Assembly (NCBI RefSeq): GCF_013911965.1
Contig: NZ_JACESE010000010.1
Span: 62,001 to 126,000 of the forward strand
Direction of reading: 5' to 3'
Source: Phenylobacterium sp.
Lineage (GTDB): Bacteria; Pseudomonadota; Alphaproteobacteria; Caulobacterales; Caulobacteraceae
Length of the DNA stretch: 64,000 nucleotides
A program made the position numbers and the translations under genes. The notes under the pieces were generated by a model. The model made no database searches. It saw only the letters and a list, made by a program, of their open reading frames with translations, and was not told the DNA's origin. This document shows, in pieces, positions 1 to 64,000 of this stretch (its first letter is position 1; each line of letters begins with the position of its first letter).

Positions 1-2
1 CG

Positions 3-2555
3 AGCACCGTCGGCGGCGACGTCCGCACCACCGGCTCGGTGGCCGTCCTCGGCGAGGGCGCCGTGGGCGTCGCCGTGGACGAGAACGTCGGCGGCAAGCT
101 CGTGCTCGGCAACGCCGTCACCGCCACCGGCTACCGCTACACGACCCGTCCGAGCGACACGAGCAAGCTCGACGCCGACGACCTGCTGCAGGGCGGCCCG
201 GCGGTGCGGATCCAGGGCAGCGTCCAGGGCGGCGTCCTCGTCGATGCGCCGCCCCCGAACAATGACGCCGACGAGGACGACGAAGACGGCGACGGCGTCG
301 CCGACAGCGCCGAGACGACGGGCGTCGTGACGAGCTATGGCCAGGCTGCGGCGATGCAGATCGGCGGGGCCGACGCCATCCGCCTCGGCGCCGTCGGAAC
401 CGGCGCGGACGCCTACGGCCTGGTGATCAAGGGCACGGTCCAGGGCGGCGGCATCTATGACGGCGTCAGCGGCCTGGGCGTCGAAATCGGCGGCCGTGGC
501 GGGGCCGTCGACGTCCAGGGCGGCGTGAAGGTCGACGGCCAGGTTTCGGCCACCGCCCGCGAAGCCGGCGCGGTCGCTCTGCACCTGAAGGCCGGCGCCA
601 GCGCGCCGTCGCTCGCCAACAGCGGGATCATCCAGACCGTGGTGGCCGCCGACGGCGCGGTCGCGGCCCGCGCGGTTCAGATCGATCAGGGCGCCTCGGC
701 GCTCTGGCTGACCAACAACGGCACGATCTCGACGACCATCACCGGGACCAAGGGCTCGGCCGTGGCGGTCGCCGACGCCGCCGGGTCCCTTCGGCAGATC
801 GAGAACACCAACCGCATCAGCGCCACCTTCGTGCTTCCCGACGACGCCGAGGACGGCGCCGTCATCGACGGGGAGACCATCGCCCTGGACCTGCGGGCCA
901 ACACCGCCGGCGTCACGGTGCGGCAGACCGCCAACGCCGACGAGGACATCACCCCGGCCATCGTCGGCGACGTGCTGTTCGGCTCGGGCGACGCGCGCCT
1001 TGAACTGCTGGCCGGCACGCTGAACGGCAAGGTCGCCTTCGGGGCGGGCGCGGACACGCTCGTCATCGACGGCGGAGCGACCCTGCGCGGCGATCTCACC
1101 GACGCCGGCGGCGGTCTGGCCATGACCATCGCCGAGGGCCGCCTCACCACCACCAATACGGGCGCGCTGGCGCTCACCCGCCTCGACCTCGGGTCCGAGG
1201 GCGAACTGGTGGTCACGGCCGATCCCGTCGCCGGGACGGCCACCCGGCTGAACGTCGCCGGCGCCGCGACGCTGGCGGACGGCGCCAAGGTCGGCCTGCG
1301 CTTCGAGACCAAGTTGACCGAGCCGGCCAGCTTCACCCTGATCGATGCGGCCAGCCTCGACGTGCAGGGCCAGCTCGATGACAGCCTGCTGACGGAAGGG
1401 CCCTGGCTCTACAAGACCAGCCTGCGGGCCGATGAGGCGGCGGGAGAGCTGATCGCCGATGTCCGGCGGCGTACGGCGGCCGAGGCGGGCCTGAACGCCG
1501 CCGAGGCGTCCGCCTATGACGCTGTCTTCGAGGCCTTCGATCGCGACGAGGCGGTGCGCGACGCCCTGCTCGACAAGACCGACGCCGAGGGCTTCCGCAG
1601 CCTCTACGACCAGTTCCTGCCCGACTATGCGGGCGGCCTGTTCCGCATCATGGCCTCGGCCAACGAGGCGACGGGCCGGGCGATCGACGAGACCGAGGCC
1701 CTGCTGCCCCGACGCGGCATGCGCGTCTGGGCCCAGGAGATCGGCGTCATCCACCGCCAGGACCTCGAGGGCGCCGACGGCTTCGAGGCCGGCGGCTTCG
1801 GCTTCGCCACCGGCGTGGAGGCGACGGACACGCCGCTGGGCGCCCTCGGCCTGCAGGCGAGCTTCCTGAACGTGACGGTGGACGAGAACGGCGCGGCCGC
1901 AGCCGAGAAGCTGACCGGTTCGGCCCTCTCGGCCGGCGGCTATTGGCGCAACCAGATGGGCGGACTGCACGCCTCGGCGGGGCTGACGGGCGGCTATGCC
2001 TGGCTGCAGGGCGACCGGGCGGTGGTCGACACCGACGCCGGCCTCACCCGCGAGGCGAGCTCTGAGTGGAACGCGGTCACCGCCGCCGCCCATCTGGGCC
2101 TCTCCTACACCGCCGAGGCGGGCCGCTTCTACGCCAAGCCCCTCGTCCAGGCGGACTACTTCTATTTCAAGGAAGACGGCCGCACCGAGAGCGGCGGCGG
2201 CGAGGCGATCGACCTGGCCATCGAGGCGCGGACGAGCCAGCAGCTGGCCGCCTTCGCCGGCGTCGCCTTCGGCGTCCGCTTCGGCGATCCGGAGACCATG
2301 GTCTGGCGTCCCGAGGTGACGGTCGGCTATCGCGCGCTCACCGGCGACGGCCCCGATGCGACCACCGCGCAATTCGTCAGCGGCGGACCGAGCTTCACCC
2401 TGGCTGCGCCGGAGCTTGAGGACGGCGCCGCGGTGCTGCGGGCCGGCATCCGCGGCCAGAGCCGCTACTTCGACCTGGCGCTGGAAGGCGGCGGCGAGAT
2501 TCGGGACGACTACGAGGCCTATGACGCGCGGGTCACGGCCCGGCTGGTCTTCTAG
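3..2555 (+). CDS. Autotransporter beta-barrel domain protein, 5'-truncated
   Basis: The reading frame is open from base 3, so the true start lies left of the window; the GTG at 39 is just an internal codon. About 570 residues of Gly/Ala/Asp-rich, beta-helix-like passenger are followed by a C-terminal barrel of about 270 residues (from about nt 1720, starting near MRVWAQEIG) that ends in the aromatic Leu-Val-Phe expected of an outer-membrane barrel. This layout is that of a type Va autotransporter: the barrel inserts into the outer membrane and the passenger is exposed or released. Around nt 255-312 the passenger has a very acidic DxDxDG-like stretch that could bind calcium. No catalytic motif is visible, so the passenger may be an adhesin. 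The stop codon overlaps that of convergent metW within one CTAG. Confidence 0.85.
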   Translation, partial: STVGGDVRTTGSVAVLGEGAVGVAVDENVGGKLVLGNAVTATGYRYTTRPSDTSKLDADDLLQGGPAVRIQGSVQGGVLVDAPPPNNDADEDDEDGDGVADSAETTGVVTSYGQAAAMQIGGADAIRLGAVGTGADAYGLVIKGTVQGGGIYDGVSGLGVEIGGRGGAVDVQGGVKVDGQVSATAREAGAVALHLKAGASAPSLANSGIIQTVVAADGAVAARAVQIDQGASALWLTNNGTISTTITGTKGSAVAVADAAGSLRQIENTNRISATFVLPDDAEDGAVIDGETIALDLRANTAGVTVRQTANADEDITPAIVGDVLFGSGDARLELLAGTLNGKVAFGAGADTLVIDGGATLRGDLTDAGGGLAMTIAEGRLTTTNTGALALTRLDLGSEGELVVTADPVAGTATRLNVAGAATLADGAKVGLRFETKLTEPASFTLIDAASLDVQGQLDDSLLTEGPWLYKTSLRADEAAGELIADVRRRTAAEAGLNAAEASAYDAVFEAFDRDEAVRDALLDKTDAEGFRSLYDQFLPDYAGGLFRIMASANEATGRAIDETEALLPRRGMRVWAQEIGVIHRQDLEGADGFEAGGFGFATGVEATDTPLGALGLQASFLNVTVDENGAAAAEKLTGSALSAGGYWRNQMGGLHASAGLTGGYAWLQGDRAVVDTDAGLTREASSEWNAVTAAAHLGLSYTAEAGRFYAKPLVQADYFYFKEDGRTESGGGEAIDLAIEARTSQQLAAFAGVAFGVRFGDPETMVWRPEVTVGYRALTGDGPDATTAQFVSGGPSFTLAAPELEDGAAVLRAGIRGQSRYFDLALEGGGEIRDDYEAYDARVTARLVF

Positions 2556-3220
2556 CCGAAGAGATCGCCGTTGAGAGTCGCGCCGGCCGGGGTCTTCGCC
2601 TCGGCCGGCCGGTCTCGCGTCAGCAGGAAGAGCGCCGTCTCGGCCCGCCAGTTTTCGAGCGCGCGCGAGGGATCGATGGCGCGGGCCGGCTGCCCCCGGC
2701 TGACCGCCGCGCAGGCCTCGATCCGCAGGTCCAGCTCCTCGCAGAGGTCGGTGAAATCGCGCAGGGTGCACAGGTGGATGTTGGGCGTCGACCACCAGGG
2801 CTCCGGCAGGGCCTTGGTCTCGGGCATGCGTCCCGTGGTCAGCAGGGCCCAGCGCACCCGCCAGTGGCCGAAGTTCGGCACCGAGACCACCGCCCGGTCG
2901 GCGATGCGGAGCAGCTCCGACAGAACGTGCCGCGGCTCGCGCATCTGCTGCAGGGTCTTCGACAGGATGGCGTAGTCGAAGGCCGCCGTGGGGAAGTGGT
3001 CCAGGTCCTTGTCGCCGTCGCCCTGGACCGCCGAGATCCCCTTCGCCAGACAGGCCGACACGCCGCTCGGACTGATCTCCAGCCCCTGGCCGTCCACCTG
3101 CTTCTCCCGCGCCAGCAGGTCGAGCAGCTCGCCCTCCCCGCAGCCGATGTCGAGCACGCGCGATCCCGGACGGATCAGCCGCAGGATCTCCTTGAAGTCC
3201 TCGCGAAGGGCGGCCGTCAC
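2552..3220 (-). CDS. metW: Methionine biosynthesis protein MetW
   Basis: A 222-residue class I SAM-dependent methyltransferase-like protein with the glycine-rich SAM motif [12 protein letters not shown] near the N-terminus, the usual MetW length and spacing. MetW is genetically paired with MetX in many alpha- and betaproteobacteria and is thought to assist the homoserine acylation step. The longer open frame to 3613 is only the antisense of metX. I chose the GTG at 3220 because it overlaps the metX stop as GTGA and begins with TAALREDF, giving the expected size. The arrangement implies translational coupling in a metX-metW operon. The 3' end overlaps the autotransporter stop by four bases. 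Confidence 0.93.
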
Positions 3221-4377
3221 GGCAGCCCCCGCAGCAGGGCCTGGGATTCGAAGAAGCCGCGCAGGGCCGAGTCCATCACCGGCTCGTCCAGGAAGAAGGC
3301 GTCGTGGCCCTTGTCGGTCTCGATCTCGACGAAGCTCGCCCGGCAGCCGGCGGCGTTCAGCGCCCGGACGATGTCGCGGCTTTCGGCGGTCGAATAGAGC
3401 CAGTCCGACGAGAAGGAGAGCACGCAGAAGCGCACCTCCCGCGCCCGCTTGAAGGCGTTGGCCAGCACGCCCCCATGGCTCGCGGCGAGGTCGAAATAGT
3501 CCAGCGCCCGGGTGATGTAGAGGTAGGAGTTGGCGTCGAAGCGATCGACGAAGGCCGCCCCCTGGTAGCGCAGATAGCTCTCCACCTGGAAGTCGGGCGC
3601 ATCGAAGCCCCACGACAGTCCGTCGCGCTGCAGCTCGCGTCCGAACTTCCGCTGCAGGGCGGCCTCGGACAGATAGGTGATGTGGGCGGCCATGCGGGCC
3701 ACCGCCAGGCCCTTCTCCGGCCGCACGCCGTGCCGCTCATAGTCGCCGCCGCGCCAGTCGGGGTCGGCCATGATCGCCTGGCGGCCGACCTCGTGGAAGG
3801 CGATGTTCTGGGCCGAATGGCGCGCCGCCGCGGCGATGCAGACGGCCGACTGCACGCGCTCCGGATAGTCGCTCGCCCACTGCAGCACCTGCATGCCGCC
3901 CATGGAGCCGCCGACGACGGCGAAGAGGGTGGGGATCTCCAGGGCGTCCAGCAGCATGGCCTGGGCGCGCACCATGTCGGCGATGGTGATCACCGGGAAG
4001 GTCAGCGCCCAGCTCTTCCCCGTCGCCGGATTGGTCGAGGAGGGACCGGTCGAGCCCATGCAGCCGCCGATCACATTGGTGGAGATGATGAAGTACCGGT
4101 CCGGATCGAGCGGCAGGCCCGGCCCGATGACCCGGCTCCACCAGCCCGGCTTGCCGGTGATCGGGTGAGTCGAGGCGGCGTGCTGGTCGCCGGTCAGGGC
4201 GTGGCAGACCAGCACCGCATTGCTGCGATCGGCGTTCAGCCGGCCGTAGGTCTTGTAACCGATCTCCAGGGGCGCCAGCGTCGCGCCGGAATCCAGGCGC
4301 AGGACCTTGTCGGCCGGGCAGCGCCACGTCCCGCCGTTGGTTTCGATGGCAGGCGCTGTGACCACCGTGTCGCTCAT
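3217..4377 (-). CDS. metX: Homoserine O-acyltransferase (MetX family)
   Basis: A 386-residue alpha/beta hydrolase-fold protein. It transfers an acyl group from acyl-CoA to homoserine, the first committed step of methionine synthesis. The nucleophile elbow GGSMGGMQ places the catalytic serine at about residue 158, and the C-terminal Asp and His (DKGHDAFF) complete the triad. Members of this family are annotated as acetyltransferases, but some use succinyl-CoA, and the sequence alone does not settle the acyl donor. The ATG at 4377 (MSDTVV) is preferred over a TTG at 4395 because AAGGCGG lies just upstream. It is followed by metW with a GTGA overlap and is divergent from the sixA run. Confidence 0.95.
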
Positions 4378-4468
4378 GCCGCCTTGGACCGCCAAGCTGG
4401 TTGGCTGTCAACAGCTTCACGTCACGGCAGGGAGTGGCGAACCGCTCCGCCTGGGCTATGGAGGGGGC

Positions 4469-4972
4469 ATGGAGCGGCTGATCCTTCTTCGGCACGGCAA
4501 GGCCGAGACGCAATCCTGGAGCGGCGAGGACTTCGACCGGCGGCTGACGCCGCGCGGCGTCAAGGACGCGCGTGAGGCGGGCGAGCGGCTGGCCGACCTG
4601 GGTTTCCATGCGGACCTGGCGCTGGTCTCGGCGGCGGCGCGCACGCGCGAGACCTGGGAGGCGCTGTCGCCCACCTGCCCGGCCTGCGAGGTCCGCTTCG
4701 AGGACGGCCTCTATCACGCCGAGGCCGGCGAGGTGCTCGACCTGGTCCGCCAGTGCGCCGGCCAGGGGGCCACCATCCTGGTCGTCGGCCACAATCCCGG
4801 CCTGCACGAGCTCGTCCTGCGCCTGCTCATCGAAGGCGGCGCCTCGCCCGAGCTGATGGCGGCGGCGCGCTCGCGCTTTCCCACCTCTGCGGCGGCGGTC
4901 TTCCTCTTCGACGGTCAGGGCCGGCCCGCCTATGACGGCCTGCTGTTGCCGCCGCGCGGGGGGTACGATTGA
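4469..4972 (+). CDS. sixA: SixA-type phosphohistidine phosphatase
   Basis: A 167-residue histidine phosphatase superfamily protein. The phosphate-binding LLRHGKAE motif lies at residues 5-12, and the second active-site histidine is in VVGHNPGLHEL. The length fits the short SixA clade, whose members remove phosphate from histidine in phosphorelay or PTS-related proteins; the partner here is unknown. The ATG at 4469 follows GGAGGG. The stop overlaps the TTG start of the next gene (TTGA), so the gene begins a compact three-gene run with the DUF952 protein and pyrD. Confidence 0.85.
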   Translation: MERLILLRHGKAETQSWSGEDFDRRLTPRGVKDAREAGERLADLGFHADLALVSAAARTRETWEALSPTCPACEVRFEDGLYHAEAGEVLDLVRQCAGQGATILVVGHNPGLHELVLRLLIEGGASPELMAAARSRFPTSAAAVFLFDGQGRPAYDGLLLPPRGGYD

Positions 4973-5310
4973 CCCGAATCTACAAGATCCTCGCGGCCGA
5001 GGCGTGGGCGGCGGCCCAGGCCGCCGGGCGTTTCGACGGCTCGGCGGTGGATCTCGCCGACGGCTACATCCACTTCTCCACCGCCGCCCAGGCGGCCGAG
5101 ACGGCCCGACGCCACTTTGCGGGGCATGAGGGGCTCGTCGTGCTCGAAGTGGAAAGCGACGATCTGGGCGAGGCCCTGCGCTGGGAGCCGTCGCGTGGCG
5201 GCGACCTCTTTCCGCATCTCTACGGTCCGCTGTCCGCCGAACACGTCCGCTCCGTCCGCACGGCGCCCCTCGGCGCGGACGGCGTCCCGGACCTCGGGGA
5301 CCTGACATGA
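4969..5310 (+). CDS. DUF952 family protein
   Basis: A 113-residue protein beginning TRIYKILAAEAW, with the DGYIHFSTAAQ motif characteristic of the DUF952 family, a small ADP-ribosyltransferase-fold-like group of unknown biochemical role. The TTG start overlaps the upstream stop (TTGA) and the stop overlaps the pyrD start (ATGA), so translation is probably coupled on both sides. In many alphaproteobacteria DUF952 genes sit directly upstream of pyrD, as here, but a link to pyrimidine synthesis has not been shown as far as I know. Confidence 0.85.
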   Translation: MTRIYKILAAEAWAAAQAAGRFDGSAVDLADGYIHFSTAAQAAETARRHFAGHEGLVVLEVESDDLGEALRWEPSRGGDLFPHLYGPLSAEHVRSVRTAPLGADGVPDLGDLT

Positions 5311-6353
5311 GCCGGCTGCACGACCTCGCGGCCGGAGCCCTGCGCGGCCTTGATCCGGAGGACGCGCACCGCCTGACCCTGCGGCTGCTGCAGGCGGGAC
5401 TGGGGCCCCGGGACAGCGGCCCCGACGACCCGATCCTCAGCGCCACCGTGGCGGGACTGAAGCTGCCCAACTGCGTCGGTCTGGCGCCGGGCTTCGACAA
5501 GAACGCCGAGGTGTTCGCGCCCATGCTGGCCGCCGGCTTCGGCTTCGTCGAATGCGGCACGGTCACGCCCCTGCCGCAGGCGGGCAATCCGCGCCCGCGC
5601 CTGTTCCGCCTGACCGAGGACCGGGCGGTGATCAACCGGATGGGCTTCAACAATGAGGGGCTGGAGCCCTTCGCCGCCCGCCTGTCACGGCGCCGCGCAG
5701 GCGTGGTCGGCGCCAATATCGGGGCCAACAAGGAGTCCGCGGACCGCATCGGCGACTATGTGGTCGGGCTGAAGCGGCTCTGGGGGCTGGCCAGCTATTT
5801 CACGATCAACATCTCCTCGCCCAACACGCCCGGCCTGCGGGCGCTGCAGACGCGTGCGGCGCTGGAGGAGCTTCTGGGGCGGATCGCCGAGGCGCGCGAC
5901 GCCCTGCCGGCGGAGGGACGGGTTCCCATCTTCCTGAAGGTGGCGCCGGACCTGGAGGCGGGCGAGGTCGAGGCGATCAGCGACGTGGTCGCGGCCAACG
6001 ACCTGCAGGCGGTGATCGTCTCCAACACCACCATCACCCGGCCGGCGCTCAAGTCCGCCCGGGCAGGGGAGGCGGGCGGCCTGTCCGGGGCGCCCCTGCT
6101 CAGCCTCTCGACCCGCGTGCTCGGCGAGTTCCATGCGGCGTCGGACGGGCGCTTCGCCCTCATCGGAGCCGGCGGGATCGCCTCCGGCGCGGACGCCTAC
6201 GCCAAGATCCGGGCCGGCGCCTGCGCGGTGCAGCTCTATTCGGCGCTGGTCTTTCAGGGACCGGGCCTGGTGGGCCGCGTCAAGCGCGACCTGGCGGCCT
6301 GCCTGCGGGCCGAGGGCTTTGCGTCCACCGCCGAGGCGATCGGCGCCCGCTGA
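5307..6353 (+). CDS. pyrD: Quinone-dependent dihydroorotate dehydrogenase (class 2)
   Basis: A 348-residue FMN enzyme that oxidises dihydroorotate to orotate in pyrimidine synthesis, passing electrons to quinone at the inner membrane. Visible class 2 motifs are APGFDKNAE, INRMGFNNEG and NISSPNTPGLR (containing the catalytic-base serine), then VSNTTI and GAGGIASG near the FMN phosphate site. The N-terminal helix (HDLAAGALRGLDPEDAH) fits the membrane-associating extension of class 2 enzymes. The length matches the family. The ATG overlaps the upstream stop as ATGA. Confidence 0.96.
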   Translation: MSRLHDLAAGALRGLDPEDAHRLTLRLLQAGLGPRDSGPDDPILSATVAGLKLPNCVGLAPGFDKNAEVFAPMLAAGFGFVECGTVTPLPQAGNPRPRLFRLTEDRAVINRMGFNNEGLEPFAARLSRRRAGVVGANIGANKESADRIGDYVVGLKRLWGLASYFTINISSPNTPGLRALQTRAALEELLGRIAEARDALPAEGRVPIFLKVAPDLEAGEVEAISDVVAANDLQAVIVSNTTITRPALKSARAGEAGGLSGAPLLSLSTRVLGEFHAASDGRFALIGAGGIASGADAYAKIRAGACAVQLYSALVFQGPGLVGRVKRDLAACLRAEGFASTAEAIGAR

Positions 6354-6422
6354 GCCCCCGCGCGCCACCGCCCGCCATCTGTCGCGTTGCCCAATCGAGC
6401 GACGTGCATTAACGGACGTGAC

Positions 6423-7955
6423 ATGGCGGAGCCCCCCTCGCCAGCGGGACATGAGGCCCCAGACAAGGTCCCTGACAGGCGCGGCTTCTTCTGGCCGGGC
6501 GGCCTTTCCGCACGCCTGCTGATCCTGACGATCCTCTTCGTCCTGCTGGGCGGGGCCATCATCGTGCCGCCGACGCTGGCGGCCTTCGAAGAGCAGTGGC
6601 TGCTCGATCGGATTCGGGCGGCCGAACTGGCGTCCCTCGCCACCGAAGTCGCGCCCGACCGCGTGGTGAGCGAGCAGCTCTCCTCGGAGATCCTGGAAGC
6701 GGCCGGGGTCGAATGGGTGGCGATCCAGAGCGACGGGGTGCGCCGCCTCGTTCTGCGCGGACAGCGCATGAGCCGCACGCCCTATCTCGTCGACCTGCGC
6801 GACCAGGCCCCGGCCTCGTGGCTCGCCGCGCCCTTCCAGACACTTTTCGGCGGCGAGGACCGCATGGTGCGCGTGGTCGCCGAACCGCGCTTCCGCGACG
6901 CCGAGTTCATCGAGATCGTCGCGCCCGACGCCGAACTGAAGCAGGAGCTGACGGCCTATCTCTGGCGGCTGGTGGCGGTCACCGCCTTCGTCTCGGCGGT
7001 GGCCGGCGGACTGGTCTATCTCTCGCTGAACCTCTTCCTCGTTCGCCCCATGCAGCGGATCACCCGGGGCATGGAGCTGTTCCGCGCCGATCCCGACGAT
7101 CCGCGCGCCACCGTGAAGCTCTCAGGCCGCCGCGACGAGGTCGGCCGCGCCGAGGTGGAGCTGGCCCGGATGCAGGCCGACGTCCGCGCCGCTCTCAATT
7201 CCCGCGCGCGTCTGGCGGCCCTGGGCGAGGCCGTGGCCAAGATCAACCACGACCTGCGCAACATGCTGACCAGCGCCCAGATCGCCTCGGAGCGGCTGGC
7301 GGCTTCGGAGGATCCCGATGTCGGGCGGGCCCTGCCGCGGCTGGAGCGCGCGCTCGACCGGGCGGTGAAGCTCGCCTCCCATGTCCTGGCCTATGGCAGG
7401 AGCCAGGAGCCGGCGCCGGAGGCCCGGCCGGCGCTGCTGGCCGAGGCCGTCGAGATGGCCGCCGAGGAGGCGCGCCTATCCGAAAGCGGCGTCCGCCTGG
7501 ACTCCGACCTCGATCCGGCCGACCGCGTCCTGGCCGACCCCGACCAGCTGCACCGCATCCTCGTCAACCTGATGCGCAACGCCCGCGAGGCGATCGAGCA
7601 GCAGCCGGAACGCCAGGGGCGCGGGGCCGTGCGGGTCGCGCTGATCCGCGAGGGCGATCTCAGCCTCGTGCGCCTCAGCGACAATGGACCGGGCGTGCCG
7701 GACAAGGTGCGCGAACGCCTCTTCCTGCCGTTCGCCGGCTCGGGACGGCCGGGGGGGACGGGCCTGGGCCTGGCCATCGCCCGCGAGCTCGCCCAGGGCC
7801 ACGGCGGCGACCTCGTCCTGGCCAGCAGCGGCCCGCAGGGCTCTACCTTCGAGCTGCGTCTGCCGGGCGCGCCGGCCAGGGTCCAGGCGAAGGGGCGCGG
7901 CGGCCCGAAGCCCAGGCCCCGGCCGCGCCGCAAGGCCCCGACGGAGGCCGACTAG
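6423..7955 (+). CDS. Membrane sensor histidine kinase with HAMP domain
   Basis: A 510-residue kinase. It has a first membrane helix at about residues 28-50 (LLILTILFVLLGGAIIV), a periplasmic sensor region to about 180, a second helix near 185-205, and HAMP-like sequence (RPMQRITRGMELF). The phosphoacceptor is His276 in KINHDLRN. ATP-binding boxes follow: N (LVNLMRNAREAIE), G1 (DNGPGVPD) and G2 (GGTGLGLAI). The C-terminus ends in an unusual Lys/Arg/Pro-rich tail. The ATG at 6423 is preferred over the in-frame TTG at 6387. No response regulator is adjacent, so it is an orphan kinase. Its signal is unknown. The stop overlaps that of convergent ggt in CTAG. Confidence 0.9.
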   Translation: MAEPPSPAGHEAPDKVPDRRGFFWPGGLSARLLILTILFVLLGGAIIVPPTLAAFEEQWLLDRIRAAELASLATEVAPDRVVSEQLSSEILEAAGVEWVAIQSDGVRRLVLRGQRMSRTPYLVDLRDQAPASWLAAPFQTLFGGEDRMVRVVAEPRFRDAEFIEIVAPDAELKQELTAYLWRLVAVTAFVSAVAGGLVYLSLNLFLVRPMQRITRGMELFRADPDDPRATVKLSGRRDEVGRAEVELARMQADVRAALNSRARLAALGEAVAKINHDLRNMLTSAQIASERLAASEDPDVGRALPRLERALDRAVKLASHVLAYGRSQEPAPEARPALLAEAVEMAAEEARLSESGVRLDSDLDPADRVLADPDQLHRILVNLMRNAREAIEQQPERQGRGAVRVALIREGDLSLVRLSDNGPGVPDKVRERLFLPFAGSGRPGGTGLGLAIARELAQGHGGDLVLASSGPQGSTFELRLPGAPARVQAKGRGGPKPRPRPRRKAPTEAD

Positions 7956-9706
7956 GGCGCGGCGGCCTGGAGGTCGCGCGCCACGCCCTCGCGCCGCGGG
8001 TCGGCTCCGCCGGAGAGCCCCTGCGGCGTCACCATCACCCCGTGCAGGCCCGATCCCTCACCGCCGACGGCGGTGAAGGTCACGCCGCGCTCGGCCAGCC
8101 CCTCGACCACGCCGGGCGCGAACTTGTCGGTCTCGGCCATGTAGGAGGCGCCGCGGGCGATCAGGTTCGGCAGGGCCACGGCGTCCTGCATGGATAGGCG
8201 CCAGTCGAGCACCCCGACCAGGGCCTTCAGATTGTAGGCCAGGATGGAGGAGCCGCCGGGCGAGCCGAGGGCGGCCACGAACTCGCCCTTCTGGTTCAGG
8301 ACGATCAGCGGCGCCATGGACGACCGCGGCCGCTTGCCGCCCGCCACCGCATTGGCCGCGGGCGCGCCGTCCGAGGTTTCAGGCGCGAAGGAGAAGTCGG
8401 TGAGCTGGTTGTTCAGGAAGAAGCCGCCGACCATGCGGCCCGAACCGAACAGGCTCTCCACCGTGGTGGTCATCGACACGACGTTCCCCTCGGCGTCGAC
8501 GACGACGAAATGCGAGGTCCCGCCCGGCTCCTTGGTGTTGTCGGGGGCGCGGACGCCCGCGCCCTCGGGCGCGCCCGGTTGCGGCGGCGGCCCGGCCGCC
8601 GGTCCGATCAGGGCCGCCCGCTGCGCCAGATAGTCCTTGGCGAGCAGGCCTTCGGTGGGCACGTCCACAAAGTCCGGATCGCCCATGTAGCGGTCCCGGT
8701 CGGCGTACATCAGCCGGCTCGCCTGGGAGAACAGGTACCATCCCTGGGGATCAGCCGGGCCGTGGTTGGCGATCGGGGTGTTCTCGAGAATGCCCAGTCC
8801 CTGCAGCACCGCCGGTCCGCCCGACGGCGCCGGCGGGGCGCAGACGATGTAGACGCGGTAGGGGCGGCAGAGCGCCTCGCCCTTCTTCGGCTCGTAGGAC
8901 GCGAGGTCTTCGAGCGTCATGGCGCTGGCGAGCTCGCCCTCGTGCACGCGTGCGACGATGGCGCGGGCGATCTCGCCCTCCAGCAGGGCGTCGGGCCCCT
9001 CGGCGGCGATCTTGCGCAGGGTGGCCGCGTAGGCGGGGTTCTTCAGAACGTCGCCGGCGCGGTACTTGGTCCCGTCGGGCTTGGTGAAATAGGCCAGCGC
9101 GTCCGGCTGGGCGGCCTGGGGCGCGCGGCTGTCGATCATCCCCTCGAGCCGCGGACTGACCACGAAGCCCTGCGAGGCCAGTCGCTCGGCGCCCTCGAAC
9201 AGGCTGGGCCAGGCCAGCCGGCCGTGATCCTTCTGGGCCATGTGCAGCATGGCCACCGCCCCCGGGACGCCGGTGGAGCGGCCGGAGAGCAGGGCCGTGA
9301 AGAAGGGCAGGGGCTCGCCGTCGGCGTCGAGGAAGAGGGCCGGCGTGGCCGCGGCCGGCGCGGTCTCGCGGCCGTCATAGGCGGTCACCTTTCCCGTCTC
9401 GGCGTCGTAGTGGACCATGAAGGCGCCGCCGCCGAGGCCGGAGCTCTGCGGCTCGACCAGGCCCAGAACCGCCTGCACGGCGACCGCGGCGTCCACCGCC
9501 GATCCGCCGCGGCGAAGGACGTCGAGCCCGGCCTCCACCGCCAGGGGATTGGCGGCGGCCACCATCGCCTGCCCCTGGACCGGGGAGGCGCGCGGCGTGG
9601 CCGGCGCCTCCGGCGGCGAGGCGCTCAGAGGCGCGCAGGCGGTGGCGGCGGCGAGGACGAGGATGGACAGCTGGCGCAGGGGCGAGGCGAGACGGCGCAG
9701 GGACAC
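7952..9706 (-). CDS. ggt: Gamma-glutamyltransferase
   Basis: A 584-residue N-terminal nucleophile hydrolase that cleaves gamma-glutamyl bonds, such as in glutathione, in the periplasm. The autocleavage site is GGTSHFVV, with the nucleophile Thr at about residue 397 and the family motif SMTTTVE just after it. The large subunit starts with the conserved VAAANPLAVEAG region. The N-terminus is a signal sequence ending in AATACAP, which resembles a lipobox, so it may be a lipoprotein. I prefer the GTG at 9706 (CGGAG upstream) over a GTG at 9748 because the signal peptide then starts normally. It is divergent from the P1 peptidase. Confidence 0.93.
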   Translation of the reverse strand: MSLRRLASPLRQLSILVLAAATACAPLSASPPEAPATPRASPVQGQAMVAAANPLAVEAGLDVLRRGGSAVDAAVAVQAVLGLVEPQSSGLGGGAFMVHYDAETGKVTAYDGRETAPAAATPALFLDADGEPLPFFTALLSGRSTGVPGAVAMLHMAQKDHGRLAWPSLFEGAERLASQGFVVSPRLEGMIDSRAPQAAQPDALAYFTKPDGTKYRAGDVLKNPAYAATLRKIAAEGPDALLEGEIARAIVARVHEGELASAMTLEDLASYEPKKGEALCRPYRVYIVCAPPAPSGGPAVLQGLGILENTPIANHGPADPQGWYLFSQASRLMYADRDRYMGDPDFVDVPTEGLLAKDYLAQRAALIGPAAGPPPQPGAPEGAGVRAPDNTKEPGGTSHFVVVDAEGNVVSMTTTVESLFGSGRMVGGFFLNNQLTDFSFAPETSDGAPAANAVAGGKRPRSSMAPLIVLNQKGEFVAALGSPGGSSILAYNLKALVGVLDWRLSMQDAVALPNLIARGASYMAETDKFAPGVVEGLAERGVTFTAVGGEGSGLHGVMVTPQGLSGGADPRREGVARDLQAAAP

Positions 9707-9816
9707 GGGCGCTCCGGTACGGGCTTGTGGAGTGTGAAAGCACGCCACCTTAGCGGTCCCGCCGTGGACAAGAAACGCTGCTGCGTGCGAGGCAGGCGCA
9801 AAGGGAGACGGCCCGC

Positions 9817-10848
9817 ATGACCATCACCACCGCCCGGCCCGGCGCGCGCAACCTGATCACAGATGTTCCGGGGCTCAGGGTCGGTCAGGCCGCCGACGTC
9901 TCGGCGCGCACCGGCGTCACCGTGGTGCTTCCCGACGAGCGGGCCGTGGCCGCCTGCGACGTCCGCGGCGGCGGCCCGGGCACGCGCGAGACCGACGCCC
10001 TGGACCCGCACAACCTGGTCGACGCGATCGACGCCGTGGTCCTCTCGGGGGGCTCGGTCTACGGCCTGGCGGCCGCCGATGGCGTGACCGCCTGGCTGGG
10101 CGCGCAGGGCCGCGGCTACGGCCTGGTGGCCGCCAATCCCGCCGTGCCGCCTTCGCCCGTCGTGCCGACCGCCATCCTCTTCGACCTCGCCAATGGCGGC
10201 GACAAGGCCTGGGGAGAGGATCCGCCCTACCGGCGCCTCGGCCGGGCCGCGGCCGTTGCGGCGGACGAGGCCTTCGCTCTCGGCACGGCGGGGGCCGGAT
10301 ATGGCGCCATGGCCGGACAGCTGAAGGGGGGAACGGGCTCGGCCTCCGTGGTCACCGCCGACGGCTTCACTGTCGGCGCCGTTGTGGCGGTCAATGCCTT
10401 CGGCTCCGTCGTGGCGCCCGGCGGGCGGACCTTCTGGGCGGCGCCCTACGAGCAGGGCGGTGAATTCGGCGGACTGGGCGCGGCCGGCCTTTCCGCCGAT
10501 CCCGACGACTGGGGCCTGGCCAAGGCCGATCCGAAGGCGCGGACAAACACCACCATCGCCTGCGTGGCCACCGACGCGATCCTGACGCCCGCCCAGGCCC
10601 GCCGTATCGCGGTGATGGCCCAGGACGGCCTGGCCCGCGCCATCCGGCCCGTCCACGCCCCGTTCGACGGCGACGTGGTCTTCGCCCTGTCCACCGGCCG
10701 CCGGCCCCTGGGCGAACGGCCCGACTTCCAGATCGCGCGGCTCGGCGCCCTGGCCGCCGACGTCCTGGCCCGCGCCGTCGCCCGCGGCGTCCATGCCGCG
10801 ACGCCCTGGCCGGACGCCGCCGTCCGCTGCTGGCGCGACCTCAGCTGA
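9817..10848 (+). CDS. P1 family peptidase (DmpA-type aminopeptidase)
   Basis: A 343-residue member of the DmpA/BapA family of self-cleaving N-terminal nucleophile aminopeptidases (beta-peptidyl or D-aminopeptidases, L-aminopeptidase/D-esterase). Family hallmarks are the opening ITDVPGLRVG, the DVRGGGPGTRET motif, VVLSGGSVYGLAAADGV, and the autoprocessing and nucleophile region ARTNTTIACVATDA near residue 245. No signal peptide is evident, so it probably acts in the cytoplasm. It is divergent from ggt with about 110 bases between the starts; both enzymes hydrolyse small peptides, but no functional link is proven. Confidence 0.92.
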   Translation: MTITTARPGARNLITDVPGLRVGQAADVSARTGVTVVLPDERAVAACDVRGGGPGTRETDALDPHNLVDAIDAVVLSGGSVYGLAAADGVTAWLGAQGRGYGLVAANPAVPPSPVVPTAILFDLANGGDKAWGEDPPYRRLGRAAAVAADEAFALGTAGAGYGAMAGQLKGGTGSASVVTADGFTVGAVVAVNAFGSVVAPGGRTFWAAPYEQGGEFGGLGAAGLSADPDDWGLAKADPKARTNTTIACVATDAILTPAQARRIAVMAQDGLARAIRPVHAPFDGDVVFALSTGRRPLGERPDFQIARLGALAADVLARAVARGVHAATPWPDAAVRCWRDLS

Positions 10849-10892
10849 GGGGGCCTGAGCCGCTTTCCACAAAATTCCTGCCCGGACCCGGC

Positions 10893-10921
10893 TTGCACTT
10901 TCGCAAAAGCCCGACTAGGTT
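10893..10921 (+). promoter_or_regulatory. Promoter of tRNA-Arg
   Basis: TTGCAC at 10893-10898 and TAGGTT at 10916-10921 are separated by 17 bases, a good sigma-70-type pair. The -10 box ends 26 bases before the tRNA 5' end, so initiation near 10928 would give a short leader. Confidence 0.6.
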
Positions 10922-10947
10922 CCGCGCCCTCGCCGCAAGGCAAGTGC

Positions 10948-11024
10948 GCGCCCGTAGCTCAGCTGGATAGAGCATCAGACTACGAATCTGAGGGTCGGAC
11001 GTTCGAATCGTTCCGGGCGCGCCA
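10948..11024 (+). tRNA. tRNA-Arg(ACG)
   Basis: A 77-base cloverleaf. Acceptor strand GCGCCCG (10948-10954) pairs with CGGGCGC (11014-11020), followed by discriminator G and an encoded CCA. The D-arm is GCTC/GAGC, the anticodon stem TCAGA/TCTGA, and the loop CTACGAA gives anticodon ACG at 10982-10984. The T-arm contains TTCGAAT. The first anticodon base is presumably deaminated to inosine to read CGN arginine codons. Confidence 0.97.
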
Positions 11025-11188
11025 TTTCCTTCCGTCTCTCGCGTCGCTGCGGCGCTCAGGTCTTGGCCGACGGTCGGGGCGGCGCGGTCTTCGGCGCGCT
11101 CGCATGGCGCGCGACATTGTCGCTGGACAACCTTCGCTGTATGGCTGGACCCCGGCTCCGGGGGGAGCTGTGGTGGGGGAGTCTCCGT

Positions 11189-11593
11189 ATGTCTGTTCGT
11201 CACTGCGTCGCGCTCGCCGCGGCGCTGAGCCTGGGCGCCTGCGCTACGGTCACGCGCGGCGCCAACGAGACCTGGACCGTCGAGACGAGTCCGTCGGGCG
11301 CGCAGGTGCGCACCAGCAATGGCTTCCGCTGCGAACAGACGCCGTGCGCCTTCAAGATGCCGCGCAAGTCGCAGTTCACCGTCGACATCACCAAGCCGGG
11401 CTACAAGCCCTGGCGCGGCCAGGTCACCCACCACGTCTCCGGCCCGGGCGGCGTGGCCATGGCCGGCAATGTGATCGTCGGTGGTCTGATCGGCATAGGC
11501 GTCGACGCCAATACGGGCGCCATGCTGGACCTGGACCCCAACCCGCTGGTGGTGAGGCTCGAACCCGCGCCTCTGCCGCCGATCATCGAATAG
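11189..11593 (+). CDS. Small PEGA-like lipoprotein
   Basis: A 134-residue protein with a lipoprotein signal peptide ending in SLGAC, so the mature N-terminus would be the lipidated Cys at about residue 18. The mature part (TVETSPSGAQVRTSNG ... FTVDITKPGYKPW) resembles PEGA-type surface domains, with a Cys pair (RCEQTPC). A glycine-rich hydrophobic segment (GNVIVGGLIGIGVD) follows. The ATG at 11189 lies behind a GGGGGAG ribosome-binding site. Similar small lipoproteins are common in alphaproteobacteria but lack assigned functions. It is convergent with the next gene. Confidence 0.8.
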   Translation: MSVRHCVALAAALSLGACATVTRGANETWTVETSPSGAQVRTSNGFRCEQTPCAFKMPRKSQFTVDITKPGYKPWRGQVTHHVSGPGGVAMAGNVIVGGLIGIGVDANTGAMLDLDPNPLVVRLEPAPLPPIIE

Positions 11594-11615
11594 CGGGCGG
11601 CGGGCGGGCGCCCGC

Positions 11616-12008
11616 TCAACGGTCCGACGCCGACCTCAGGCCCAGGACGACGGCGTATGGGCCGGCCTCGGGCTGGTCGCGCTCGACCGTCACCGTCAGC
11701 CGCCGGTCGTCCCGGACATAGCCGGCCGCCGTGGCCCCGGCGCCGTCGGCGTCAGCGGACGGGTCCCGGCGCCAGCCCTGCGCCGCCAGGGCGGAGTCGA
11801 TCTTGGAGGCGATCTCGAAGACCCCGGCGCCCAGTTCGGTCCCGCCGCGGAGGCTGACCGTGCAGCCGGGCGCATCGGCCAGGCCCACATAGGCGACCGC
11901 GCCGGCGGCGATCTCGCCGCGGGGTCCCAGCGTCTCCTCCATCAGGGCCTGGAGCGGCGCGCAGGCGGCCGCCGCGACGGCGGCCGCACCCAGGACGGCT
12001 TCGATCAT
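11616..12008 (-). CDS. Small exported protein of unknown function
   Basis: A 130-residue protein that I do not recognise. The N-terminus (IEAVLGAAAVAAAACAPL) looks like a short signal peptide, possibly lipoprotein-type, so the product is probably periplasmic. The body contains a possible disulfide Cys and a C-terminal strand-rich part (RRLTVTVERDQ ... YAVVLGLRS). The ATG at 12008 has AGGAG directly upstream; longer frames to 12143 run into the intergenic region. It is divergent from the methyltransferase at 12170. Confidence 0.65.
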   Translation of the reverse strand: MIEAVLGAAAVAAAACAPLQALMEETLGPRGEIAAGAVAYVGLADAPGCTVSLRGGTELGAGVFEIASKIDSALAAQGWRRDPSADADGAGATAAGYVRDDRRLTVTVERDQPEAGPYAVVLGLRSASDR

Positions 12009-12169
12009 CTCCCCACTCCTCCGACGCGCCGCAGGTCCGGCGGCGGCAGGCTCCCACAGCCGCGCGCGCCTGTCACCGGCGCGTGCGGCCGGCTGGCCAG
12101 CGGCCGCACGCCGCGGATTGCATAGGCCGTCCAAGTCCCCCAAAAGGCGGCGTCCGGAGGTGTTGGTCC

Positions 12170-13036
12170 ATGGCGAGTGCGGCGCAGTGTCAGGTCTGCG
12201 GGGGCGAACTGCTCCCCTACCGCCACGACTGGCTGTCGCGGTGCGCGCAGTGCGGCGTGCTCAGCGCCGCCCTGCCGGTGCAGATCCCGGGCGAGGCCAG
12301 CCATGCGGGCATCGACGAGGCGGCCCGCGCCGCGGGCCTCGACAGCGTCCGGCGCAGCAACAACGCCCGCCTGCTGGCCGATCTCCGGCGGCTCGCGCCG
12401 GAGGCCCGCCGCCTGCTGGACGTCGGCTGCGGACCGGGCTTCCTGCTCGACCAGGCGCAGGCGGCGGGCTTCGAGGCCCATGGCGTGGAGCCGGACGCCA
12501 ACGTCGTCGAACTGGCGCGCAGCCGCGGCGCCGAGGTGAGCCACGGCTTCTTCCCCGACGCCCTGCCGGCGGAGGCGCGCTTCGACGTCATCGTCTTCAA
12601 CGACGTGCTCGAACACATTCCGGATCTGTCCGGCGCCCTGGCGGCGGCGGCCGGCCACCTGGCGCCGGGGGGCGTCCTCTGCCTCAACTGCCCCGACAAG
12701 CGCGGGCTCTTCTTCCGCGTGGCGTCGGCCCTGGACCGGGTGGGCCTCTCGGGGGCCTATGACCGCCTGTGGCAGCGCGGCCTGCCCTCGCCCCACGTCT
12801 GGTACTTCACCCCGACCCACCTGCAGACGGCCGCGCGGCGGGAAGGCCTTTCGCCCGCGGGCGAGAGCCGGCTCGCGACCCTGGAGCTCAGGGGTCTGTG
12901 GAGCCGCATCCGCGCCGTCCAGGACGAGCCGATCGCCCTGTCGGCGGCCAGCTACCTCTTCAGTCTCGGCGTCTATCCGCTGCTCCGCCTCCTGCCGAGC
13001 GACGCCACCGCCTGCTACTTCCGCAAGGCCGCCTAG
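12170..13036 (+). CDS. Class I SAM-dependent methyltransferase with N-terminal zinc ribbon
   Basis: A 288-residue protein. The N-terminus has paired CxxC motifs (CQVCGG and CAQCG) forming a likely zinc ribbon. This is followed by a Methyltransf_23-like domain with the SAM loop LLDVGCGPGFLL, an acidic residue ending strand 2 (HGVEPDA), and the NDVLEHIPD motif typical of this subfamily. Such proteins often modify sugars, quinone-like lipids or polysaccharide precursors; the substrate here cannot be read from the sequence. The ATG at 12170 follows GGAGG at 12156-12160. It stands alone between divergent and convergent neighbours. Confidence 0.82.
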   Translation: MASAAQCQVCGGELLPYRHDWLSRCAQCGVLSAALPVQIPGEASHAGIDEAARAAGLDSVRRSNNARLLADLRRLAPEARRLLDVGCGPGFLLDQAQAAGFEAHGVEPDANVVELARSRGAEVSHGFFPDALPAEARFDVIVFNDVLEHIPDLSGALAAAAGHLAPGGVLCLNCPDKRGLFFRVASALDRVGLSGAYDRLWQRGLPSPHVWYFTPTHLQTAARREGLSPAGESRLATLELRGLWSRIRAVQDEPIALSAASYLFSLGVYPLLRLLPSDATACYFRKAA

Positions 13037-13039
13037 CCT

Positions 13040-15526
13040 TTAGCCGCCCAGCGGCGGCCCCGGCGGCATGGGGAACCGCGACCGCGGCCCGCCGCCCCAC
13101 TCCGGCATCGCCGACTTGGGCGCATGGGCGGCGGGGTCCTCCAGATAGCGGTCGATGTCCCGGGCGGTCTGACGATAGAAGGCGAGCGTCAGCGGGTCGC
13201 TGTCGCGTCGCGACCGCAGGCTGGCCGACAGCTGGGCCAGAGTGTCGAGCACATAGGCCCGGGCTTCCGGCGAGGCGTCGGCCTGGGCGCCCAGGATCAT
13301 CATGGAATCGAGCGCCGCCTGCTGGGCCGATCGGCGCAGGGCGCGGGCCTGGGCGGTTCCGGCGTCCGGCGCCGACCAGGTGGCGCCCATCACCGCCTGC
13401 ACCATCTCGGGGAAGCTCAGCGCGTCGGGCTGGCGGGCCGACAGGGCGACCATCCTTGCGGCGCGATCCTTGTCGAACAGCGGCTCCAGCACCAGGGCCG
13501 AGAGGATCCGGGCGGCCTTGAGCTGGTCGAAGACGGCGTCCTCCGACAGGTCCTCCAGATTGCGGCCGGGGTCCGGCGTCAACTGGACGAGCAGGCTCTC
13601 GGGCAGGGCCAGGCGCGCCGGCGACAGAGAGTCCATCAGCAGCCCCAGCACCTCGCGCTGCAGGGCGCCGGGCACGAACTCCGTCGGCGGAAGGTCCTCA
13701 CCCTTGACCACGATGTTCTGAAAGAGGCCGCCCACATAGGCCTGGCCGCTCTCGATGGCCCAGCGGTGGTGGAGATAGGCCATCCACAGGCGCATGTCGC
13801 GCAGCTCGCCCACCGGCTCGCCGGGCTTCAGCATGTCCGGCCCGAACTCGGCGAGCATGATCTCGCGGGCCGCCATCGTCTCGCGCAGATACTCCGTCGG
13901 CGTGGCGCGGTCGTCGTACCACGTCCAGCGCGGATCGGTGGTCGGCACATAGAGGATGCCGTCGCGCCGCATGTCGGCGATGACGCCGTCGAGAACCGCC
14001 TTCTCCTGAGCCGGCGCCGTCTCGGCATAGGCGTAGCGGACCATGTAGGCGTCATAGGCGCCGATGGCCTTCTGGAAGGGTTCGGAAAGGTCGAGCTTGC
14101 CGTCCTTCACCGCCACCCGCGGCGTCGGATATTCCATCACCGAGGCGCGGTCGTTGAGGCTGGAGGCGAAGTTGTGGCCGAAGCCGAGCGCGTGGCCGAG
14201 TTCGTGCGCCGTCAGCAGGGCCTGGCGCAGGAGAACCATGTCCCGCTGGGCCGGCGGCATGCCATCCAGGCCCTCGGGCGAGACGAGGCCGGGATCGGCC
14301 ACGGTGATTCCGCTCCCGTCTTCGGCCAGGCCGCCGGCATAGGCGTCGAAATAGTTGGCGATGGTGCGGATGCGGTGGGAGTCCATCCGCGTCTTCGAGC
14401 CGAGAATCTCGCCGGTGCGCGGATCGCGATAGGTGCCGCCGGAGGAGAAGCCGCGCTCGTCCCGCTCGATCCACAGGACGTAGGCGTAGCGGATGTCCAT
14501 GGGGTCCATGTCGGCGGGCGCGTCGCGGGCCTCGATGGCGTTGCGGAAGCCGGCCTGTTCGAAGGCGGCGTTCCACCACAGCAGTCCCTCCTTCATCGCC
14601 TTGCGCAAGGGGTCGGGGATGGCCGGGTCGAAGTAGAAGACGATGGGCTCCTTCGGCTCGCTGATCGCCGCAGCCGGATCCTTCTTCTCCAGGCGCCAGC
14701 GGGTGACCCATTCGGCCTTGGGCGCCTCGCTGATCGGTTTCGAGAAGTCCTGGAAGCGCAGGGTGCTGACGCCGATCCGCGGATCGGCCTCCCGCGGCGT
14801 GTAGCCCTCCGGCGCCTTGAGGAACGAGTGGTGGATGCGCAGCGTCACGTGGCGGGCGTCGGGGGCCACATTGCGCACCAGGGCGCCGGGCGCATCGGCG
14901 CTGAAGGTGACCAGGGTCTCGATCTCGGTGTTCTCGGGAAAGGCCTTCATCCGGGCGGGAAAAAAGGTCGAGCGGGCGGGGTCGAACTTGAACGCCCCCT
15001 GGTTCATGCGCCGCATCTGGGCCTCGACGCCGGCGGCGTCGCGCATGAAGAGGGCGGTGGCGTCCACCACCACCTTGCCGCCGGTCTCGGACTCGATCGG
15101 CAGGGCCGCCAGCAGGGAGGTGGGGAAGGAAGCGGCGACATTGGCCGCCCGCGCGGCCGCTCCGCCCGTGGCGCGATAGTCGGTGTTCTGCTCCATCACC
15201 AGCACCTTCGGACCCACGCGCTGGAACTGGATCACCGTCGAAGTGAGGATGCCGCGGTCGAAGGGCAACTCCACCGAGCCGCCGCCGCTGGCCGCCGAGA
15301 CATAGTAGAGGATGTCGGTGTCGAAGGCGCCGATCTCCAGCAGCACCCGGCCTTTGGCCGCGTCCCAGTAGAAGGGGATGTAGCCGTCGGTCCGCGCCAT
15401 GCCCGCCACGCCGCGGGCGGGCGGCGTCTGGGCCAGGGCGGCAGGCGGTGCGGCCGCTGCTGCAAGGGCGAGGGCCGAGATCGCGCCCATCCAGAACCCA
15501 CGCACTCTCTTAGACGCTCCGCCCAT
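13040..15526 (-). CDS. Exported zinc-dependent metalloprotease (DUF5117/DUF4953 type)
   Basis: An 828-residue protein with a cleavable signal peptide (FWMGAISALALAAAAAPPAALAQ). The zinc site HELGHALGFGH near residue 440 matches the extended metzincin pattern HExxHxxGxxH, and SVMEYP about 20 residues later looks like the Met-turn. The N-terminal region (FYWDAAKGRVLLEI, then the long beta-rich part) fits the DUF5117/DUF5118 architecture of large periplasmic or secreted peptidases in Proteobacteria and Bacteroidetes. The ATG at 15526 is preceded by GGAGGG. The substrate is unknown. It is transcribed in the same direction as the upstream transporter gene, 213 bases away, so it probably has its own promoter. 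Confidence 0.85.
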   Translation of the reverse strand: MGGASKRVRGFWMGAISALALAAAAAPPAALAQTPPARGVAGMARTDGYIPFYWDAAKGRVLLEIGAFDTDILYYVSAASGGGSVELPFDRGILTSTVIQFQRVGPKVLVMEQNTDYRATGGAAARAANVAASFPTSLLAALPIESETGGKVVVDATALFMRDAAGVEAQMRRMNQGAFKFDPARSTFFPARMKAFPENTEIETLVTFSADAPGALVRNVAPDARHVTLRIHHSFLKAPEGYTPREADPRIGVSTLRFQDFSKPISEAPKAEWVTRWRLEKKDPAAAISEPKEPIVFYFDPAIPDPLRKAMKEGLLWWNAAFEQAGFRNAIEARDAPADMDPMDIRYAYVLWIERDERGFSSGGTYRDPRTGEILGSKTRMDSHRIRTIANYFDAYAGGLAEDGSGITVADPGLVSPEGLDGMPPAQRDMVLLRQALLTAHELGHALGFGHNFASSLNDRASVMEYPTPRVAVKDGKLDLSEPFQKAIGAYDAYMVRYAYAETAPAQEKAVLDGVIADMRRDGILYVPTTDPRWTWYDDRATPTEYLRETMAAREIMLAEFGPDMLKPGEPVGELRDMRLWMAYLHHRWAIESGQAYVGGLFQNIVVKGEDLPPTEFVPGALQREVLGLLMDSLSPARLALPESLLVQLTPDPGRNLEDLSEDAVFDQLKAARILSALVLEPLFDKDRAARMVALSARQPDALSFPEMVQAVMGATWSAPDAGTAQARALRRSAQQAALDSMMILGAQADASPEARAYVLDTLAQLSASLRSRRDSDPLTLAFYRQTARDIDRYLEDPAAHAPKSAMPEWGGGPRSRFPMPPGPPLGG

Positions 15527-15739
15527 GTCGGTCCCTCCGATGCTGCTGGCGAAAACAAGCGCCGGAGCGGAATGGGCTTCAATATGCTGCGTACGGCGAT
15601 CCCTGATTTTGAGAAAGCTGCGTCGATCCCGGACAAAGTGATGAAAAACGGATCACGGCATCCGGCGCTCGCGGGCGAGGCTCCGCCTCAGGAAGGCGCC
15701 GGTCGCTTCCGCAACGGATGCAATCCCGGCTTGCTCCCC

Positions 15740-16828
15740 TCAGTCCCGCTTCTCGCCCGGAACCTCGGTCTCTTCGCCCAGCGTGTTGCGGACGTAGAGG
15801 ATCTTCACCAGCACATAGAGGACGACCATCAGGGGCGCGGCGAGGACGACGCCGAGCGGGCCGAAGAGCACGCCGAAGCCGAGCACGGCGAAGAGGGTGA
15901 GCGCCGGCGGCAGGTCGGCGGCCTTCTTCTGGATCAGGGGATAGGTGAGGTTGCTCTCCACCTGCTGGACGGCAATGTAGACCAGGATGGTCCAGACCAC
16001 CATCATCGGCCCCTCCTGCAGGGCGATGAGGGCGGCGGGGATCACGGAGATGATCGGCCCCACCACGGGCACGAAGGCGACGATGCCGGCGAAGAGGCCG
16101 AGCGCCGCCGGGGAGGGCAGGCCGATGGCCCAGAGGCCCAGCCCCGTCAGCACGCCGACGATGGTCATGGAGGCGAACTGGCCGAGCAGCCAGCGGCTCA
16201 ACGCCCGGCCGCTGGTGTCCAGGGCGTGGGCGAGCGGCTCGCGCGGTCCCCGCGGCACGAGGGCCAGGAGGCCGTTGCGGGCGGCGCGGGGGTGAACCGC
16301 CAGATAGATGCCGGCGAAGATGACCACGAGCAGGTTGGCGAGGGCGCCCACAACCGTCATGGCGTAGCCGCCGATCCGGCCGGCGATGCTCTGTATGGGG
16401 CCCGCGGCGCTGCCGGCGCTCTGCAGGTCGAAGCCGTTCACCTGGGCCATGATGGTGTCGGCCATGGGCAGCTCGCCGACGACGGCGCGGAATTCCGCCG
16501 GCGTTTTCGGCAGGCGCTCCGTCAGATCCTCGACCTGGGCCGAAACCGTCGCCCCGAACAGCCAGCCGGCGCCCGTGAAGAGCACGACGATGAGGAGGCC
16601 CGCGGCGGCCAGGGACGACCCCTGCCCGAGCGGCGTGTGCTTCTCGATCGGCTCGGACAGGCTGCGCAGGACCACGGCGACGATCACGGCGCCGAAGGCG
16701 AGCAGCAGGACGTCGAGCAGCTGCCAGGCGGCCAGCAGGACAATGCCCACGCCCACCAGGAACAGGACGCGGCGAACGAAGGCCGGCGAGAGGGCGGAGC
16801 CGGCGCGGGACTCTGAGGATTGGGTCAT
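15740..16828 (-). CDS. AI-2E family transporter (PerM-like)
   Basis: A 362-residue polytopic inner-membrane protein of the AI-2E/PerM/TqsA family. Two N-terminal helices (VLFLVGVGIVLLAAWQLLDVLLL and the next) are followed by a soluble-looking loop (residues about 75-150), then about five further membrane spans. The family motifs GLWAIGLPSPAALGL and FVPVVGPIISVIPA are present. Members export diverse small molecules or ions, and autoinducer-2 transport was shown only for some. The ATG at 16828 is 52 bases downstream of the SDR stop on the same strand, so co-transcription with the SDR is possible. Confidence 0.85.
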   Translation of the reverse strand: MTQSSESRAGSALSPAFVRRVLFLVGVGIVLLAAWQLLDVLLLAFGAVIVAVVLRSLSEPIEKHTPLGQGSSLAAAGLLIVVLFTGAGWLFGATVSAQVEDLTERLPKTPAEFRAVVGELPMADTIMAQVNGFDLQSAGSAAGPIQSIAGRIGGYAMTVVGALANLLVVIFAGIYLAVHPRAARNGLLALVPRGPREPLAHALDTSGRALSRWLLGQFASMTIVGVLTGLGLWAIGLPSPAALGLFAGIVAFVPVVGPIISVIPAALIALQEGPMMVVWTILVYIAVQQVESNLTYPLIQKKAADLPPALTLFAVLGFGVLFGPLGVVLAAPLMVVLYVLVKILYVRNTLGEETEVPGEKRD

Positions 16829-16880
16829 CGCCCGGTTGAACGCGGCAACGCTTCAACCGTTCGCCGCCGCATCGCCGATT

Positions 16881-17873
16881 TCACCCGCCGCTATAGCCGC
16901 CGATCACGGGCAGGATTTCGCCGGTGATGTAGCTGGCCGTCTGGGGCGAGGCGAGGAAGACATAGGCCGGCGCCAGTTCCTCGGGCTGGGCCGGGCGGCC
17001 CATGGGCGTGCCGGCGCCGAACTTGGTGATGTCCATCTTGTCGGCCGGGTTCAGCGGCGTCCACACGGGGCCGGGGGCCACGGCGTTCACCCGGATGCCC
17101 TTGTCCACCAGATGAGAGCCCAGCGAACGGGCGAAGGCGTGGATGCCGCCCTTGGTGAGCGAATAGTCCACCAGGGCCTTGTTGCCGAGAAGGCCGGTCA
17201 CCGAGCCGGTCATGACGATGGAGGCGCCGCGCTTCATGTGCGGCACGGCGGCCTTGGCCATGTGGAAGTAGCCGTAGAGGTTGGTCTTGATCGTCCGGTC
17301 GAAGTGGTCCTCGGTCAGGTCCTCGAAGCTGTGCTCGTGCTCCTGGAAGGCGGCGTTGTTGACCAGAACGTCCAGCCGGCCGAAGGTCTCAACCGTTCTG
17401 GCGACGGCGTCTCTGCAATAGGCGGGATCGGCCACGTCGCCCGGCAGCAGGATGGCGCGGCGGCCTTCCTTCTCGACCGCGGCCTTGGTCGCCTCGGCGT
17501 CCTCGTGCTCGTCGAGATAGGCGATGGCCACGTCCGCGCCCTCGCGGGCGAACAGCACCGCGACCGCCCGGCCGATGCCGGAATCGCCGCCGGTGACGAG
17601 GGTCCCGAAGCCCTCCAGCTTGCCCGACCCCTTGTAGAAGGGCGCGTCATACATGGGCTCCAGCTTCAGGTCGGCCTCGACGCCGGGCTTTTCCAGGTGC
17701 TGCTGGGTCAGCGGCGGGACGGGGTACTCTCGGGCGCCGGCCTGCATGGCCTTGGGCGCGTCGTCGTCCTGGAAGGAGGCGCGTTCGGCGCGCTCGACCT
17801 GGTCCTGGACGCCGCGCTCCTGGCGGGCGACCTTCTCGGCGTTCTCGCGGAACTGTTCGCGGTTGTCGTTCAT
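16881..17873 (-). CDS. SDR family oxidoreductase (YghA-like)
   Basis: A 330-residue short-chain dehydrogenase with an N-terminal extension of about 75 residues (MNDNREQF onwards), as in the YghA/GsiB-associated subgroup. The NAD(P) site TGGDSGIGRAVA, the NNAA motif and the catalytic Tyr/Lys in VDYSLTKGG are intact, and the C-terminus ends ITGEILPVIGG as usual. Members of this group are often part of general stress regulons, but the substrate is not known. The ATG at 17873 follows GAGGAG; the TTG-like extension to 17900 is less likely. It lies downstream of the Lrp-type gene on the same strand. Confidence 0.9.
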   Translation of the reverse strand: MNDNREQFRENAEKVARQERGVQDQVERAERASFQDDDAPKAMQAGAREYPVPPLTQQHLEKPGVEADLKLEPMYDAPFYKGSGKLEGFGTLVTGGDSGIGRAVAVLFAREGADVAIAYLDEHEDAEATKAAVEKEGRRAILLPGDVADPAYCRDAVARTVETFGRLDVLVNNAAFQEHEHSFEDLTEDHFDRTIKTNLYGYFHMAKAAVPHMKRGASIVMTGSVTGLLGNKALVDYSLTKGGIHAFARSLGSHLVDKGIRVNAVAPGPVWTPLNPADKMDITKFGAGTPMGRPAQPEELAPAYVFLASPQTASYITGEILPVIGGYSGG

Positions 17874-17935
17874 GGCTGGCTCCTCGTTCGCCAGCAGCAA
17901 TCCGCGGGCGCCGGCGGCGGTTCCTGCGGCGGCGC

Positions 17936-18361
17936 TCAGCGGTCGAACTTGGTGGAGAGCACGATCGAGGAGTTGGTCCGCTCCACGCCCTCCAAGGCGC
18001 CGATCTGGTCGATCAGGGCGTCCATGGCGGCCACGTCCGGGGCCGCGACGGTGGCGATCAGGTCGAAGGCGCCGCTGACCGACTGCAGCCGCCGGACCCC
18101 CGGCATCTTCTTCATTTCGGCCGCCACGATCCCCGCGGCCTTCGGCTCGACGGTCAGAAGGACAAAGGCGTGGATCTGGCCCCGCTCGTGCGCCTCGGAG
18201 GTGCGGACGGCGTAGCCGGCGATGACGCCGGTCCGCTCCAGCCGCGCAATGCGGCTCTGGACGGTGGTGCGCGACAGGCCGAGCGCCCGGGCCAGCTCGG
18301 CCACCGGCGCGCGGGCGTTTTCCCGCAGGCGGGCCAGGAGCCGCTCGTCGAGGTCATCCAT
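17936..18361 (-). CDS. Lrp/AsnC family transcriptional regulator
   Basis: A 141-residue regulator. The N-terminal winged helix has a recognisable HTH (ELARALGLSRTTVQSRIARLE), followed by the RAM effector domain with VSGAFDLIATV. It is divergent from the lysine-catabolism pair, and Lrp-type genes in this position commonly respond to the amino acid degraded by the neighbouring enzymes, so lysine-responsive control of 18491-21134 is a reasonable inference. The start is uncertain: the ATG at 18361 or a TTG two codons earlier at 18367. Confidence 0.9.
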   Translation of the reverse strand: MDDLDERLLARLRENARAPVAELARALGLSRTTVQSRIARLERTGVIAGYAVRTSEAHERGQIHAFVLLTVEPKAAGIVAAEMKKMPGVRRLQSVSGAFDLIATVAAPDVAAMDALIDQIGALEGVERTNSSIVLSTKFDR

Positions 18362-18490
18362 CGGCAAGATGTCCAGAGATCGTCGTCATATCGCCGAAAC
18401 CATGCGGCCGCTTCGACGAAAGTGCAATTGAGACCGACGACGGGGCAGTGGAATCTGCTTCCGCCGCACTCCGCGGCAGGGAGGACGTCC
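18362..18490. promoter_or_regulatory. Divergent intergenic control region
   Basis: A 129-base gap separates the Lrp-type regulator start and the lysine dehydrogenase start. By analogy with other Lrp/AsnC pairs, this is the expected place for the regulator's binding sites and both promoters. I do not see a convincing -35/-10 pair or a clear palindrome, so the assignment rests on position. Confidence 0.35.
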
Positions 18491-19591
18491 ATGCGCAAGA
18501 TCGCCGTCATCGGGGCCGGAAAGATCGGCTCGGCCATCGTCGACATGCTGCAGAGCTCCGGCGCCTACGCCGTCGCCGTCGTCGATCGCGACGAGGTGCG
18601 GCTGGCCGCGCTCAAGACCGGCGAAGGCGTGGAGAGGATCGCCGTCGACGTCTCCGATCCGGCCGCGCTCGCGGCCAAGCTGAAGGACGTCTTCGCCGTC
18701 ATCAGCGCCGCGCCCTACCAGCTGACCGTGCCCATCGCCCAGGCGGTGAAGGCGGTCGGCGCCCACTATCTCGACCTGACCGAGGACGTCGCCTCCACGC
18801 GGCAGGTCCGTGAGCTGGCCAGGGACGCCACCGGCGCCTTCATCCCCCAGTGCGGCCTGGCGCCCGGCTTCATCAGCATCGTGGCCGCCGATCTTGCGGC
18901 TCGCTTCGACGAGCTGCACGACGTGCGCCTGCGCGTCGGCGCCCTGCCGCGCTATCCGTCCAACGGGCTGAACTACAACCTGACCTGGAGCACCGAGGGC
19001 GTCATCAACGAGTACTGCGAGCCCTGCGAGGCCATCGTCCAGGGCGAGCGGCGCGAGGTTCCGGCCCTGGAAGGACGCGAGGAGTTCGCCCTCGACGGCG
19101 TCGCCTATGAGGCCTTCAACACCTCCGGCGGCCTGGGCAGCCTGTGCGAGACCCTGGCCGGCAAGGTGCGCAACCTGAACTACCGCACCATCCGCTATCC
19201 CGGACATGCGGCGATCATGAAGACCCTGCTGTCGGACCTGCGCCTCTCCGACCGGCGCGACCTGCTCAAGGACATTCTCGAGCACGCCGTCCCGGCCACC
19301 CTGCAGGACGTGGTCATCGTCTTCGTCACCGTCAGCGGCCTGCGCGACGGCGCCCTGATGCAGGAGACCTACGTCAACCGCATCTATGCGCAAGCTGTCG
19401 GCGGCAAGCTGATGAGCGCCATCCAGATCACCACGGCCGCTTCCGTCTGCGCCGTCGCCGACATGCTGGCGGCGGGCGACCTGCCCCAGCGGGGCTTCGT
19501 ACGCCAGGAGGACATTCCGCTGGAGCGCTTCCTCGCTAACCGCTTCGGCCGCTGGTACGCCGCCGACGAAGACGCCCGCCGCACGGCCTGA
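18491..19591 (+). CDS. Saccharopine dehydrogenase-family enzyme, probable L-lysine 6-dehydrogenase
   Basis: A 366-residue protein with an N-terminal Rossmann fold (IAVIGAGKIGSAIVDML) and the saccharopine-dehydrogenase C-terminal domain. Its length matches bacterial L-lysine 6-dehydrogenase rather than full saccharopine reductases. Lysine 6-dehydrogenase oxidises the epsilon-amino group of lysine to allysine, which cyclises to piperideine-6-carboxylate. The next gene encodes the dehydrogenase expected for the following step, and an Lrp regulator is divergent. GGGAGG lies upstream of the ATG at 18491. A related carboxynorspermidine or homospermidine-type activity cannot be excluded. Confidence 0.8.
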   Translation: MRKIAVIGAGKIGSAIVDMLQSSGAYAVAVVDRDEVRLAALKTGEGVERIAVDVSDPAALAAKLKDVFAVISAAPYQLTVPIAQAVKAVGAHYLDLTEDVASTRQVRELARDATGAFIPQCGLAPGFISIVAADLAARFDELHDVRLRVGALPRYPSNGLNYNLTWSTEGVINEYCEPCEAIVQGERREVPALEGREEFALDGVAYEAFNTSGGLGSLCETLAGKVRNLNYRTIRYPGHAAIMKTLLSDLRLSDRRDLLKDILEHAVPATLQDVVIVFVTVSGLRDGALMQETYVNRIYAQAVGGKLMSAIQITTAASVCAVADMLAAGDLPQRGFVRQEDIPLERFLANRFGRWYAADEDARRTA

Positions 19592-19604
19592 CGCAGGAGT
19601 TCCC

Positions 19605-21134
19605 ATGACCCTTTCGCTGAAACCCGCGCCCGCCGCCGACGTGGCCGAGGACGTCGTCCGCACCCTGGAGACCCTTGGCGTCGACCGCGCCCTCTGGACG
19701 GGCGGAAACCGCGCCGTCCGCTCGCCGATCAGCGGCGAGGTGATCGCCCAGGTCCATGACGCGTCGGCGGCGGACGCGCAGGCCGCCATCGCCCGGGCCC
19801 ACGAGGCCTTCCTCGCCTGGCGCAAGATCCCCGCGCCGCGCCGTGGCGAGCTCGTCCGCCTGCTCGGCGAGGAGCTGCGCGCCTCGAAGGACGCGCTCGG
19901 TCGCCTGGTCAGCCTGGAGGCCGGCAAGGTGACCTCCGAAGGCTTGGGCGAAGTCCAGGAGATGATCGATATCTGCGACTACGCCGTGGGTCTCTCCCGC
20001 CAGCTCTTCGGCCTGACCATCGCCACGGAACGTTCCGAGCACCGGATGATGGAGACCTGGCATCCGCTGGGCGTCGTGGGCGTCATCACCGCCTTCAACT
20101 TTCCCGTGGCCGTCTGGTCGTGGAATGCGGCGCTCGCCTTCGTCTGCGGCGATCCGGTGGTTTGGAAGCCCTCGGAGAAGACGCCGCTCACCGCGCTCGC
20201 CGTCCAGGCGGTGTTCGAGCGCGCCGCGGCCCGCTTCGGCGAGGCGCCGGAGGGCCTCTCGACGGTCCTGATCGGCGGCCGCGAGGTCGGCGAAGCCATC
20301 GTCGACGACGCGCGCGTGCCCCTCGTTTCGGCCACCGGCTCTACGGCCATGGGGCGGCAGGTGGGCCCCAGGCTCGCCCAGCGCTTCGCCCGCGCTCTGC
20401 TGGAGCTGGGCGGCAACAACGCCGCCATCGTCACCCCCTCGGCCGATCTCGACCTGACCCTGCGCGGCGTCGCCTTCGCCGCCATGGGCACGGCGGGCCA
20501 GCGCTGCACGACGCTGCGCCGGCTGTTCGTGCACGACAGCGTCTATGATGAGTTCGTGCCCCGCCTGAAGGCGGCCTACGCCTCCGTCCCCGTGGGGGAT
20601 CCCCGCGCCGAGGGCGTGCTGGTCGGGCCGCTGATCGACGAGGCCGCGGCCGCGGGCATGGCCAGGTCGCTGGAGGAGGCGCGCGCCCAGGGCGGCGCCT
20701 TCCAGGGCGGCGAGCGCCTGGAAGCGCCCGGCTGCTATGTTCGCCCCGCCCTTGTCGAGATGGCCGAGCAGACGCCGGTCGTGCTGCGCGAGACCTTCGC
20801 GCCGATCCTCTATGTGATGCGCTATTCCGACCTGGACGAGGCCATCGCCCTGCAGAACGCCGCGCCCCAGGGGCTGTCGTCCTCCATCTTCACCCTCGAC
20901 CTGCGCGAGGCCGAGCGTTTCGTCTCAATGGAAGGGTCCGACTGCGGCATCGCCAACGTCAATATCGGCCCGTCGGGCGCCGAGATCGGCGGGGCCTTCG
21001 GCGGCGAGAAGGAGACCGGCGGCGGCCGGGAGGCGGGCTCGGACTCGTGGAAGGCCTATATGCGCCGGACGACCAACACGGTGAACTACGGCAAGACCCT
21101 GCCGCTGGCCCAGGGCGTGAGGTTCGATCTCTAG
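19605..21134 (+). CDS. Aldehyde dehydrogenase, probable piperideine-6-carboxylate (allysine) dehydrogenase
   Basis: A 509-residue aldehyde dehydrogenase of the antiquitin (ALDH7) type. The catalytic Cys is in GTAGQRCTTLRRL, the general-base Glu in LELGGNNAAIV, and the NAD site in SATGSTAMGRQV. ALDH7 enzymes oxidise alpha-aminoadipate semialdehyde (in equilibrium with piperideine-6-carboxylate) to 2-aminoadipate. It starts 13 bases after the lysine dehydrogenase-like gene, with AGGAG just upstream of the ATG, so the two form an operon for L-lysine breakdown to 2-aminoadipate. Confidence 0.9.
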   Translation: MTLSLKPAPAADVAEDVVRTLETLGVDRALWTGGNRAVRSPISGEVIAQVHDASAADAQAAIARAHEAFLAWRKIPAPRRGELVRLLGEELRASKDALGRLVSLEAGKVTSEGLGEVQEMIDICDYAVGLSRQLFGLTIATERSEHRMMETWHPLGVVGVITAFNFPVAVWSWNAALAFVCGDPVVWKPSEKTPLTALAVQAVFERAAARFGEAPEGLSTVLIGGREVGEAIVDDARVPLVSATGSTAMGRQVGPRLAQRFARALLELGGNNAAIVTPSADLDLTLRGVAFAAMGTAGQRCTTLRRLFVHDSVYDEFVPRLKAAYASVPVGDPRAEGVLVGPLIDEAAAAGMARSLEEARAQGGAFQGGERLEAPGCYVRPALVEMAEQTPVVLRETFAPILYVMRYSDLDEAIALQNAAPQGLSSSIFTLDLREAERFVSMEGSDCGIANVNIGPSGAEIGGAFGGEKETGGGREAGSDSWKAYMRRTTNTVNYGKTLPLAQGVRFDL

Positions 21135-21234
21135 GCGCGGGTTCCGGCGGATTGGCCTGGCGGCGCCATTGCCGCTATGGCAGGCGGGAAAGGCGCGCCG
21201 CGCGCCCCCATCTGCGAACGGACTAGCTGCTGAC

Positions 21235-21927
21235 ATGCCGGCGAACCCCTACAGGCCCGATCGGCCGCTCTACTCGCTGCACGTGCCCAAGGCCGCCGGG
21301 TCGAGCCTCCGAAAGACGCTGCAGGACTGGTTCGGGGAAGGCCTCAAGCTCCACTATCGCGGACTGCAGGGGGAGCCGCCGGAACGGTTCCAGCCGCAGC
21401 CCGGCGACTGCGTTCATGGGCACTTCAACCGGGTGCGCGGCATCGGGGTGCGCGACTACTATCCCGACGCGGAGGATTTCATCGTCTTCCTGAGAGAGCC
21501 GTTCGACCGCTTCGTTTCGCAGTGGAAGTATCTGCACTACCAGAAGCGCGCCGGGGGCCATGTGCCGGAGCTGGACGACGGGCCGAGCTTCGAAACCTGG
21601 ATGCGCCGCCGCCACGCCTTCGCGGTCGAGCAGGAAGACCCCTTCGGAACCTCCGCCCAGCTGCCGTTCGCCGCCCCTCCGGCGCAAGCCTTCGACCGTG
21701 GCTTCGTCTTCGTCGGCCTTCTGGAGCGCTTCGCCTCGGATGTCGGCCGGCTGGCCGATATCCTGTCCCGTCCGAAGGCCGATGCGCAGTGGGTGAACAC
21801 GGCCGGCGAACCGCAGCGGGCGGGCGACCCGGACGAGGACTACGCGCCGCACCGCGCCGCCTACGCCGCTCTGTTTCCGTGGGAGTATGAGCTCTATGCG
21901 GCCGCCGAGGCCTGGCGCCCGGCCTAG
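21235..21927 (+). CDS. Sulfotransferase family protein
   Basis: A 230-residue protein. The PAPS 5'-phosphosulfate loop is LHVPKAAGSSLRKTL near residues 14-28. A 3'-phosphate-binding-like segment, IVFLREPFDRFVSQW, lies about 65 residues later, as in the Sulfotransfer_2 family of Golgi-like carbohydrate sulfotransferases. It likely transfers sulfate from PAPS to a sugar. It is the first gene of the surface-glycan island and is convergent with a glycosyltransferase operon, sharing a CTAG stop. The ATG at 21235 gives the most typical N-terminus; the frame is open upstream to 21169. Confidence 0.82.
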   Translation: MPANPYRPDRPLYSLHVPKAAGSSLRKTLQDWFGEGLKLHYRGLQGEPPERFQPQPGDCVHGHFNRVRGIGVRDYYPDAEDFIVFLREPFDRFVSQWKYLHYQKRAGGHVPELDDGPSFETWMRRRHAFAVEQEDPFGTSAQLPFAAPPAQAFDRGFVFVGLLERFASDVGRLADILSRPKADAQWVNTAGEPQRAGDPDEDYAPHRAAYAALFPWEYELYAAAEAWRPA

Positions 21928-23168
21928 ACGGATCGGGCGGGCGCTCGCTTGTGCTCGCCCACGGCGCGCATGGCGGCGGTCTTGACCGCCTCGGGCAGGG
22001 TGGTGAACCAGGCCTGGGGCGAAAGCCGCTCGGTCACGCGCCGCCGACCCGCCGCGGCGAGCGAACGTCCGCGGGCGGGGTCATCCCTCAGCTCGGTCAG
22101 GGCCCGGGCGGCGAAGGCGATGTCCGGCTCGGCCCATTCCTGGCCGCGATAGATGCCCTGGGGGTCGTCCACCGGCGTGCGGCCGGCCGGGACCATGATC
22201 GCCACGCTCGAATCCAGGAAGTCGCTGACGCCGGACCAGTCGGTGGCGATCACCGGCGTGCCGAGCGCCAGCGCCTCGGCCGGGGTCAGGCCGAAGCCTT
22301 CCGCACGGTGGAGAGACAGGAGCACGTCGGACCCGGCGATGAGCGCCTTCACCTGCGAATAGGGCCAGCTCGCATCGATGATCTCGACATTGTCGGGGGC
22401 CCCCCGGCGGAGGGCGGCGAGGGCCTGCGGGTGGAGGGCGCCGTTCTGCGTCTTCAGGACGAGCCGGGCGGCCGGATCCGCGCCGAAGGCCTGGACGAAG
22501 GCGGCGATGGCGCCCTGCGGGTTCTTCCGCGCGGCCGAGGAATTGAAGTCGAACAGGGCCACCGCCTGGAACGCCGCCCGCTTCGGCGCGGGAACGACCT
22601 CGGCATAGTCCTCCAGGAAGAGGGGGTGGGGCACCACCCGAACCGGCGCCCGCGCGCCCGCCAGGCTCTGCGCCACGTAGCGGCTGGGGACCCAGACCTC
22701 GTCGGCCATGGCGGCGTCGCTCAGCCAGGGTTTCGGCGCCCTCGGCAACTCCCAGGCCCAGTAGCCATAGCGCGGACCGACGACCCGTCGGGGCCCCATC
22801 TGGCCGAGCGCGGCCAGCATCTCGGGGGCGTTGAGGTGGAAGATCCAGGCCGAGGCGGGCGAGGGCGCGGGGCCCGCCGGCGCCCAGGAGAAGGCGGCCC
22901 CGGCGGCGTCCATCCGCTCCACCGGCACGCCGAGAGCCTCGAAGGCGCGCGCCGCCAGCCTGGCCGAGGCGGCGATGCCGTGGCTCCCCTCGAAATAGCC
23001 GACGATGCGGATCGGACCGCCCGCCGCCCCATCGGCGCCGTGAGGCTTGCGGGCCTGCCGGCGGACGTGGGCCTCGAGCATCGGGGCGAGGATCGGCTGG
23101 GCCAGTCGGCGCACGCCCTCGGGCGCCAGTCCGCGCCAGACGCGGCGGGCCTGGCCCAGAAGGCTCAT
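21924..23168 (-). CDS. Glycosyltransferase family 4 protein
   Basis: A 414-residue GT-B fold glycosyltransferase. It has an N-terminal acceptor domain with GYFEGSHGIAASARLA, and a C-terminal nucleotide-sugar domain with LSLHRAEGFGLTPAEALALGTPVIA, the EX7E motif of GT4. It also shares the ALFDFNSSAARKNP motif with the GT4 at 32550-33683, so the two are probably paralogues. The ATG overlaps the upstream stop (ATGA), which places it last in the exporter operon reading leftward from 27095. Donor and acceptor are not evident. Confidence 0.9.
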   Translation of the reverse strand: MSLLGQARRVWRGLAPEGVRRLAQPILAPMLEAHVRRQARKPHGADGAAGGPIRIVGYFEGSHGIAASARLAARAFEALGVPVERMDAAGAAFSWAPAGPAPSPASAWIFHLNAPEMLAALGQMGPRRVVGPRYGYWAWELPRAPKPWLSDAAMADEVWVPSRYVAQSLAGARAPVRVVPHPLFLEDYAEVVPAPKRAAFQAVALFDFNSSAARKNPQGAIAAFVQAFGADPAARLVLKTQNGALHPQALAALRRGAPDNVEIIDASWPYSQVKALIAGSDVLLSLHRAEGFGLTPAEALALGTPVIATDWSGVSDFLDSSVAIMVPAGRTPVDDPQGIYRGQEWAEPDIAFAARALTELRDDPARGRSLAAAGRRRVTERLSPQAWFTTLPEAVKTAAMRAVGEHKRAPARSV

Positions 23169-25456
23169 GCGGCGATCAGTCCGGCCAGCTGGGCCTGCAG
23201 CGGCGCTTCGGGCGACAGGGCGCGCACCGGTCGCGGCGCGGCGTGATCGCAGGGGCGGTCGGTCCAGACCTCGTCCACGAATCCCCAGGCGGGATGACCG
23301 TCGGCCAGGCCGCAGAGGCCGTCCGAGGCCCAGGCGCCCGCAGCCCTTTCCCACCGGACGCCATGGGCGATCAGGGAAATGGCGTCGGCCGGCGCGAAGG
23401 CCGGGCGGGTGGCGAAGATGGCCATGTCGGCGGCCACTTCTCCGACAGGCGCGCCGTCCGGCCGCCGCAGCTTTCCGCAGGCCGCCTCGAAGACCAGGAC
23501 GCCGTTGGGCCAGGCGGCCATGTCCTTGGTGAGCGTTTCGACCACGACGACCGCGGCGATCCGGGCGGGCCGGCCGGCGCGGGCCGTCGGCGCGGCGTTG
23601 CGGACGCTGAGGCGCGTGGTCGCAAAGGCCGCGCTGTGGGTCAGGGACTCCGGCAGGCCGTCGGTCTCGATGTCGTACTCGGCGAAGCCGCCGCCGATGA
23701 GCCAGCGCAGATAGCGCAGCCGTCCCAGGGCCGTGTGGACGGGAAAGAGCCGCTGCAGGTCCGGCCGGCTCTCCCAGATCCACAGCAGGACGCGCGGGAA
23801 GGGGTAGGGGGAGGAAAGGCTACCCACCGGATGGTCGCCGTCGCGCCGGACCTCGCGCAGCATGTCGCTGGTCCAGCCGGCGCGGACGCCCAGGCCGTAG
23901 CCGGCGCTGATCTGAAGCTTGAGCGGCGAGAGGCCGGGTTCGGCGGCGTGCGCGAAGCGCGCCGCCTGGATCAGGCTCGCGCCCCCGTCCGAGAGCCGCA
24001 GCCGGGCGGCGCCGTCGACCAGGGCGGGCGCGAAGCGGCGCGCCTGGGCCTCGGGACCGATCAGCCAGGCGAAGAGCGTCTCGGGCGGCGCCCCGTCGAA
24101 GCGCGCCCGCAGATCGGAACGCACGGAGAGCAGCGCCGCCGCCGCGCGGGGCAGCGGCCGTTCCCCGGGGGCGGTCAGCCAGTCCTCCACCCCGGCGGCC
24201 GCGCCGGTCCAGGGCCGATCCTCCTGCGGCCACGGCACGGCGTGCCGCGTGCCGGCGCGCCAGGCCTCCAGCAGCGCTTCCGCGGCCTGGCGCGACGCCT
24301 CCTGCGTCTGCCGGCGCTCGCCGAACCAGGCGTGGAAGGCCAGGCGGTCGTCCAGACTGTCCCGCGCGAAGCGGGCGGCGGCGAAGGCGTCTTCGCGCCA
24401 CACCTGGTCCATCTCGCGGGTCACGTCGGGCAGGCCTTCGGAGGCGCCCAGCGGGTCGGGGCCGTCCAGCCAGGCCTCGACCTGGTTCGACAGCCCGGCG
24501 TCGAAGCGCAGGCCCTCGCGCGCCGCCCGCAGGGCCCGGCGGCGCATCGCGCCGGTGACGGGCCGCCCCGAGGGGAAGGCGGCGTAGGCGTAGGGGGTGC
24601 GGCTCGCCTGGGCGTGGCCGTTGTCGAGCAGGGCCTTGGCGTAGTCGGCGAGCAGGCGGGCGAGGGGCGAGCCCGGCGGTGTGACGATGCGGTCCTGATG
24701 CTTGCTCAGCACCTCGGGCCGCGCCGGATCGAAGCCGGAGAAGTGGAAGAAGACGAGCGGCCGGCCGTTCACGCGCCAGCCGTCCGGCCCGTGCGAGAGC
24801 GTGCGGCCCTCCAGGTTCCAATAGGCGATGTCGAGCCCCGGATCGCGCAGGATGGCGAGGTCGCTGACCAGGCCCGGCGCCAGGTCCATCCATTTCTGGT
24901 CGGTGAAGAGGCCGTTCTGGAAGTCCACCCGGCAGTCGAAGCGGCACTTCTCCGCCCACCAGTCCAGCAGGGCGAAGACCTGGTCCTCGCGCCGGGCCGC
25001 CATGAAGCCGAGGTTGAAGCCGCCGGAGGTGAGGATGGTGTGGTCGTTGGGGTTGGCCTCGCCCGCCAGCGGCCGCGTCAGGTGCGGAATGAGGACCAGC
25101 GGCGCCTCGTCCAGGCCGCGGCGCACCTCGTCCAGGGGCGCATAGACGAAGATGTCCGGGTCGAGATAGGTGACCGACGTCACGCCCGGCTCCGCCAGCA
25201 GCCGGCGGAAGGCGTGCGGCTTGACCGCCGTGTTCAGCTCCAGGGCGTCGTAATAGACGCTCATCGCCGCGACCGGCGCGCCCGTTTCGCGGGCCTCCAT
25301 CACGCGGGCATAGGGCTCGAGCTCGGGAATGGGGCCGTCGGCCCCGATCACCACCCGGGCGCAGTCGGGCTCCGCCTGCGCCAGGCTGCGCATGAGCACG
25401 GCGGCCTGGGCGGCGTAGTTGCGCGAGACGATGGTGAAGACGACGTCCAAGCGCAC
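23165..25456 (-). CDS. Large two-part glycosyltransferase (GT-A fold, DPD motif)
   Basis: A 763-residue protein. The first 300 or so residues have a GT-A layout: VVFTIVSRNYAAQAAVLMRSL at the start, and a DxD-like YLDPDIFVYAPLD near residue 97. A motif WNLEGRTLSHGPDGW ... NGRPLVFFHFSG is matched closely in the 347-residue protein at 40047-41090, so both are one family. The remaining 450 residues are unrelated to that shorter protein and hold a second domain with ISAGYGLGVRAGW and LLWIWESRPDLQRLFPV. The GTG at 25456 follows GGGGAGGGG. It lies between the ABC transporter and a GT4 in one operon, so a role in assembling or modifying the exported glycan is likely. Confidence 0.8.
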   Translation of the reverse strand: MRLDVVFTIVSRNYAAQAAVLMRSLAQAEPDCARVVIGADGPIPELEPYARVMEARETGAPVAAMSVYYDALELNTAVKPHAFRRLLAEPGVTSVTYLDPDIFVYAPLDEVRRGLDEAPLVLIPHLTRPLAGEANPNDHTILTSGGFNLGFMAARREDQVFALLDWWAEKCRFDCRVDFQNGLFTDQKWMDLAPGLVSDLAILRDPGLDIAYWNLEGRTLSHGPDGWRVNGRPLVFFHFSGFDPARPEVLSKHQDRIVTPPGSPLARLLADYAKALLDNGHAQASRTPYAYAAFPSGRPVTGAMRRRALRAAREGLRFDAGLSNQVEAWLDGPDPLGASEGLPDVTREMDQVWREDAFAAARFARDSLDDRLAFHAWFGERRQTQEASRQAAEALLEAWRAGTRHAVPWPQEDRPWTGAAAGVEDWLTAPGERPLPRAAAALLSVRSDLRARFDGAPPETLFAWLIGPEAQARRFAPALVDGAARLRLSDGGASLIQAARFAHAAEPGLSPLKLQISAGYGLGVRAGWTSDMLREVRRDGDHPVGSLSSPYPFPRVLLWIWESRPDLQRLFPVHTALGRLRYLRWLIGGGFAEYDIETDGLPESLTHSAAFATTRLSVRNAAPTARAGRPARIAAVVVVETLTKDMAAWPNGVLVFEAACGKLRRPDGAPVGEVAADMAIFATRPAFAPADAISLIAHGVRWERAAGAWASDGLCGLADGHPAWGFVDEVWTDRPCDHAAPRPVRALSPEAPLQAQLAGLIAA

Positions 25457-25509
25457 CCCTCCCCGGCGACCGCCCCTCGTCTAACAGCCGCAGCTTGCGT
25501 GCGGCAATG

Positions 25510-26265
25510 TCAGGCGGCGTTCAACAGCTCGTCGAGACGGCGGATGTCCTTGATCTCGGACGCGACTCCGCCCTCCAGCCGCATCACCTTGTTGCAGTAG
25601 AGGCGCAACAGTTCGGTGTCGTGCGACGCCAGCACCAGAATGCCGGCCCGCTCCACCAGGTTCAGCAGGCGACGATGGGCCAGCTTCTGGAAGTCGGCGT
25701 CGCCGACCGAGATCCATTCGTCCATCAGCAGCACGTCGGCCTCGACGGCTGTGGCGACGGCGAAGGCCAGGCGCGCCTGCATGCCCGCCGAATAGGTCTT
25801 CATCGGCATGGCGAGGAAGGGGCCGAGGCCGCTGAACTCGGCGATCTCGTCCATCTTCTCCTCGATCTCCTTCGAGGACATGCCGGCGATGCGCCCGCGC
25901 AGGCGGATGTTGTCCACGCCGGTGGCCGAAGGATCGATGCCGAGCGACAGGTCGAGCAGGGCGGCGATGCGGCCGCGCACCTCGATCTGGCCCTCGTCGG
26001 GCTCATAGGCCCCCGACAGCGCGCGCAGCAGGGTCGTCTTGCCCGAACCGTTGTGGCCGATCAGGCCCAGGCGATCGCCGGCCCGGAGGTTCAGGTTCAG
26101 GTTGGAGAGGGCGGTGACCTCGGTCGAACCGGTGTTGCTGGCGCCCAGGCGGCCGCCCACCGCCACGCGGGCGATGTTCTTCTTCAGCGACTTGGCGTCC
26201 ACCCCATAGACGGGGAAGCGCAGGGTCAGGTCGGTGACGGAGACCGAAACTTGGGGCGGCTTCAT
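25510..26265 (-). CDS. ABC transporter ATPase for polysaccharide export (Wzt/KpsT/RfbE type)
   Basis: A 251-residue ATPase. Walker A is GHNGSGKTTLLRAL, the signature region is KTYSAGMQARLAFAVATA, and Walker B is VLLMDEWISVGD. The N-terminal FPVYGVDAKSLKKNI is typical of polysaccharide and teichoic acid exporters. It lacks the C-terminal carbohydrate-binding extension of O9a-type Wzt, so it is closer to KpsT/RfbE-like ATPases. The ATG overlaps the permease stop (ATGA). With the permease it should move an undecaprenyl- or lipid-linked glycan across the inner membrane. Confidence 0.93.
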   Translation of the reverse strand: MKPPQVSVSVTDLTLRFPVYGVDAKSLKKNIARVAVGGRLGASNTGSTEVTALSNLNLNLRAGDRLGLIGHNGSGKTTLLRALSGAYEPDEGQIEVRGRIAALLDLSLGIDPSATGVDNIRLRGRIAGMSSKEIEEKMDEIAEFSGLGPFLAMPMKTYSAGMQARLAFAVATAVEADVLLMDEWISVGDADFQKLAHRRLLNLVERAGILVLASHDTELLRLYCNKVMRLEGGVASEIKDIRRLDELLNAA

Positions 26266-27095
26266 AGGTAGTGCACGATCCGTCGGCGGGTGACCGCGAA
26301 CAGCGAGAAGGTCACCGCCCAGCCGGCCACGGCCATTACGGCCAGGATGATATAGGACAGGCCATCCACCGGATCGCCCAGCAGGGGCGCACGGATGGAG
26401 GTCAGCATGTGATAGAAGGGGTTGAGCGTCAGGAGGGCGTGGCGCTCGGGAAAGGCGTCCGGCTTCCAGAAGACCGGCGTCATGAAGATGGCGAACTGCA
26501 TCACCGAGGCGACGAACTGCGGAACGTCGCGGAAACGCGCCGAGGTGATGGCCGCCAGCATGCTGATCCACGACAGATTGACCACGGTCAGCAGCAGGCC
26601 CCCCAGCGACAGGAAGGGGTTCATGTCGCGCCACAGCCCGAAGACGACGATCACCGCCACGATGATCACCGCGTGGTGGGCGAGCGCGATCAGATTCCTC
26701 AGCACGGTCCGCCAGATGAAGGTGAACATCGGCAGGGCCGTCTGGCTCAGCATGTGCGAAGCCTGAACGAAGGTCTCGCAGCCCTCGTTGATCGTCGTGG
26801 CGATCAGGCCGAAGGAGACGATGCCGATGGCCACGAAAGGCATGAAGTCGGCCACCGGCTGGCCGAACAGCTTGGCGTAGAGCACGCCGATGCCGAGCAC
26901 CATCAGGCCCATGGAAATGGTGATCCAGAACGGGCCGAGGATGGAGCCGCGGTAGCGTGAAACCACGTCGTGCCAGGCGAGCGACCAGGCCAGGCCGCGG
27001 CGGTCCCAGGACGTAGCGAGGTCCCGCAGCGCCATGCTGAACTCGAACAGCGTTCCCCGCCGTCCGGTCCGCAGCATGTGTTGAGCGGATTCCAT
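26262..27095 (-). CDS. ABC-2 type polysaccharide export permease (Wzm type)
   Basis: A 277-residue inner-membrane protein with about six transmembrane helices and the family sequence WHDVVSRYRGSILGPFWITIS at residues about 45-65, followed by MGLMVLGIGVLYAKLFG. It forms the channel partner of the downstream ATPase. The ATG at 27095 has GGGAG upstream; a longer frame to 27230 lacks support. It is divergent from the GT2 gene at 27220, so a shared promoter region lies between 27096 and 27219. Confidence 0.92.
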   Translation of the reverse strand: MESAQHMLRTGRRGTLFEFSMALRDLATSWDRRGLAWSLAWHDVVSRYRGSILGPFWITISMGLMVLGIGVLYAKLFGQPVADFMPFVAIGIVSFGLIATTINEGCETFVQASHMLSQTALPMFTFIWRTVLRNLIALAHHAVIIVAVIVVFGLWRDMNPFLSLGGLLLTVVNLSWISMLAAITSARFRDVPQFVASVMQFAIFMTPVFWKPDAFPERHALLTLNPFYHMLTSIRAPLLGDPVDGLSYIILAVMAVAGWAVTFSLFAVTRRRIVHYL

Positions 27096-27219
27096 GGGGT
27101 CTCCCAAAGCGAGCGCCGCTGGTATCAGGTGCATTTTTGCGGCGCAAGCATGGCGCCCGACCTGCGACTTTCCACCGACCCAGGCGCGTGCTAGCCCCCA
27201 GCCCAGGGGGTCGCCGCCG

Positions 27220-28320
27220 ATGTCGTCCATGGATCAGATCACCCGGCCCCCGGCCGGGCCCGCCTATGAACTGCGCGTCGGCGAGCCGGCGCTGGAAGGC
27301 GCGGGCGTGTGGCTCGTCATCCCTTGCTACAAGGTCCGCGACCATATCCTGAAGGTCATCGCCCGAACCCCGCCCTGGGTCGAAGGGATCGTCTGCGTCG
27401 ACGACGCCTGTCCCGATGGTTCGGGCGATTTCATCGAGGCGCAGACGCGCGATCCGCGCGTGCGCGTCCTGCGCCTGCCCCAGAATCAGGGCGTCGGCGG
27501 CGCCACAATGGCGGGCTATGCCGAGGCCGCCCGGCTGGGCGGGCGGATTCTGGTGAAGGTCGACGGCGACGACCAGATGGACCTGGCCTATCTGCCGCAA
27601 CTGGTCGCGCCGATCCTGCTGGGCGAGGCCGACTACGCCAAGGCCAACCGCTTCACCTCCATCAGCCATCTCCAGTCCATGCCGAGGGTGCGCATCTTCG
27701 GCAATGCGGGCCTCAGCTTCCTGGCCAAGCTGTCCACGGGGTACTGGACCAGCTTCGATCCGACGAACGGCTTCACGGCGATCGAGGCGAGCGTCGCCCG
27801 GCTCGTGACCCAGAAACGGGTGGCCAAGCGGTTCTTCTTCGAAACCGACCTGCTCTACCACCTGGGCACCCTGCGCGCGGTCGTCCGCGACGTGCCCATC
27901 CCCGCGCGCTACGGCGACGAAGTCAGCAATCTCAGCGTCAGGTCGGTGGTCGCCCCCTTCGCGCTCAGGCACCTGCAGAACTTCGTCCGCCGGGTGCTTG
28001 GCCAGTACTTCGTGCGCGACTTCAACGTGGCGACCCTGGAGCTCATCTTCGGCGCCGCCTTCCTGGCCTTCGGCGCCCTCTACGCCCTGCACTGGATCGC
28101 CGTGCGCGAGCCGGGCCAGGCCGCGTCGGCCGGCGTGGTCATGGCCGCGGCCCTGCCGGTCATCATCGGGGTCCAGCTCCTGCTGCAGGCGATGAACTTC
28201 GACGTCGTCAACGTGCCGACGCGGCCTATCCATCCCTATCTGCGCACGCTGGAGCGGATCGAGGCCGCTGCGCATGCCGAGGCCGAGGCGGCCGCCGATG
28301 CGGGGCCGCGGAGCGCATGA
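27220..28320 (+). CDS. Membrane-anchored glycosyltransferase family 2 protein (DPM1-like)
   Basis: A 366-residue protein. The GT-A domain has WLVIPCYKV at the start, VCVDDACPDGSGD, and the DxD in VKVDGDDQMD. Two predicted transmembrane helices occur near the C-terminus (LIFGAAFLAFGALYALHWIAV and VVMAAALPVIIGVQLLLQ). This is the layout of polyprenyl-phosphate sugar synthases (dolichol-phosphate mannose synthase or ArnC-like), which load a sugar on undecaprenyl phosphate. The adjacent small EamA-like transporter, overlapping by ATGA, fits the flippase of such a lipid-linked sugar. Confidence 0.88.
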   Translation: MSSMDQITRPPAGPAYELRVGEPALEGAGVWLVIPCYKVRDHILKVIARTPPWVEGIVCVDDACPDGSGDFIEAQTRDPRVRVLRLPQNQGVGGATMAGYAEAARLGGRILVKVDGDDQMDLAYLPQLVAPILLGEADYAKANRFTSISHLQSMPRVRIFGNAGLSFLAKLSTGYWTSFDPTNGFTAIEASVARLVTQKRVAKRFFFETDLLYHLGTLRAVVRDVPIPARYGDEVSNLSVRSVVAPFALRHLQNFVRRVLGQYFVRDFNVATLELIFGAAFLAFGALYALHWIAVREPGQAASAGVVMAAALPVIIGVQLLLQAMNFDVVNVPTRPIHPYLRTLERIEAAAHAEAEAAADAGPRSA

Positions 28321-28682
28321 GCCTGCGCGACCTCCTGCTGTGCTGCCTGTTCGCGGTGATCATGCCGACCGGGCAGGTGATGTTCAAATGGGCGGCCCTG
28401 ACCCACGCCCGGCTCGACGGCGCGCTCCCTCTACGCCTGCTCAAGAACCTGCCCCTGCTGGGGGCCTTCGCCTGGTACGGACTGACGGCCCTGTTCTGGT
28501 TCTACATCCTCACGCGGGTGCCGCTGTCGCGGGCCTACGCCTTCGCCGTGGTGGGGTCGTCCCTGGTGCCGGTGTTCGCCTACTTCATCTTCAAGGAGCC
28601 GATGAGCTGGCGCTATGTCGCCGGCTACGGCCTGATGATCCTCGGGCTGCTGGTCGTCATGCAGGCCCAGGGGCGGACCTGA
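28317..28682 (+). CDS. Small EamA/ArnE-like transporter, possible lipid-linked sugar flippase
   Basis: A 121-residue protein with four predicted transmembrane helices. It is of the small-multidrug-resistance/ArnE-ArnF type, with LTRVPLSRAYAFAVVGSSLVPVF resembling the conserved PLSxAYA motif of EamA-fold four-helix proteins. The ATG overlaps the preceding GT2 stop. Paired with a DPM1/ArnC-like glycosyltransferase, the likely role is flipping undecaprenyl-phosphate sugar across the inner membrane, as ArnE/F do for aminoarabinose. Its last 26 bases overlap the convergent PIG-L gene. Confidence 0.8.
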   Translation: MSLRDLLLCCLFAVIMPTGQVMFKWAALTHARLDGALPLRLLKNLPLLGAFAWYGLTALFWFYILTRVPLSRAYAFAVVGSSLVPVFAYFIFKEPMSWRYVAGYGLMILGLLVVMQAQGRT

Positions 28683-29406
28683 CCGCGGCCACGGCGCGCG
28701 CCACCTCCGCGTAGGAGACGCCGAACCGCCGCTCATAGAGCAGGTCCCCCTCGTGGGGCCGCGCTTCGAGCCGGGCCGGGTCGAGACCCTGCGCGCCATA
28801 GCCGCCGCGCAGCAGGTAGTTGGCGAACATGGACGGCCACAACCCCAGCCAGGTCTTGGCCTGGGAGGGATAGTCGACGACCGCGGCGGCCCAGGCCAGC
28901 CAGTGGCGCGCGCTCAGCCGGACCCTGCGCACCGGGCCGTTCTCCGGGATCGGGACGCCGGCCTGGAAGGGAAGGGCGGCAAGGCCGCGGCGGTTGTAGA
29001 GGGCGAACTGCTCGATGGGCGCGCCGCGCGCCGCCCGCGCCGCCAGGGCGGCCACGACGTCGTGGTCCGGGTGGCCGCCTTCCCAGGCGGCGACGACGAA
29101 CCGCTCCGCCGGTCCGACCGCGGCCAGCGCGGCGTCGAGGCGCGGAATCAGCCCCGCGGCGTGGCGATGGAGCTGGCCGTCCTGGGCGCCGGAGCCGAGA
29201 CCCACGTGCCGGGCGGCCTCGGGCGGCAGGCCCAGGCGGCGGAGGAAGGCGCGGGTCTCCGCCAGCCGGCGCGCGGCGATCTGCGGGCTTCGATAGTCGG
29301 CCAGATAGAGGAAGTGCTGCGCCTGTCCGCGCGCCTGCGCCTCGCGGATCAGCGGCAGGGCGGCGTATTCGTCGTCGAAATGGGCCAGAACGTAGACGAC
29401 CGCCAT
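28657..29406 (-). CDS. PIG-L family deacetylase
   Basis: A 249-residue LmbE/PIG-L-type protein. The metal-binding motif near the N-terminus is AHFDDE, a variant of the usual AHPDDE in which Pro is replaced by Phe, and the second part is GGHPDHDVV. Family members are zinc hydrolases that remove acetyl groups from N-acetylglucosamine-like sugars. It starts one base after the stop of the GNAT acetyltransferase gene, so a deacetylase and an acetyltransferase are made from one transcript, which would allow exchange of the acyl group on an amino sugar. The convergent transporter overlaps it by 26 bases. Confidence 0.85.
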   Translation of the reverse strand: MAVVYVLAHFDDEYAALPLIREAQARGQAQHFLYLADYRSPQIAARRLAETRAFLRRLGLPPEAARHVGLGSGAQDGQLHRHAAGLIPRLDAALAAVGPAERFVVAAWEGGHPDHDVVAALAARAARGAPIEQFALYNRRGLAALPFQAGVPIPENGPVRRVRLSARHWLAWAAAVVDYPSQAKTWLGLWPSMFANYLLRGGYGAQGLDPARLEARPHEGDLLYERRFGVSYAEVARAVAAVRSAPGPA

Positions 29407-29407
29407 C

Positions 29408-30259
29408 TCAGTAGGGATCGAAGTCGAGGAAGTTCAGCGCCACGGCGCGGGCGTCCAGCTGGCGCGGGGCGGCCTCGCCAAGGGGCCGGTAGATCAGGTT
29501 GAGCGGCGAGGGCCGAAGGCGCTCCGGCAGGCGGACGAGGCCGAGCCGGCCCAGGTTCAGCCGCGGGTCGAGGCCCAGGTACAGCGAAAGACCCAGCGGC
29601 CGGGCATGCAGGGTCTCGGGCGGCGGCCCCGCCAGGAAGGCGACGCAGCGTATGCCGGGCAGGTGGGTGTCGGCCCAGACGGCGGTCAGTTCTCCGTGCC
29701 GGCTGGCCCGATAGTCCGCGGCCGGATTGAGCAGCCGCCAGGCCAGCATTTCCGGCGTCCAGGCGCCGGCGAAGGCCACGGGCGTCGCTGCGAACCGTCG
29801 CGGCGTGTGGGTCAGGACGCCGGCCTCCAGGGGCGCGACGTGCTGGAAGCCGAGCTTCCGGAGGAAGCCCGGCGTGCTCTGGGCGTTGGCCACGCCGATG
29901 ACGAACGCGTAGCCGCGCGCCGCGCCGTCCTCGTAGGTCGCCTGCGCCAGACGGGTGAAGAGGCCCCGGCCCTGAAAGTCCGGGTGGGTGGCGGTGTTGA
30001 GGGAGAGGAGGCCCGTGAGCGTCCGCCCCTCGACCTCGGCCGTCATGGGGCAGGTCACATAGTGCGCCGCCAGCGTCTCGCCCGCCCAGGCGTCGGCCCC
30101 GACCACCTCGCCGGCGGGATTGTCGCGATAGCGCCAGGCGATCGCTTCGGGGGTGAACTTCGAGGAGGCGCCGAAGACGCGCGACAGCAGTTCGGAATAG
30201 GCGTTCAGCTGGCCGGCGGAAACGCCCGCGGGCCTGATCTCCAGTCCGTCCGTGCTCAT
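29408..30259 (-). CDS. GNAT family N-acetyltransferase
   Basis: A 283-residue protein with a GNAT acetyl-CoA fold in its first half. THPDFQGRGLFTRLAQATYEDG matches the acetyl-CoA-binding motif A (Q/RxxGxG/A) and IGVANAQSTPGFLRKLGFQ motif B. The second half is a separate domain, possibly for substrate recognition. The ATG at 30259 gives this start; the frame is open far upstream but only as antisense of the membrane protein gene. Together with the PIG-L deacetylase one base downstream it is expected to work on amino sugars of the surface glycan. Confidence 0.82.
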   Translation of the reverse strand: MSTDGLEIRPAGVSAGQLNAYSELLSRVFGASSKFTPEAIAWRYRDNPAGEVVGADAWAGETLAAHYVTCPMTAEVEGRTLTGLLSLNTATHPDFQGRGLFTRLAQATYEDGAARGYAFVIGVANAQSTPGFLRKLGFQHVAPLEAGVLTHTPRRFAATPVAFAGAWTPEMLAWRLLNPAADYRASRHGELTAVWADTHLPGIRCVAFLAGPPPETLHARPLGLSLYLGLDPRLNLGRLGLVRLPERLRPSPLNLIYRPLGEAAPRQLDARAVALNFLDFDPY

Positions 30260-30367
30260 CGTGGCAAATGACCATGAAAGCAGGGCTGCGCCAATGGCGG
30301 CGATTGCCTCTTTTCTGGACCGCCCCGCCCATCGTACGAGTGGCCCGTTGAGGGGCGAGAAACCACG

Positions 30368-31747
30368 ATGAAGATCCTGCCGAAGCCGAGCTTCACGGCG
30401 AGCCAGGCGCTCGGGGCCGTGCTGCTGACCGGCTACGTGTTGATGCTGGCCTTCAACCTGCCGGGTCACCTGTCCTACGACTCGCTCGCCCAGCTTCGCG
30501 AGGGGCGTTTCGAGGTGCGCGAGACCTGGGGGCCGGTGGTCTATGCCTGGATCCTCGGGGCGTTCGACGAGGTGGTCCCCGGAACCGGCCTCTATGTGGC
30601 CGCGAGCGGCTTCCTGCTGACCGGCAGCCTCCTCTCCTTCCGCAGCCTGCGCCGGCACGTCTCCTGGCCCTCGGTGGCCCTGGCCGTGCTGATGGTGCTC
30701 TCGCCCATCCTGCTGATCTACCAGGGCATCGTCTGGAAGGACGTGCTGTTCGCCAATCTCGCCATCGCCGGCTTCGCCTGCCTCGCCCAGGCGGTCAGGG
30801 TCTGGGACGGGCCGCGGCGCCCGTGGCTCGCCCTGGCCGGCGCCATGCTCGCCTTCGCCGTGGCGGCCCAGACGCGTCAGAACGGACTGATCGTCATCGT
30901 CTTCGCAGCCCTCGTCCTGGCCTGGACGGCGCGCCTTCGCGGATGGCGGTCCAGCCTCGTCTGGGGTTTGGGCGGGCTGGTGGCCACCCTCGCCCTCTCC
31001 AGCCTCATGGCCGTCCTGGCCGCGCCGCCGCAGGCGGGACCCGACAAGGGCGCCGCGCGCGGCATCCGCATCATCGCGCACTACGACATCGCGGGCTCCG
31101 TGGCCGCCAAGCCCACCTTGCCGCTCGACCACATCCGGGCCGCCGATCCGGAGGCGGAGCGCACCATCCGCTACCGCGCCACCGCGCTCTACACCCCTGA
31201 GCGGGTCGACTATATGGGCCGGGACCCCGAGATCGGCCGGCTGTGGAAGCTCTCCGACGCCACGGTGTTCCAGCAGTGGCGCGACATCGTCCTGGAGCAT
31301 CCCGACGCCTATCTGAAGCACCGCTGGGCCGTCTTCCTGCAGGTGTTCGCGACGCCGAAGATCGACTCCTGCCTGCCGGTCTATGTGGGGGTTGCGGGCC
31401 CCGAGCCCCTGATCGCCAGCCTCAACCTGATCCAGACGGTCGAGCCGCAGGACCAGGCCCTCTACAACTACGCCACCTGGTTCCTGGACACGCCGGTCTT
31501 CTCGCACGTCTTCTACGCCCTGATCGCCCTCGTGGTGGCGGGCGTGCTCGTCTGGCGGGGCGAGGCGACGGACCTGGTCATCGCCGCCATGCTGCTGTCG
31601 GCGCTCGCCTTCACGGCCTCCTTCGCCGTAATCTCTCTCGCCTGCGACTATCGATATCTGTACTTCCTCGACGTCGCGGCGCTGTCGGGCCTCCTCTATC
31701 TGGCCCTCGAACCCCCCTACGGCCGCTTTCGGCGCCGGCTGCGCTGA
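30368..31747 (+). CDS. Polytopic membrane protein, GT-C-like
   Basis: A 459-residue inner-membrane protein with about 10-11 predicted helices and a periplasmic loop of about 140 residues (HYDIAGSVAAKPTLPLD ... ALYTPERVDY). The first loop holds HLSYDSLAQLREGRFEV with acidic residues after helix 1, resembling the catalytic-loop position of GT-C glycosyltransferases that use polyprenyl-phosphate sugars. This would fit the nearby GT2/flippase pair that could supply such a donor. I do not recognise a named family with certainty. It is divergent from the GNAT gene with 108 bases between. Confidence 0.7.
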   Translation: MKILPKPSFTASQALGAVLLTGYVLMLAFNLPGHLSYDSLAQLREGRFEVRETWGPVVYAWILGAFDEVVPGTGLYVAASGFLLTGSLLSFRSLRRHVSWPSVALAVLMVLSPILLIYQGIVWKDVLFANLAIAGFACLAQAVRVWDGPRRPWLALAGAMLAFAVAAQTRQNGLIVIVFAALVLAWTARLRGWRSSLVWGLGGLVATLALSSLMAVLAAPPQAGPDKGAARGIRIIAHYDIAGSVAAKPTLPLDHIRAADPEAERTIRYRATALYTPERVDYMGRDPEIGRLWKLSDATVFQQWRDIVLEHPDAYLKHRWAVFLQVFATPKIDSCLPVYVGVAGPEPLIASLNLIQTVEPQDQALYNYATWFLDTPVFSHVFYALIALVVAGVLVWRGEATDLVIAAMLLSALAFTASFAVISLACDYRYLYFLDVAALSGLLYLALEPPYGRFRRRLR

Positions 31748-31769
31748 CTGGCCGAACGGAGGCGCACCC

Positions 31770-32546
31770 ATGCCGCTCGCCCGCCCGCAACCCGCCCGCT
31801 CGAAACCGGCCGGCTCGAAACTGCCGGGCCCGCTCCTCGCCCTCGTCGCCGCAGGCCTTCTCCTCGCCGGGTGCGACGAGCCGCGTCCGCGCGAGCCGCA
31901 GCGGAATCCAACGCCTCAACCCGCCCCCGCCACCGGCCTGCCTCCCGCCAACCTCTCCGCCGACGACGCCGTGGAGCGCGCCGGCCCCTTCGGCTGGGAC
32001 GCGTCGGCCGAGGCCTTCACCTGGCGCGGTCAGCCGCTGAAGGCCGGCCGCCTCTGGACCTTCGACGGGTCCACGGACGGCTTCGTCATGAGCGGCGGAG
32101 AACTCCTGCCGGCGGAGACCGCGGGCCTGCGCGTGGCCGAGCGCGCCGTCGACGCCGCCATTCGCAGCCCCAGCGGACTGGAGCTCGACGGGGCCCGTTT
32201 CAGTCTCGTCCTGGTGCGCCTCACCCGCCTGCGCGCCGCCGAGATCTGGGACGGCTCGCTGCACTATTCGACGGCCGCCCATGGCGAGGCCGCCGAGTTC
32301 ATGGACAAGCCTCCCGCCGGTTCGCAGCCGCTGGTGAACGAGACGGTGGTGCTGGCCTTCGACATGGCCGAGCCGGTGATGGGCGGGGATGACTGGACGA
32401 CCTCGCTGATCGACCAGATCCGCATCGACCTGGACGATTCCGAAGGCGGCGAATTCCTGATCCACCAGATCGCCGTCACCGAGCCGCCCCCGGCCGCCCC
32501 GGACGTCGAACCCGCCGCGCCGGACGCGCTGCGTCCGAAGACCTGA
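31770..32546 (+). CDS. Lipoprotein of unknown function
   Basis: A 258-residue protein with an N-terminal signal (LLALVAAGLLLAGC), lipobox LLAGC, and lipidation at about Cys35, followed by a Pro-rich linker. The mature domain contains TWRGQPLKAGRLWTFDGSTDGFVMSGGELLP and resembles a carbohydrate-binding jelly-roll in strand pattern, but I do not recognise a family. It starts 22 bases after the GT-C-like gene on the same strand and is likely co-expressed, so a periplasmic or outer-membrane role with the glycan is plausible. Confidence 0.72.
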   Translation: MPLARPQPARSKPAGSKLPGPLLALVAAGLLLAGCDEPRPREPQRNPTPQPAPATGLPPANLSADDAVERAGPFGWDASAEAFTWRGQPLKAGRLWTFDGSTDGFVMSGGELLPAETAGLRVAERAVDAAIRSPSGLELDGARFSLVLVRLTRLRAAEIWDGSLHYSTAAHGEAAEFMDKPPAGSQPLVNETVVLAFDMAEPVMGGDDWTTSLIDQIRIDLDDSEGGEFLIHQIAVTEPPPAAPDVEPAAPDALRPKT

Positions 32547-32549
32547 GGC

Positions 32550-33683
32550 TCAGCCGAGCAGGGCCTGCAGCCGCTCCACGCAGCGCAGCCCGACGGCCCG
32601 TGCGCTGAGCTCGGTGCGGATGCGCCTCCGGGCCGCGGCGGCCCGGGCGCGGGCGGCGGCCGGATCGTCCAGGATCTGCTCGATCAGGCGGCTTGCCTGA
32701 GCCACGTCCGGATCGGCCCAGGACTGGCCCTCGCCGTGGATGTACTGGCCGGCGCCGACGGGCACCATGGCGTGGTTCACCAGCGCGGCGGTCGCGCCGT
32801 CCATGAAGTCCATGTTTCCAGACCAGCCCGTGGCGACCACCGGCACGCCCAGCGCCATGGCTTCGGCCATGCCGCGGCCGAAGCCTTCGGACCTGTGCAG
32901 GGAGACGAAGACGTCGGCGCAGCGGAAGAGGTTCTTGACCTCGTTGTCGGAGAGTTCGCGGGTGATCGTCTGGACACGTCCCTTCAGGGCGGCGATGCGC
33001 GCCTCCAGGGCCTTCCGCGCCGGATCGTCGGCCTTGCCGCCCTTGAACTTGATCACCGCATGCAGCGGCGCCTCGGGCCTGCGGGCGACGAGCTGTTCGA
33101 ACGCCGCCAGCACGGCCTCCGGATTCTTGCGCGCGGCGTAGGACGAGAAGTCGAAGGCGAACATCACCACGAAGGCGTGCTCGGGAATGTCGAACCAGCG
33201 CCGGCCGAGGAAGGTCGACAGCTTCATGTCCACCGCCAGGGGGATGCGCGCGACGTCGCGGCCCGTCGCCTCGGTCAGGGCCGTCTGCACGAAGGCCGAG
33301 GGCGCCCAGATGTCGTCGAAGCCCGACAGCAGTTCGGCCCAGGCGGTCGGATACTTCGGCAGCTCCCAGGCGGGGAAGATGATGTTTCGGGCGGCGGCGA
33401 AGTCGGCGCCGTCCAGCCGCTCCCGCACCGTCTCGACCTCGTCGGCGTTCAGGCAGAAAAGGTTGGCGTGGCGCGACAGGCGGCGCGTGACGTCGTCGCC
33501 GAAGGCCCGCTCGAGATCCGGGTCGCGGCCGCGGTCGAGGCCATAGACGTCCAGCAGCCTGGGCCGGACCCCCGCCGCCCGCAGGGCGCGGACGGTGGAG
33601 CGCAGGTGCTCGCCCATGCCGATCGGTGCGAAGGGATGGCCGACCACGGTCAGTTCGCCGAGGCCGGAGTCGGGCAGGCTCAT
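32550..33683 (-). CDS. Glycosyltransferase family 4 protein
   Basis: A 377-residue GT-B protein. The C-terminal domain has SLHRSEGFGRGMAEAMALGVPVVATGWSGN, the EX7E-like motif of GT4. The N-terminal domain begins LTVVGHPFAPIGMGEHLRSTV. The segment FAFDFSSYAARKNPEAVLAAF is shared with the GT4 at 21924-23168, showing common descent. The ATG overlaps the stop of the large repeat-containing glycosyltransferase upstream (ATGA), so it is third in the leftward operon that starts at 37976. Confidence 0.9.
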   Translation of the reverse strand: MSLPDSGLGELTVVGHPFAPIGMGEHLRSTVRALRAAGVRPRLLDVYGLDRGRDPDLERAFGDDVTRRLSRHANLFCLNADEVETVRERLDGADFAAARNIIFPAWELPKYPTAWAELLSGFDDIWAPSAFVQTALTEATGRDVARIPLAVDMKLSTFLGRRWFDIPEHAFVVMFAFDFSSYAARKNPEAVLAAFEQLVARRPEAPLHAVIKFKGGKADDPARKALEARIAALKGRVQTITRELSDNEVKNLFRCADVFVSLHRSEGFGRGMAEAMALGVPVVATGWSGNMDFMDGATAALVNHAMVPVGAGQYIHGEGQSWADPDVAQASRLIEQILDDPAAARARAAAARRRIRTELSARAVGLRCVERLQALLG

Positions 33684-36600
33684 GGCGGCGGCTCCAGCAG
33701 ATCGGCGTCGGCGGCGTTCTTCAGCGCCTCAAGCCAACCGTGGCCGAACCGCACGTCGGGCTCCAGGTGGGCGCCCTCGGCCCATTCGTTCCAGGCGTTG
33801 ACGAAGACGATCCGCTCCTCGCCGAAGTTCTGACGCCGCGTCTCGGCCAGCATGGCCTCGGTCCAGGCCTGGAAGGCGCCGGGGCTCGCATAGTGGAAGA
33901 CGTAGGCGTGGTCCTGCCGCCGGGCGGTGTTGTCCCAGGAGGGGCAGACCCCGCGGAAGCGCTTGTGGCCCGGCGTCGGCGCCGAGAGATAGTGGCGGAC
34001 GAGCTGGCGGTAGTCGCTGACCACGCCCTCAAAGGCGCGGTTGTAGAGCGGGCCGGGCGGGCTGATGGCCTGGGCCGCGCCCATGGGCGGAAACTCGATG
34101 GCCGCGTCGAAGCCGATCGCGCCCGGGTCGGGATAGGTCCCGGCGACGTCGAAGGTCTCCACGAAGGCGAGGTAGATCTCGCCGATCCCCAGGGCCCGCG
34201 CCGTCTTGCGCCACGCCTGCGCCCACTCTGCGGCGTCGGGCAGCAGGCCGGGACGATAGATGACCAGCAGGGGCTTGCCGTCGATGTGGATGTAGTTGTC
34301 GCGCCGCAGCAGGGCCGACATGTCGGTGATCAGGGCCGCGGCGTCGTCGGCGTCATAGGTCTGGGCCAGCAGGACATCCTTCTCCTGGCCGTCCCAGGTC
34401 CGGGTCCAGTTCTCGTTGGCCCAGCAGACGCAGAAGGGGAAGTCGGGCGCATCGGGCGCGGTGAGGTGCTGCAGCGGCTTCTCCAGCACGCGCCGTCCGC
34501 CTGCGAACCAGTAGTAGTAGAAGCAGAAGCCCGAGAGGCCGTAGCGCGCCGCCAGCTCGGCCTGCCGTTTCAGCGCCTCGGCCTGGGACAGGTCGTAGAA
34601 GCCGAGATCCGCCGGCAGGTGCGGCTGGTAGTGGCCGCGATAGTTGGGCAGGGCGCGCGTGACATTGGTCCACTCGGTGAAGCCCGCCCCCCACCAGCGG
34701 TCGTTCTCCGGAATGGCGTGGAACTGCGGCAGGTGGAAGGCGATCGTCCGTACACGGTTCGTCTTGTCGAGCGCCTCGGCCCAGCGCTCGACGAAACGCT
34801 GCTGGTTGCGGGTGGCCAGGCGGTGCTTGTAGCCGGCGTCGATCGAATTGGCCGTGACGCTCAGGTGGTGCACGATCACCGAGGCCGGTTCGTAGACGAT
34901 CTTCAGCCCCTTTTCCCGCAGGCGGAAGCAGAGATCGGCGTCCTCGCAATAGGCGGGGGCGAAGTGGGTGTCGAAGCCGCCAAGGTCGGCGAAGTCCTTG
35001 CGACGCACCGCCAGGCAGGCGCCGGAGGCGTAGTCGACCTCCCGGCGCACGTTCCAGCGCGGCTGATCGGGATCCTGGAACAGGCCGATCATCTCGCTCG
35101 TCCCGTCGCGGTTGATCCGCGCGCCGGCCTCCTGCAGCCGGCCGTCGGGGAACAGCATCTTGGGCGCCGCTGCGCCGACCTGCGGATCGGCCAGGGCGGC
35201 GACCAGCGGCGCCAGCCAGCCGGCCCGCACCTGCACGTCGTTGTTCAGGAAGACCAGGACCTCGCCGCGAGCCTCGTCGATGGCGCGGTTGCAGGTGCGG
35301 ATGAAGCCCAGGTTCTCGTCATTGCGGACGATGCGCAGGCCCGCGACCCGGCTCAGGACCTCGGGCGTCGCGTCGCTGGAGGCGTCGTCGATGACCAGGG
35401 TCTCGGCCTCGGCCAGGCCGCCGGCGGCGGCCAGGGCGCTGAGGCATTCGAGGGTGAAGCGCAGATTGTTGTAGGCCGGAATGATGATCGAGACCCGCGG
35501 CGCCTGCGGTTCGGGCAGGACGATCCTGCCCGCCGCCTCGGCCAGGTCGCCGCTGATCGACACCATCTGCGGCGGCGTCGGCTCGAAAGCCTCGATCCGG
35601 TCGGCCTCGATCCGGCGCCGGACGGCGGTCAGCTCGGCATAGGCCTGCAGGTCATAGGCGGCGGGATCGCGAGTCCGGCCGTTGGCGCGCAGCTGGTCGA
35701 ACAGGCCCGCCGCGCCTGCGCCCGTGACGCCCGAAAGGCCGACGGGCTTCTCGCCGGCGTTGCGCGCCCAGTGCTCCAGGCTGCTCATGGCCGCTGCGGC
35801 GGCCTCGGGATTGGCGGCGAGATAGGCCGCCTCGTCGAAGTCGGCCGCCGGCCACAGGCCTTCGTAGGCGCCCCGCGTGACGTAGTCGGTCAGGGCGTCG
35901 GTCCCGTCGGCGATGGCCCCTTCCTGCTGCACGTAGAAGCCGGAATCGAAGTGCGGGCTCGGGCTGCGGTGCTCGCGGGCGCCGAAGCGGACGAAATGCG
36001 CCAGCGGGTTGAAGCCCTGCGTGCGCAGGTCGCGGTAGCGCTCGGCGTACCAGGTCCCGTCGAACAGGGGGTGCGGATCGCGGCCGGCGTCGGCTCCGGC
36101 GCTCACATAGTCGAGCAGGGGGGCTGTTCCGGCGACGGCGGTCTCGGGATAGCGGTCCAGGTACCAGTCGTTGGCGAAGAGCGGGTGCGGGTCGAAGCCC
36201 TGACGCCAGCCCTCGCGCAGATAGTGCAGCAGCGGGTTCTCGCCGGTGGCCGCCACCGCTTCGCACTGGCCCACATAGTACCGGATGTCGAACAGCGGAT
36301 GGGGGTCGAGACCCCGCGCCGCGCCGCCCAGGAGGAAGTGCTGCAGGACGGTGAGCCCGGTCGCCTCCAGCTCCTCGCCGTGCCGCAGGCGGTAGTCGAC
36401 GACGCTCACCAGCGGATGCGGATCGCGCCCTGCGGCGTCCCCGAGCACCAGGTAGTGGGCCAGCGGCGCCCAGCGCGAGCCGCGGATCTCCGGGTTGCGC
36501 TCCACATAGGCGGCCTGATCGAACAGGGCGCGGGGCGCAAACAGCGGATCGGGGCCGGCGCGGACATAGTCGGCCAGGGTCGAGGCCGGGGCGGCCTCGC

Positions 36601-36868
36601 GGCCGAGGCTCCGGGTCTGGCCGGGATCCCAGACGCCCGAGAGCTGGATGAGCAGGGCCCGGCCGGGCCACTTGCCGCGCGCCAGAACGGGGTGGGCCCG
36701 GCGCGCCAGGCGGGGGAGGCTGAGCCCCCCGGCCCGCCGGCCGGCCGCCTCGCGATAACGGCGCCAGCGGTCGGCGGCGACCGCGGCGGCTTGCAGGTGG
36801 CCGCGCCGGCGCCGGTCCAGGAGGTCGGCGGCGGCCTCGGCCTGAGGAGAGGTCTCGGATGGGGGCAC
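33680..36868 (-). CDS. Repeat - GT2 - WbsX-like multidomain glycosyltransferase
   Basis: A 1062-residue cytoplasmic-looking protein with three parts. Residues about 100-370 hold about seven copies of a 39-residue repeat (for example HPLFDIRYYVGQ and ENPLLHYLREGW). Residues about 457-666 are a GT2 domain (SIIIPAYNNLRFTLECLSAL, VIDDASSDAT, VLVFLNNDV). Residues about 706-1050 are a WbsX-like domain related to GH99-fold proteins (AFHLPQFHAIPENDRWWG, FYYYWFAGGRRVLEKPL, VNAWNEWAEGAHLEPD). GT2-WbsX fusions are known from rhamnan and O-antigen loci; the N-terminal repeats are shared with 38086-40050 and 41099-42340. The GTG at 36868 follows CGGAG. Confidence 0.88.
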   Translation of the reverse strand: MPPSETSPQAEAAADLLDRRRRGHLQAAAVAADRWRRYREAAGRRAGGLSLPRLARRAHPVLARGKWPGRALLIQLSGVWDPGQTRSLGREAAPASTLADYVRAGPDPLFAPRALFDQAAYVERNPEIRGSRWAPLAHYLVLGDAAGRDPHPLVSVVDYRLRHGEELEATGLTVLQHFLLGGAARGLDPHPLFDIRYYVGQCEAVAATGENPLLHYLREGWRQGFDPHPLFANDWYLDRYPETAVAGTAPLLDYVSAGADAGRDPHPLFDGTWYAERYRDLRTQGFNPLAHFVRFGAREHRSPSPHFDSGFYVQQEGAIADGTDALTDYVTRGAYEGLWPAADFDEAAYLAANPEAAAAAMSSLEHWARNAGEKPVGLSGVTGAGAAGLFDQLRANGRTRDPAAYDLQAYAELTAVRRRIEADRIEAFEPTPPQMVSISGDLAEAAGRIVLPEPQAPRVSIIIPAYNNLRFTLECLSALAAAGGLAEAETLVIDDASSDATPEVLSRVAGLRIVRNDENLGFIRTCNRAIDEARGEVLVFLNNDVQVRAGWLAPLVAALADPQVGAAAPKMLFPDGRLQEAGARINRDGTSEMIGLFQDPDQPRWNVRREVDYASGACLAVRRKDFADLGGFDTHFAPAYCEDADLCFRLREKGLKIVYEPASVIVHHLSVTANSIDAGYKHRLATRNQQRFVERWAEALDKTNRVRTIAFHLPQFHAIPENDRWWGAGFTEWTNVTRALPNYRGHYQPHLPADLGFYDLSQAEALKRQAELAARYGLSGFCFYYYWFAGGRRVLEKPLQHLTAPDAPDFPFCVCWANENWTRTWDGQEKDVLLAQTYDADDAAALITDMSALLRRDNYIHIDGKPLLVIYRPGLLPDAAEWAQAWRKTARALGIGEIYLAFVETFDVAGTYPDPGAIGFDAAIEFPPMGAAQAISPPGPLYNRAFEGVVSDYRQLVRHYLSAPTPGHKRFRGVCPSWDNTARRQDHAYVFHYASPGAFQAWTEAMLAETRRQNFGEERIVFVNAWNEWAEGAHLEPDVRFGHGWLEALKNAADADLLEPPP
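35758..36568 (-). repeat. Roughly 39-residue protein repeat array in the large glycosyltransferase
   Basis: About seven degenerate tandem copies, each with Phe-x-x-x-Tyr, an NP(D/E) or similar middle, PLxHY(L/V), then a GxxxGRDPHPL end. The DNA is not identical between copies, so the array is old rather than freshly expanded. Confidence 0.8.
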
Positions 36869-36887
36869 GGGGTCTCCGGGGCGGCGG

Positions 36888-37976
36888 TCAGCTGTCGCCG
36901 AGGATCTCGTCGAGTTCGCGTTCGGCGGCGGCCATCAGGGTCCGGGCCTGCTTCGCCTCGGCTTCCCGGGCGGCCTGGAGCGCGCGGACCTCCGCGTCCA
37001 GCGCTCCGGCGCGCCCCTCTTCGAACTCCGCCCGCTGCCGGGCCTCGAGCAGGTCTGAGCGGGCGAGATCCAGGGCGCAGGTCACCGGCGAGACGAAGGC
37101 GCTCATCGCCTTGCTGAGTTCGGCGAACTGCAGGGCGACCGTGTCGAGAACGTCGGTCGGGGGCGCTTCGCCGCGCGCCGCCGCCTCGAACCATTCGAAG
37201 ACGCGCGCGGCGAGCGGGCCGCTGACCGGCGTCTCAGCCAGGCGCCCCACCGGGGCATTGTGCCGGAGCTCCGACGTCAGAAAGCCGTCGATGGCCTTCT
37301 CCGCCCGCGCGTCCAGCTTCGGAAGCCGGGCTCCGTGGCCGCTCTCGATACGCTCCACCTGGCCGCGCCAGTCGGCCAGCAGGCCCTCATAGGAGACGAA
37401 GGCCCGCGGCAGGCCGCGGGAGCCGGCCTCGGCGGCCAGCATGTAGGCGGCCCAGAGCAGGACCGACTTTTCGGGCGGGAATCCGTTCCGCTTGGCCAGC
37501 GAGCCGGCCACCTCCAGCGGGTGGCGCACGGGAATCACCACGCGCGGGGCGAAGCTCAGTTCCGCCAGCGCCGTCAGCCAGAGCGGCAGCAGCACGCTGA
37601 CCCGCGGGTCCTTCATCAGGGGATAGCGGGCCGCGCCGTACTCCTCGTCGAACAGATCGGTGGCGCGGGTGACCCAGCGCCGCTCCTCCCGCGGCTCGAG
37701 CGGCCGATAGGGGAAGGCGAACGGATCGTCCCAGGCGCCGCCGGCCGCCCGCAGGCGCTGGTCGTTGAAGATGGCGATGCGCCAGGGTTCGAAATAGCCC
37801 TTGGCGTTGTACTCGTCGCCCGGCATCACGTTCTGCGGCAGGTCCGCCCCGGCCAGGGCCAGGACCTGGGTCGCCGCCGATGTGCCCGAGCGATGCATGC
37901 CGAGCACGAGATAGGCCGCCCGCCCGGCGGGGGCGGGTCCGGCGGCTTCGGCGGTCGGGCTCGTCGTTCGCGTCAC
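36888..37976 (-). CDS. Sulfotransferase family protein with C-terminal coiled coil
   Basis: A 362-residue protein. The 5'-phosphosulfate loop is LVLGMHRSGTSAATQVL near residues 24-40, and the 3'-phosphate-binding element is VVIPVRHPLEVAGSLAKRN. The last 90 residues (LARSDLLEARQRAEFEEG ... REAEAKQARTLMAAAERELDEI) are predicted to be a helical coiled coil that could mediate assembly with partners. It starts with a GTG at 37976 and is the first gene of the leftward operon with the GT2-WbsX fusion (19-base gap) and a GT4. It is divergent from the repeat-bearing glycosyltransferase at 38086. Confidence 0.85.
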   Translation of the reverse strand: MTRTTSPTAEAAGPAPAGRAAYLVLGMHRSGTSAATQVLALAGADLPQNVMPGDEYNAKGYFEPWRIAIFNDQRLRAAGGAWDDPFAFPYRPLEPREERRWVTRATDLFDEEYGAARYPLMKDPRVSVLLPLWLTALAELSFAPRVVIPVRHPLEVAGSLAKRNGFPPEKSVLLWAAYMLAAEAGSRGLPRAFVSYEGLLADWRGQVERIESGHGARLPKLDARAEKAIDGFLTSELRHNAPVGRLAETPVSGPLAARVFEWFEAAARGEAPPTDVLDTVALQFAELSKAMSAFVSPVTCALDLARSDLLEARQRAEFEEGRAGALDAEVRALQAAREAEAKQARTLMAAAERELDEILGDS

Positions 37977-38085
37977 GCCTGTGCATTATGGCCCCGCGCG
38001 CCGCGCCGCAAGGCGAGAACCGGCGGTTGATCCGGTCAGCCATATGTTGCACACAGCCGGCCGGCCTCGCAGAGGGGAGCCCCGC

Positions 38086-40050
38086 ATGGCCGCCGCGGCC
38101 GCCGATCAAGCCGACTTTTCGCTGATTTCCACCGCGCTGGACCCGGACTTCTACCGCAGCGTCTATCCCGACGTCGCCCAGTCCGGCGTCGAACCCAGCG
38201 CCCATTACGCGAACGCCGGCTGGCGCGAAGGCCGCGACCCGGCGCCCTGGTTCTCCACCCGCGCCTATCTGGCGGCCTATCCCGAGATCGAGGCCGCCGG
38301 CGCCAACCCGTTCGCCCATTTCCTGGCCCAGGGCCGCCACGAGGGCCGGGCCATCCAGTCGTCCGACCAGGCCCTGCGTTACTACCGGGGCCGGCGCGAG
38401 CGGACCGCCTGGACCTACCGTCCCGAGCCGCCGGAAGCCGATGGGCCCTCGTCGGGCGCCGGCGAGGCCGTCTCGCCGGCGATCCTCCACCGCGAGCTCG
38501 TGGAGCCGGAGTTCGACGCCCGCTTCTATCTCGCGGAGAACGCGGACGTGGCCGAAGGCGGCGGCGATCCGCTCGACCACTTCCTGACCACCGGCTGGCG
38601 CGAAGGCCGCGACCCGGCGCCCTGGTTCTCCGTCTCGGACTATCTGGAGCTCAATCCGGACATCGCCGCGGCGGGGGTCAATCCGTTCGTCCATTTCCTC
38701 CAGGCGGGCCGCCGCGAGGGGCGGACGGCCAAGCTCGAGCTCGGCTTCCGCTACCGCGTCCTCGCCGGACTGACGCCGCTCGCCGAGCGCATGGCCGCCG
38801 CCGCCGCCTTTGACGAGCCGCATGCGCCAGGGACGGCGGACGACCTCCGCCAGCAGCTGTCGGTCTCCCGGAGCGGGCTTGCCGACCTGCACCTGACCGT
38901 CAGCCACGACGACTTCGCCGCCAATCTCGGCGGCGTTCAGCTCTGCCTTCAGCGGGAGAGCGCCGCGGCGGCCGCCACGGGCCGCGACCACCTGCACCTC
39001 TACCCGGCCAATTCCCGGCCCATGCTGCGGCCGGCCAGCCAGGCGGACCTGCTCGGCCTGCTGTGGAACGGCGAACACATCGGCCACTATCCCGCCAGTC
39101 TCGTCGCCGAGGTGCTCGAGGCGGCGCTGCAGGACATCGCGCCGGGCCGTCGCAGCCTCGCCATTCACAGCCTCCTGGGGCACGCCGTCACCGACATCCT
39201 GCGGGTGGTCCGCGCGGCCGGATTCCGGGACGGCTGGTTCTGGGTGCACGATTTCGCCAGCGCCTGCGCCAGCTATCACCTTCTGCGCAATGACGTGGCC
39301 GACTGCGGCGCGCCGCCCCCGGGCAGCGCCGCCTGCGGGATCTGCCTCTATGGCGAGGCCCGGCGTTTCCACATGGACGAGCATCGCCGCCTGTTCGAGA
39401 CCCTGCGGCTGTCGGTGGCCGCCCCCAGTCAGGCGGCGCTCGACACCTGGCGGCGCGGCGCCGATCTGCCGGCGGTGCGTGAAGTGGTCGCGCCCCTTGC
39501 GCGGCTGCAGCCGAGGGGCGCCGCCGAGGCAGGCGCGGCGGGGGACCGCCCCTTCCGTCTGGCCTTTCCGGGCCTGCCCAGCAATCTCAAGGGCTGGCCG
39601 GTCTTCCGCGAGCTCGTCCTGCGCTTCGCCGAGGATCCCCGCTACGAATTCCTCCATCTGGCCCGCGACGACGTCGGCGGCCTGCCGGCCCGCTTCCATC
39701 CGGTGACGGTCAGCGAGGCGAGCCCGCGCGCCATGCAGGACGCGATCGAGTCGCTGGAGGTGGACGCCGTGATGATCTGGTCCATCTGCCGCGAGACCTT
39801 CTCCTTCACCACGCACGAGGCGGCCGCCTCCGGCGCCGCCATCCTGACCGGTCCCGACAGCGGCAATGTCGCGGCCTTCGTCGAGGCCACCGGGCTCGGC
39901 CGGCTGCTGGAGACCGAGGCGGCCCTGTTCGACCTCTTCGAGACGGGCGAGGTGCTTCAGCTCGCCCGTGCGCGCCGTGCGCCGCAGCTCAGCGACCTGG
40001 TCTTCAGCAGCCTCACCATCGACCTGCTGGACGAGGAGGCCGCGGCGTGA
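38086..40050 (+). CDS. Repeat-containing GT4-like glycosyltransferase
   Basis: A 654-residue protein. Two paired-repeat modules lie at residues about 10-95 and 137-215 (FYRSVYPDVAQSG, NPFAHFLAQGRHEGR and FYLAENADVAEGG, NPFVHFLQAGRREGR). They contain an identical 39-base DNA repeat, so one module arose by duplication. The C-terminal 400 residues form a GT-B-like glycosyltransferase with WSICRETFSFTTHEAAASGAAILTG, a variant of the GT4 EX7E motif, and a small Cys-containing stretch (CGAPPPGSAACGICLYGEA). The ATG at 38086 follows GAGGGGAG. It is followed with GTGA overlap by another glycosyltransferase. Confidence 0.82.
   Translation: MAAAAADQADFSLISTALDPDFYRSVYPDVAQSGVEPSAHYANAGWREGRDPAPWFSTRAYLAAYPEIEAAGANPFAHFLAQGRHEGRAIQSSDQALRYYRGRRERTAWTYRPEPPEADGPSSGAGEAVSPAILHRELVEPEFDARFYLAENADVAEGGGDPLDHFLTTGWREGRDPAPWFSVSDYLELNPDIAAAGVNPFVHFLQAGRREGRTAKLELGFRYRVLAGLTPLAERMAAAAAFDEPHAPGTADDLRQQLSVSRSGLADLHLTVSHDDFAANLGGVQLCLQRESAAAAATGRDHLHLYPANSRPMLRPASQADLLGLLWNGEHIGHYPASLVAEVLEAALQDIAPGRRSLAIHSLLGHAVTDILRVVRAAGFRDGWFWVHDFASACASYHLLRNDVADCGAPPPGSAACGICLYGEARRFHMDEHRRLFETLRLSVAAPSQAALDTWRRGADLPAVREVVAPLARLQPRGAAEAGAAGDRPFRLAFPGLPSNLKGWPVFRELVLRFAEDPRYEFLHLARDDVGGLPARFHPVTVSEASPRAMQDAIESLEVDAVMIWSICRETFSFTTHEAAASGAAILTGPDSGNVAAFVEATGLGRLLETEAALFDLFETGEVLQLARARRAPQLSDLVFSSLTIDLLDEEAAA
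38218..38256 (+). repeat. 39-base direct repeat, copy 1
   Basis: This is identical to 38593-38631 and encodes the GWREGRDPAPWFS end of a protein repeat. The copies are 375 bases (125 codons) apart and in frame, consistent with a within-gene duplication of a two-repeat module or with gene conversion. Confidence 0.9.
38593..38631 (+). repeat. 39-base direct repeat, copy 2
   Basis: This is the second identical copy of the repeat at 38218-38256, in the same reading frame of the same gene. The flanking sequence has diverged on both sides. Confidence 0.9.
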
Positions 40051-41090
40051 AGGTCCTCTGCTATTCCAGCTTCACCTTCTCCTATCTCAACCGCGCCCGC
40101 GTGCTCTACGCGACCCTGCGCCGGTTCCACCCGGACTGGGAGCTGGTGGCCCTGATCACCGACGAGCCGCCGCCGGGATTTGACTTCGACCCCGCCCGGG
40201 AGCCGTTCGACCGCGTGGTCTGGGCCCAGGACCTGGGCATCGCCGACTTCCGCTCCTGGCTCTTCCGGCACGATGTCGTGGAGGTCTGCACGGCGGTGAA
40301 GGGCCCCTTCATCCACCAGGCCTGCGACCAGGCCGACATCGTCATCTATCTCGATCCGGACACCGCCCTGCTGGCGCCGCTCGACCCCCTGATAGAGATG
40401 CTGCAGCAGGACGAGATCCTGCTCACGCCGCATCTGATCGATCCCAACACCGACCGCACCGCCATCCTCGACAACGACCTGTCGGCCTCGCGGACAGGGA
40501 TCTTCAATCTCGGCTTCGTCGCCATCCGGACGACGGGGGAGGGCGCCCGCTTCGCCCGGTGGTGGAACGACCGGCTGCTGTCCTTCTGCTATGACGACAT
40601 GCCCCGCGGCCTCTTCGTCGACCAGCGCTGGTGCGACCATGTCCCGGCGCTGTTCGACAAGGTGAAGGTGGTGCGCGACCCCGGCTACAACGTGGCCAGC
40701 TGGAACCTGTCCCAGCGCAGGGTGGCGATCGGCAAGGACGGGGCGATCACGGTCAACGGGGCGCCGCTGCGCTTCTGGCACTTCACCAAGCTCGGCCCCA
40801 CCGGGGACCTGATGACCAAGAAGTATGCGGGCGACAACTTCGAGGTCTACGAGATCTGGAACTGGTACAAGCGCCAGGTGACCGCGGCCACCGATCCGGC
40901 CATCCCGGCGCGCTACTGGGCCTATGGCGACTATGCGGACGGAACGCCCATCGCCAAGGCGCATCGGGTGCTTTGGCGCGAAGCCGACGACCTGCGCGCC
41001 CACTTCGCCGATCCCTTCGCCGCGGGGCCGGGAAGCTACCTGGAATGGCTGATCGCCTCGGGCCACGCCGCAGCGCAGCCGGCGGCGTGA
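40047..41090 (+). CDS. Glycosyltransferase, GT-A fold with DPD motif
   Basis: A 347-residue protein opening with VLCYSSFTFSYLNRARVLYATLR and carrying YLDPDTALLAPLD near residue 107, a DxD-like metal site. The C-terminal half has RDPGYNVASWNLSQRRV and NGAPLRFWHFTKLGP, closely matching the N-terminal part of the 763-residue protein at 23165-25456. The GTG start overlaps the previous stop (GTGA) behind GAGGAGG. It is the middle gene of a three-gene unit (38086, 40047, 41099), so it probably acts with the repeat proteins on one glycan. Confidence 0.85.
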   Translation: MKVLCYSSFTFSYLNRARVLYATLRRFHPDWELVALITDEPPPGFDFDPAREPFDRVVWAQDLGIADFRSWLFRHDVVEVCTAVKGPFIHQACDQADIVIYLDPDTALLAPLDPLIEMLQQDEILLTPHLIDPNTDRTAILDNDLSASRTGIFNLGFVAIRTTGEGARFARWWNDRLLSFCYDDMPRGLFVDQRWCDHVPALFDKVKVVRDPGYNVASWNLSQRRVAIGKDGAITVNGAPLRFWHFTKLGPTGDLMTKKYAGDNFEVYEIWNWYKRQVTAATDPAIPARYWAYGDYADGTPIAKAHRVLWREADDLRAHFADPFAAGPGSYLEWLIASGHAAAQPAA

Positions 41091-41098
41091 GCTTGACA

Positions 41099-42340
41099 AT
41101 GGCCAAGGCCAGTCCGACAGCGGATCGTATGGCGGGAAACGAGAAGACGGCGCAGCCGGCGCAGGCGATCCATCCGCTGGTGGACAAGGCCCGGCGCGTG
41201 GCCGAGCAGCATCGCCGGCTGGTGGCCGATCTGGCTCGAGCCGAGGGCGAAGTCGCCGTGACACGGGCCAGCCTCGCGGTCGCCCTGAGCGCCGCCCTCG
41301 CCGGCCGCGCGCGGCGGGAGGGCGAGGCGCGCCAGGCGCTGGTCGCCTTGCATCGAAAGGCCGCGCGCTCCAGGCCGCGCCGGCGCAACCGGCTCGCTCG
41401 GGGCGCCGAACGGCTGCTGCTGCGCCTGGGCGCGCCGGGCCGGACCGTGATCCTCGCCCGGTCGGGGCTGTGGGCCGCTGGGGGCGGGCTCCGCGGAAGG
41501 CTTTCGGCCTGGCGGAGCATGCTGAATCACGTGCGCGGCGGCGCGGCGGCCGGGGCCCAGCCGCCCGCCCTGATCGGCCACGACTTCTATCTGCAGCATT
41601 ATCCGGACGTGGCGTCCCTGGGGACAGCGCCGCTTCTGCACTATCTGACGGCCGGCGCGGCGGAGGGCCGTACGCCGCACCCGCTCTTCGATCCCCACTT
41701 CTACGCCGCGGCCAACGCGGCCGATCTCGCCGCCACGGGCCTGTCGCCCCTGGAGCATTTCGTGCGCCTGGGCGCCGCGCAGGGCCGCGATCCTCATCCG
41801 CTCTTCAGCGTCGACTGGTATGTCGCCCAGCGTCAGGATCTCGCCGCGGCGGGCGTTAATGCGCTTGCCCACTATCTGGACGCCGGCTGGCGTGAGGGCC
41901 TGAGTCCGCACCCCCTGTTCGACCCCGCCTATTACGACGCCCAGATCGCGGCCGCCGAGCGCGGGACGCCGCCCCTGCTGCACTATCTGACGGCGGGCTG
42001 GCGCGCGGGGCTGAAGCCCCATCCCCTCTTCGATCCGGCCTGGTATCTGGAGCGCAATGCGGACGTGGCGGCCAGCGGCCAGGAGCCGCTCACGCACTAC
42101 GTGCTGGCCGGCGGCCTGGAAGGCCGCGATCCCAGCGGCTGGTTCGTGTCGCGCCACCATCAGGCGGCGCGCGGCCTGCGGGTGGTCAACCCGCTGGTGG
42201 ACTATCTGACCGGCGGCGCCTGGCAGGTGGAGGAACCGCGGCCGGGCTTCTCCTCGGCGGCCTATCTGGCCAGCCATCCCGAACTCGCCGAAGGGGGGCT
42301 GACGCCGCTCGAACACTGGGCCCGGCGATCGGATCGCTAG
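41099..42340 (+). CDS. Repeat-only protein with N-terminal helical region
   Basis: A 413-residue protein with no recognisable enzyme domain. Residues about 15-150 are Ala/Arg-rich and helical, probably a coiled coil (VDKARRVAEQHRRLVADLARAEGEVA) followed by a strongly basic segment. From about residue 155 to the end there are seven copies of the roughly 39-residue repeat also seen in 33680-36868 and 38086-40050. No signal peptide is visible, so it is probably cytoplasmic, perhaps a scaffold for the repeat-bearing glycosyltransferases. The start could instead be a GTG at 41087 that overlaps the upstream stop (GTGA). It is the last gene before the secretion genes. Confidence 0.8.
   Translation: MAKASPTADRMAGNEKTAQPAQAIHPLVDKARRVAEQHRRLVADLARAEGEVAVTRASLAVALSAALAGRARREGEARQALVALHRKAARSRPRRRNRLARGAERLLLRLGAPGRTVILARSGLWAAGGGLRGRLSAWRSMLNHVRGGAAAGAQPPALIGHDFYLQHYPDVASLGTAPLLHYLTAGAAEGRTPHPLFDPHFYAAANAADLAATGLSPLEHFVRLGAAQGRDPHPLFSVDWYVAQRQDLAAAGVNALAHYLDAGWREGLSPHPLFDPAYYDAQIAAAERGTPPLLHYLTAGWRAGLKPHPLFDPAWYLERNADVAASGQEPLTHYVLAGGLEGRDPSGWFVSRHHQAARGLRVVNPLVDYLTGGAWQVEEPRPGFSSAAYLASHPELAEGGLTPLEHWARRSDR
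41561..42337 (+). repeat. Seven-copy roughly 39-residue protein repeat array
   Basis: Seven tandem units are visible. Units 1-5 end in the sequence PHPLF or a close variant and have the block PLLHYLTAG or PLEHFVRLG in the middle; units 6 and 7 are more degenerate. Compare the arrays in the genes at 33680 and 38086. Confidence 0.85.
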
Positions 42341-42443
42341 ACCTCGTCCCAGGGACGGGAGCCGGTCGTCGGCGCCCCGGACAGGCGCTGTCTCCAGGCA
42401 CGGGACTTGCTGTGGCGTGGCCGCCCGGGAGCGGGAGGCGCCA

Positions 42444-42471
42444 TTGACTTGCAGGCCTGCGGTCGTCATGT
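42444..42471 (+). promoter_or_regulatory. Candidate promoter for the type I secretion genes
   Basis: TTGACT at 42444-42449 and TCATGT at 42466-42471 are separated by 16 bases within the 192-base gap upstream of the ABC transporter gene. The -35 box is good and the -10 box is weak. The gap suggests the secretion pair is expressed separately from the glycosyltransferase unit. Confidence 0.35.
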
Positions 42472-42532
42472 GTCGCCGGCTCAAGCCGCCCGCAATCCGG
42501 GTCGTTTCAGGCTGCGACGGACGCTCCCAAGT

Positions 42533-44257
42533 ATGAAGATCCTCAATCCGTTCGCGTCCCTGCCGGACAATCTGCTGACGCGCGCCCTGAAGGAGGGGAT
42601 CTCGCCGCTGGCCTTTGCGGGCCTGTTCAGCCTCGTCAGCAACCTGCTCTATCTGGCGCTGCCGCTCTACACCTTCCAGATCTACGGCCGCGTGCTGTCG
42701 AGCTACAGCGTGCCGACCCTGCTGGTCCTGACCGCCGGCGCCCTGGTGGTGTTCCTGATCTCCAGCGTCATCGACGAACTCCGCACCCGGGTGCTGATCA
42801 ACTACGGCATCATGCTCGATCAGCGCGTCTCCAGCCACGTCTTCGCCGCCCTGTTCGAGGAACGGCGCGGCGGCGCCCAGTCGCGCTCCCAGGCCCTGCG
42901 GGACCTGGACAGCTTTCGCCAGGTCCTGACCGGACCGGTGTTCGCCGCCGTCTTCGACCTGCCGTGGATGCCGCTCTTCATCGGCATCCTCTTCGTCATC
43001 GATCCCCTGGTCGGGGTGCTGACCCTGGCCGGGGCGGCCGCCCTGTTCGGCCTGGCCATGCTGCAGGACAAGCTGTCGCGTCCGCCGCTCCAGCAGTCGA
43101 ACGAGGCGGCGCTGAAGGGCTACGCCTTCACCGAGGCCGGTCTGCGCAATTCCGAGGTCGTGCGCGCCATGGGCATGCTCGAGGCGCTCGGCGCGCGCTG
43201 GTCGACCTTCCGCACCCAGTCGATCGAGCGCGGGGCCTGGGCCTCGCAGCGCACCAGCGTGCTGTCCAACGCCACCAAGTTCACCCGCATGGCGATCCAG
43301 ATCCTGGTGATCGGCCTGGGCGCCTATCTGGTGGTGACCGGCGAGATCCACCCCGCGCTTCTGTTCGCCAACATGATCCTGGCCAGCCGCGCCCTGCAGC
43401 CGGTGGAACGCCTGGTCGGCGCCTGGGACGGCGTCGTCAACGGGGGCCGCGCCTTCGACCGGCTGAACGCCCTGTTCAACGCCTATTCCATCGCCCCGCC
43501 GAGCACGAGCCTGCCGCGGCCGCTCGGCCAGCTGTCCATCGAGGGCGTCAGCTTCGCCCCGCCCGGCGCCGAGCGCTACGTGCTGCAGGGCCTGAACTTC
43601 AAGATCGAGCCCGGCGAGATGCTCGGCGTCATCGGACCGTCCGGCGCCGGCAAGTCCACCCTGGCGCGCCTGATGGTCGGGGTGTGGCGGCCCAACGCCG
43701 GACACGTGCGCCTCGACGGCGGCGACGTGTTCAGCTGGAACCGCACCGAGTTCGGCCGCCACGTCGGCTACCTGCCGCAGGACACCGAGCTCTTCGCCGG
43801 CACGATCCGCGACAACATCGCCCGCTTCCGCCCCGACGTCCCCGATGAGGCGGTGGTCGAGGCCGCCACAATGGCCAATGTCCACCCGCTGATCCTGCGC
43901 CTGCCCAAGGGCTATGAGACCGAGCTGACCGACGGCGGCTACGTGCTCTCGGCCGGCCAGAGGCAGCGGATCGGCCTGGCCCGAGCCCTGCTCGGCGACC
44001 CGCGCCTGCTGGTCCTGGACGAGCCGAACGCCAGCCTCGACGCCGAGGGCGAGGAAGCGCTGATGCGGGCGATCGACACGATGAAGAGCCGCGGCGCGAC
44101 CATCGTCGTGGTCTCGCACAAGCCCAACGTCTTCCGCTCCGCCGACAAGATGCTCGTCCTGCGCGAGGGCCGCATGGAGCTGTTCGGCCCGCGCGAGGCG
44201 GTGATGGCGCGCTTCGCCCAGCCCTCCGCCGTCCGTCCCGTGGAGGCCGGCCGATGA
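42533..44257 (+). CDS. Type I secretion ABC transporter (RsaD/PrtD-like)
   Basis: A 574-residue fused permease-ATPase. The N-terminal membrane domain (about residues 25-320) starts GLFSLVSNLLYLALPLYTFQIYGRVL as in PrtD/RsaD-type exporters, with no C39 peptidase-like N-domain. The ATPase domain has Walker A GPSGAGKSTLARLMVG, signature LSAGQRQRIG, Walker B LLVLDEPNASLD and H-loop VVSHKP. The length matches Caulobacter RsaD (about 578). It energises one-step secretion of RTX proteins; the obvious substrate is the RTX protein two genes downstream. No outer-membrane TolC/RsaF gene is in the window. Confidence 0.93.
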   Translation: MKILNPFASLPDNLLTRALKEGISPLAFAGLFSLVSNLLYLALPLYTFQIYGRVLSSYSVPTLLVLTAGALVVFLISSVIDELRTRVLINYGIMLDQRVSSHVFAALFEERRGGAQSRSQALRDLDSFRQVLTGPVFAAVFDLPWMPLFIGILFVIDPLVGVLTLAGAAALFGLAMLQDKLSRPPLQQSNEAALKGYAFTEAGLRNSEVVRAMGMLEALGARWSTFRTQSIERGAWASQRTSVLSNATKFTRMAIQILVIGLGAYLVVTGEIHPALLFANMILASRALQPVERLVGAWDGVVNGGRAFDRLNALFNAYSIAPPSTSLPRPLGQLSIEGVSFAPPGAERYVLQGLNFKIEPGEMLGVIGPSGAGKSTLARLMVGVWRPNAGHVRLDGGDVFSWNRTEFGRHVGYLPQDTELFAGTIRDNIARFRPDVPDEAVVEAATMANVHPLILRLPKGYETELTDGGYVLSAGQRQRIGLARALLGDPRLLVLDEPNASLDAEGEEALMRAIDTMKSRGATIVVVSHKPNVFRSADKMLVLREGRMELFGPREAVMARFAQPSAVRPVEAGR

Positions 44258-45639
44258 AGTTCGACCTGACGCCGTTCAGACCCGTGCTGGGCCCCATCCG
44301 TCCGCTCGATGCGCGCTTCGACGTGGGCGACCACGAGCCGGACCGCGAGCTGAAGCAGCGCCTGTGGCGGCCGATCGTCGTCGGCTGCATCTTCGTCGGG
44401 GTCTTCGTGGTCGGCCTGCTGATCTGGGCCGCCCTGGCCAATATCAGCGCCGCCACCGTCGCGCCGGCCGAGGTGCGCGTGGAGGCCAACCGCAAGACCC
44501 TGCGCCACCGTGAAGGCGGCGTGGTCTCGCAGATCCTGGTGCGCGAGGGCGAACTGGTCGAGGCGGGCGAGCCGCTGCTGCGCTTCGACGACGTCCAGGC
44601 CCGGGCGGCCGTCGACGTGCTGCAGAATCAGACGGACGCGGTGCTGGCCCAGGTCGCGCGCTTCGCCGCCGAATCGACGGGTTCGCGCAACCTGACCTTC
44701 CCCGAGGCGCTGACCAGCCGGATGTCCGACCCGCGGGTGGCGGGGATCGTCCGCGACCAGCAGCTCCTGTTCACCACGCGCCTGCAGTTCTTCGAGAGTC
44801 AGCAGGCGGTGCTCACCCAGCGGGTCGAGCAGCTGGCGACCCAGATGGTCGGCGTGCAGGCCCAGATCGACTCCGTCGAGCAGCAGATCGAGCTGACCGA
44901 GGAGGAGCTGGCCGGCTACCAGACGCTTTTCGAGAAGGGCTATGCGCCCAAGACGCTGATCCTGCGCTACGAGCGGAGCCTGTCGGAGCTGAAAGGCCGT
45001 CAGGGCGCCCTCCTGGCCGAGCTCAACCGTCTGCGTCAGGCCCAGGGCGAGGCGCGCCTGCAGCTCACCACCCTGCGCGACGAGCGAATCAGCCAGGCGG
45101 CCGAAGGGCTGCGCCAGATGCAGACCCAGCTTTCGGACGTGGGCCCCAGGCTGACCGCCGCCCAGCAGGTGCTCGACCGCACCACGGTGCGCTCGCCCGT
45201 GGCCGGTTACGTGCTGAACCTGACCCAGTTCACGGTCGGCGGCGTGGTGGCGCCCGGCGAACTGCTGATGGACGTGGTGCCGGCCGACGCGGCGCTCATC
45301 GTCACCGCGCGTATTCCGCCGAAGGACATCGACAGCGTCCATGTGGGCCAGGAGGCGCGGGTGACCATCTCGGCCTTCAATTCCCGCAAGGTCGCGCCCC
45401 TCGACGCCACCGTGGTGACGGTCTCGGCCGACCGCCTGCTCGACGCCAACACCGGCGAGGCCTATTTCCAGGCCGATCTGCGCATCGCGCCGGAGGCCCT
45501 CAAGGAGCTGCCCGCCGGTCAGGAACTGTCCCCCGGCATGCCGGCCCAGGCGATGATCGTCACCGGCGAACGCTCCATCCTTTCCTACCTGGTCAATCCG
45601 CTCACGGACACGATCGGGGAGGCCATGCGCGAGGAGTAG
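44254..45639 (+). CDS. Type I secretion membrane fusion protein (RsaE/HlyD family)
   Basis: A 461-residue periplasmic adaptor. It has a cytoplasmic N-terminus, a single membrane helix at about residues 45-68, a lipoyl-like half (VEANRKTLRHREGGVVSQILVREGELVEAGEPLLRFD), long coiled-coil helices (QIDSVEQQIELTEEELAGYQTLFEKGYAPK) and a second lipoyl half (RTTVRSPVAGYVLN). The VVAPGELLMDVVP motif belongs to the HlyD/PrtE family. It overlaps the ABC transporter gene by ATGA and couples it to an outer-membrane TolC-like channel encoded elsewhere. Confidence 0.94.
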   Translation: MKFDLTPFRPVLGPIRPLDARFDVGDHEPDRELKQRLWRPIVVGCIFVGVFVVGLLIWAALANISAATVAPAEVRVEANRKTLRHREGGVVSQILVREGELVEAGEPLLRFDDVQARAAVDVLQNQTDAVLAQVARFAAESTGSRNLTFPEALTSRMSDPRVAGIVRDQQLLFTTRLQFFESQQAVLTQRVEQLATQMVGVQAQIDSVEQQIELTEEELAGYQTLFEKGYAPKTLILRYERSLSELKGRQGALLAELNRLRQAQGEARLQLTTLRDERISQAAEGLRQMQTQLSDVGPRLTAAQQVLDRTTVRSPVAGYVLNLTQFTVGGVVAPGELLMDVVPADAALIVTARIPPKDIDSVHVGQEARVTISAFNSRKVAPLDATVVTVSADRLLDANTGEAYFQADLRIAPEALKELPAGQELSPGMPAQAMIVTGERSILSYLVNPLTDTIGEAMREE

Positions 45640-45670
45640 GAAGGCGCCTGCGGGCCTTGTGGTTCGCGGC

Positions 45671-45699
45671 TTCGTCCGCCTCGGGACGGGGTGCTTTTT
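45671..45699 (+). terminator. Weak intrinsic terminator or attenuator after the membrane fusion gene
   Basis: A short stem (CGTCC at 45673-45677 with GGACG at 45684-45688, extendable by two G-U pairs) is followed by five T at 45695-45699. The gap between stem and T-run is longer than ideal, so partial read-through into the RTX gene is possible. Confidence 0.4.
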
Positions 45700-45862
45700 C
45701 GTATTGCGTATCGACCGAGCATCCGATACCTCTTCCTCGGGCTCGTTTAACCTTCGCCACGTCCATGTGCTATGGCGTCGCGTAGGGACCGCTAGGACCG
45801 CTCCATCCGAGTGATGGTGGCCAGGCGTTCTGGGGTCCATGTGACACTGACTGGAGAGAAGC
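45700..45862 (+). promoter_or_regulatory. Upstream control region of the RTX gene
   Basis: This holds a perfect dyad GTATCG (45708-45713) / CGATAC (45724-45729) with a 10-base spacer, and a possible promoter TTAACC (45747-45752) with GCTATG (45769-45774), 16 bases apart, which would leave a leader of about 80 bases. The ribosome-binding site is GGAGAG at 45853-45858. The separate promoter fits a highly expressed structural protein, but the boxes are read by eye. Confidence 0.35.
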
Positions 45863-47737
45863 ATGGCTAACTATTTCTTCGAGACCATCACGGCTGCGCA
45901 GGCGCTCGGGTACACCGCGGGCACCGACCAGCTGGCGTTCCAAGACGCGAACGCCTCTGCCTCGCAGGTGACGGTCCGCTACATCCCGGCAGCGGGCGCC
46001 GATCCGGCGCGCGTCAGCCTGACCTACAACGGCGTGACGAAGATCTTCGGCACCGGCATCTACGGTGAGAACGACTTCTTCTTCTCGAACGGCTCGGTCC
46101 TGTTCGTCGGCGACCCGGCCGCGGGTGAAACCCAATCCGGTTCGTCCGCCATGGACGGCCTGTTCGGCGGCGACGGCGCCGACAGCCTGGCCGGCCTGGA
46201 AGGCGCGAACTTCATCCAAGGCAACGCCGGCAACGACACCACCTCGGCCGGTTCTTCGGCTGACGTCGTGTACGGCGGTCAGGGCAACGACCAGCTGGCG
46301 GCCGGCACCGGCAACAACTGGATCCAGGGCAACCTCGGCAACGACTCGATCACGGGCGGTTCCTCGACCACCTACGCCGAGACGCTGCTGGGCGGTCAGG
46401 GCAACGACACCATCAACGGTGGCGACGGCCGTGACTTCCTGAACGGCAACCTGGGCAACGACTCGCTGCTCGGCGCCGCTGGCAACCAGACCCTCATGGG
46501 TGAAGCCGGCACCGACACCGTCGATGGCGGCGCCGGTAACGACTACATCGATGGCGGCGACGACGCCGACAACCTGACGGGCGGCGACGGCAACGACACC
46601 GCCTTCGGCGGCACGGGCACCGACACGCTGGCCGGCGGCAACAATAACGACTACCTGCAGGGCAATGTCGGCGCTGACTCCGTCAACGGCGGCGCGGGCA
46701 ACGACACCCTGTACGGCGGTCAAGACGCCGACGAGATGGACGGCGACGCCGGCAACGACCGCGCCAACGGCAACCTCGGCAACGACTCGATGACGGCTGG
46801 CGCCGGCAACGACACCCTGCTGGGCGGCCAAGGCGACGACACGATCGTCGGCACCTCGGGTTCCAACATCCTGAACGGCAACCTGGGCAACGACTCGGTC
46901 CTCGGCGGCACCGACGCTGACGTCATCTACGGTGAAGACGGCGCCGACGCCCTCGATGGCGGCGCTGGCAACGACTCCGTCGACGGCGGCGCGGGCAACG
47001 ACAACGTGTCGGGCAGCGCGGGCAACGACACGCTCGTGGGTCAAGACGGCAACGACCAAGTCGACGGCGGCGGCGACAACGACGCCATCTCGGGTCAGGC
47101 CGGCAACGACACCCTCACCACCGGCGCGGGCAACGACACCGCCTCCGGCGGCGAAGGCAACGACTCGATCGACGGTTCGGCTGGCGGCAACAACGTGATG
47201 GCGGGTGACGCCGGCAACGACACCGTCACCGGTGGCGCCGGCAACGACACCGTCACCGGCGGTGACGGCAACGACACCCTCAACACCGGCGACGGCGCCA
47301 ACGCCGCGGTCGGCGGCGCGGGCAACGACAGCATCACCGGCGGTGCGAACGCCGACACCATCACGGGCGGCGCTGGCGCCGACACCGTGACGGGCGCTGC
47401 TGGCGCTGACGTCTTCGTCTTCGGCGCGGGCGACACGTCGAACAGCACGCCGATCGATCGGATCACCGACTTCACGACGGCCGATGACTCCATCAACGTG
47501 GGCATCGCCGGCACGGCTACGAACTACATCGAAGCCAACGAAGTCGCCGATTACGCGACCGCTCTGAACACCGCCTCGAGCATCATCCAGGGCGGCGCTC
47601 AGGACATCGTGGTGGTCGACGTCGGTGCGGACGTGTACGTCTTCGCCGACATCACCGGCACGAACGCGGTCGGCACGGTCGTCCACCTGGTGGGCGTCCA
47701 GCTCGGCACGATCGACGAAACCGACTTCGTGGCCTAA
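45863..47737 (+). CDS. RTX calcium-binding protein, probable type I secreted surface or S-layer-like protein
   Basis: A 624-residue acidic protein without signal peptide or cysteine and with almost no lysine. After an N-terminal domain of about 95 residues come about 420 residues of glycine/asparagine/aspartate nonapeptide repeats (GGAGNDT, GGDGNDT types) that bind calcium and fold as beta-rolls. The last 110 residues (DVFVFGAGDTSNSTPIDRITDF to the terminal DETDFVA) are a typical uncleaved C-terminal type I secretion signal. It lies just after the RsaD/RsaE-like pair, as expected for its substrate. It is much shorter than Caulobacter RsaA (1026 residues) and lacks an RsaA-size N-terminal LPS-anchoring domain, so S-layer function is inferred. 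Confidence 0.9.
   Translation: MANYFFETITAAQALGYTAGTDQLAFQDANASASQVTVRYIPAAGADPARVSLTYNGVTKIFGTGIYGENDFFFSNGSVLFVGDPAAGETQSGSSAMDGLFGGDGADSLAGLEGANFIQGNAGNDTTSAGSSADVVYGGQGNDQLAAGTGNNWIQGNLGNDSITGGSSTTYAETLLGGQGNDTINGGDGRDFLNGNLGNDSLLGAAGNQTLMGEAGTDTVDGGAGNDYIDGGDDADNLTGGDGNDTAFGGTGTDTLAGGNNNDYLQGNVGADSVNGGAGNDTLYGGQDADEMDGDAGNDRANGNLGNDSMTAGAGNDTLLGGQGDDTIVGTSGSNILNGNLGNDSVLGGTDADVIYGEDGADALDGGAGNDSVDGGAGNDNVSGSAGNDTLVGQDGNDQVDGGGDNDAISGQAGNDTLTTGAGNDTASGGEGNDSIDGSAGGNNVMAGDAGNDTVTGGAGNDTVTGGDGNDTLNTGDGANAAVGGAGNDSITGGANADTITGGAGADTVTGAAGADVFVFGAGDTSNSTPIDRITDFTTADDSINVGIAGTATNYIEANEVADYATALNTASSIIQGGAQDIVVVDVGADVYVFADITGTNAVGTVVHLVGVQLGTIDETDFVA
46185..47400 (+). repeat. RTX nonapeptide-coding repeat array
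   Basis: The nine-codon (27-base) period is marked by a recurrent GGCAACGAC core. Interspersed among canonical GGxGxD units are about six variant blocks encoding (I/L)(Q/N)GN(L/V/A)GNDS, spaced at irregular multiples, in which the first Asp/Gly positions are replaced by Asn. Confidence 0.9.
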
Positions 47738-47763
47738 GCCACGACCGATCGGAAACGATCTTG

Positions 47764-47792
47764 GGGGCCGCTCTTCGGAGCGGCCCCTTTTT
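47764..47792 (+). terminator. Strong intrinsic terminator of the RTX gene
   Basis: A perfect 10-base-pair GC-rich stem (47764-47773 with 47778-47787) closed by a TTCG tetraloop is followed directly by five T (47788-47792). It lies 27 bases after the RTX stop codon and is the best terminator in the window. Confidence 0.95.
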
Positions 47793-47857
47793 CGTGCCCG
47801 TAACAGCGTCCGCTGAACCTTCCGGGACCACGGCTTTCGAGCTAAGGCGGCAGTCGC

Positions 47858-49567
47858 ATGACCAACGCCGCCATCTTCTTCCATCCCGACGGCTACGCCA
47901 CGGACCGCGAGCGGCTGATGGGCCGCCACTCCGCGGGTGAGAGCTTTCTCCGCGGATTCATCCGCCACGCGGATGCTGACCGCCTTCATCTCTGGAAGGC
48001 CAAGAACCAGCGGCACGCCGCCTTCGAGGCCTTGCTTGAAGCGATCGAGCCGCCCGGCCGTCCGGTACGCTGGATCGGCATGCAGGACCGGGTGGGCCTC
48101 CAGGACCCCGGCTGCGTCTTCATCCCCAGCCCGACGATCGGGGACGAGGCCTGGCGACGCCGGCGCTACGGCCGCAGCCGCTACAGCCTGTGCGGCCTGA
48201 CCCACACCACGGCCACGCACCGGGCCATCGACGCCCTGGCGGATCTGGTCATCAGTCCGCTGGAGCCATGGGACGGCCTGATCTGCACCTCGGCCGCGGT
48301 CCGGCAGAGTGTGGAGCTACAGCTCGAGGCGGTGCGCGAGGATCTCCGCCTGCGCCTGGGCGCGACCCGACTGCCGCAGCCGCAACTCACCACCCTGCCG
48401 CTGGGCGTCAACGGCGAGGACTTCCGCCACGACCCCCAGGCCCGTGCGGCCTGGCGCGAACGCCTGGGCATCCCCGAGCACGCCGTGGCGGCGCTCTATG
48501 TGGGGCGGCTCAATGTCCTGGCGAAGATGAACCCCGCCCTGATGGCCCAGGCGCTGGAGCGCGTCGCCGGCCGGACGGATCAGCCGATCCACTGGATCGT
48601 CTCAGGCTGGGCGCCGACCGAGGCGGACTGGGAGGGGTTCCACGCCGCCACCCGCGCCTTCTGCCCCAGCGTCACCTATCACGCCGTGGACGGCCGCAAG
48701 CCCGACACCCGTTTCTCCATCTGGTCGGCGGCCGACCTCTTCATCTCCTTCTCCGACAACATCCAGGAGACCTTCGGCCTGACGCCGGCCGAAGCCATGG
48801 CCGCCGGCCTGCCCTGCGTGGTCAGCGACTGGAACGGCTATCGCGACACGGTCCGCCACGGGCTCGACGGCTTCCGAATCCCCACCTGCGCCCCCAGGCC
48901 CGGCCTGACGGAGGACCTGGTCTTCCATCACGACTATGGCTGGACCGCCTATGAGAACTATGTGGGCGCCGTCGCCCAGATGGTGTCCATCGACCTGGAG
49001 GCGGCGAGCCGGGCCATACTCGACCTCGTCGAGAACCCGGACCTGCGCCGCCGCATGGGCGCGGCCGGGCGCCGCCGTATCGACGAGGCGCTCGACTGGA
49101 AGGCCGTCATTCCCCGGTACCAGGCCTTCTGGGGCGAACTGGCCAGCCGCCGCGCCGCGGCCCAGGCCGAGCCGCCGGCCATCGCCGCCCATCTCAAGAA
49201 CCCGCGCCGCCTCGACCCGCTCACCCTCTTCGCCAGCTATCCCACGCAGGCCCTGCATCCGGCCGACCGGATCGTGGTGGGATCGGTGGCCGACTGGACC
49301 GAGGCCGAGGCGCGCCTCTCGCGCAACCTCGCCGCCGCCGGCCAATGGGCCATGGCGCTTCCGGCCGAACGCAAGGCGATCTTCGACCAGGTCGCCGCAG
49401 GCGGTGGCGTCCGGGTTCATCAGATCGTCCAGGCCGCACCCGCCGATCGGCGGCCCTTCGTGGAGCGCTCGCTCACCTGGATGATGAAGTTCGACGTCCT
49501 GCGCCTGGCGCGCCATGCCGACGTGCCCCCCGAGCCGGAGGCGCAGAACGACGGCGGCGGGCGATAG
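47858..49567 (+). CDS. Glycosyltransferase family 4 protein with C-terminal extension
   Basis: A 569-residue GT-B protein. The nucleotide-sugar domain has VGRLNVLAKMNPALM and FSDNIQETFGLTPAEAMAAGLPCVVSDWNGYRDTV, the EX7E motif of GT4. The N-terminal domain starts AIFFHPDGYATDRERLMGRHSAGESFLRGF. About 140 residues beyond the GT domain (from about residue 430) form an extra region with DQVAAGGGVRVHQIVQ. In Caulobacter, glycan genes for the S-layer-anchoring polysaccharide also lie beside rsaDE. The ATG at 47858 is after the RTX terminator, so the gene needs its own promoter in 47793-47857. Confidence 0.87.
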   Translation: MTNAAIFFHPDGYATDRERLMGRHSAGESFLRGFIRHADADRLHLWKAKNQRHAAFEALLEAIEPPGRPVRWIGMQDRVGLQDPGCVFIPSPTIGDEAWRRRRYGRSRYSLCGLTHTTATHRAIDALADLVISPLEPWDGLICTSAAVRQSVELQLEAVREDLRLRLGATRLPQPQLTTLPLGVNGEDFRHDPQARAAWRERLGIPEHAVAALYVGRLNVLAKMNPALMAQALERVAGRTDQPIHWIVSGWAPTEADWEGFHAATRAFCPSVTYHAVDGRKPDTRFSIWSAADLFISFSDNIQETFGLTPAEAMAAGLPCVVSDWNGYRDTVRHGLDGFRIPTCAPRPGLTEDLVFHHDYGWTAYENYVGAVAQMVSIDLEAASRAILDLVENPDLRRRMGAAGRRRIDEALDWKAVIPRYQAFWGELASRRAAAQAEPPAIAAHLKNPRRLDPLTLFASYPTQALHPADRIVVGSVADWTEAEARLSRNLAAAGQWAMALPAERKAIFDQVAAGGGVRVHQIVQAAPADRRPFVERSLTWMMKFDVLRLARHADVPPEPEAQNDGGGR

Positions 49568-49605
49568 GGCCTGCGGAACGCATCGGATTGTCGGGAAGGG
49601 CGTGA

Positions 49606-49643
49606 GGCCGGGCCATAGCTGGCATGGGCGCTATGGCCCGGCC
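49606..49643. terminator. Long perfect inverted repeat between convergent genes
   Basis: A 13-base arm (49606-49618) and its exact complement (49631-49643) are separated by 12 bases. It lies 39 bases after the glycosyltransferase stop and can form a GC-rich hairpin, but no T-run follows on either strand. It may be a Rho-assisted or bidirectional terminator or an RNA stability element; a protein-binding site is also possible. Confidence 0.5.
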
Positions 49644-49783
49644 GAAGCGACACAGCCTTGGAGAGCAGGGCTGACATCAAACTGTAGCTTAGTCCGCCGC
49701 AGTGCGAAAGAGCCTGTGTCGGGCAAGCGACGGGAATCCGCTGCTTTTCCCCCTGCGGCCAGCGCGGCGACTGCGGCCGGACG

Positions 49784-50797
49784 TCAGAAGGCGAGCTGGA
49801 ATTCGCGTTCCAGGACGCGCTGGCCGCCCCGCTCAACCCAGTACTGCGCCCGATAGGCGCCCGGCGGCCAGCCCTCGGCCGGGGTGCGGCGCCCGGCATA
49901 GAGCAGGTACTGGGCCTTGGCCCGGTCCAGGGGCTCCTCCGCGGTCTCGGCGAGCACGGTTCCGTCCGGAGCCAGGACCTTGAGGTGTTGCACGTCGCCC
50001 CCCTCCAGACCGATCGCACGGACATAGGCGACCAGGGCGGGCGCATGCTGGGCGGCGTCGGCGACCCCGCCGTCCTCCAGCGCCTCCATGCTCACCGCCC
50101 CGCTGGAGAAGCCGGTGTTCAGCACCGCCCCCTCGCGATAGGCCATGGCCTTCAGGGCGGCGGGCGACCAGAGCGCGCCGCGCGCGGCGCAGCCGCCGGC
50201 GGACATGTCCGGGGCGAAGGGATCGACCACCTGGCCGTCGCGGCGCACCGTGAAGTGCAGGTGCGGATATTCGGTGTTCCCGGACAGCCCGATGCGGGCG
50301 ATGGCCTGGCCCGCCTGGACCTGTTCGCCCTGCCGGACCAGCAGGCTGTTGCGCGCCAGGTGGCAGTATTGCGTCTCCCAGCCTTCGCCGTGGTCGATCA
50401 CCACGCCGTTGCCGCACTCCATGCCGTCGACGGGAGAGGCGTCCGCCGAGCGGACGGAGACGTCGGCGACGCCGTCCCGCAGCCGGGCGACGACGCCGGG
50501 CGCGGCGGCCAGCACATAGACCCCGGCCCGCTGGGCGGCCATGCTGGGCACGCGGATGTCGACGCCCTTGTGGTCCTGGTAGGTGCGCTCCTCGCAGCGA
50601 TAGTCCTTCGCGCCGGGGCCCGGATCGCGGTCCACATAGTTCTGGATCTCGCAGGTCTGGCCCAGAACGCAGTCGACCGGGAAGACGAGTTGCGGTCCCG
50701 CCGGCGCTTCCGCCGCCTGGGGCGGCTCGCCCTGACTCTGTCCGGCCGGAGAACAGGCGGCGAGCAGGACAAGGGCGGCGAGCGGCGAGGGCTTCAC
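49784..50797 (-). CDS. M23 family metallopeptidase, lipoprotein
   Basis: A 337-residue protein with a lipoprotein signal (PLAALVLLAACSP, lipid Cys at about 15). The LytM/M23 domain has the zinc ligands HKGVD and, near its end, HLHF, with YCHLARNSLL between. M23 enzymes cleave peptidoglycan cross-bridges or act as activators of amidases. A C-terminal region of about 120 residues follows the peptidase domain. Start is GTG at 50797. It may help envelope remodelling near the export machinery, but lies on the opposite strand from the glycan genes and may be unrelated. Confidence 0.9.
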   Translation of the reverse strand: MKPSPLAALVLLAACSPAGQSQGEPPQAAEAPAGPQLVFPVDCVLGQTCEIQNYVDRDPGPGAKDYRCEERTYQDHKGVDIRVPSMAAQRAGVYVLAAAPGVVARLRDGVADVSVRSADASPVDGMECGNGVVIDHGEGWETQYCHLARNSLLVRQGEQVQAGQAIARIGLSGNTEYPHLHFTVRRDGQVVDPFAPDMSAGGCAARGALWSPAALKAMAYREGAVLNTGFSSGAVSMEALEDGGVADAAQHAPALVAYVRAIGLEGGDVQHLKVLAPDGTVLAETAEEPLDRAKAQYLLYAGRRTPAEGWPPGAYRAQYWVERGGQRVLEREFQLAF

Positions 50798-50866
50798 GCA
50801 GGGTCTCCCGAGACGAAGGCAGGGGCGCAGCCTGGCCCAACCCGCCGACGGAATTATGGCGACGCC

Positions 50867-51496
50867 TCAGCCGGGCTTCACCCGCAGCAGCGCCAGGCCG
50901 AAGCCGATGAAGATGAGGCCGGTCACCCGGTCGAACAGACGCTTGACCGCGGGCCGGCTCAGATGGCGCGCCAGCGAACGTCCGCCGAGCGCATAGACGC
51001 CGTACCAGAAACTCTCCACCACGGCGAAGGTGAGCACCAGCATGGCGAACTGCGGCGCCCGCGGCAGGGCCGGATCGATGAACTGGGGCAGGAAGGCCGC
51101 GGCGAACAGGATCAGCTTGGGATTGCTGATGCTGATGGCGAAACCGCCCCGGAAGAGGGCGGCCGGGGAGAGGGCGGCGGCGAGCGCAGGCGATCCGACG
51201 TCGAGCGGCCGGGCCTCGCTCCGCCAGGCTTTGACGCCGAGGAAGATCAGGTAGGCGACGCCGGCGTAGCGCAGCACCTCGAAGGCGCCGGGGAGGGCCA
51301 GGAACAGGGTGGCCAGTCCCGCCGCCGAGGCCGCCAGAACCAGGACGATGCCGCTCAGACAGCCGGCCATGGCCGCCACGCTGCGGCGCAGGCCCAGGTC
51401 CACGCTGCGCGACAGGATGTGCAGCATGTTGGGTCCGGGCGTGCCCGAGAGCAGGAAGACCGCGCCCACGAACAGCCACCAGGTCTGAAGGGTCAT
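50867..51496 (-). CDS. LysE family translocator
   Basis: A 209-residue inner-membrane protein with about six helices and the family opening FVGAVFLLSGTPGPNMLHILSRSVDLG. RhtB/LysE proteins export amino acids, homoserine lactones or related small molecules. The ATG at 51496 gives the expected length. It is 69 bases upstream of the M23 gene on the same strand; co-transcription is possible. The substrate cannot be read from the sequence. Confidence 0.9.
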   Translation of the reverse strand: MTLQTWWLFVGAVFLLSGTPGPNMLHILSRSVDLGLRRSVAAMAGCLSGIVLVLAASAAGLATLFLALPGAFEVLRYAGVAYLIFLGVKAWRSEARPLDVGSPALAAALSPAALFRGGFAISISNPKLILFAAAFLPQFIDPALPRAPQFAMLVLTFAVVESFWYGVYALGGRSLARHLSRPAVKRLFDRVTGLIFIGFGLALLRVKPG

Positions 51497-51553
51497 GTCG
51501 TCGCATCTTCGGCCGGGAGGAAGGCCTCCGCTAGCACCGGCGGCGATGCGCCG

Positions 51554-52294
51554 CTAGCCGAAGGTGAGGCCGGTCAGGGCCTGCAGGCGCGCCATGTCGC
51601 GGGCGTAGATCGCGCGCAGAGCCGCGGCGTCCTCGGGCGTCAGGCGGGAGGGATAGGCGATGTCGCGCGCCTCGTGCACCCGGCGCGGCCGGACCTCCGG
51701 GAAGGGCCCGACGCCCAGGAAGGCGCAGACCTCCGACAGCGTAGCCGCCGGATCGGCGTCCAGGGCGCCGGCCTGCAGGATCAGCACCTGCTCGCGCGGG
51801 AAGAGGGCGAAGAGCCGCTCGATCTGCTCGCCGTAGAAGCCGCGCTCCACATAGCTGAACTCCCGATGCCAGCCCCAGGGCTGCGCGTCGAACAGGCGCG
51901 TGCGGCCGCGGCGGACGCACCAGTCGAAGGGCGCCGTCTCCACGCCGCGGGCATATTCCATCTTCCAGTGGGAGAAGGCGCGCTCCACCGGATCGCGCAG
52001 CAGGACGATCAGCCGGATGTCGGGCCGGTAGGCGCGGATGCGCTCCAGGCTGTTCTTCCAGTAGAGATAGATGGGCGTGGCCTCGCCCCACAGCTTGGTG
52101 CGGTCGGACAGACCGAAGCGGGCGTGGTAGTCGCCGTAGTCGGGCGCCGCCCAGTCGCGGGCCTCGTCGTCGAAGAAGTGGACCTCCTTCACGTCCGACA
52201 GGCCGATCTGCGGGTGGTCCCCCAGATAGTCGAACAGCGCCGTCGTGCCGGCCTTCTGAGCGCCGGCGATGATGAAGTCGACCTTCGGCTCCAC
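51554..52294 (-). CDS. Sulfotransferase family protein
   Basis: A 246-residue protein with a typical PAPS 5'-phosphosulfate loop near the N-terminus (FIIAGAQKAGTTALFDYL) and the 3'-phosphate site LIVLLRDPVERAFSHWKMEY. It matches the Sulfotransfer_1/heparan-sulfate-type family. It is the third sulfotransferase-like gene in the island, divergent from the operon for CDP-sugar synthesis. The GTG at 52294 is the start. The likely role is sulfation of the surface glycan. Confidence 0.87.
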   Translation of the reverse strand: MEPKVDFIIAGAQKAGTTALFDYLGDHPQIGLSDVKEVHFFDDEARDWAAPDYGDYHARFGLSDRTKLWGEATPIYLYWKNSLERIRAYRPDIRLIVLLRDPVERAFSHWKMEYARGVETAPFDWCVRRGRTRLFDAQPWGWHREFSYVERGFYGEQIERLFALFPREQVLILQAGALDADPAATLSEVCAFLGVGPFPEVRPRRVHEARDIAYPSRLTPEDAAALRAIYARDMARLQALTGLTFG

Positions 52295-52384
52295 GGGTGC
52301 TCCTCGCCTGCGGCGCGGCTCCTTGGGCCCCCGGCGCGGGTTACGGCTTCATCGGGCCGCAGATGCGCGATAAGAGGGGGACGA

Positions 52385-53203
52385 ATGAAGCGGGCCGGAT
52401 TCTGTGGTCCGCCAAAGGCATACAAGGTCGGGGTCTTGATCACCATCATCGACGAAGAGCGCGGCGAAGTCGTCGTCCGCGACGGCGACAAGGAAGTGCG
52501 CCACAGCCTCTCCACCGCCGAAGGATTCGCCGCGGCCTCCAAGGCCTGGGTCCGGGCCACCTGGGATTCGAAGTACGTCTATTCCTTCGCCTGGATGGGC
52601 CGGCCGATCATTCAGCTGCCGGAGGACATGATCCGCCTGCAGGAAGTGATCTATGCGCTGAAGCCTGACGTGCTGATCGAAACCGGCGTCGCCCACGGCG
52701 GCTCCCTGATCTTCTACGCCTCGCTGTTCGAGGCCATGGGCCACGGCCGCGTGATCGGCATCGACATCGAGATCCGGCCGCACAACCGCAGCGCCATCGA
52801 AGCCCACCCGATGAAGAAGCGGATCGAGCTGATCGAAGGCTCGTCCACCGCGCCCGAAGTGGTCGACCAGGTGAAGGCCCTGGTGAAGCCGGGCGAGAAG
52901 GCCCTGGTGGTGCTGGATTCCAACCACACCAAGGGCCACGTGCTCGACGAGCTGCGCGCCTATGCCGACCTGGTGCCGGTGGGCTCCTACATCGTGGCCA
53001 CCGACGGGATCATGGAACAGGTCGCCGGCGGCCCGCGCACGGCCGAGGACTGGACCTGGAACAATCCCAAGGCCGCCGCCCACGCCTTCGTCGAGGAAGA
53101 CAAGCGCTTCGTCATCGAGGAGCCGGCCTTCCCGTTCAACGAGGGCGCGGTGACCGAGCGGGTCACCTACTGGCCCGACGCCTTCGTCAAGCGGATCGCC
53201 TGA
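52385..53203 (+). CDS. CmcI / rhamnosyl O-methyltransferase family protein
   Basis: A 272-residue (or 255-residue) class I methyltransferase of the cephalosporin hydroxylase CmcI group, which includes sugar O-methyltransferases. Motifs are LIETGVAHGGSLIFYASLFEAMG for SAM binding, VIGIDIEIRPHNR, and LVVLDSNHTKGHVLDEL with metal-site residues. The start is uncertain: ATG 52385 behind GAGGGGG, or a TTG at 52436 that begins ITIIDEERGEVV like its relatives. It is the first gene of the operon ending at 58148, so it likely O-methylates the sugar or glycan made by that operon. Confidence 0.85.
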   Translation: MKRAGFCGPPKAYKVGVLITIIDEERGEVVVRDGDKEVRHSLSTAEGFAAASKAWVRATWDSKYVYSFAWMGRPIIQLPEDMIRLQEVIYALKPDVLIETGVAHGGSLIFYASLFEAMGHGRVIGIDIEIRPHNRSAIEAHPMKKRIELIEGSSTAPEVVDQVKALVKPGEKALVVLDSNHTKGHVLDELRAYADLVPVGSYIVATDGIMEQVAGGPRTAEDWTWNNPKAAAHAFVEEDKRFVIEEPAFPFNEGAVTERVTYWPDAFVKRIA

Positions 53204-53226
53204 CGGATCGGGGAAGGGGCGCGACC

Positions 53227-54000
53227 ATGAAAGCCGTCATCCTGGCCGGGGGGCTCGGGACCCGCATTTCCGAGGAAAGCCACCTGCGGCCCAAGCCGAT
53301 GATCGAGATCGGCGGCCGGCCGATTCTGTGGCACATCATGAAGCTCTTCTCGCACCACGGCTTCAACGAGTTCATCGTCTGCCTGGGCTACAAGGGCTAT
53401 GTGGTGAAGGAATACTTCGCCAACTACGTGCTCCATAACGCCGACTTCACCGTCGACCTCGCCAACCGGGCCATCGACTACCACGCCACCAACCACGAGC
53501 CGTGGAAGGTGACCCTGGTGGACACCGGCCCCGACACCATGACCGGCGGCCGGCTGAAGCGGGTGCGGCAGTTCCTCGATCCCGGCGAACCCTTCTTCTT
53601 CACCTATGGCGACGGCGTCGCCGACGTGGACCTGAAGAAGCTGGCGCAGTTCCACAGGGCCCACGGCAAGGATGCGACCGTCACCGCCGTCGCTCCGCCC
53701 GGCCGCTACGGCGCCCTGGAAATGACCGGCGACCGGGTCGACCGCTTCGTGGAGAAGCCGCCCGGCGACAACGGCCTGATCAACGGCGGCTTCTTCGTGC
53801 TCAACCCCGCCGTGGTCGATCGGGTGGAGGATGATTCCACCGTCTGGGAGCTGGGCCCGCTCGAAGGCCTGGCCGCCGACGGCGAGCTGATCGCCTATCG
53901 TCACGACGGCTTCTGGGCCGCCATGGACACCCTGCGCGACAAGAACCAGCTCGAGGCGCTCTGGGCTTCGGGCAAGGCGCCCTGGCGCCTCTGGGCATGA
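53227..54000 (+). CDS. rfbF: Glucose-1-phosphate cytidylyltransferase
   Basis: A 257-residue nucleotidyltransferase. It makes CDP-glucose from CTP and glucose-1-phosphate. The signature AVILAGGLGTRISEESHLRPKPM at the N-terminus is that of RfbF/DdhA enzymes, and FFFTYGDGVADVD and NGGFFVLNP are further family motifs. The length is standard. GGGGAAGGGG lies upstream of the ATG. The stop overlaps the next start (ATGA). It commits glucose to the CDP-sugar route. Confidence 0.95.
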   Translation: MKAVILAGGLGTRISEESHLRPKPMIEIGGRPILWHIMKLFSHHGFNEFIVCLGYKGYVVKEYFANYVLHNADFTVDLANRAIDYHATNHEPWKVTLVDTGPDTMTGGRLKRVRQFLDPGEPFFFTYGDGVADVDLKKLAQFHRAHGKDATVTAVAPPGRYGALEMTGDRVDRFVEKPPGDNGLINGGFFVLNPAVVDRVEDDSTVWELGPLEGLAADGELIAYRHDGFWAAMDTLRDKNQLEALWASGKAPWRLWA

Positions 54001-55055
54001 GCCGGCCCGATCCGGCCTTCTGGGCGGGCAAGCGCGTCCTTCTCACCGGCCATACGGGGTTCAAGGGCTCGTGGGCCGGCCTCTGGCTCGCCCGCATGGG
54101 CGCAGAGGTGACGGGCCTGGCGCTGGCCCCCGATCAGACGCCGGCGCTCGCCGACCTGTTGGGCTATGAGCACCTGACGGCCTCGCACACGGTCGACCTG
54201 CGCGATCGCCGGGCGGTGACGGACGCAGTCGGCGCGCGGCCTTTCGACCTTGTCCTGCACATGGCCGCCCAGCCGATCGTCCGCGCGGCGATCGAGGATC
54301 CCGTGGGGTCGCTCGCCACCAACATCATGGGGACGGCCCACCTGCTGGAGGCGCTGCGCGACGAAGACGCGCTCAAGGCGGTTCTGGTCATCACCTCGGA
54401 CAAGGTCTACGCCAACAACGACGCCGGCCGCGCCTTCCAGGAGGGCGACGCCCTGGGCGGCAAGGATCCCTATTCCGCCTCCAAGGCCTGCGCCGAGATC
54501 GTGACGGCGAGCTACGCGAAGTCCTATTTCGACAGGGCCGGCGTGCCGGTCGCCACCGCCCGCGGCGGCAACGTCATCGGCGGCGGCGACTTCTCCCGCG
54601 ACCGGCTGGTGGCCGACATCGTCCGCGCCGCCCGCGCCGGAGAGGCCGTGGTCCTGCGCCACCCGGAGGCCACGCGGCCCTGGCAGCACGTGCTCGACTG
54701 CGTGGCCGGCTATCTGGTCTACGCCCAGGCGCTGGCGACGCGGAAGGATACGCCCCGCGCCCTCAACTTCGGTCCCAGGCCCGGCGCGGCCGAGATCACC
54801 GTCGGCGAGCTCGCCACCCAGGCCACGCAGGCCCTGTCGGCCAAGCCGTGGCGGCACGAGCCCGACCTCGCCTCCATCGAGGCGAAGATGCTGGCCGTGG
54901 ACGCCGGTCTCGCCCGGCGCACGCTCGGCTTCGAGAGCCGCCTCGACGGTCCCGCGGCCGTGGCCTGGACCATGGAATGGTACCGCCGGCAGGGGGAGGG
55001 CGAGGCCGCCCGCGACCTCTGTCTGGCCCAGATCGACGCCTACGAAAGCCTCTGA
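53997..55055 (+). CDS. rfbG: CDP-glucose 4,6-dehydratase
   Basis: A 352-residue extended SDR enzyme. It turns CDP-glucose into CDP-4-keto-6-deoxyglucose. It has the NAD site VLLTGHTGFKGSWAGLWL, the TSDKVYAN motif and the catalytic YSASKACAE, as in RfbG/DdhB. ATGA overlap upstream, and a one-base TGATG overlap with the methyltransferase downstream, make translational coupling likely. No rfbH-type 3-dehydratase is in the window, so a 3,6-dideoxy sugar is not the expected product. Confidence 0.95.
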   Translation: MSRPDPAFWAGKRVLLTGHTGFKGSWAGLWLARMGAEVTGLALAPDQTPALADLLGYEHLTASHTVDLRDRRAVTDAVGARPFDLVLHMAAQPIVRAAIEDPVGSLATNIMGTAHLLEALRDEDALKAVLVITSDKVYANNDAGRAFQEGDALGGKDPYSASKACAEIVTASYAKSYFDRAGVPVATARGGNVIGGGDFSRDRLVADIVRAARAGEAVVLRHPEATRPWQHVLDCVAGYLVYAQALATRKDTPRALNFGPRPGAAEITVGELATQATQALSAKPWRHEPDLASIEAKMLAVDAGLARRTLGFESRLDGPAAVAWTMEWYRRQGEGEAARDLCLAQIDAYESL

Positions 55056-56293
55056 TGACGACGCCCGTCTGCCGCTTCTGCCGCACGCCGCTGACCCACA
55101 CCCTGGTGGACCTGGGCGCCCAGCCGCTCGCCAACAGCAACCTGACCGCAGCCGAGCTCGCGGCCGGGAACGAGCGGACCTATCCGCTGCACGCGCGGGT
55201 CTGTTCTGAGTGCTTCCTCGTCCAGGTGGACGATCCCGTGGCGGCCGACGAGATCTTCGACTCCGGCTACGCCTACTTCTCCTCCTATTCGGCGAGCTGG
55301 GTGGAGCATGCCCGCCGCTACGCAGAGGCCATGATCGCGCGCTTCGGTCTCGGGGCGGACTCGCTCGTGGTCGAGGTGGCGTCCAACGACGGCTACCTGC
55401 TGCAGCACTTCAAGGCCGCCGGCGTGCCGGTGCTGGGGATCGAGCCCACGGCCAACACCGCCCAGGCGGCCATCGACAAGGGCGTGCCCACCGAGGTCAT
55501 GTTCTTCAACGGCGAGACCGGCCGCGAACTGGCCGCCCGCGGAGTGAAGGCCGACCTGATGGCCGCCAACAACGTGCTCGCCCACGTCCCGGACATCGGC
55601 GGCTTCGTCGCCGGCTTCCGCGAGGTGCTGAAGCCCGAAGGCGTGCTCACCTTCGAGTTTCCGCATTTCCTCAACATGCTCGAGCTGGTGCAGTTCGACA
55701 CCATCTATCACGAGCACTTCTCCTACCTGTCCCTGCTGGCCGTGGCCCAGGTGCTGCGCGCCAACGGCCTGCGGGCCTTCGACGTGGAGCTGCTGCCCAC
55801 GCACGGCGGCTCCTTGCGCCTCTTCTGCGCCCACGAGGGCTCGAGCCATCAGGAGACGGACGCCCTGAAGACCCTTCGCGCGCGGGAAGCCGCCGCGGGC
55901 CTGCACAAGCTGGAAACCTACGAAGGCTACGCCGCCCGCGTCGATGCGGTGCGCGACTCTTTCCTGGCCTTCCTGAAGGCGGCCAAGGCGGACGGGAAGT
56001 CGGTGGCGGCCTATGGCGCGGCGGCCAAGGGCAACACCTTCCTCAACTATGCCGGCGTGACCGACAAGGACATCGTCGCGGCCTTCGACGCCAATCCGCA
56101 CAAGCAGGGCCGGTTTCTGCCCGGCAGCCATGTGCCGATCCTCTCGCCCGAAAGGGTGGCCGAGGTGAAGCCCGACTATGTGCTGATCCTGCCCTGGAAC
56201 CTGAAGGACGAGATCATGGCGCAGCTCGCCTATATCCGCGCCTGGGGCGGCCGGTTCGTGATCGCCTCGCCCAAGACCGAGATCCTCGACTGA
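55055..56293 (+). CDS. NDP-hexose C-methyltransferase family protein
   Basis: A 412-residue SAM-dependent enzyme. The N-terminal zinc-binding domain has CRFCRTPL and CSECFLVQ; the central SAM domain has VVEVASNDGYLLQHF and MAANNVLAHVPD; the C-terminal domain has AAYGAAAKGNTFLNYAG. This three-part structure is that of TylC3/EvaC-type enzymes, which add a methyl to C-3 of a keto-sugar nucleotide. It starts by a one-base overlap with rfbG and ends the same way with the epimerase, so its substrate is probably derived from CDP-4-keto-6-deoxyglucose. Confidence 0.9.
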   Translation: MTTPVCRFCRTPLTHTLVDLGAQPLANSNLTAAELAAGNERTYPLHARVCSECFLVQVDDPVAADEIFDSGYAYFSSYSASWVEHARRYAEAMIARFGLGADSLVVEVASNDGYLLQHFKAAGVPVLGIEPTANTAQAAIDKGVPTEVMFFNGETGRELAARGVKADLMAANNVLAHVPDIGGFVAGFREVLKPEGVLTFEFPHFLNMLELVQFDTIYHEHFSYLSLLAVAQVLRANGLRAFDVELLPTHGGSLRLFCAHEGSSHQETDALKTLRAREAAAGLHKLETYEGYAARVDAVRDSFLAFLKAAKADGKSVAAYGAAAKGNTFLNYAGVTDKDIVAAFDANPHKQGRFLPGSHVPILSPERVAEVKPDYVLILPWNLKDEIMAQLAYIRAWGGRFVIASPKTEILD

Positions 56294-56826
56294 TGCGGTT
56301 TTCGCCGACGGAGGTGGCCGGCGTCATGCGGGTGGAGATCGAGCCCGTGCAGGACGCGCGCGGCGCCTTCGCCCGGCTGCACTGCCCCGAGGAGTTCGCC
56401 GCCGCCGGCATACCCTTCGCCCCGGCCCAGACCAGCCTGTCGCGCAACACGGCCGCCTTCACCCTGCGCGGCATGCACTACCAGCCCGCGCCGCATGGCG
56501 AGACGAAGCTGGTTCGCGCCGTGCGCGGCCGCGTCTTCGACGTGGCGCTCGATCTGCGCCCGGACAGCCCGACCTATCTGAAATGGACCGGCGCAGTCCT
56601 GGACGCGGACGAGGGCCAGGCGCTGTTCATCCCCGAAGGGGTCGCTCACGGCTTCCTGACGCTCCTGCCCGACACCGACGTGCTCTACCAGATCGCGCCC
56701 ATGTTCGAGCCGGGCCACGGCGCGGGCGTGCGCTGGAACGATCCGGCCTTCGCCATCCGCTGGCCGGCGCCGCCGGAGGTGATCTCCGAGCGTGACGCGG
56801 CCTATCCCGACTTCCGTGGCGCCTGA
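56293..56826 (+). CDS. dTDP-4-dehydrorhamnose 3,5-epimerase family protein
   Basis: A 177-residue cupin-fold RmlC/RfbC-type protein. It has DARGAFARLHCPEEF, TLRGMHYQ (active-site His), KLVRAVRGRVFDVALDLR and FIPEGVAHGFLTL. It is expected to epimerise C-3 and/or C-5 of a 4-keto-6-deoxyhexose nucleotide. Context suggests a CDP- rather than dTDP-linked substrate. The start overlaps the methyltransferase stop (TGATG). Confidence 0.9.
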   Translation: MRFSPTEVAGVMRVEIEPVQDARGAFARLHCPEEFAAAGIPFAPAQTSLSRNTAAFTLRGMHYQPAPHGETKLVRAVRGRVFDVALDLRPDSPTYLKWTGAVLDADEGQALFIPEGVAHGFLTLLPDTDVLYQIAPMFEPGHGAGVRWNDPAFAIRWPAPPEVISERDAAYPDFRGA

Positions 56827-56838
56827 GGCAAGTCCGAC

Positions 56839-57333
56839 ATGCTGAAGATCGATCCCACCGCCACCGTCTCGCCGCTCGCCGACATCGAACGCTCGGTGCG
56901 CGGCACCCTGATCGAGATCGGCGCGCGGACGCTTATCGACTCCTTCGTCAAGATCAAGCCGGCCGGCGGCGCGGGCGAGGTGGTGATCGGCGCCGACTGC
57001 GCGATCAATTCCGGGACGGTGATCTACACCGGCAACGGGGTGCGGATCGGCGATGCGGTCCTGATCGCGGCCAACTGCACGCTTGCGCCGACCAATCACC
57101 AGATATCCGACCGCAACACCCGGATCCGCGACCAGGGCTTCATGGAGAGCCGCGGCGGCATCGTCATCGAGGACGATGTCTGGCTCGGCGCCGGCGTGGT
57201 CGTCCTCGACGGCGCCGTCATCGGCCAGGGCTGCGTGGTCGCCGCCGGCTCGGTGGTGCGCGGCCGACTGGAGCCCTACGGCGTCTATGCGGGCGCGCCC
57301 GTGCGCCGCATCGGTGAGCGCGGGTCGGCATGA
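56839..57333 (+). CDS. Left-handed beta-helix acyltransferase
   Basis: A 164-residue protein of hexapeptide repeats (VVIGADCAINSGTVIYTG, VVVLDGAVIGQGCVVAAGSVVRG) with the His of the LAPTNHQIS loop as likely catalytic base, as in O-acetyltransferases of the NodL/CatB/WbbJ group. It probably acetylates a sugar hydroxyl, or an amino group. The ATG is 12 bases after the epimerase stop. The stop overlaps the next gene's start (ATGA). Confidence 0.88.
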   Translation: MLKIDPTATVSPLADIERSVRGTLIEIGARTLIDSFVKIKPAGGAGEVVIGADCAINSGTVIYTGNGVRIGDAVLIAANCTLAPTNHQISDRNTRIRDQGFMESRGGIVIEDDVWLGAGVVVLDGAVIGQGCVVAAGSVVRGRLEPYGVYAGAPVRRIGERGSA

Positions 57334-58148
57334 GCCGCTTCACCGTCATCGGCGCCCGCGGCTTCATCGGCGGGCGTCTGTCCGCCGCCCTGCGGGCGCG
57401 CGGCGACAGCGTCTACGCCCCCGCCCGCGACGACGCCGAGCTGTTCGATCAGGACCTGGGGACCGTCTTCTATTGCGCCGGCCTGACCGGCGACTTTCAC
57501 GTCCGGCCCTTCGACACGGTCGAGGCCCATGTCGGCTTCCTGGCCCAGGTGCTCAAGCGTGGACGGTTCGAGCGGCTGATCTATCTGTCGTCCACCCGGG
57601 TCTATGACAGCCTGGGCGAGGCCGGCGGCGACGAGGCCGACCGGCTGGTCTTCGATCCCGCCGCGGCCCGCAACGTCTACGATCTCTCCAAGGCGCTCGG
57701 CGAGAACCTGACCCTGGCCCGGTCGGACAGCCGGGGCGTCGTGGCGCGTCTCTCCAACGTCTTCGACTGGACGCCGGACGCGGGCGGCTTTCTCTCCGAC
57801 CTGCTGGCGCGGGCGAGGCGGGAAAGGTCGATCGACCTGCCGGCCTCCGCGCCGGCCGCGGTTCGCGACTATATCCAGGCCGACGATGTCGTCGCGGGCC
57901 TGATCGCCATGGCCGACGGCCGCGCCGAGGGGATCGTGAACCTCGCCAGCGGCCGGAATCTGTCCAACCGCGAACTGGCCGCCGTCTTCGCGCAGGCGGG
58001 CTGGAGCCTCACCCTGGGCGAGGACAGGCCGGTCCCCCCGGCGCCCCGTTGTGCGACGGCCCGGATGCGCAGCCTGGGCGTGGCGCCGCGCGACCCCGCC
58101 GCCGTGATCGCCCAGGCCCTGGCCGATCCTCAGTTCTTCCAGGGCTAG
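57330..58148 (+). CDS. NAD-dependent epimerase/dehydratase family protein (probable NDP-sugar reductase)
   Basis: A 272-residue extended SDR enzyme. It has FTVIGARGFIGGRLSAAL for NAD(P) binding, STRVYDSLGE, and the catalytic YDLSKALGEN. The short length and position suggest reduction of the 4-keto group in the last step of the CDP-sugar route, but epimerase activity cannot be ruled out. The ATG overlaps the acyltransferase stop; the stop shares CTAG with the convergent TPR/GT41 gene. It ends the operon. Confidence 0.85.
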   Translation: MSRFTVIGARGFIGGRLSAALRARGDSVYAPARDDAELFDQDLGTVFYCAGLTGDFHVRPFDTVEAHVGFLAQVLKRGRFERLIYLSSTRVYDSLGEAGGDEADRLVFDPAAARNVYDLSKALGENLTLARSDSRGVVARLSNVFDWTPDAGGFLSDLLARARRERSIDLPASAPAAVRDYIQADDVVAGLIAMADGRAEGIVNLASGRNLSNRELAAVFAQAGWSLTLGEDRPVPPAPRCATARMRSLGVAPRDPAAVIAQALADPQFFQG

Positions 58149-60457
58149 GCGGCCGTCTCCGGCTCGACCGCTTGGGCCCGCCGCGCGGTCACGGCGGCGT
58201 CGATCATCCGGTAGAAATCCTCGGCGAAGGCCTTGGTCTGGCCCAGGCGGCTCGCCTTGAGGCGCGGCCGCAACTCCCGGCGCAGCATCCGCAGCCGGTC
58301 CACGTCGGTGGCGAGCTTCACGGCCGTCTCGAGATAGGCGTCGAGATCGCCGACGCAAAGGTCCGGCAGACCGGCATTGGACAGGATCGAGTAGCTCAGC
58401 CGCTCGAAGAGGGCCGGCCCGACCAGGCTGACCACCGGAACCCCCATCCACAGCGACTCGCAGGTCGTCGTGCCGCCGGTCTGGGGGAAGGTGTCCAGCG
58501 AGATGTCCATCTCATTGTAGAAGGGCATGTGGGCCCCGCGGATGGCTTCAAAGCGCAGCCGCTCGCGGGCGACGCCCTCGGCCGCGAAGATCTCGGCGAT
58601 GTGGTCGCGGAAGGTCGCCGTCCCGCCCTCCGGCCGCACGAACATGAACTGCGAATCCGGCACGGCCGCCGTCACCCGCGCCCAGTGACGCAGCATCTCG
58701 CGGCTGTACTTGTAGGGATTGTTGGCCGTGCCGAAGGTCACGTGGCCCTTGGCCACCTGCGGCGGCTCGAGGTTCATCGGCCGTTCTGGGAAGGCGAGCT
58801 CGCCCATGGCGATCCAGCTGGCGGGCATGAGCAGCGGATCCTCGATCAGCAGCTCGGGCCGCGACGGGGCCAGATAGGGATCGACGATCAGATAGTCGAT
58901 GTTCGACAGGCCCGAGGAGTGGGGATAGCCGAGCCAGCTCGCCTGGAGCGGCGCGGGCTTCCAGGCCATGACGTTGAGCTTGTTCATGTGCGTCGAGCCG
59001 CCGAGCTCGATCAGCAGGTCGAGCTGGTCGTCGCAGATCATCTGGGCCGCGTCGAAGTCGCTGAGGTCCTGTTTCCAGCGGAAGACGTCGACGAAGTCGG
59101 TGATGCGCTTCTGCAGGACGTCCTCGGTTCCCTGGTAGTAGGAGTAGCAGTAGATCTCGAAACGCTCCCGCGGGTAGTGCTCGAAGAGCGGCAGGGCGAA
59201 ATAGGCCACGGGGTGGTTGCGAAGGTCCGAGGACATGAAGCCCACCCGGATCTTGCCGTTGTCCGGCCGGGGCTCGGCCGGCCGCTTCAGGGGATAGCGG
59301 GCGGTGCGTTCCTGCACGCCATCGCCCCAGGTGCGGTGCTGGCTGACCAGTTCGTCCCGGTCCTCGGCCGTGCGCACGCGCGAGAGCTGGCTGAGCAGGG
59401 CGGTGTGGCGGCCTTGCGAAGCCCACAGGCGGCCGGTCTCGGTGAAGTCGCAGACCTCGTCGAGGCCGTCGAAATCGCAGACGCGCGACAGGACCTCGGA
59501 GGCGACCTTCAGGTGCGCGCCGTTGCTTAGAGCCGCCATCTGGCGCACGGCCTTCAGCTCGGCATAGGCGTCGTCCAGATGCTGCGCCTCGTCGCCATAG
59601 CGCGAGCGCGCCAGGCTCTCGATCAGGGCCATGCGGTACTCGACGTCGTCGGGCTTGAGCTCGACGGCCCGGCGCAGGTGGCGGTTCGCCCGCTCGCGGT
59701 CCCAGTCGCTGACCACCGCGCCCAGCTGATGGTGGATCCAGGCGGCCTCGGGCTGGCTTTCCAGCAGTTCGCGGAGATACTTGTCCGCCCGGCGCAGCTG
59801 GTTGCTCCGGCGGATGGCGACCGCCTTGGCCTCCATCAGGCGGGGCGAGCCGGTGAGGGCGATCGCCTCGTCGAGCGTCTCGAGGGCGTTCTCGGGGCCG
59901 CGCGCATCGGCGATCACCGCCGACAGGTCGAGCCAGGCGTCGATCATGTCGGGCTTCAGCTTGCTGGCGAGGCGGAAACGCATCTCCGCCTTCTCCAGAT
60001 CGCCGGCGCGCCAGTGGCCGCGTCCCAGGCTGCGCTGGAACTCGGCGTTGGTGGGATGGGCCTTGACCAGCCGTGTGAAGATCGCGACCGCGCCGGGGCC
60101 GTCGCGCAGATCGTTGAGCACGTTGCCCTTGTTCTGCAGGAGGGCCTCGTTCTTCGGCTGGACGGCCAGCCCCGCATCCAGCGCCTCGCGCGCCTCCTCC
60201 AGACGGCCGAGCCGACGGAGGGCGACGCCGCGGAGGTTCCAGAGCTCGACATCGCGGGGATAGGCCTTCGTTCCCTGCAGGGCCCAGTGCGCGGCCTTCT
60301 CGTAGAACTGGCGGCGGAACAGCAGGGAGGAGAAGTTGCGATAGAGCGCCTGCGGCGCGTTCGGCTCGTCGTTCAGCAGGGCTTCGGAAATGCGAATGCC
60401 GTCTTCGATGCGGCCGGCCTTGAAGGCGGCGTCAGCCTCGGCGATCCGTTCTTGCAT
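58145..60457 (-). CDS. TPR-containing O-GlcNAc transferase-like protein (GT41)
   Basis: A 770-residue cytoplasmic protein. TPR-type helical repeats occupy about residues 5-280 (EDGIRISEALLNDEPNAPQALY and following units). A GT41 domain lies at about residues 400-755 with VAYFALPLFEHYPRERFEIYCYS, ASWLGYPHSSGLSNIDYLIVDP, GTANNPYKYSREML and DTFPQTGGTTTCESLWMGVPVVSL. GT41 enzymes add sugars to serine/threonine of proteins; bacterial relatives glycosylate flagellins or surface proteins. The ATG at 60457 is preferred over a longer GTG-type extension. Its acceptor is unknown; the RTX protein is a speculative option. Confidence 0.9.
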   Translation of the reverse strand: MQERIAEADAAFKAGRIEDGIRISEALLNDEPNAPQALYRNFSSLLFRRQFYEKAAHWALQGTKAYPRDVELWNLRGVALRRLGRLEEAREALDAGLAVQPKNEALLQNKGNVLNDLRDGPGAVAIFTRLVKAHPTNAEFQRSLGRGHWRAGDLEKAEMRFRLASKLKPDMIDAWLDLSAVIADARGPENALETLDEAIALTGSPRLMEAKAVAIRRSNQLRRADKYLRELLESQPEAAWIHHQLGAVVSDWDRERANRHLRRAVELKPDDVEYRMALIESLARSRYGDEAQHLDDAYAELKAVRQMAALSNGAHLKVASEVLSRVCDFDGLDEVCDFTETGRLWASQGRHTALLSQLSRVRTAEDRDELVSQHRTWGDGVQERTARYPLKRPAEPRPDNGKIRVGFMSSDLRNHPVAYFALPLFEHYPRERFEIYCYSYYQGTEDVLQKRITDFVDVFRWKQDLSDFDAAQMICDDQLDLLIELGGSTHMNKLNVMAWKPAPLQASWLGYPHSSGLSNIDYLIVDPYLAPSRPELLIEDPLLMPASWIAMGELAFPERPMNLEPPQVAKGHVTFGTANNPYKYSREMLRHWARVTAAVPDSQFMFVRPEGGTATFRDHIAEIFAAEGVARERLRFEAIRGAHMPFYNEMDISLDTFPQTGGTTTCESLWMGVPVVSLVGPALFERLSYSILSNAGLPDLCVGDLDAYLETAVKLATDVDRLRMLRRELRPRLKASRLGQTKAFAEDFYRMIDAAVTARRAQAVEPETAA

Positions 60458-60592
60458 GCGGGGGCAGGTCCTGGAGGCGCAGGGCCGGCGGACGGCCGCG
60501 GTGCGCGCAGACTTCGGGGTACAAGGGCGCAAGGCCGCGCCCGGTTCGGCGCGATCCTACTGAGGCCGTCCGGCGGCGCCAACAGGCGTCCG

Positions 60593-60895
60593 TCAGCCGC
60601 TCGGCTCGAGGCCCTCATCGGCCGGCCCGCGTCGGGAGAAGCGCCACTTCATGGCGAGGATCAGGCCCGAGAGGGTCAGGCAGACCACATTGGTGAAGAT
60701 CACCGGCAGGCTCTCGATCATCAGACCGTAGGCCACCCAGAGCGAGAAGCCGGTGACGGTGACCACATACATGCGCAGCGAGATCGAACGGGCGTCCCGC
60801 TCCCGCCACGTCTTGACGATTTGGGGCGTGAAGCTGGCCATGGAGCAGAGGCCTGCGCTCATGCCGATGACCTCGGGCAGGGGGAGGGCGGCCAT
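60593..60895 (-). CDS. SemiSWEET sugar transporter
   Basis: A 100-residue protein with three transmembrane helices and the PQ-loop motif SFTPQIVKTWRERDARSIS, the hallmark of bacterial SemiSWEET (MtN3-like) sugar transporters that dimerise to form a channel. The third helix includes FTNVVCLTLSGLILAMK. The ATG at 60895 follows GGGAGGG. It starts five bases after the response regulator stop, so it appears co-transcribed with lovK-lovR. Confidence 0.9.
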   Translation of the reverse strand: MAALPLPEVIGMSAGLCSMASFTPQIVKTWRERDARSISLRMYVVTVTGFSLWVAYGLMIESLPVIFTNVVCLTLSGLILAMKWRFSRRGPADEGLEPSG

Positions 60896-60900
60896 GGGAC

Positions 60901-61371
60901 TCAGCCAGCCTGGGCGAACTGGTCGACGCCCCAGCGGGCGCTGAAGTCGCGGGACAGCTCCAGCCCGATCGGCGGCGGTCCGCCGGCGCAGCCTTCGCGC
61001 AGGCAGCCGGCCAGATAGGTGAGGGCCCGCCGCACCGACTTGTCGGAATAGGGCTTGCCGATCACGCCGCAGGCGCCGGCGAGGTCCGTGGGCAGGCGCT
61101 TGACGTTGGCGGTCATGAACAGGACGACGCCGTCGTTCCGCTGCGCGATCTCGCGTGCGGCGTCGACGCCGGTCGGCCCGTCGCTGAGGTGGACGTCCAC
61201 CAGGGTGATGTCCGGATGCAGGGCGCTGGCCAGCTTCACGGCGCCGGCCGAGTCCATGGCGTGTCCCACGTCCTCGCAGCCGGCCTCGCGCACGAGGAAG
61301 CCGAGTTCGACGGCGAGGAGCACCTCGTCCTCGACGATCAGGACCTTCAGAGGTTCGGGCATCAGGCTCAC
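60901..61371 (-). CDS. lovR: Single-domain response regulator (LovR-like)
   Basis: A 156-residue protein with only a receiver domain. The acidic pocket is VEDEV near residues 12-16, the phosphoacceptor Asp is in [10 protein letters not shown], and a conserved Lys occurs in [10 protein letters not shown]. There is no output domain. The GTG at 61371 overlaps the histidine kinase stop (GTGA); an ATG at 61362 is possible. In Caulobacter LovR acts with LovK in blue-light and general stress control of cell attachment; the same adjacent order here supports the name. Confidence 0.85.
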
Positions 61372-62471
61372 GCGGTTCCGTTCACAGGCAACTTAACGAC
61401 GGCGCGCGTTCCAGGTTGCCCGTCCTGCAGGGTCAGATCGGCGCGCAGCTGTTGGGTCAGAAGGTCGACGATGGTCAGGCCGAAGCCGCGCTCGAAGCGC
61501 CCGTCCGCCGGAAGGCCGACCCCGTCGTCGCAGATCTCGATCACATAGTGGCCGTTCAGGCGCCGGACGAGCACCTTCAGGTGGCCGCCCTCACCCTCTC
61601 GAAAGGCGTGCTTGAAGGCGTTGTCGACCAGTTCGTTGACCACCAGGGCCAGCGGCGCGGCCTGCGAGGCGGCGATGTCGACGCGCTGCAGGTCGAGGCT
61701 CACCCGAACCTCCTCGTGGTTGGTCGACACGTCCCCCAGCAGATCGCGGACGAAGGCCGCCACGTCGAAGCGCTCGATGTCCTTGCTCTGGAAGAGGCGG
61801 CGATGGACGGTGGCGATGGCGCTGACCCGCGACAGCATGCTTTGCAGGGCCTGGCGCGTATCGGGATCGCGCGTGCGCCGGGTCTGCAGGACCAGCAGCG
61901 AGCTGATGAGCTGGAGGTTGTTCTTGACGCGATGGTCGACCTCGTGAAGCAGCGCCGTGCGCTCGGCCAGCGCCTTCTCGGCGGCCCGGGCCTTTTCGCT
62001 GACGGCGCTCTCCAGCCCGTCGCGATCGCGCGCCAGGCTGTCCTCGGCCTGCCGGCGCGCCGTCACGTCGATCTGAGAGCCGATGAAGAAGACCAGCTCG
62101 TTCTCGGCGTTGTGCACCGGGCTGATCTGCAGGGCGTTCCAGAACGGCGTCCCGTCCTTGCGGTAGTTCAGGAGGTCGACCGTGGCGGGACGGCCGGCGG
62201 CGATGCTCTCGGCCAGCGTCCTGACGGCCGCGGCGTCCGTTTCGGGCCCCTGAAGGAACCGGCAGTTGCGGCCCAGCACCTCGTCGCGCCGATAGCCGGT
62301 CAGGGCCAGGAAGGCGTCGTTGGCGAAGACGATCGGCATGTCCGGCGCCTGGGCGTCGGTGATGATCATCGGCATGCGGGTCGCGTGCACGGCCGCGGCG
62401 AAAGGGTCGTCGACGCCCGCGCGCGGCGTCAGGAGGCTGTCGGCCAAGTAGGTTGTCTGCTTTTCGGTCAT
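61368..62471 (-). CDS. lovK: LOV-domain blue-light histidine kinase (LovK-like)
   Basis: A 367-residue soluble kinase. The PAS/LOV domain has the flavin motif GRNCRFLQ, with the adduct-forming Cys at residue 70, and ends in [23 protein letters not shown] HisKA_2-type dimerisation domain carries [12 protein letters not shown] (His180), followed by ATPase motifs [15 protein letters not shown] and DDGVGLP. From memory, Cys70 and His180 match Caulobacter LovK numbering, which favours the ATG at 62471 (GGGGGG nine bases upstream) over one three codons earlier at 62480. Its neighbours lovR and a phoR-like gene also fit Caulobacter. Confidence 0.93.
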
Positions 62472-62634
62472 GCCGGTCATCCCCCCACGCCCCGGGAGAC
62501 ACGAACGCCGGGTGCGGAGCTGAGTTCCGGACGCCGCGCGGCCTGCGGGTCACGTTTCGGACGAATTCGGGCGGTGTCACGTCGATGACACAGGGGTGCG
62601 GCTTGGTGGATGATCCCGCCAACGGAGATTCGAT

Positions 62635-64000
62635 GTGTCGCTGCTTACGCCGCCGTCGCCCCTGAATTCGCGCCGCGTCAGCTCGGCGGGGCCGGTGCTC
62701 GTCATGGGCGGGGCCGCCGTCGCGGCGGTGGCGCTGCTGGTCCTGGTGGGCGGGGCGCACCCGGTGGCCGGCGCCTTGCTGGCCGCCGCCCTCGCGGGAC
62801 TGGCGGGCGTGCAGGCGGCGCGCGCTCGGGAAAAGGCCGCCCTGCTGCGCGAGGAAGTCGCCCAGACACACGCCCAGGTGAGCGCCGGCGAGCCGTCCTT
62901 GCCCTACACCGCCGTGATCAACGCCCTGCCCGATCCCGTCATGGTGATCTCGGCCTACGAGCCGGACGACCTTACCGGCCGGCGCTTCGTCCTCGTCAAC
63001 CTCGCCGCGCGCGACGTCCTGAAGATCCAGCGGGACGCCGGCCTGCTGGTGACGGCCATCCGTGATCCCGACGTCCTGGAGGCGGTGGACGAAGCCCTCT
63101 TCGGCGCCCTGGCCGGCGAGGCGATCTACGAGCCTGGCGGCACGCAGGAGCGGATCTTCCGCGCCTATGCGAGCCCTCTGGGCATGGGGACGGACGGCGG
63201 TCGGCTCGCCCTGCTTGTTCTGCACGACGAGACCGAGATCCGGCGCGTGGAACGGATGCGGGCCGACTTCCTCGCCAACGCCAGCCATGAGCTGCGCACG
63301 CCGCTCGCCTCGCTGTCGGGCTTCATCGAGACGCTGCGGGGGCACGCCCGCGCCGACGAGGGCGCGCGGGAGAAGTTCCTGGGCATCATGCAGGTCCAGG
63401 CCGAGCGCATGTCGCGGCTGATCGACGACCTGATGTCGCTGTCGCGCATCGAACTGAACGAGCATGTGGCGCCCGACCAGGAGGTCGATCTGGCCGCCGC
63501 CGTAAGCGACGTGGTCGACGCGGTCGCCCCGATAGCCCAGGAGCGGAAGATCCGCATGGCCGTGGAGCTCCCGCCGAGGGGAACAGTCAAGGTCGTCGGC
63601 GATCGCGATCAGATCGTGCAGGTGGCTCAGAACCTGGTGGACAACGCCATGAAGTACTCGTCGCCGGACGGGGAGGTGCGGGTTCGCCTGGAGTGGGGCC
63701 TCAGCGCCGACGCGGCCGCAGCCGGCCGTATGGAGAACGCCGCCCGCCTGCCGCTGCTCACCCCCGACCATGGCCCGGAGCGCTATGCGGCCCTCTCCGT
63801 CAGCGACGACGGGCCGGGCATGGCCCGGGAGCACCTGCCGCGACTCACCGAGCGCTTCTACCGCGTCGAAGGCCAGAAGAGCGGCGAGAAGTCCGGAACC
63901 GGCCTGGGCCTGGCCATCGTCAAGCACATCATGAACCGCCACAGGGGCGGGCTCGTGGTGGAGAGCGCCCTGGGCCGAGGGGCGACCTTCACCGCCTACT
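62635..64000 (+). CDS. phoR: PhoR-like phosphate regulon sensor kinase, 3'-truncated
   Basis: 455 residues are visible and the frame is still open at the window end. One or two N-terminal membrane helices (VLVMGGAAVAAVALLVLVGG and the next) are followed by a PAS-like region. A HisKA domain carries FLANASHELRTPLASL (His218), and the ATPase boxes are QNLVDNAMKYS, DDGPGMAREHL and GTGLGLAIV. There is no large periplasmic domain, as in PhoR, which senses phosphate through PstSCAB/PhoU. In Caulobacter phoR lies a few genes from lovK, which supports the name. The start is a GTG at 62635 with GGAG at about 62624. Confidence 0.85.
   Translation, partial: MSLLTPPSPLNSRRVSSAGPVLVMGGAAVAAVALLVLVGGAHPVAGALLAAALAGLAGVQAARAREKAALLREEVAQTHAQVSAGEPSLPYTAVINALPDPVMVISAYEPDDLTGRRFVLVNLAARDVLKIQRDAGLLVTAIRDPDVLEAVDEALFGALAGEAIYEPGGTQERIFRAYASPLGMGTDGGRLALLVLHDETEIRRVERMRADFLANASHELRTPLASLSGFIETLRGHARADEGAREKFLGIMQVQAERMSRLIDDLMSLSRIELNEHVAPDQEVDLAAAVSDVVDAVAPIAQERKIRMAVELPPRGTVKVVGDRDQIVQVAQNLVDNAMKYSSPDGEVRVRLEWGLSADAAAAGRMENAARLPLLTPDHGPERYAALSVSDDGPGMAREHLPRLTERFYRVEGQKSGEKSGTGLGLAIVKHIMNRHRGGLVVESALGRGATFTAY

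Follow-up and report, generated by a model that had tools for sequence, protein, structure and literature searches.

Tandem repeats of short helices are found on or beside glycosyltransferases in several settings, among them TPR and Sel1 proteins and O-GlcNAc transferase (OGT). In the Caulobacter S-layer locus, the genes of the RTX protein RsaA, of a type I exporter and of the O-polysaccharide lie together, and in the Caulobacterales this joining of S-layer export and O-polysaccharide genes is owing to surface anchoring. In the accessible part of PMC11231755, a coiled-coil protein is described as the membrane-associated scaffold of a complex in ABC-transporter-dependent O-polysaccharide assembly, and coiled-coil proteins that hold the glycan polymerases of ABC-transporter-dependent systems at the membrane are known. 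One protein of this kind, ORF7-O4 of Klebsiella O4, carries a TPR-like helical bundle (PMC11231755 and PMC3482155, accessible parts).

Here, we analysed a stand-alone repeat protein of Phenylobacterium, REP, encoded near glycosyltransferases in a stretch of 64,000 nucleotides (the window). A preliminary description of the window had proposed that REP and two enzymes bearing the same repeat, GT4rep and a GT2-WbsX fusion, form a glycosyltransferase assembly held together by a scaffold, either through contacts between like repeats or through binding of a common glycan. The features concerned are as follows.

25510-26271, minus strand: Wzt-like ABC ATPase (ABC_tran)
26262-27230, minus strand: Wzm-like ABC-2 permease (ABC2_membrane)
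33680..36868, minus strand: GT2-WbsX fusion, with a REP-like N-terminus
35744..36526, minus strand: the seven repeat units of the fusion (profile)
36888..37976, minus strand: sulfotransferase-like protein (Sulfotransfer_3 below the cut-off), syntenic across the genus
38086..40050, plus strand: GT4rep, two repeat pairs and a GT-B domain (profile, model, Foldseek)
38140..38349, plus strand: repeat pair 1 of GT4rep (profile)
38512..38727, plus strand: repeat pair 2 of GT4rep (profile)
40047..41090, plus strand: 347-residue protein with a YLDPDT motif, a putative glycosyltransferase, between GT4rep and REP (the 40047 protein)
41099..42340, plus strand: REP, stand-alone repeat protein of 413 residues
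41174..41362, plus strand: REP residues 26-88, a single 63-residue helix, probable coiled coil (structure model)
41363..41473, plus strand: REP residues 89-125, a basic amphipathic linker ending in SGLW
41570..42337, plus strand: the seven repeat units of REP, five strong and the last two degenerate (profile and model)

The names Wzt and Wzm are those that we presume to fit the ABC_tran/ABC2_membrane pair at 25510-27230. No Pfam family matched the 40047 protein, and we take its YLDPDT motif to be that of a glycosyltransferase.

The common repeat was confirmed in all three frames at these coordinates. Its period, first put at about 39 residues, is in fact 38 (range 37-39), and its consensus of about 38 residues is LFDPAWYLAQNPDVAAAGLNPLVHYLRAGAREGRDPHP, in which H, Y, W and R residues are strongly conserved. 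A profile was built from five REP units and run unfiltered on the 733 stop-to-stop frames of at least 40 residues in the window. This search, of the general kind that the preliminary description had recommended, recovered both the fusion (7e-62) and GT4rep (3.5e-45) in addition to REP itself (2e-100, self-match), and no further frame of the window was significant (next best E=0.15 among the 733). The seven or so copies announced for the fusion were found as seven units of 9.7 to 51 bits, the last two being the weakest, and the two paired modules of GT4rep as four units of 21 to 50 bits. Seven units were also found in REP, as claimed; only five of them are strong, and the two degenerate ones score 3.6 and 10 bits. 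Within its own genome, the repeat was found only in REP, GT4rep and the WbsX fusion, two genome searches having given no other copy.

No family of Pfam, NCBIfam or PHROGs covers the repeat in the window proteins, and none of the PDB sequences matches it with a meaningful E-value. When 22 REP orthologues and 10 diverse arrays were scanned, TPR and Sel1 gave no Pfam match at E up to 1; the same scan yielded scattered single matches, the best being DUF7669 (8e-6) and ALF (0.005) in one member each. In viral contigs, 13 stretches fit a pattern, none of them encoding a relative. Literature covering few subscription papers contained no mention that we could find of an NPDVAA-type repeat, which is not a claim that it is unpublished, and in the same partial literature we found nothing joining Phenylobacterium, type I secretion and glycosyltransferase, or RTX, type I secretion and glycosylation.

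The structure model of REP (mean pLDDT 86.9, pTM 0.81) consists of a helix at residues 26-88, three linker helices and seven repeats, each of the latter built from three helices of about 7, 6 and 9 residues. Helix, linker and repeats occupy all 413 modelled residues; no Pfam or NCBIfam domain was found, and a terminator domain (kinase, methyltransferase or glycosyltransferase) is absent according to Pfam, NCBIfam and the model. From the model, the long helix is probably a coiled coil, and the heptad count on residues 26-88 is weak (hydrophobic fraction of at most 0.67 in any core register). Windows of the linker combine a moment of 0.66-0.69 with a charge of +4 to +6, and the net charge of the 42-residue linker has a median of +9 in 49 of 61 REP orthologues, those in which the motif was found. 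In an amphipathic-helix scan, whose cut-offs were chosen after viewing REP, 16 of 5433 windows pass. Four are in REP, three of these in the linker, and the remainder fall in the 49985 protein (five) and in a wrongly translated frame of a GNAT gene (seven).

Despite the lack of a Pfam match, the GT4-like label given to GT4rep was correct, since its modelled GT-B domain retrieves 157 PDB matches with Foldseek at E up to 0.001 (best E=2e-8), and the 50 listed are all glycosyltransferases, such as WaaG, PimA, BshA and glycogen synthase. In the GT4rep model (pLDDT 86.3, pTM 0.71), the repeat pairs show the unit pattern of REP. A profile comparison of REP with GT4rep aligns 179 columns at E=8e-34. 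HemolysinCabind or RTX nonapeptides were matched by Pfam in none of REP, GT4rep and the fusion.

Like WbdD, WbbB and ORF7 of Klebsiella O4, as they appear in the accessible part of the source, REP has a long predicted helix and a basic, predicted amphipathic segment, and its gene region contains glycosyltransferases as well as a Wzm/Wzt-like pair, which in the window is about 14 kb away. Unlike these proteins in that account, it has no matched terminating enzyme domain, and its array is made of an unnamed repeat common to the enzymes. With TPR and Sel1 adaptors, including the TPR array of O-GlcNAc transferase, it has in common tandem short-helix repeats on or beside glycosyltransferases; it differs in having three short helices per unit in the model and no such Pfam match in 22 orthologues. 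As to ALF repeats (PF03752), one actinomycete stand-alone protein reaches E=2e-5 and 25.0 bits against a cut-off of 25.4, but the best stretch covers only 15 residues and only one of ten diverse arrays scores at all. Finally, the locus resembles that of the Caulobacter S-layer, where RTX and type I exporter genes also adjoin polysaccharide genes, whereas full-length REP was seen only in Phenylobacterium among the 199 family genomes sampled. In that sample, which includes the genus, the best match outside it spans positions 136-325 of 395.

REP is present in 87 of 101 Phenylobacterium genomes (search rows classed by hand and then recounted, the G091 row being excluded as a fusion array) and GT4rep in 91. 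All 87 genomes with REP also have GT4rep (Fisher 1e-11, computed with 88 REP genomes, G091 included, and not corrected for descent). Both are missing from ten genomes, one of which, G032, retains the WbsX fusion. In four genomes GT4rep is present but there is no REP row: on the downstream side of GT4rep, the low end of the contig is reached after 1.3 kb in G055 and 0.5 kb in G083, and the completeness of G016 and G091 is 85% and 74%, respectively. WbsX was found in only 32 of the 101 genomes, and the supposed tie of REP to both repeat-bearing neighbours thus does not hold.

Conservation of the locus was followed by tblastn of 25 window genes against 74 loci, many of them cut by contig ends; eight from other taxa were set aside, leaving 66, and a REP frame was extracted from 63. 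By profile, REP has 7 units in 43 of the 66 loci, 6 in 15 and 4-5 in 6, the frame being broken in 2. In the window, the GT4rep stop (40050) overlaps the start of the 40047 gene, and REP starts 8 bases past the stop of the latter. Where enough flank is available, GT4rep is at most 4.5 kb from REP in 53/53 loci and the 40047 protein adjoins REP in 54/58. These data establish that REP forms an operon and co-occurs with GT4rep.

Since REP has no matched enzyme part and is co-encoded and co-occurs with GT4rep, it most likely serves the reaction path of GT4rep. The best explanation, which we hold with about even confidence, is that REP is a non-catalytic, probably membrane-associated scaffold subunit of a cytoplasmic glycan-assembly complex. 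The long helix would form an oligomer, the basic linker would anchor it to the inner membrane, and the seven-unit array would position repeat-bearing enzymes, namely GT4rep, joined in some species by the GT2-WbsX fusion or by another GT4rep copy. Together with the 40047 protein, the enzymes so positioned would act on a single growing glycan, whose exporter is probably the Wzm/Wzt-like transporter. REP would then resemble a version of the coiled-coil scaffold devoid of terminator, with the repeat also borne by the enzymes as its contact surface. Oligomerisation, membrane contact, enzyme binding and the glycan route are here inferred. The scaffold idea of the preliminary description survives in part: GT4rep is co-encoded and co-occurs in 87/87 genomes, REP lacks an enzyme domain, and its helix, linker and array are scaffold-like. 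A fixed complex of the three proteins was not upheld, because WbsX is optional. Nor does the repeat mark one complex, as many glycan enzymes and even secreted RTX proteins bear it.

Indeed, the repeat was found in 42 of 387 sampled alphaproteobacterial genomes (31/264 genera). From the best rows, 60 regions of 30 genomes were chosen, giving 67 repeat frames, of which 32 contain at least two RTX nonapeptide motifs as judged with a simple pattern. At most 15 residues separate the end of the array from the C-terminus in 24/32 RTX frames versus 7/35 others; the Fisher value of 8e-6 is descriptive only, because just 9 genomes contributed the 24 frames and only the best rows supplied the regions. 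In the other eight RTX-like frames the array lies elsewhere, in five of them near the N-terminus. Type I secretion signals of about 60 residues lie at the C-terminus (PMC3034196, accessible part). Among frames with fewer than four RTX motifs, 43/45 were scanned (two very long ones were left out), giving 10 GT2, 9 Glyco_trans_1_4, 4 RgpF, 1 WbsX and 10 RTX. Overall, the glycan enzymes bearing the repeat comprise GT2, GT4, RgpF, WbsX, GT61, GT92 and methyltransferase types, and the secreted proteins are of the RTX, M10 or S8 type. In plasmids, 75 records have a match, the best rows being glycosyltransferases, methyltransferases, GH99-like proteins and M10 peptidases. An unnamed repeat is thus used in two compartments, in glycan enzymes and in secreted RTX-type proteins. 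As an intracellular assembly role is not obvious for the latter, the basic property of the repeat may be a different one.

This distribution raises the alternative that the repeat is a carbohydrate-binding helical module, by which enzymes would hold the growing glycan and secreted RTX proteins would be tied to surface glycans, REP being a free glycan-binding or chain-handling protein. The occurrence of one module in both compartments, on glycan enzymes and on RTX, M10 and S8 proteins, and the strong conservation of the H, Y, W and R positions are consistent with it. However, identical residues are conserved in the enzyme and secreted families, as expected of structural residues, and no carbohydrate-binding family is among the Pfam matches of REP or of the ten arrays. 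Moreover, the genome studied has no repeat-bearing secreted protein, and arrays of the enzyme and RTX types share a genome once (G635), in a hand reading of frames that is incomplete. We therefore consider this alternative unlikely, though worth keeping in view beside the scaffold reading.

Downstream of REP, the window encodes a type I secretion system and its probable cargo.

42407..44257, plus strand: type I secretion ABC transporter of the PrtD type (likelier start ATG 42533)
44254..45639, plus strand: HlyD-type adaptor of the type I system
45863..47737, plus strand: RTX calcium-binding protein, probable type I cargo, without a repeat of the REP kind

The order that recurs across the loci is sulfotransferase-like (-), GT4rep (+), 40047 protein (+), REP (+), type I ABC (+), HlyD (+) and RTX (+). 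Assignments among the 74 loci number 73 for REP, 64 for the 40047 protein, 62 for the ABC transporter, 59 for GT4rep, 56 for RTX and 32 for the WbsX fusion. Near REP in these partly cut loci, type I secretion genes (62) are more frequent than Wzm (22) and Wzt (19) matches, which counts against the scaffold reading. An RTX gene lies at most 7 kb from REP in 49/52 loci with enough flank, and an ABC gene starts on the same strand within 0.8 kb in 3/58 and within 2.6 kb in 57/58. These distances would suit a process in which cytoplasmic glycosylation of the RTX protein precedes its type I export, REP being the adaptor or holder that brings unfolded cargo to GT4rep and its partners. Outside the genus, homologues of GT4rep and of the 40047 protein occur together near RTX genes in two loci of another family (L198, L222), one of which (L222) also has an ABC transporter and an outer-membrane factor; neither 18-kb region has a stand-alone repeat protein.

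However, all five other loci inspected have a minus-strand gene between REP and the type I genes (in the single one scanned it matches DUF6270, E=1e-44), and REP thus ends the glycosyltransferase operon there. The window has no such gene, and about 190 bases separate REP from the likely ABC start. For the same reason, a docking of REP to the exporter as a member of the type I operon was discarded. Apart from L198 and L222, the sampled regions give no support for a general tie between type I secretion and repeat enzymes beyond the genus; most repeat enzymes of other genera have no type I neighbours there. A stand-alone protein of 11 repeats in an actinomycete MAG (L107) precedes a GT4/GT2 enzyme and Wzt with Wzt_C, with no type I gene in the nine neighbour frames scanned. 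The surface anchoring for which Caulobacterales join S-layer export and O-polysaccharide genes offers another reason for the proximity. Glycosylation of the RTX protein before export thus appears improbable.

Comparison of REP with the fusion shows, first of all, common descent. The match between the fusion and REP residues 63-411 is at 43%, and units 1-7 of one pair in order with units 1-7 of the other. The same-number unit is the best match in 5/7 rows; of the 5040 unit orders, just 2 fit this well, and one of them is the true order. By sequence, REP is therefore a collinear paralogue of the fusion N-terminus, and the two arrays are demonstrably of common descent. This would also be expected if REP were the leftover of a WbsX-fusion duplicate, its array a mere spacer or stability element with no binding role. 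In line with such a decay, a REP-like part is joined to an eroded, partial WbsX without GT2 in four loci (L054, L058, L069, L071), and in G091 a fusion-type array stands alone next to the sulfotransferase-like gene, in a frame of 368 residues (53% to the fusion, 40% to REP) from which the enzyme part has gone. A leftover is nevertheless expected to decay before WbsX, and REP is kept in 87/101 genomes, with its array intact and 48-59% identity in 21 aligned orthologues, against 32 genomes for WbsX. We find this possibility quite improbable, and the scaffold reading accommodates the persistence of arrays, also where enzyme parts have been lost.

Other species possess a second GT4rep, with one repeat pair. 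The fusion is at the locus in 27 genomes and the second GT4rep in 39, both in none (Fisher 5e-9 among 91 GT4rep genomes, from hand-typed lists). In G003 and G052, a second GT4rep is accompanied by a WbsX frame elsewhere, that of G003 being without the repeat. In a tree of ABC and 40047 proteins (50 rows), fusion and second GT4rep form two main clades (4 and 3 changes), and an independent-pairs test gives p=1. The exclusion was consequently rejected as statistical evidence, and the tree indicates a history in which REP stayed and the enzyme changed, without a series of independent exchanges. In favour of a scaffold, the array persists within the genus, and what differs from clade to clade is the repeat-bearing enzyme beside it (WbsX fusion, eroded WbsX or second GT4 copy).

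A last and very improbable proposal is that the repeat serves as a docking code for both parties to one process, borne by cytoplasmic enzymes and adaptor and, in related bacteria, by the C-terminus of the export cargo, with REP linking glycosylation to type I export in Phenylobacterium; if true, an RTX surface protein would be glycosylated in the cytoplasm and then secreted, by a general glycosylation-coupled type I secretion route.

Altogether, a 38-residue repeat that is nameless in Pfam, NCBIfam and PHROGs, and has no solved relative by sequence, is common to several classes of glycan enzymes and to RTX-type secreted proteins. REP, a protein kept across most of the genus and consisting mostly of this repeat and a long helix, offers a simple handle on the function of the repeat. 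If REP is a scaffold, as we favour, the locus would show how bacteria change the enzymes of a glycan-assembly complex while keeping its frame.

The repeat array of the GT2-WbsX fusion also occurs with its enzyme part reduced or gone. In genome G091, a solitary array of the fusion type takes the place that the fusion occupies in other species; it adjoins a sulfotransferase-like gene, with Wzm nearby. Moreover, four loci (L054, L058, L069 and L071) encode a partial WbsX domain that is fused, without GT2, to an N-terminus resembling the stand-alone repeat protein REP, and the catalytic part of these proteins looks as if it were in decay. A stand-alone protein of 11 repeats was found in an actinomycete MAG, where its neighbours are GHMP kinase, nucleotidyltransferase, GT4/GT2 and Wzt genes.

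L248:3786-4889 (G091), plus strand, solitary fusion-type repeat array, 368 residues
L107:9923-11302, plus strand, 11-repeat stand-alone protein

In two Phenylobacterium loci, L091 (J426) and L098 (J367), the REP frame is interrupted. Both assemblies carry canu contig names, and the broken frames are likely read errors. In all five other Phenylobacterium loci inspected, a minus-strand gene separates REP from the type I ABC transporter gene; this intervening gene is missing in the window (gap 42341-42532).

L034:11219-12025, minus strand, intervening gene, DUF6270

The pair formed by the GT4-like repeat enzyme and the 40047 putative glycosyltransferase again has a sulfotransferase-like gene nearby in L198 and L222, from another family. 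The window itself encodes a paralogue of the 40047 protein, for which no Pfam family matched, and a methyltransferase protein with about 860 unassigned N-terminal residues.

L222:3928-5505, plus strand, sulfotransferase-like gene, Sulfotransfer_4 (Pfam)
L198:12560-13312, plus strand, putative sulfotransferase-like gene, judged by eye alone, no Pfam match
Window 24527-25441, minus strand, paralogue of the 40047 protein
Window 49985-53203, plus strand, 1072-aa protein, CmcI-type methyltransferase at the C-terminus

Finally, we noted that RTX proteins of L174, L177, L182, L193, L196, L207, L209 and other loci end in several 38-residue repeat units followed by a short tail, and the repeat thus overlaps their expected type I signal region.
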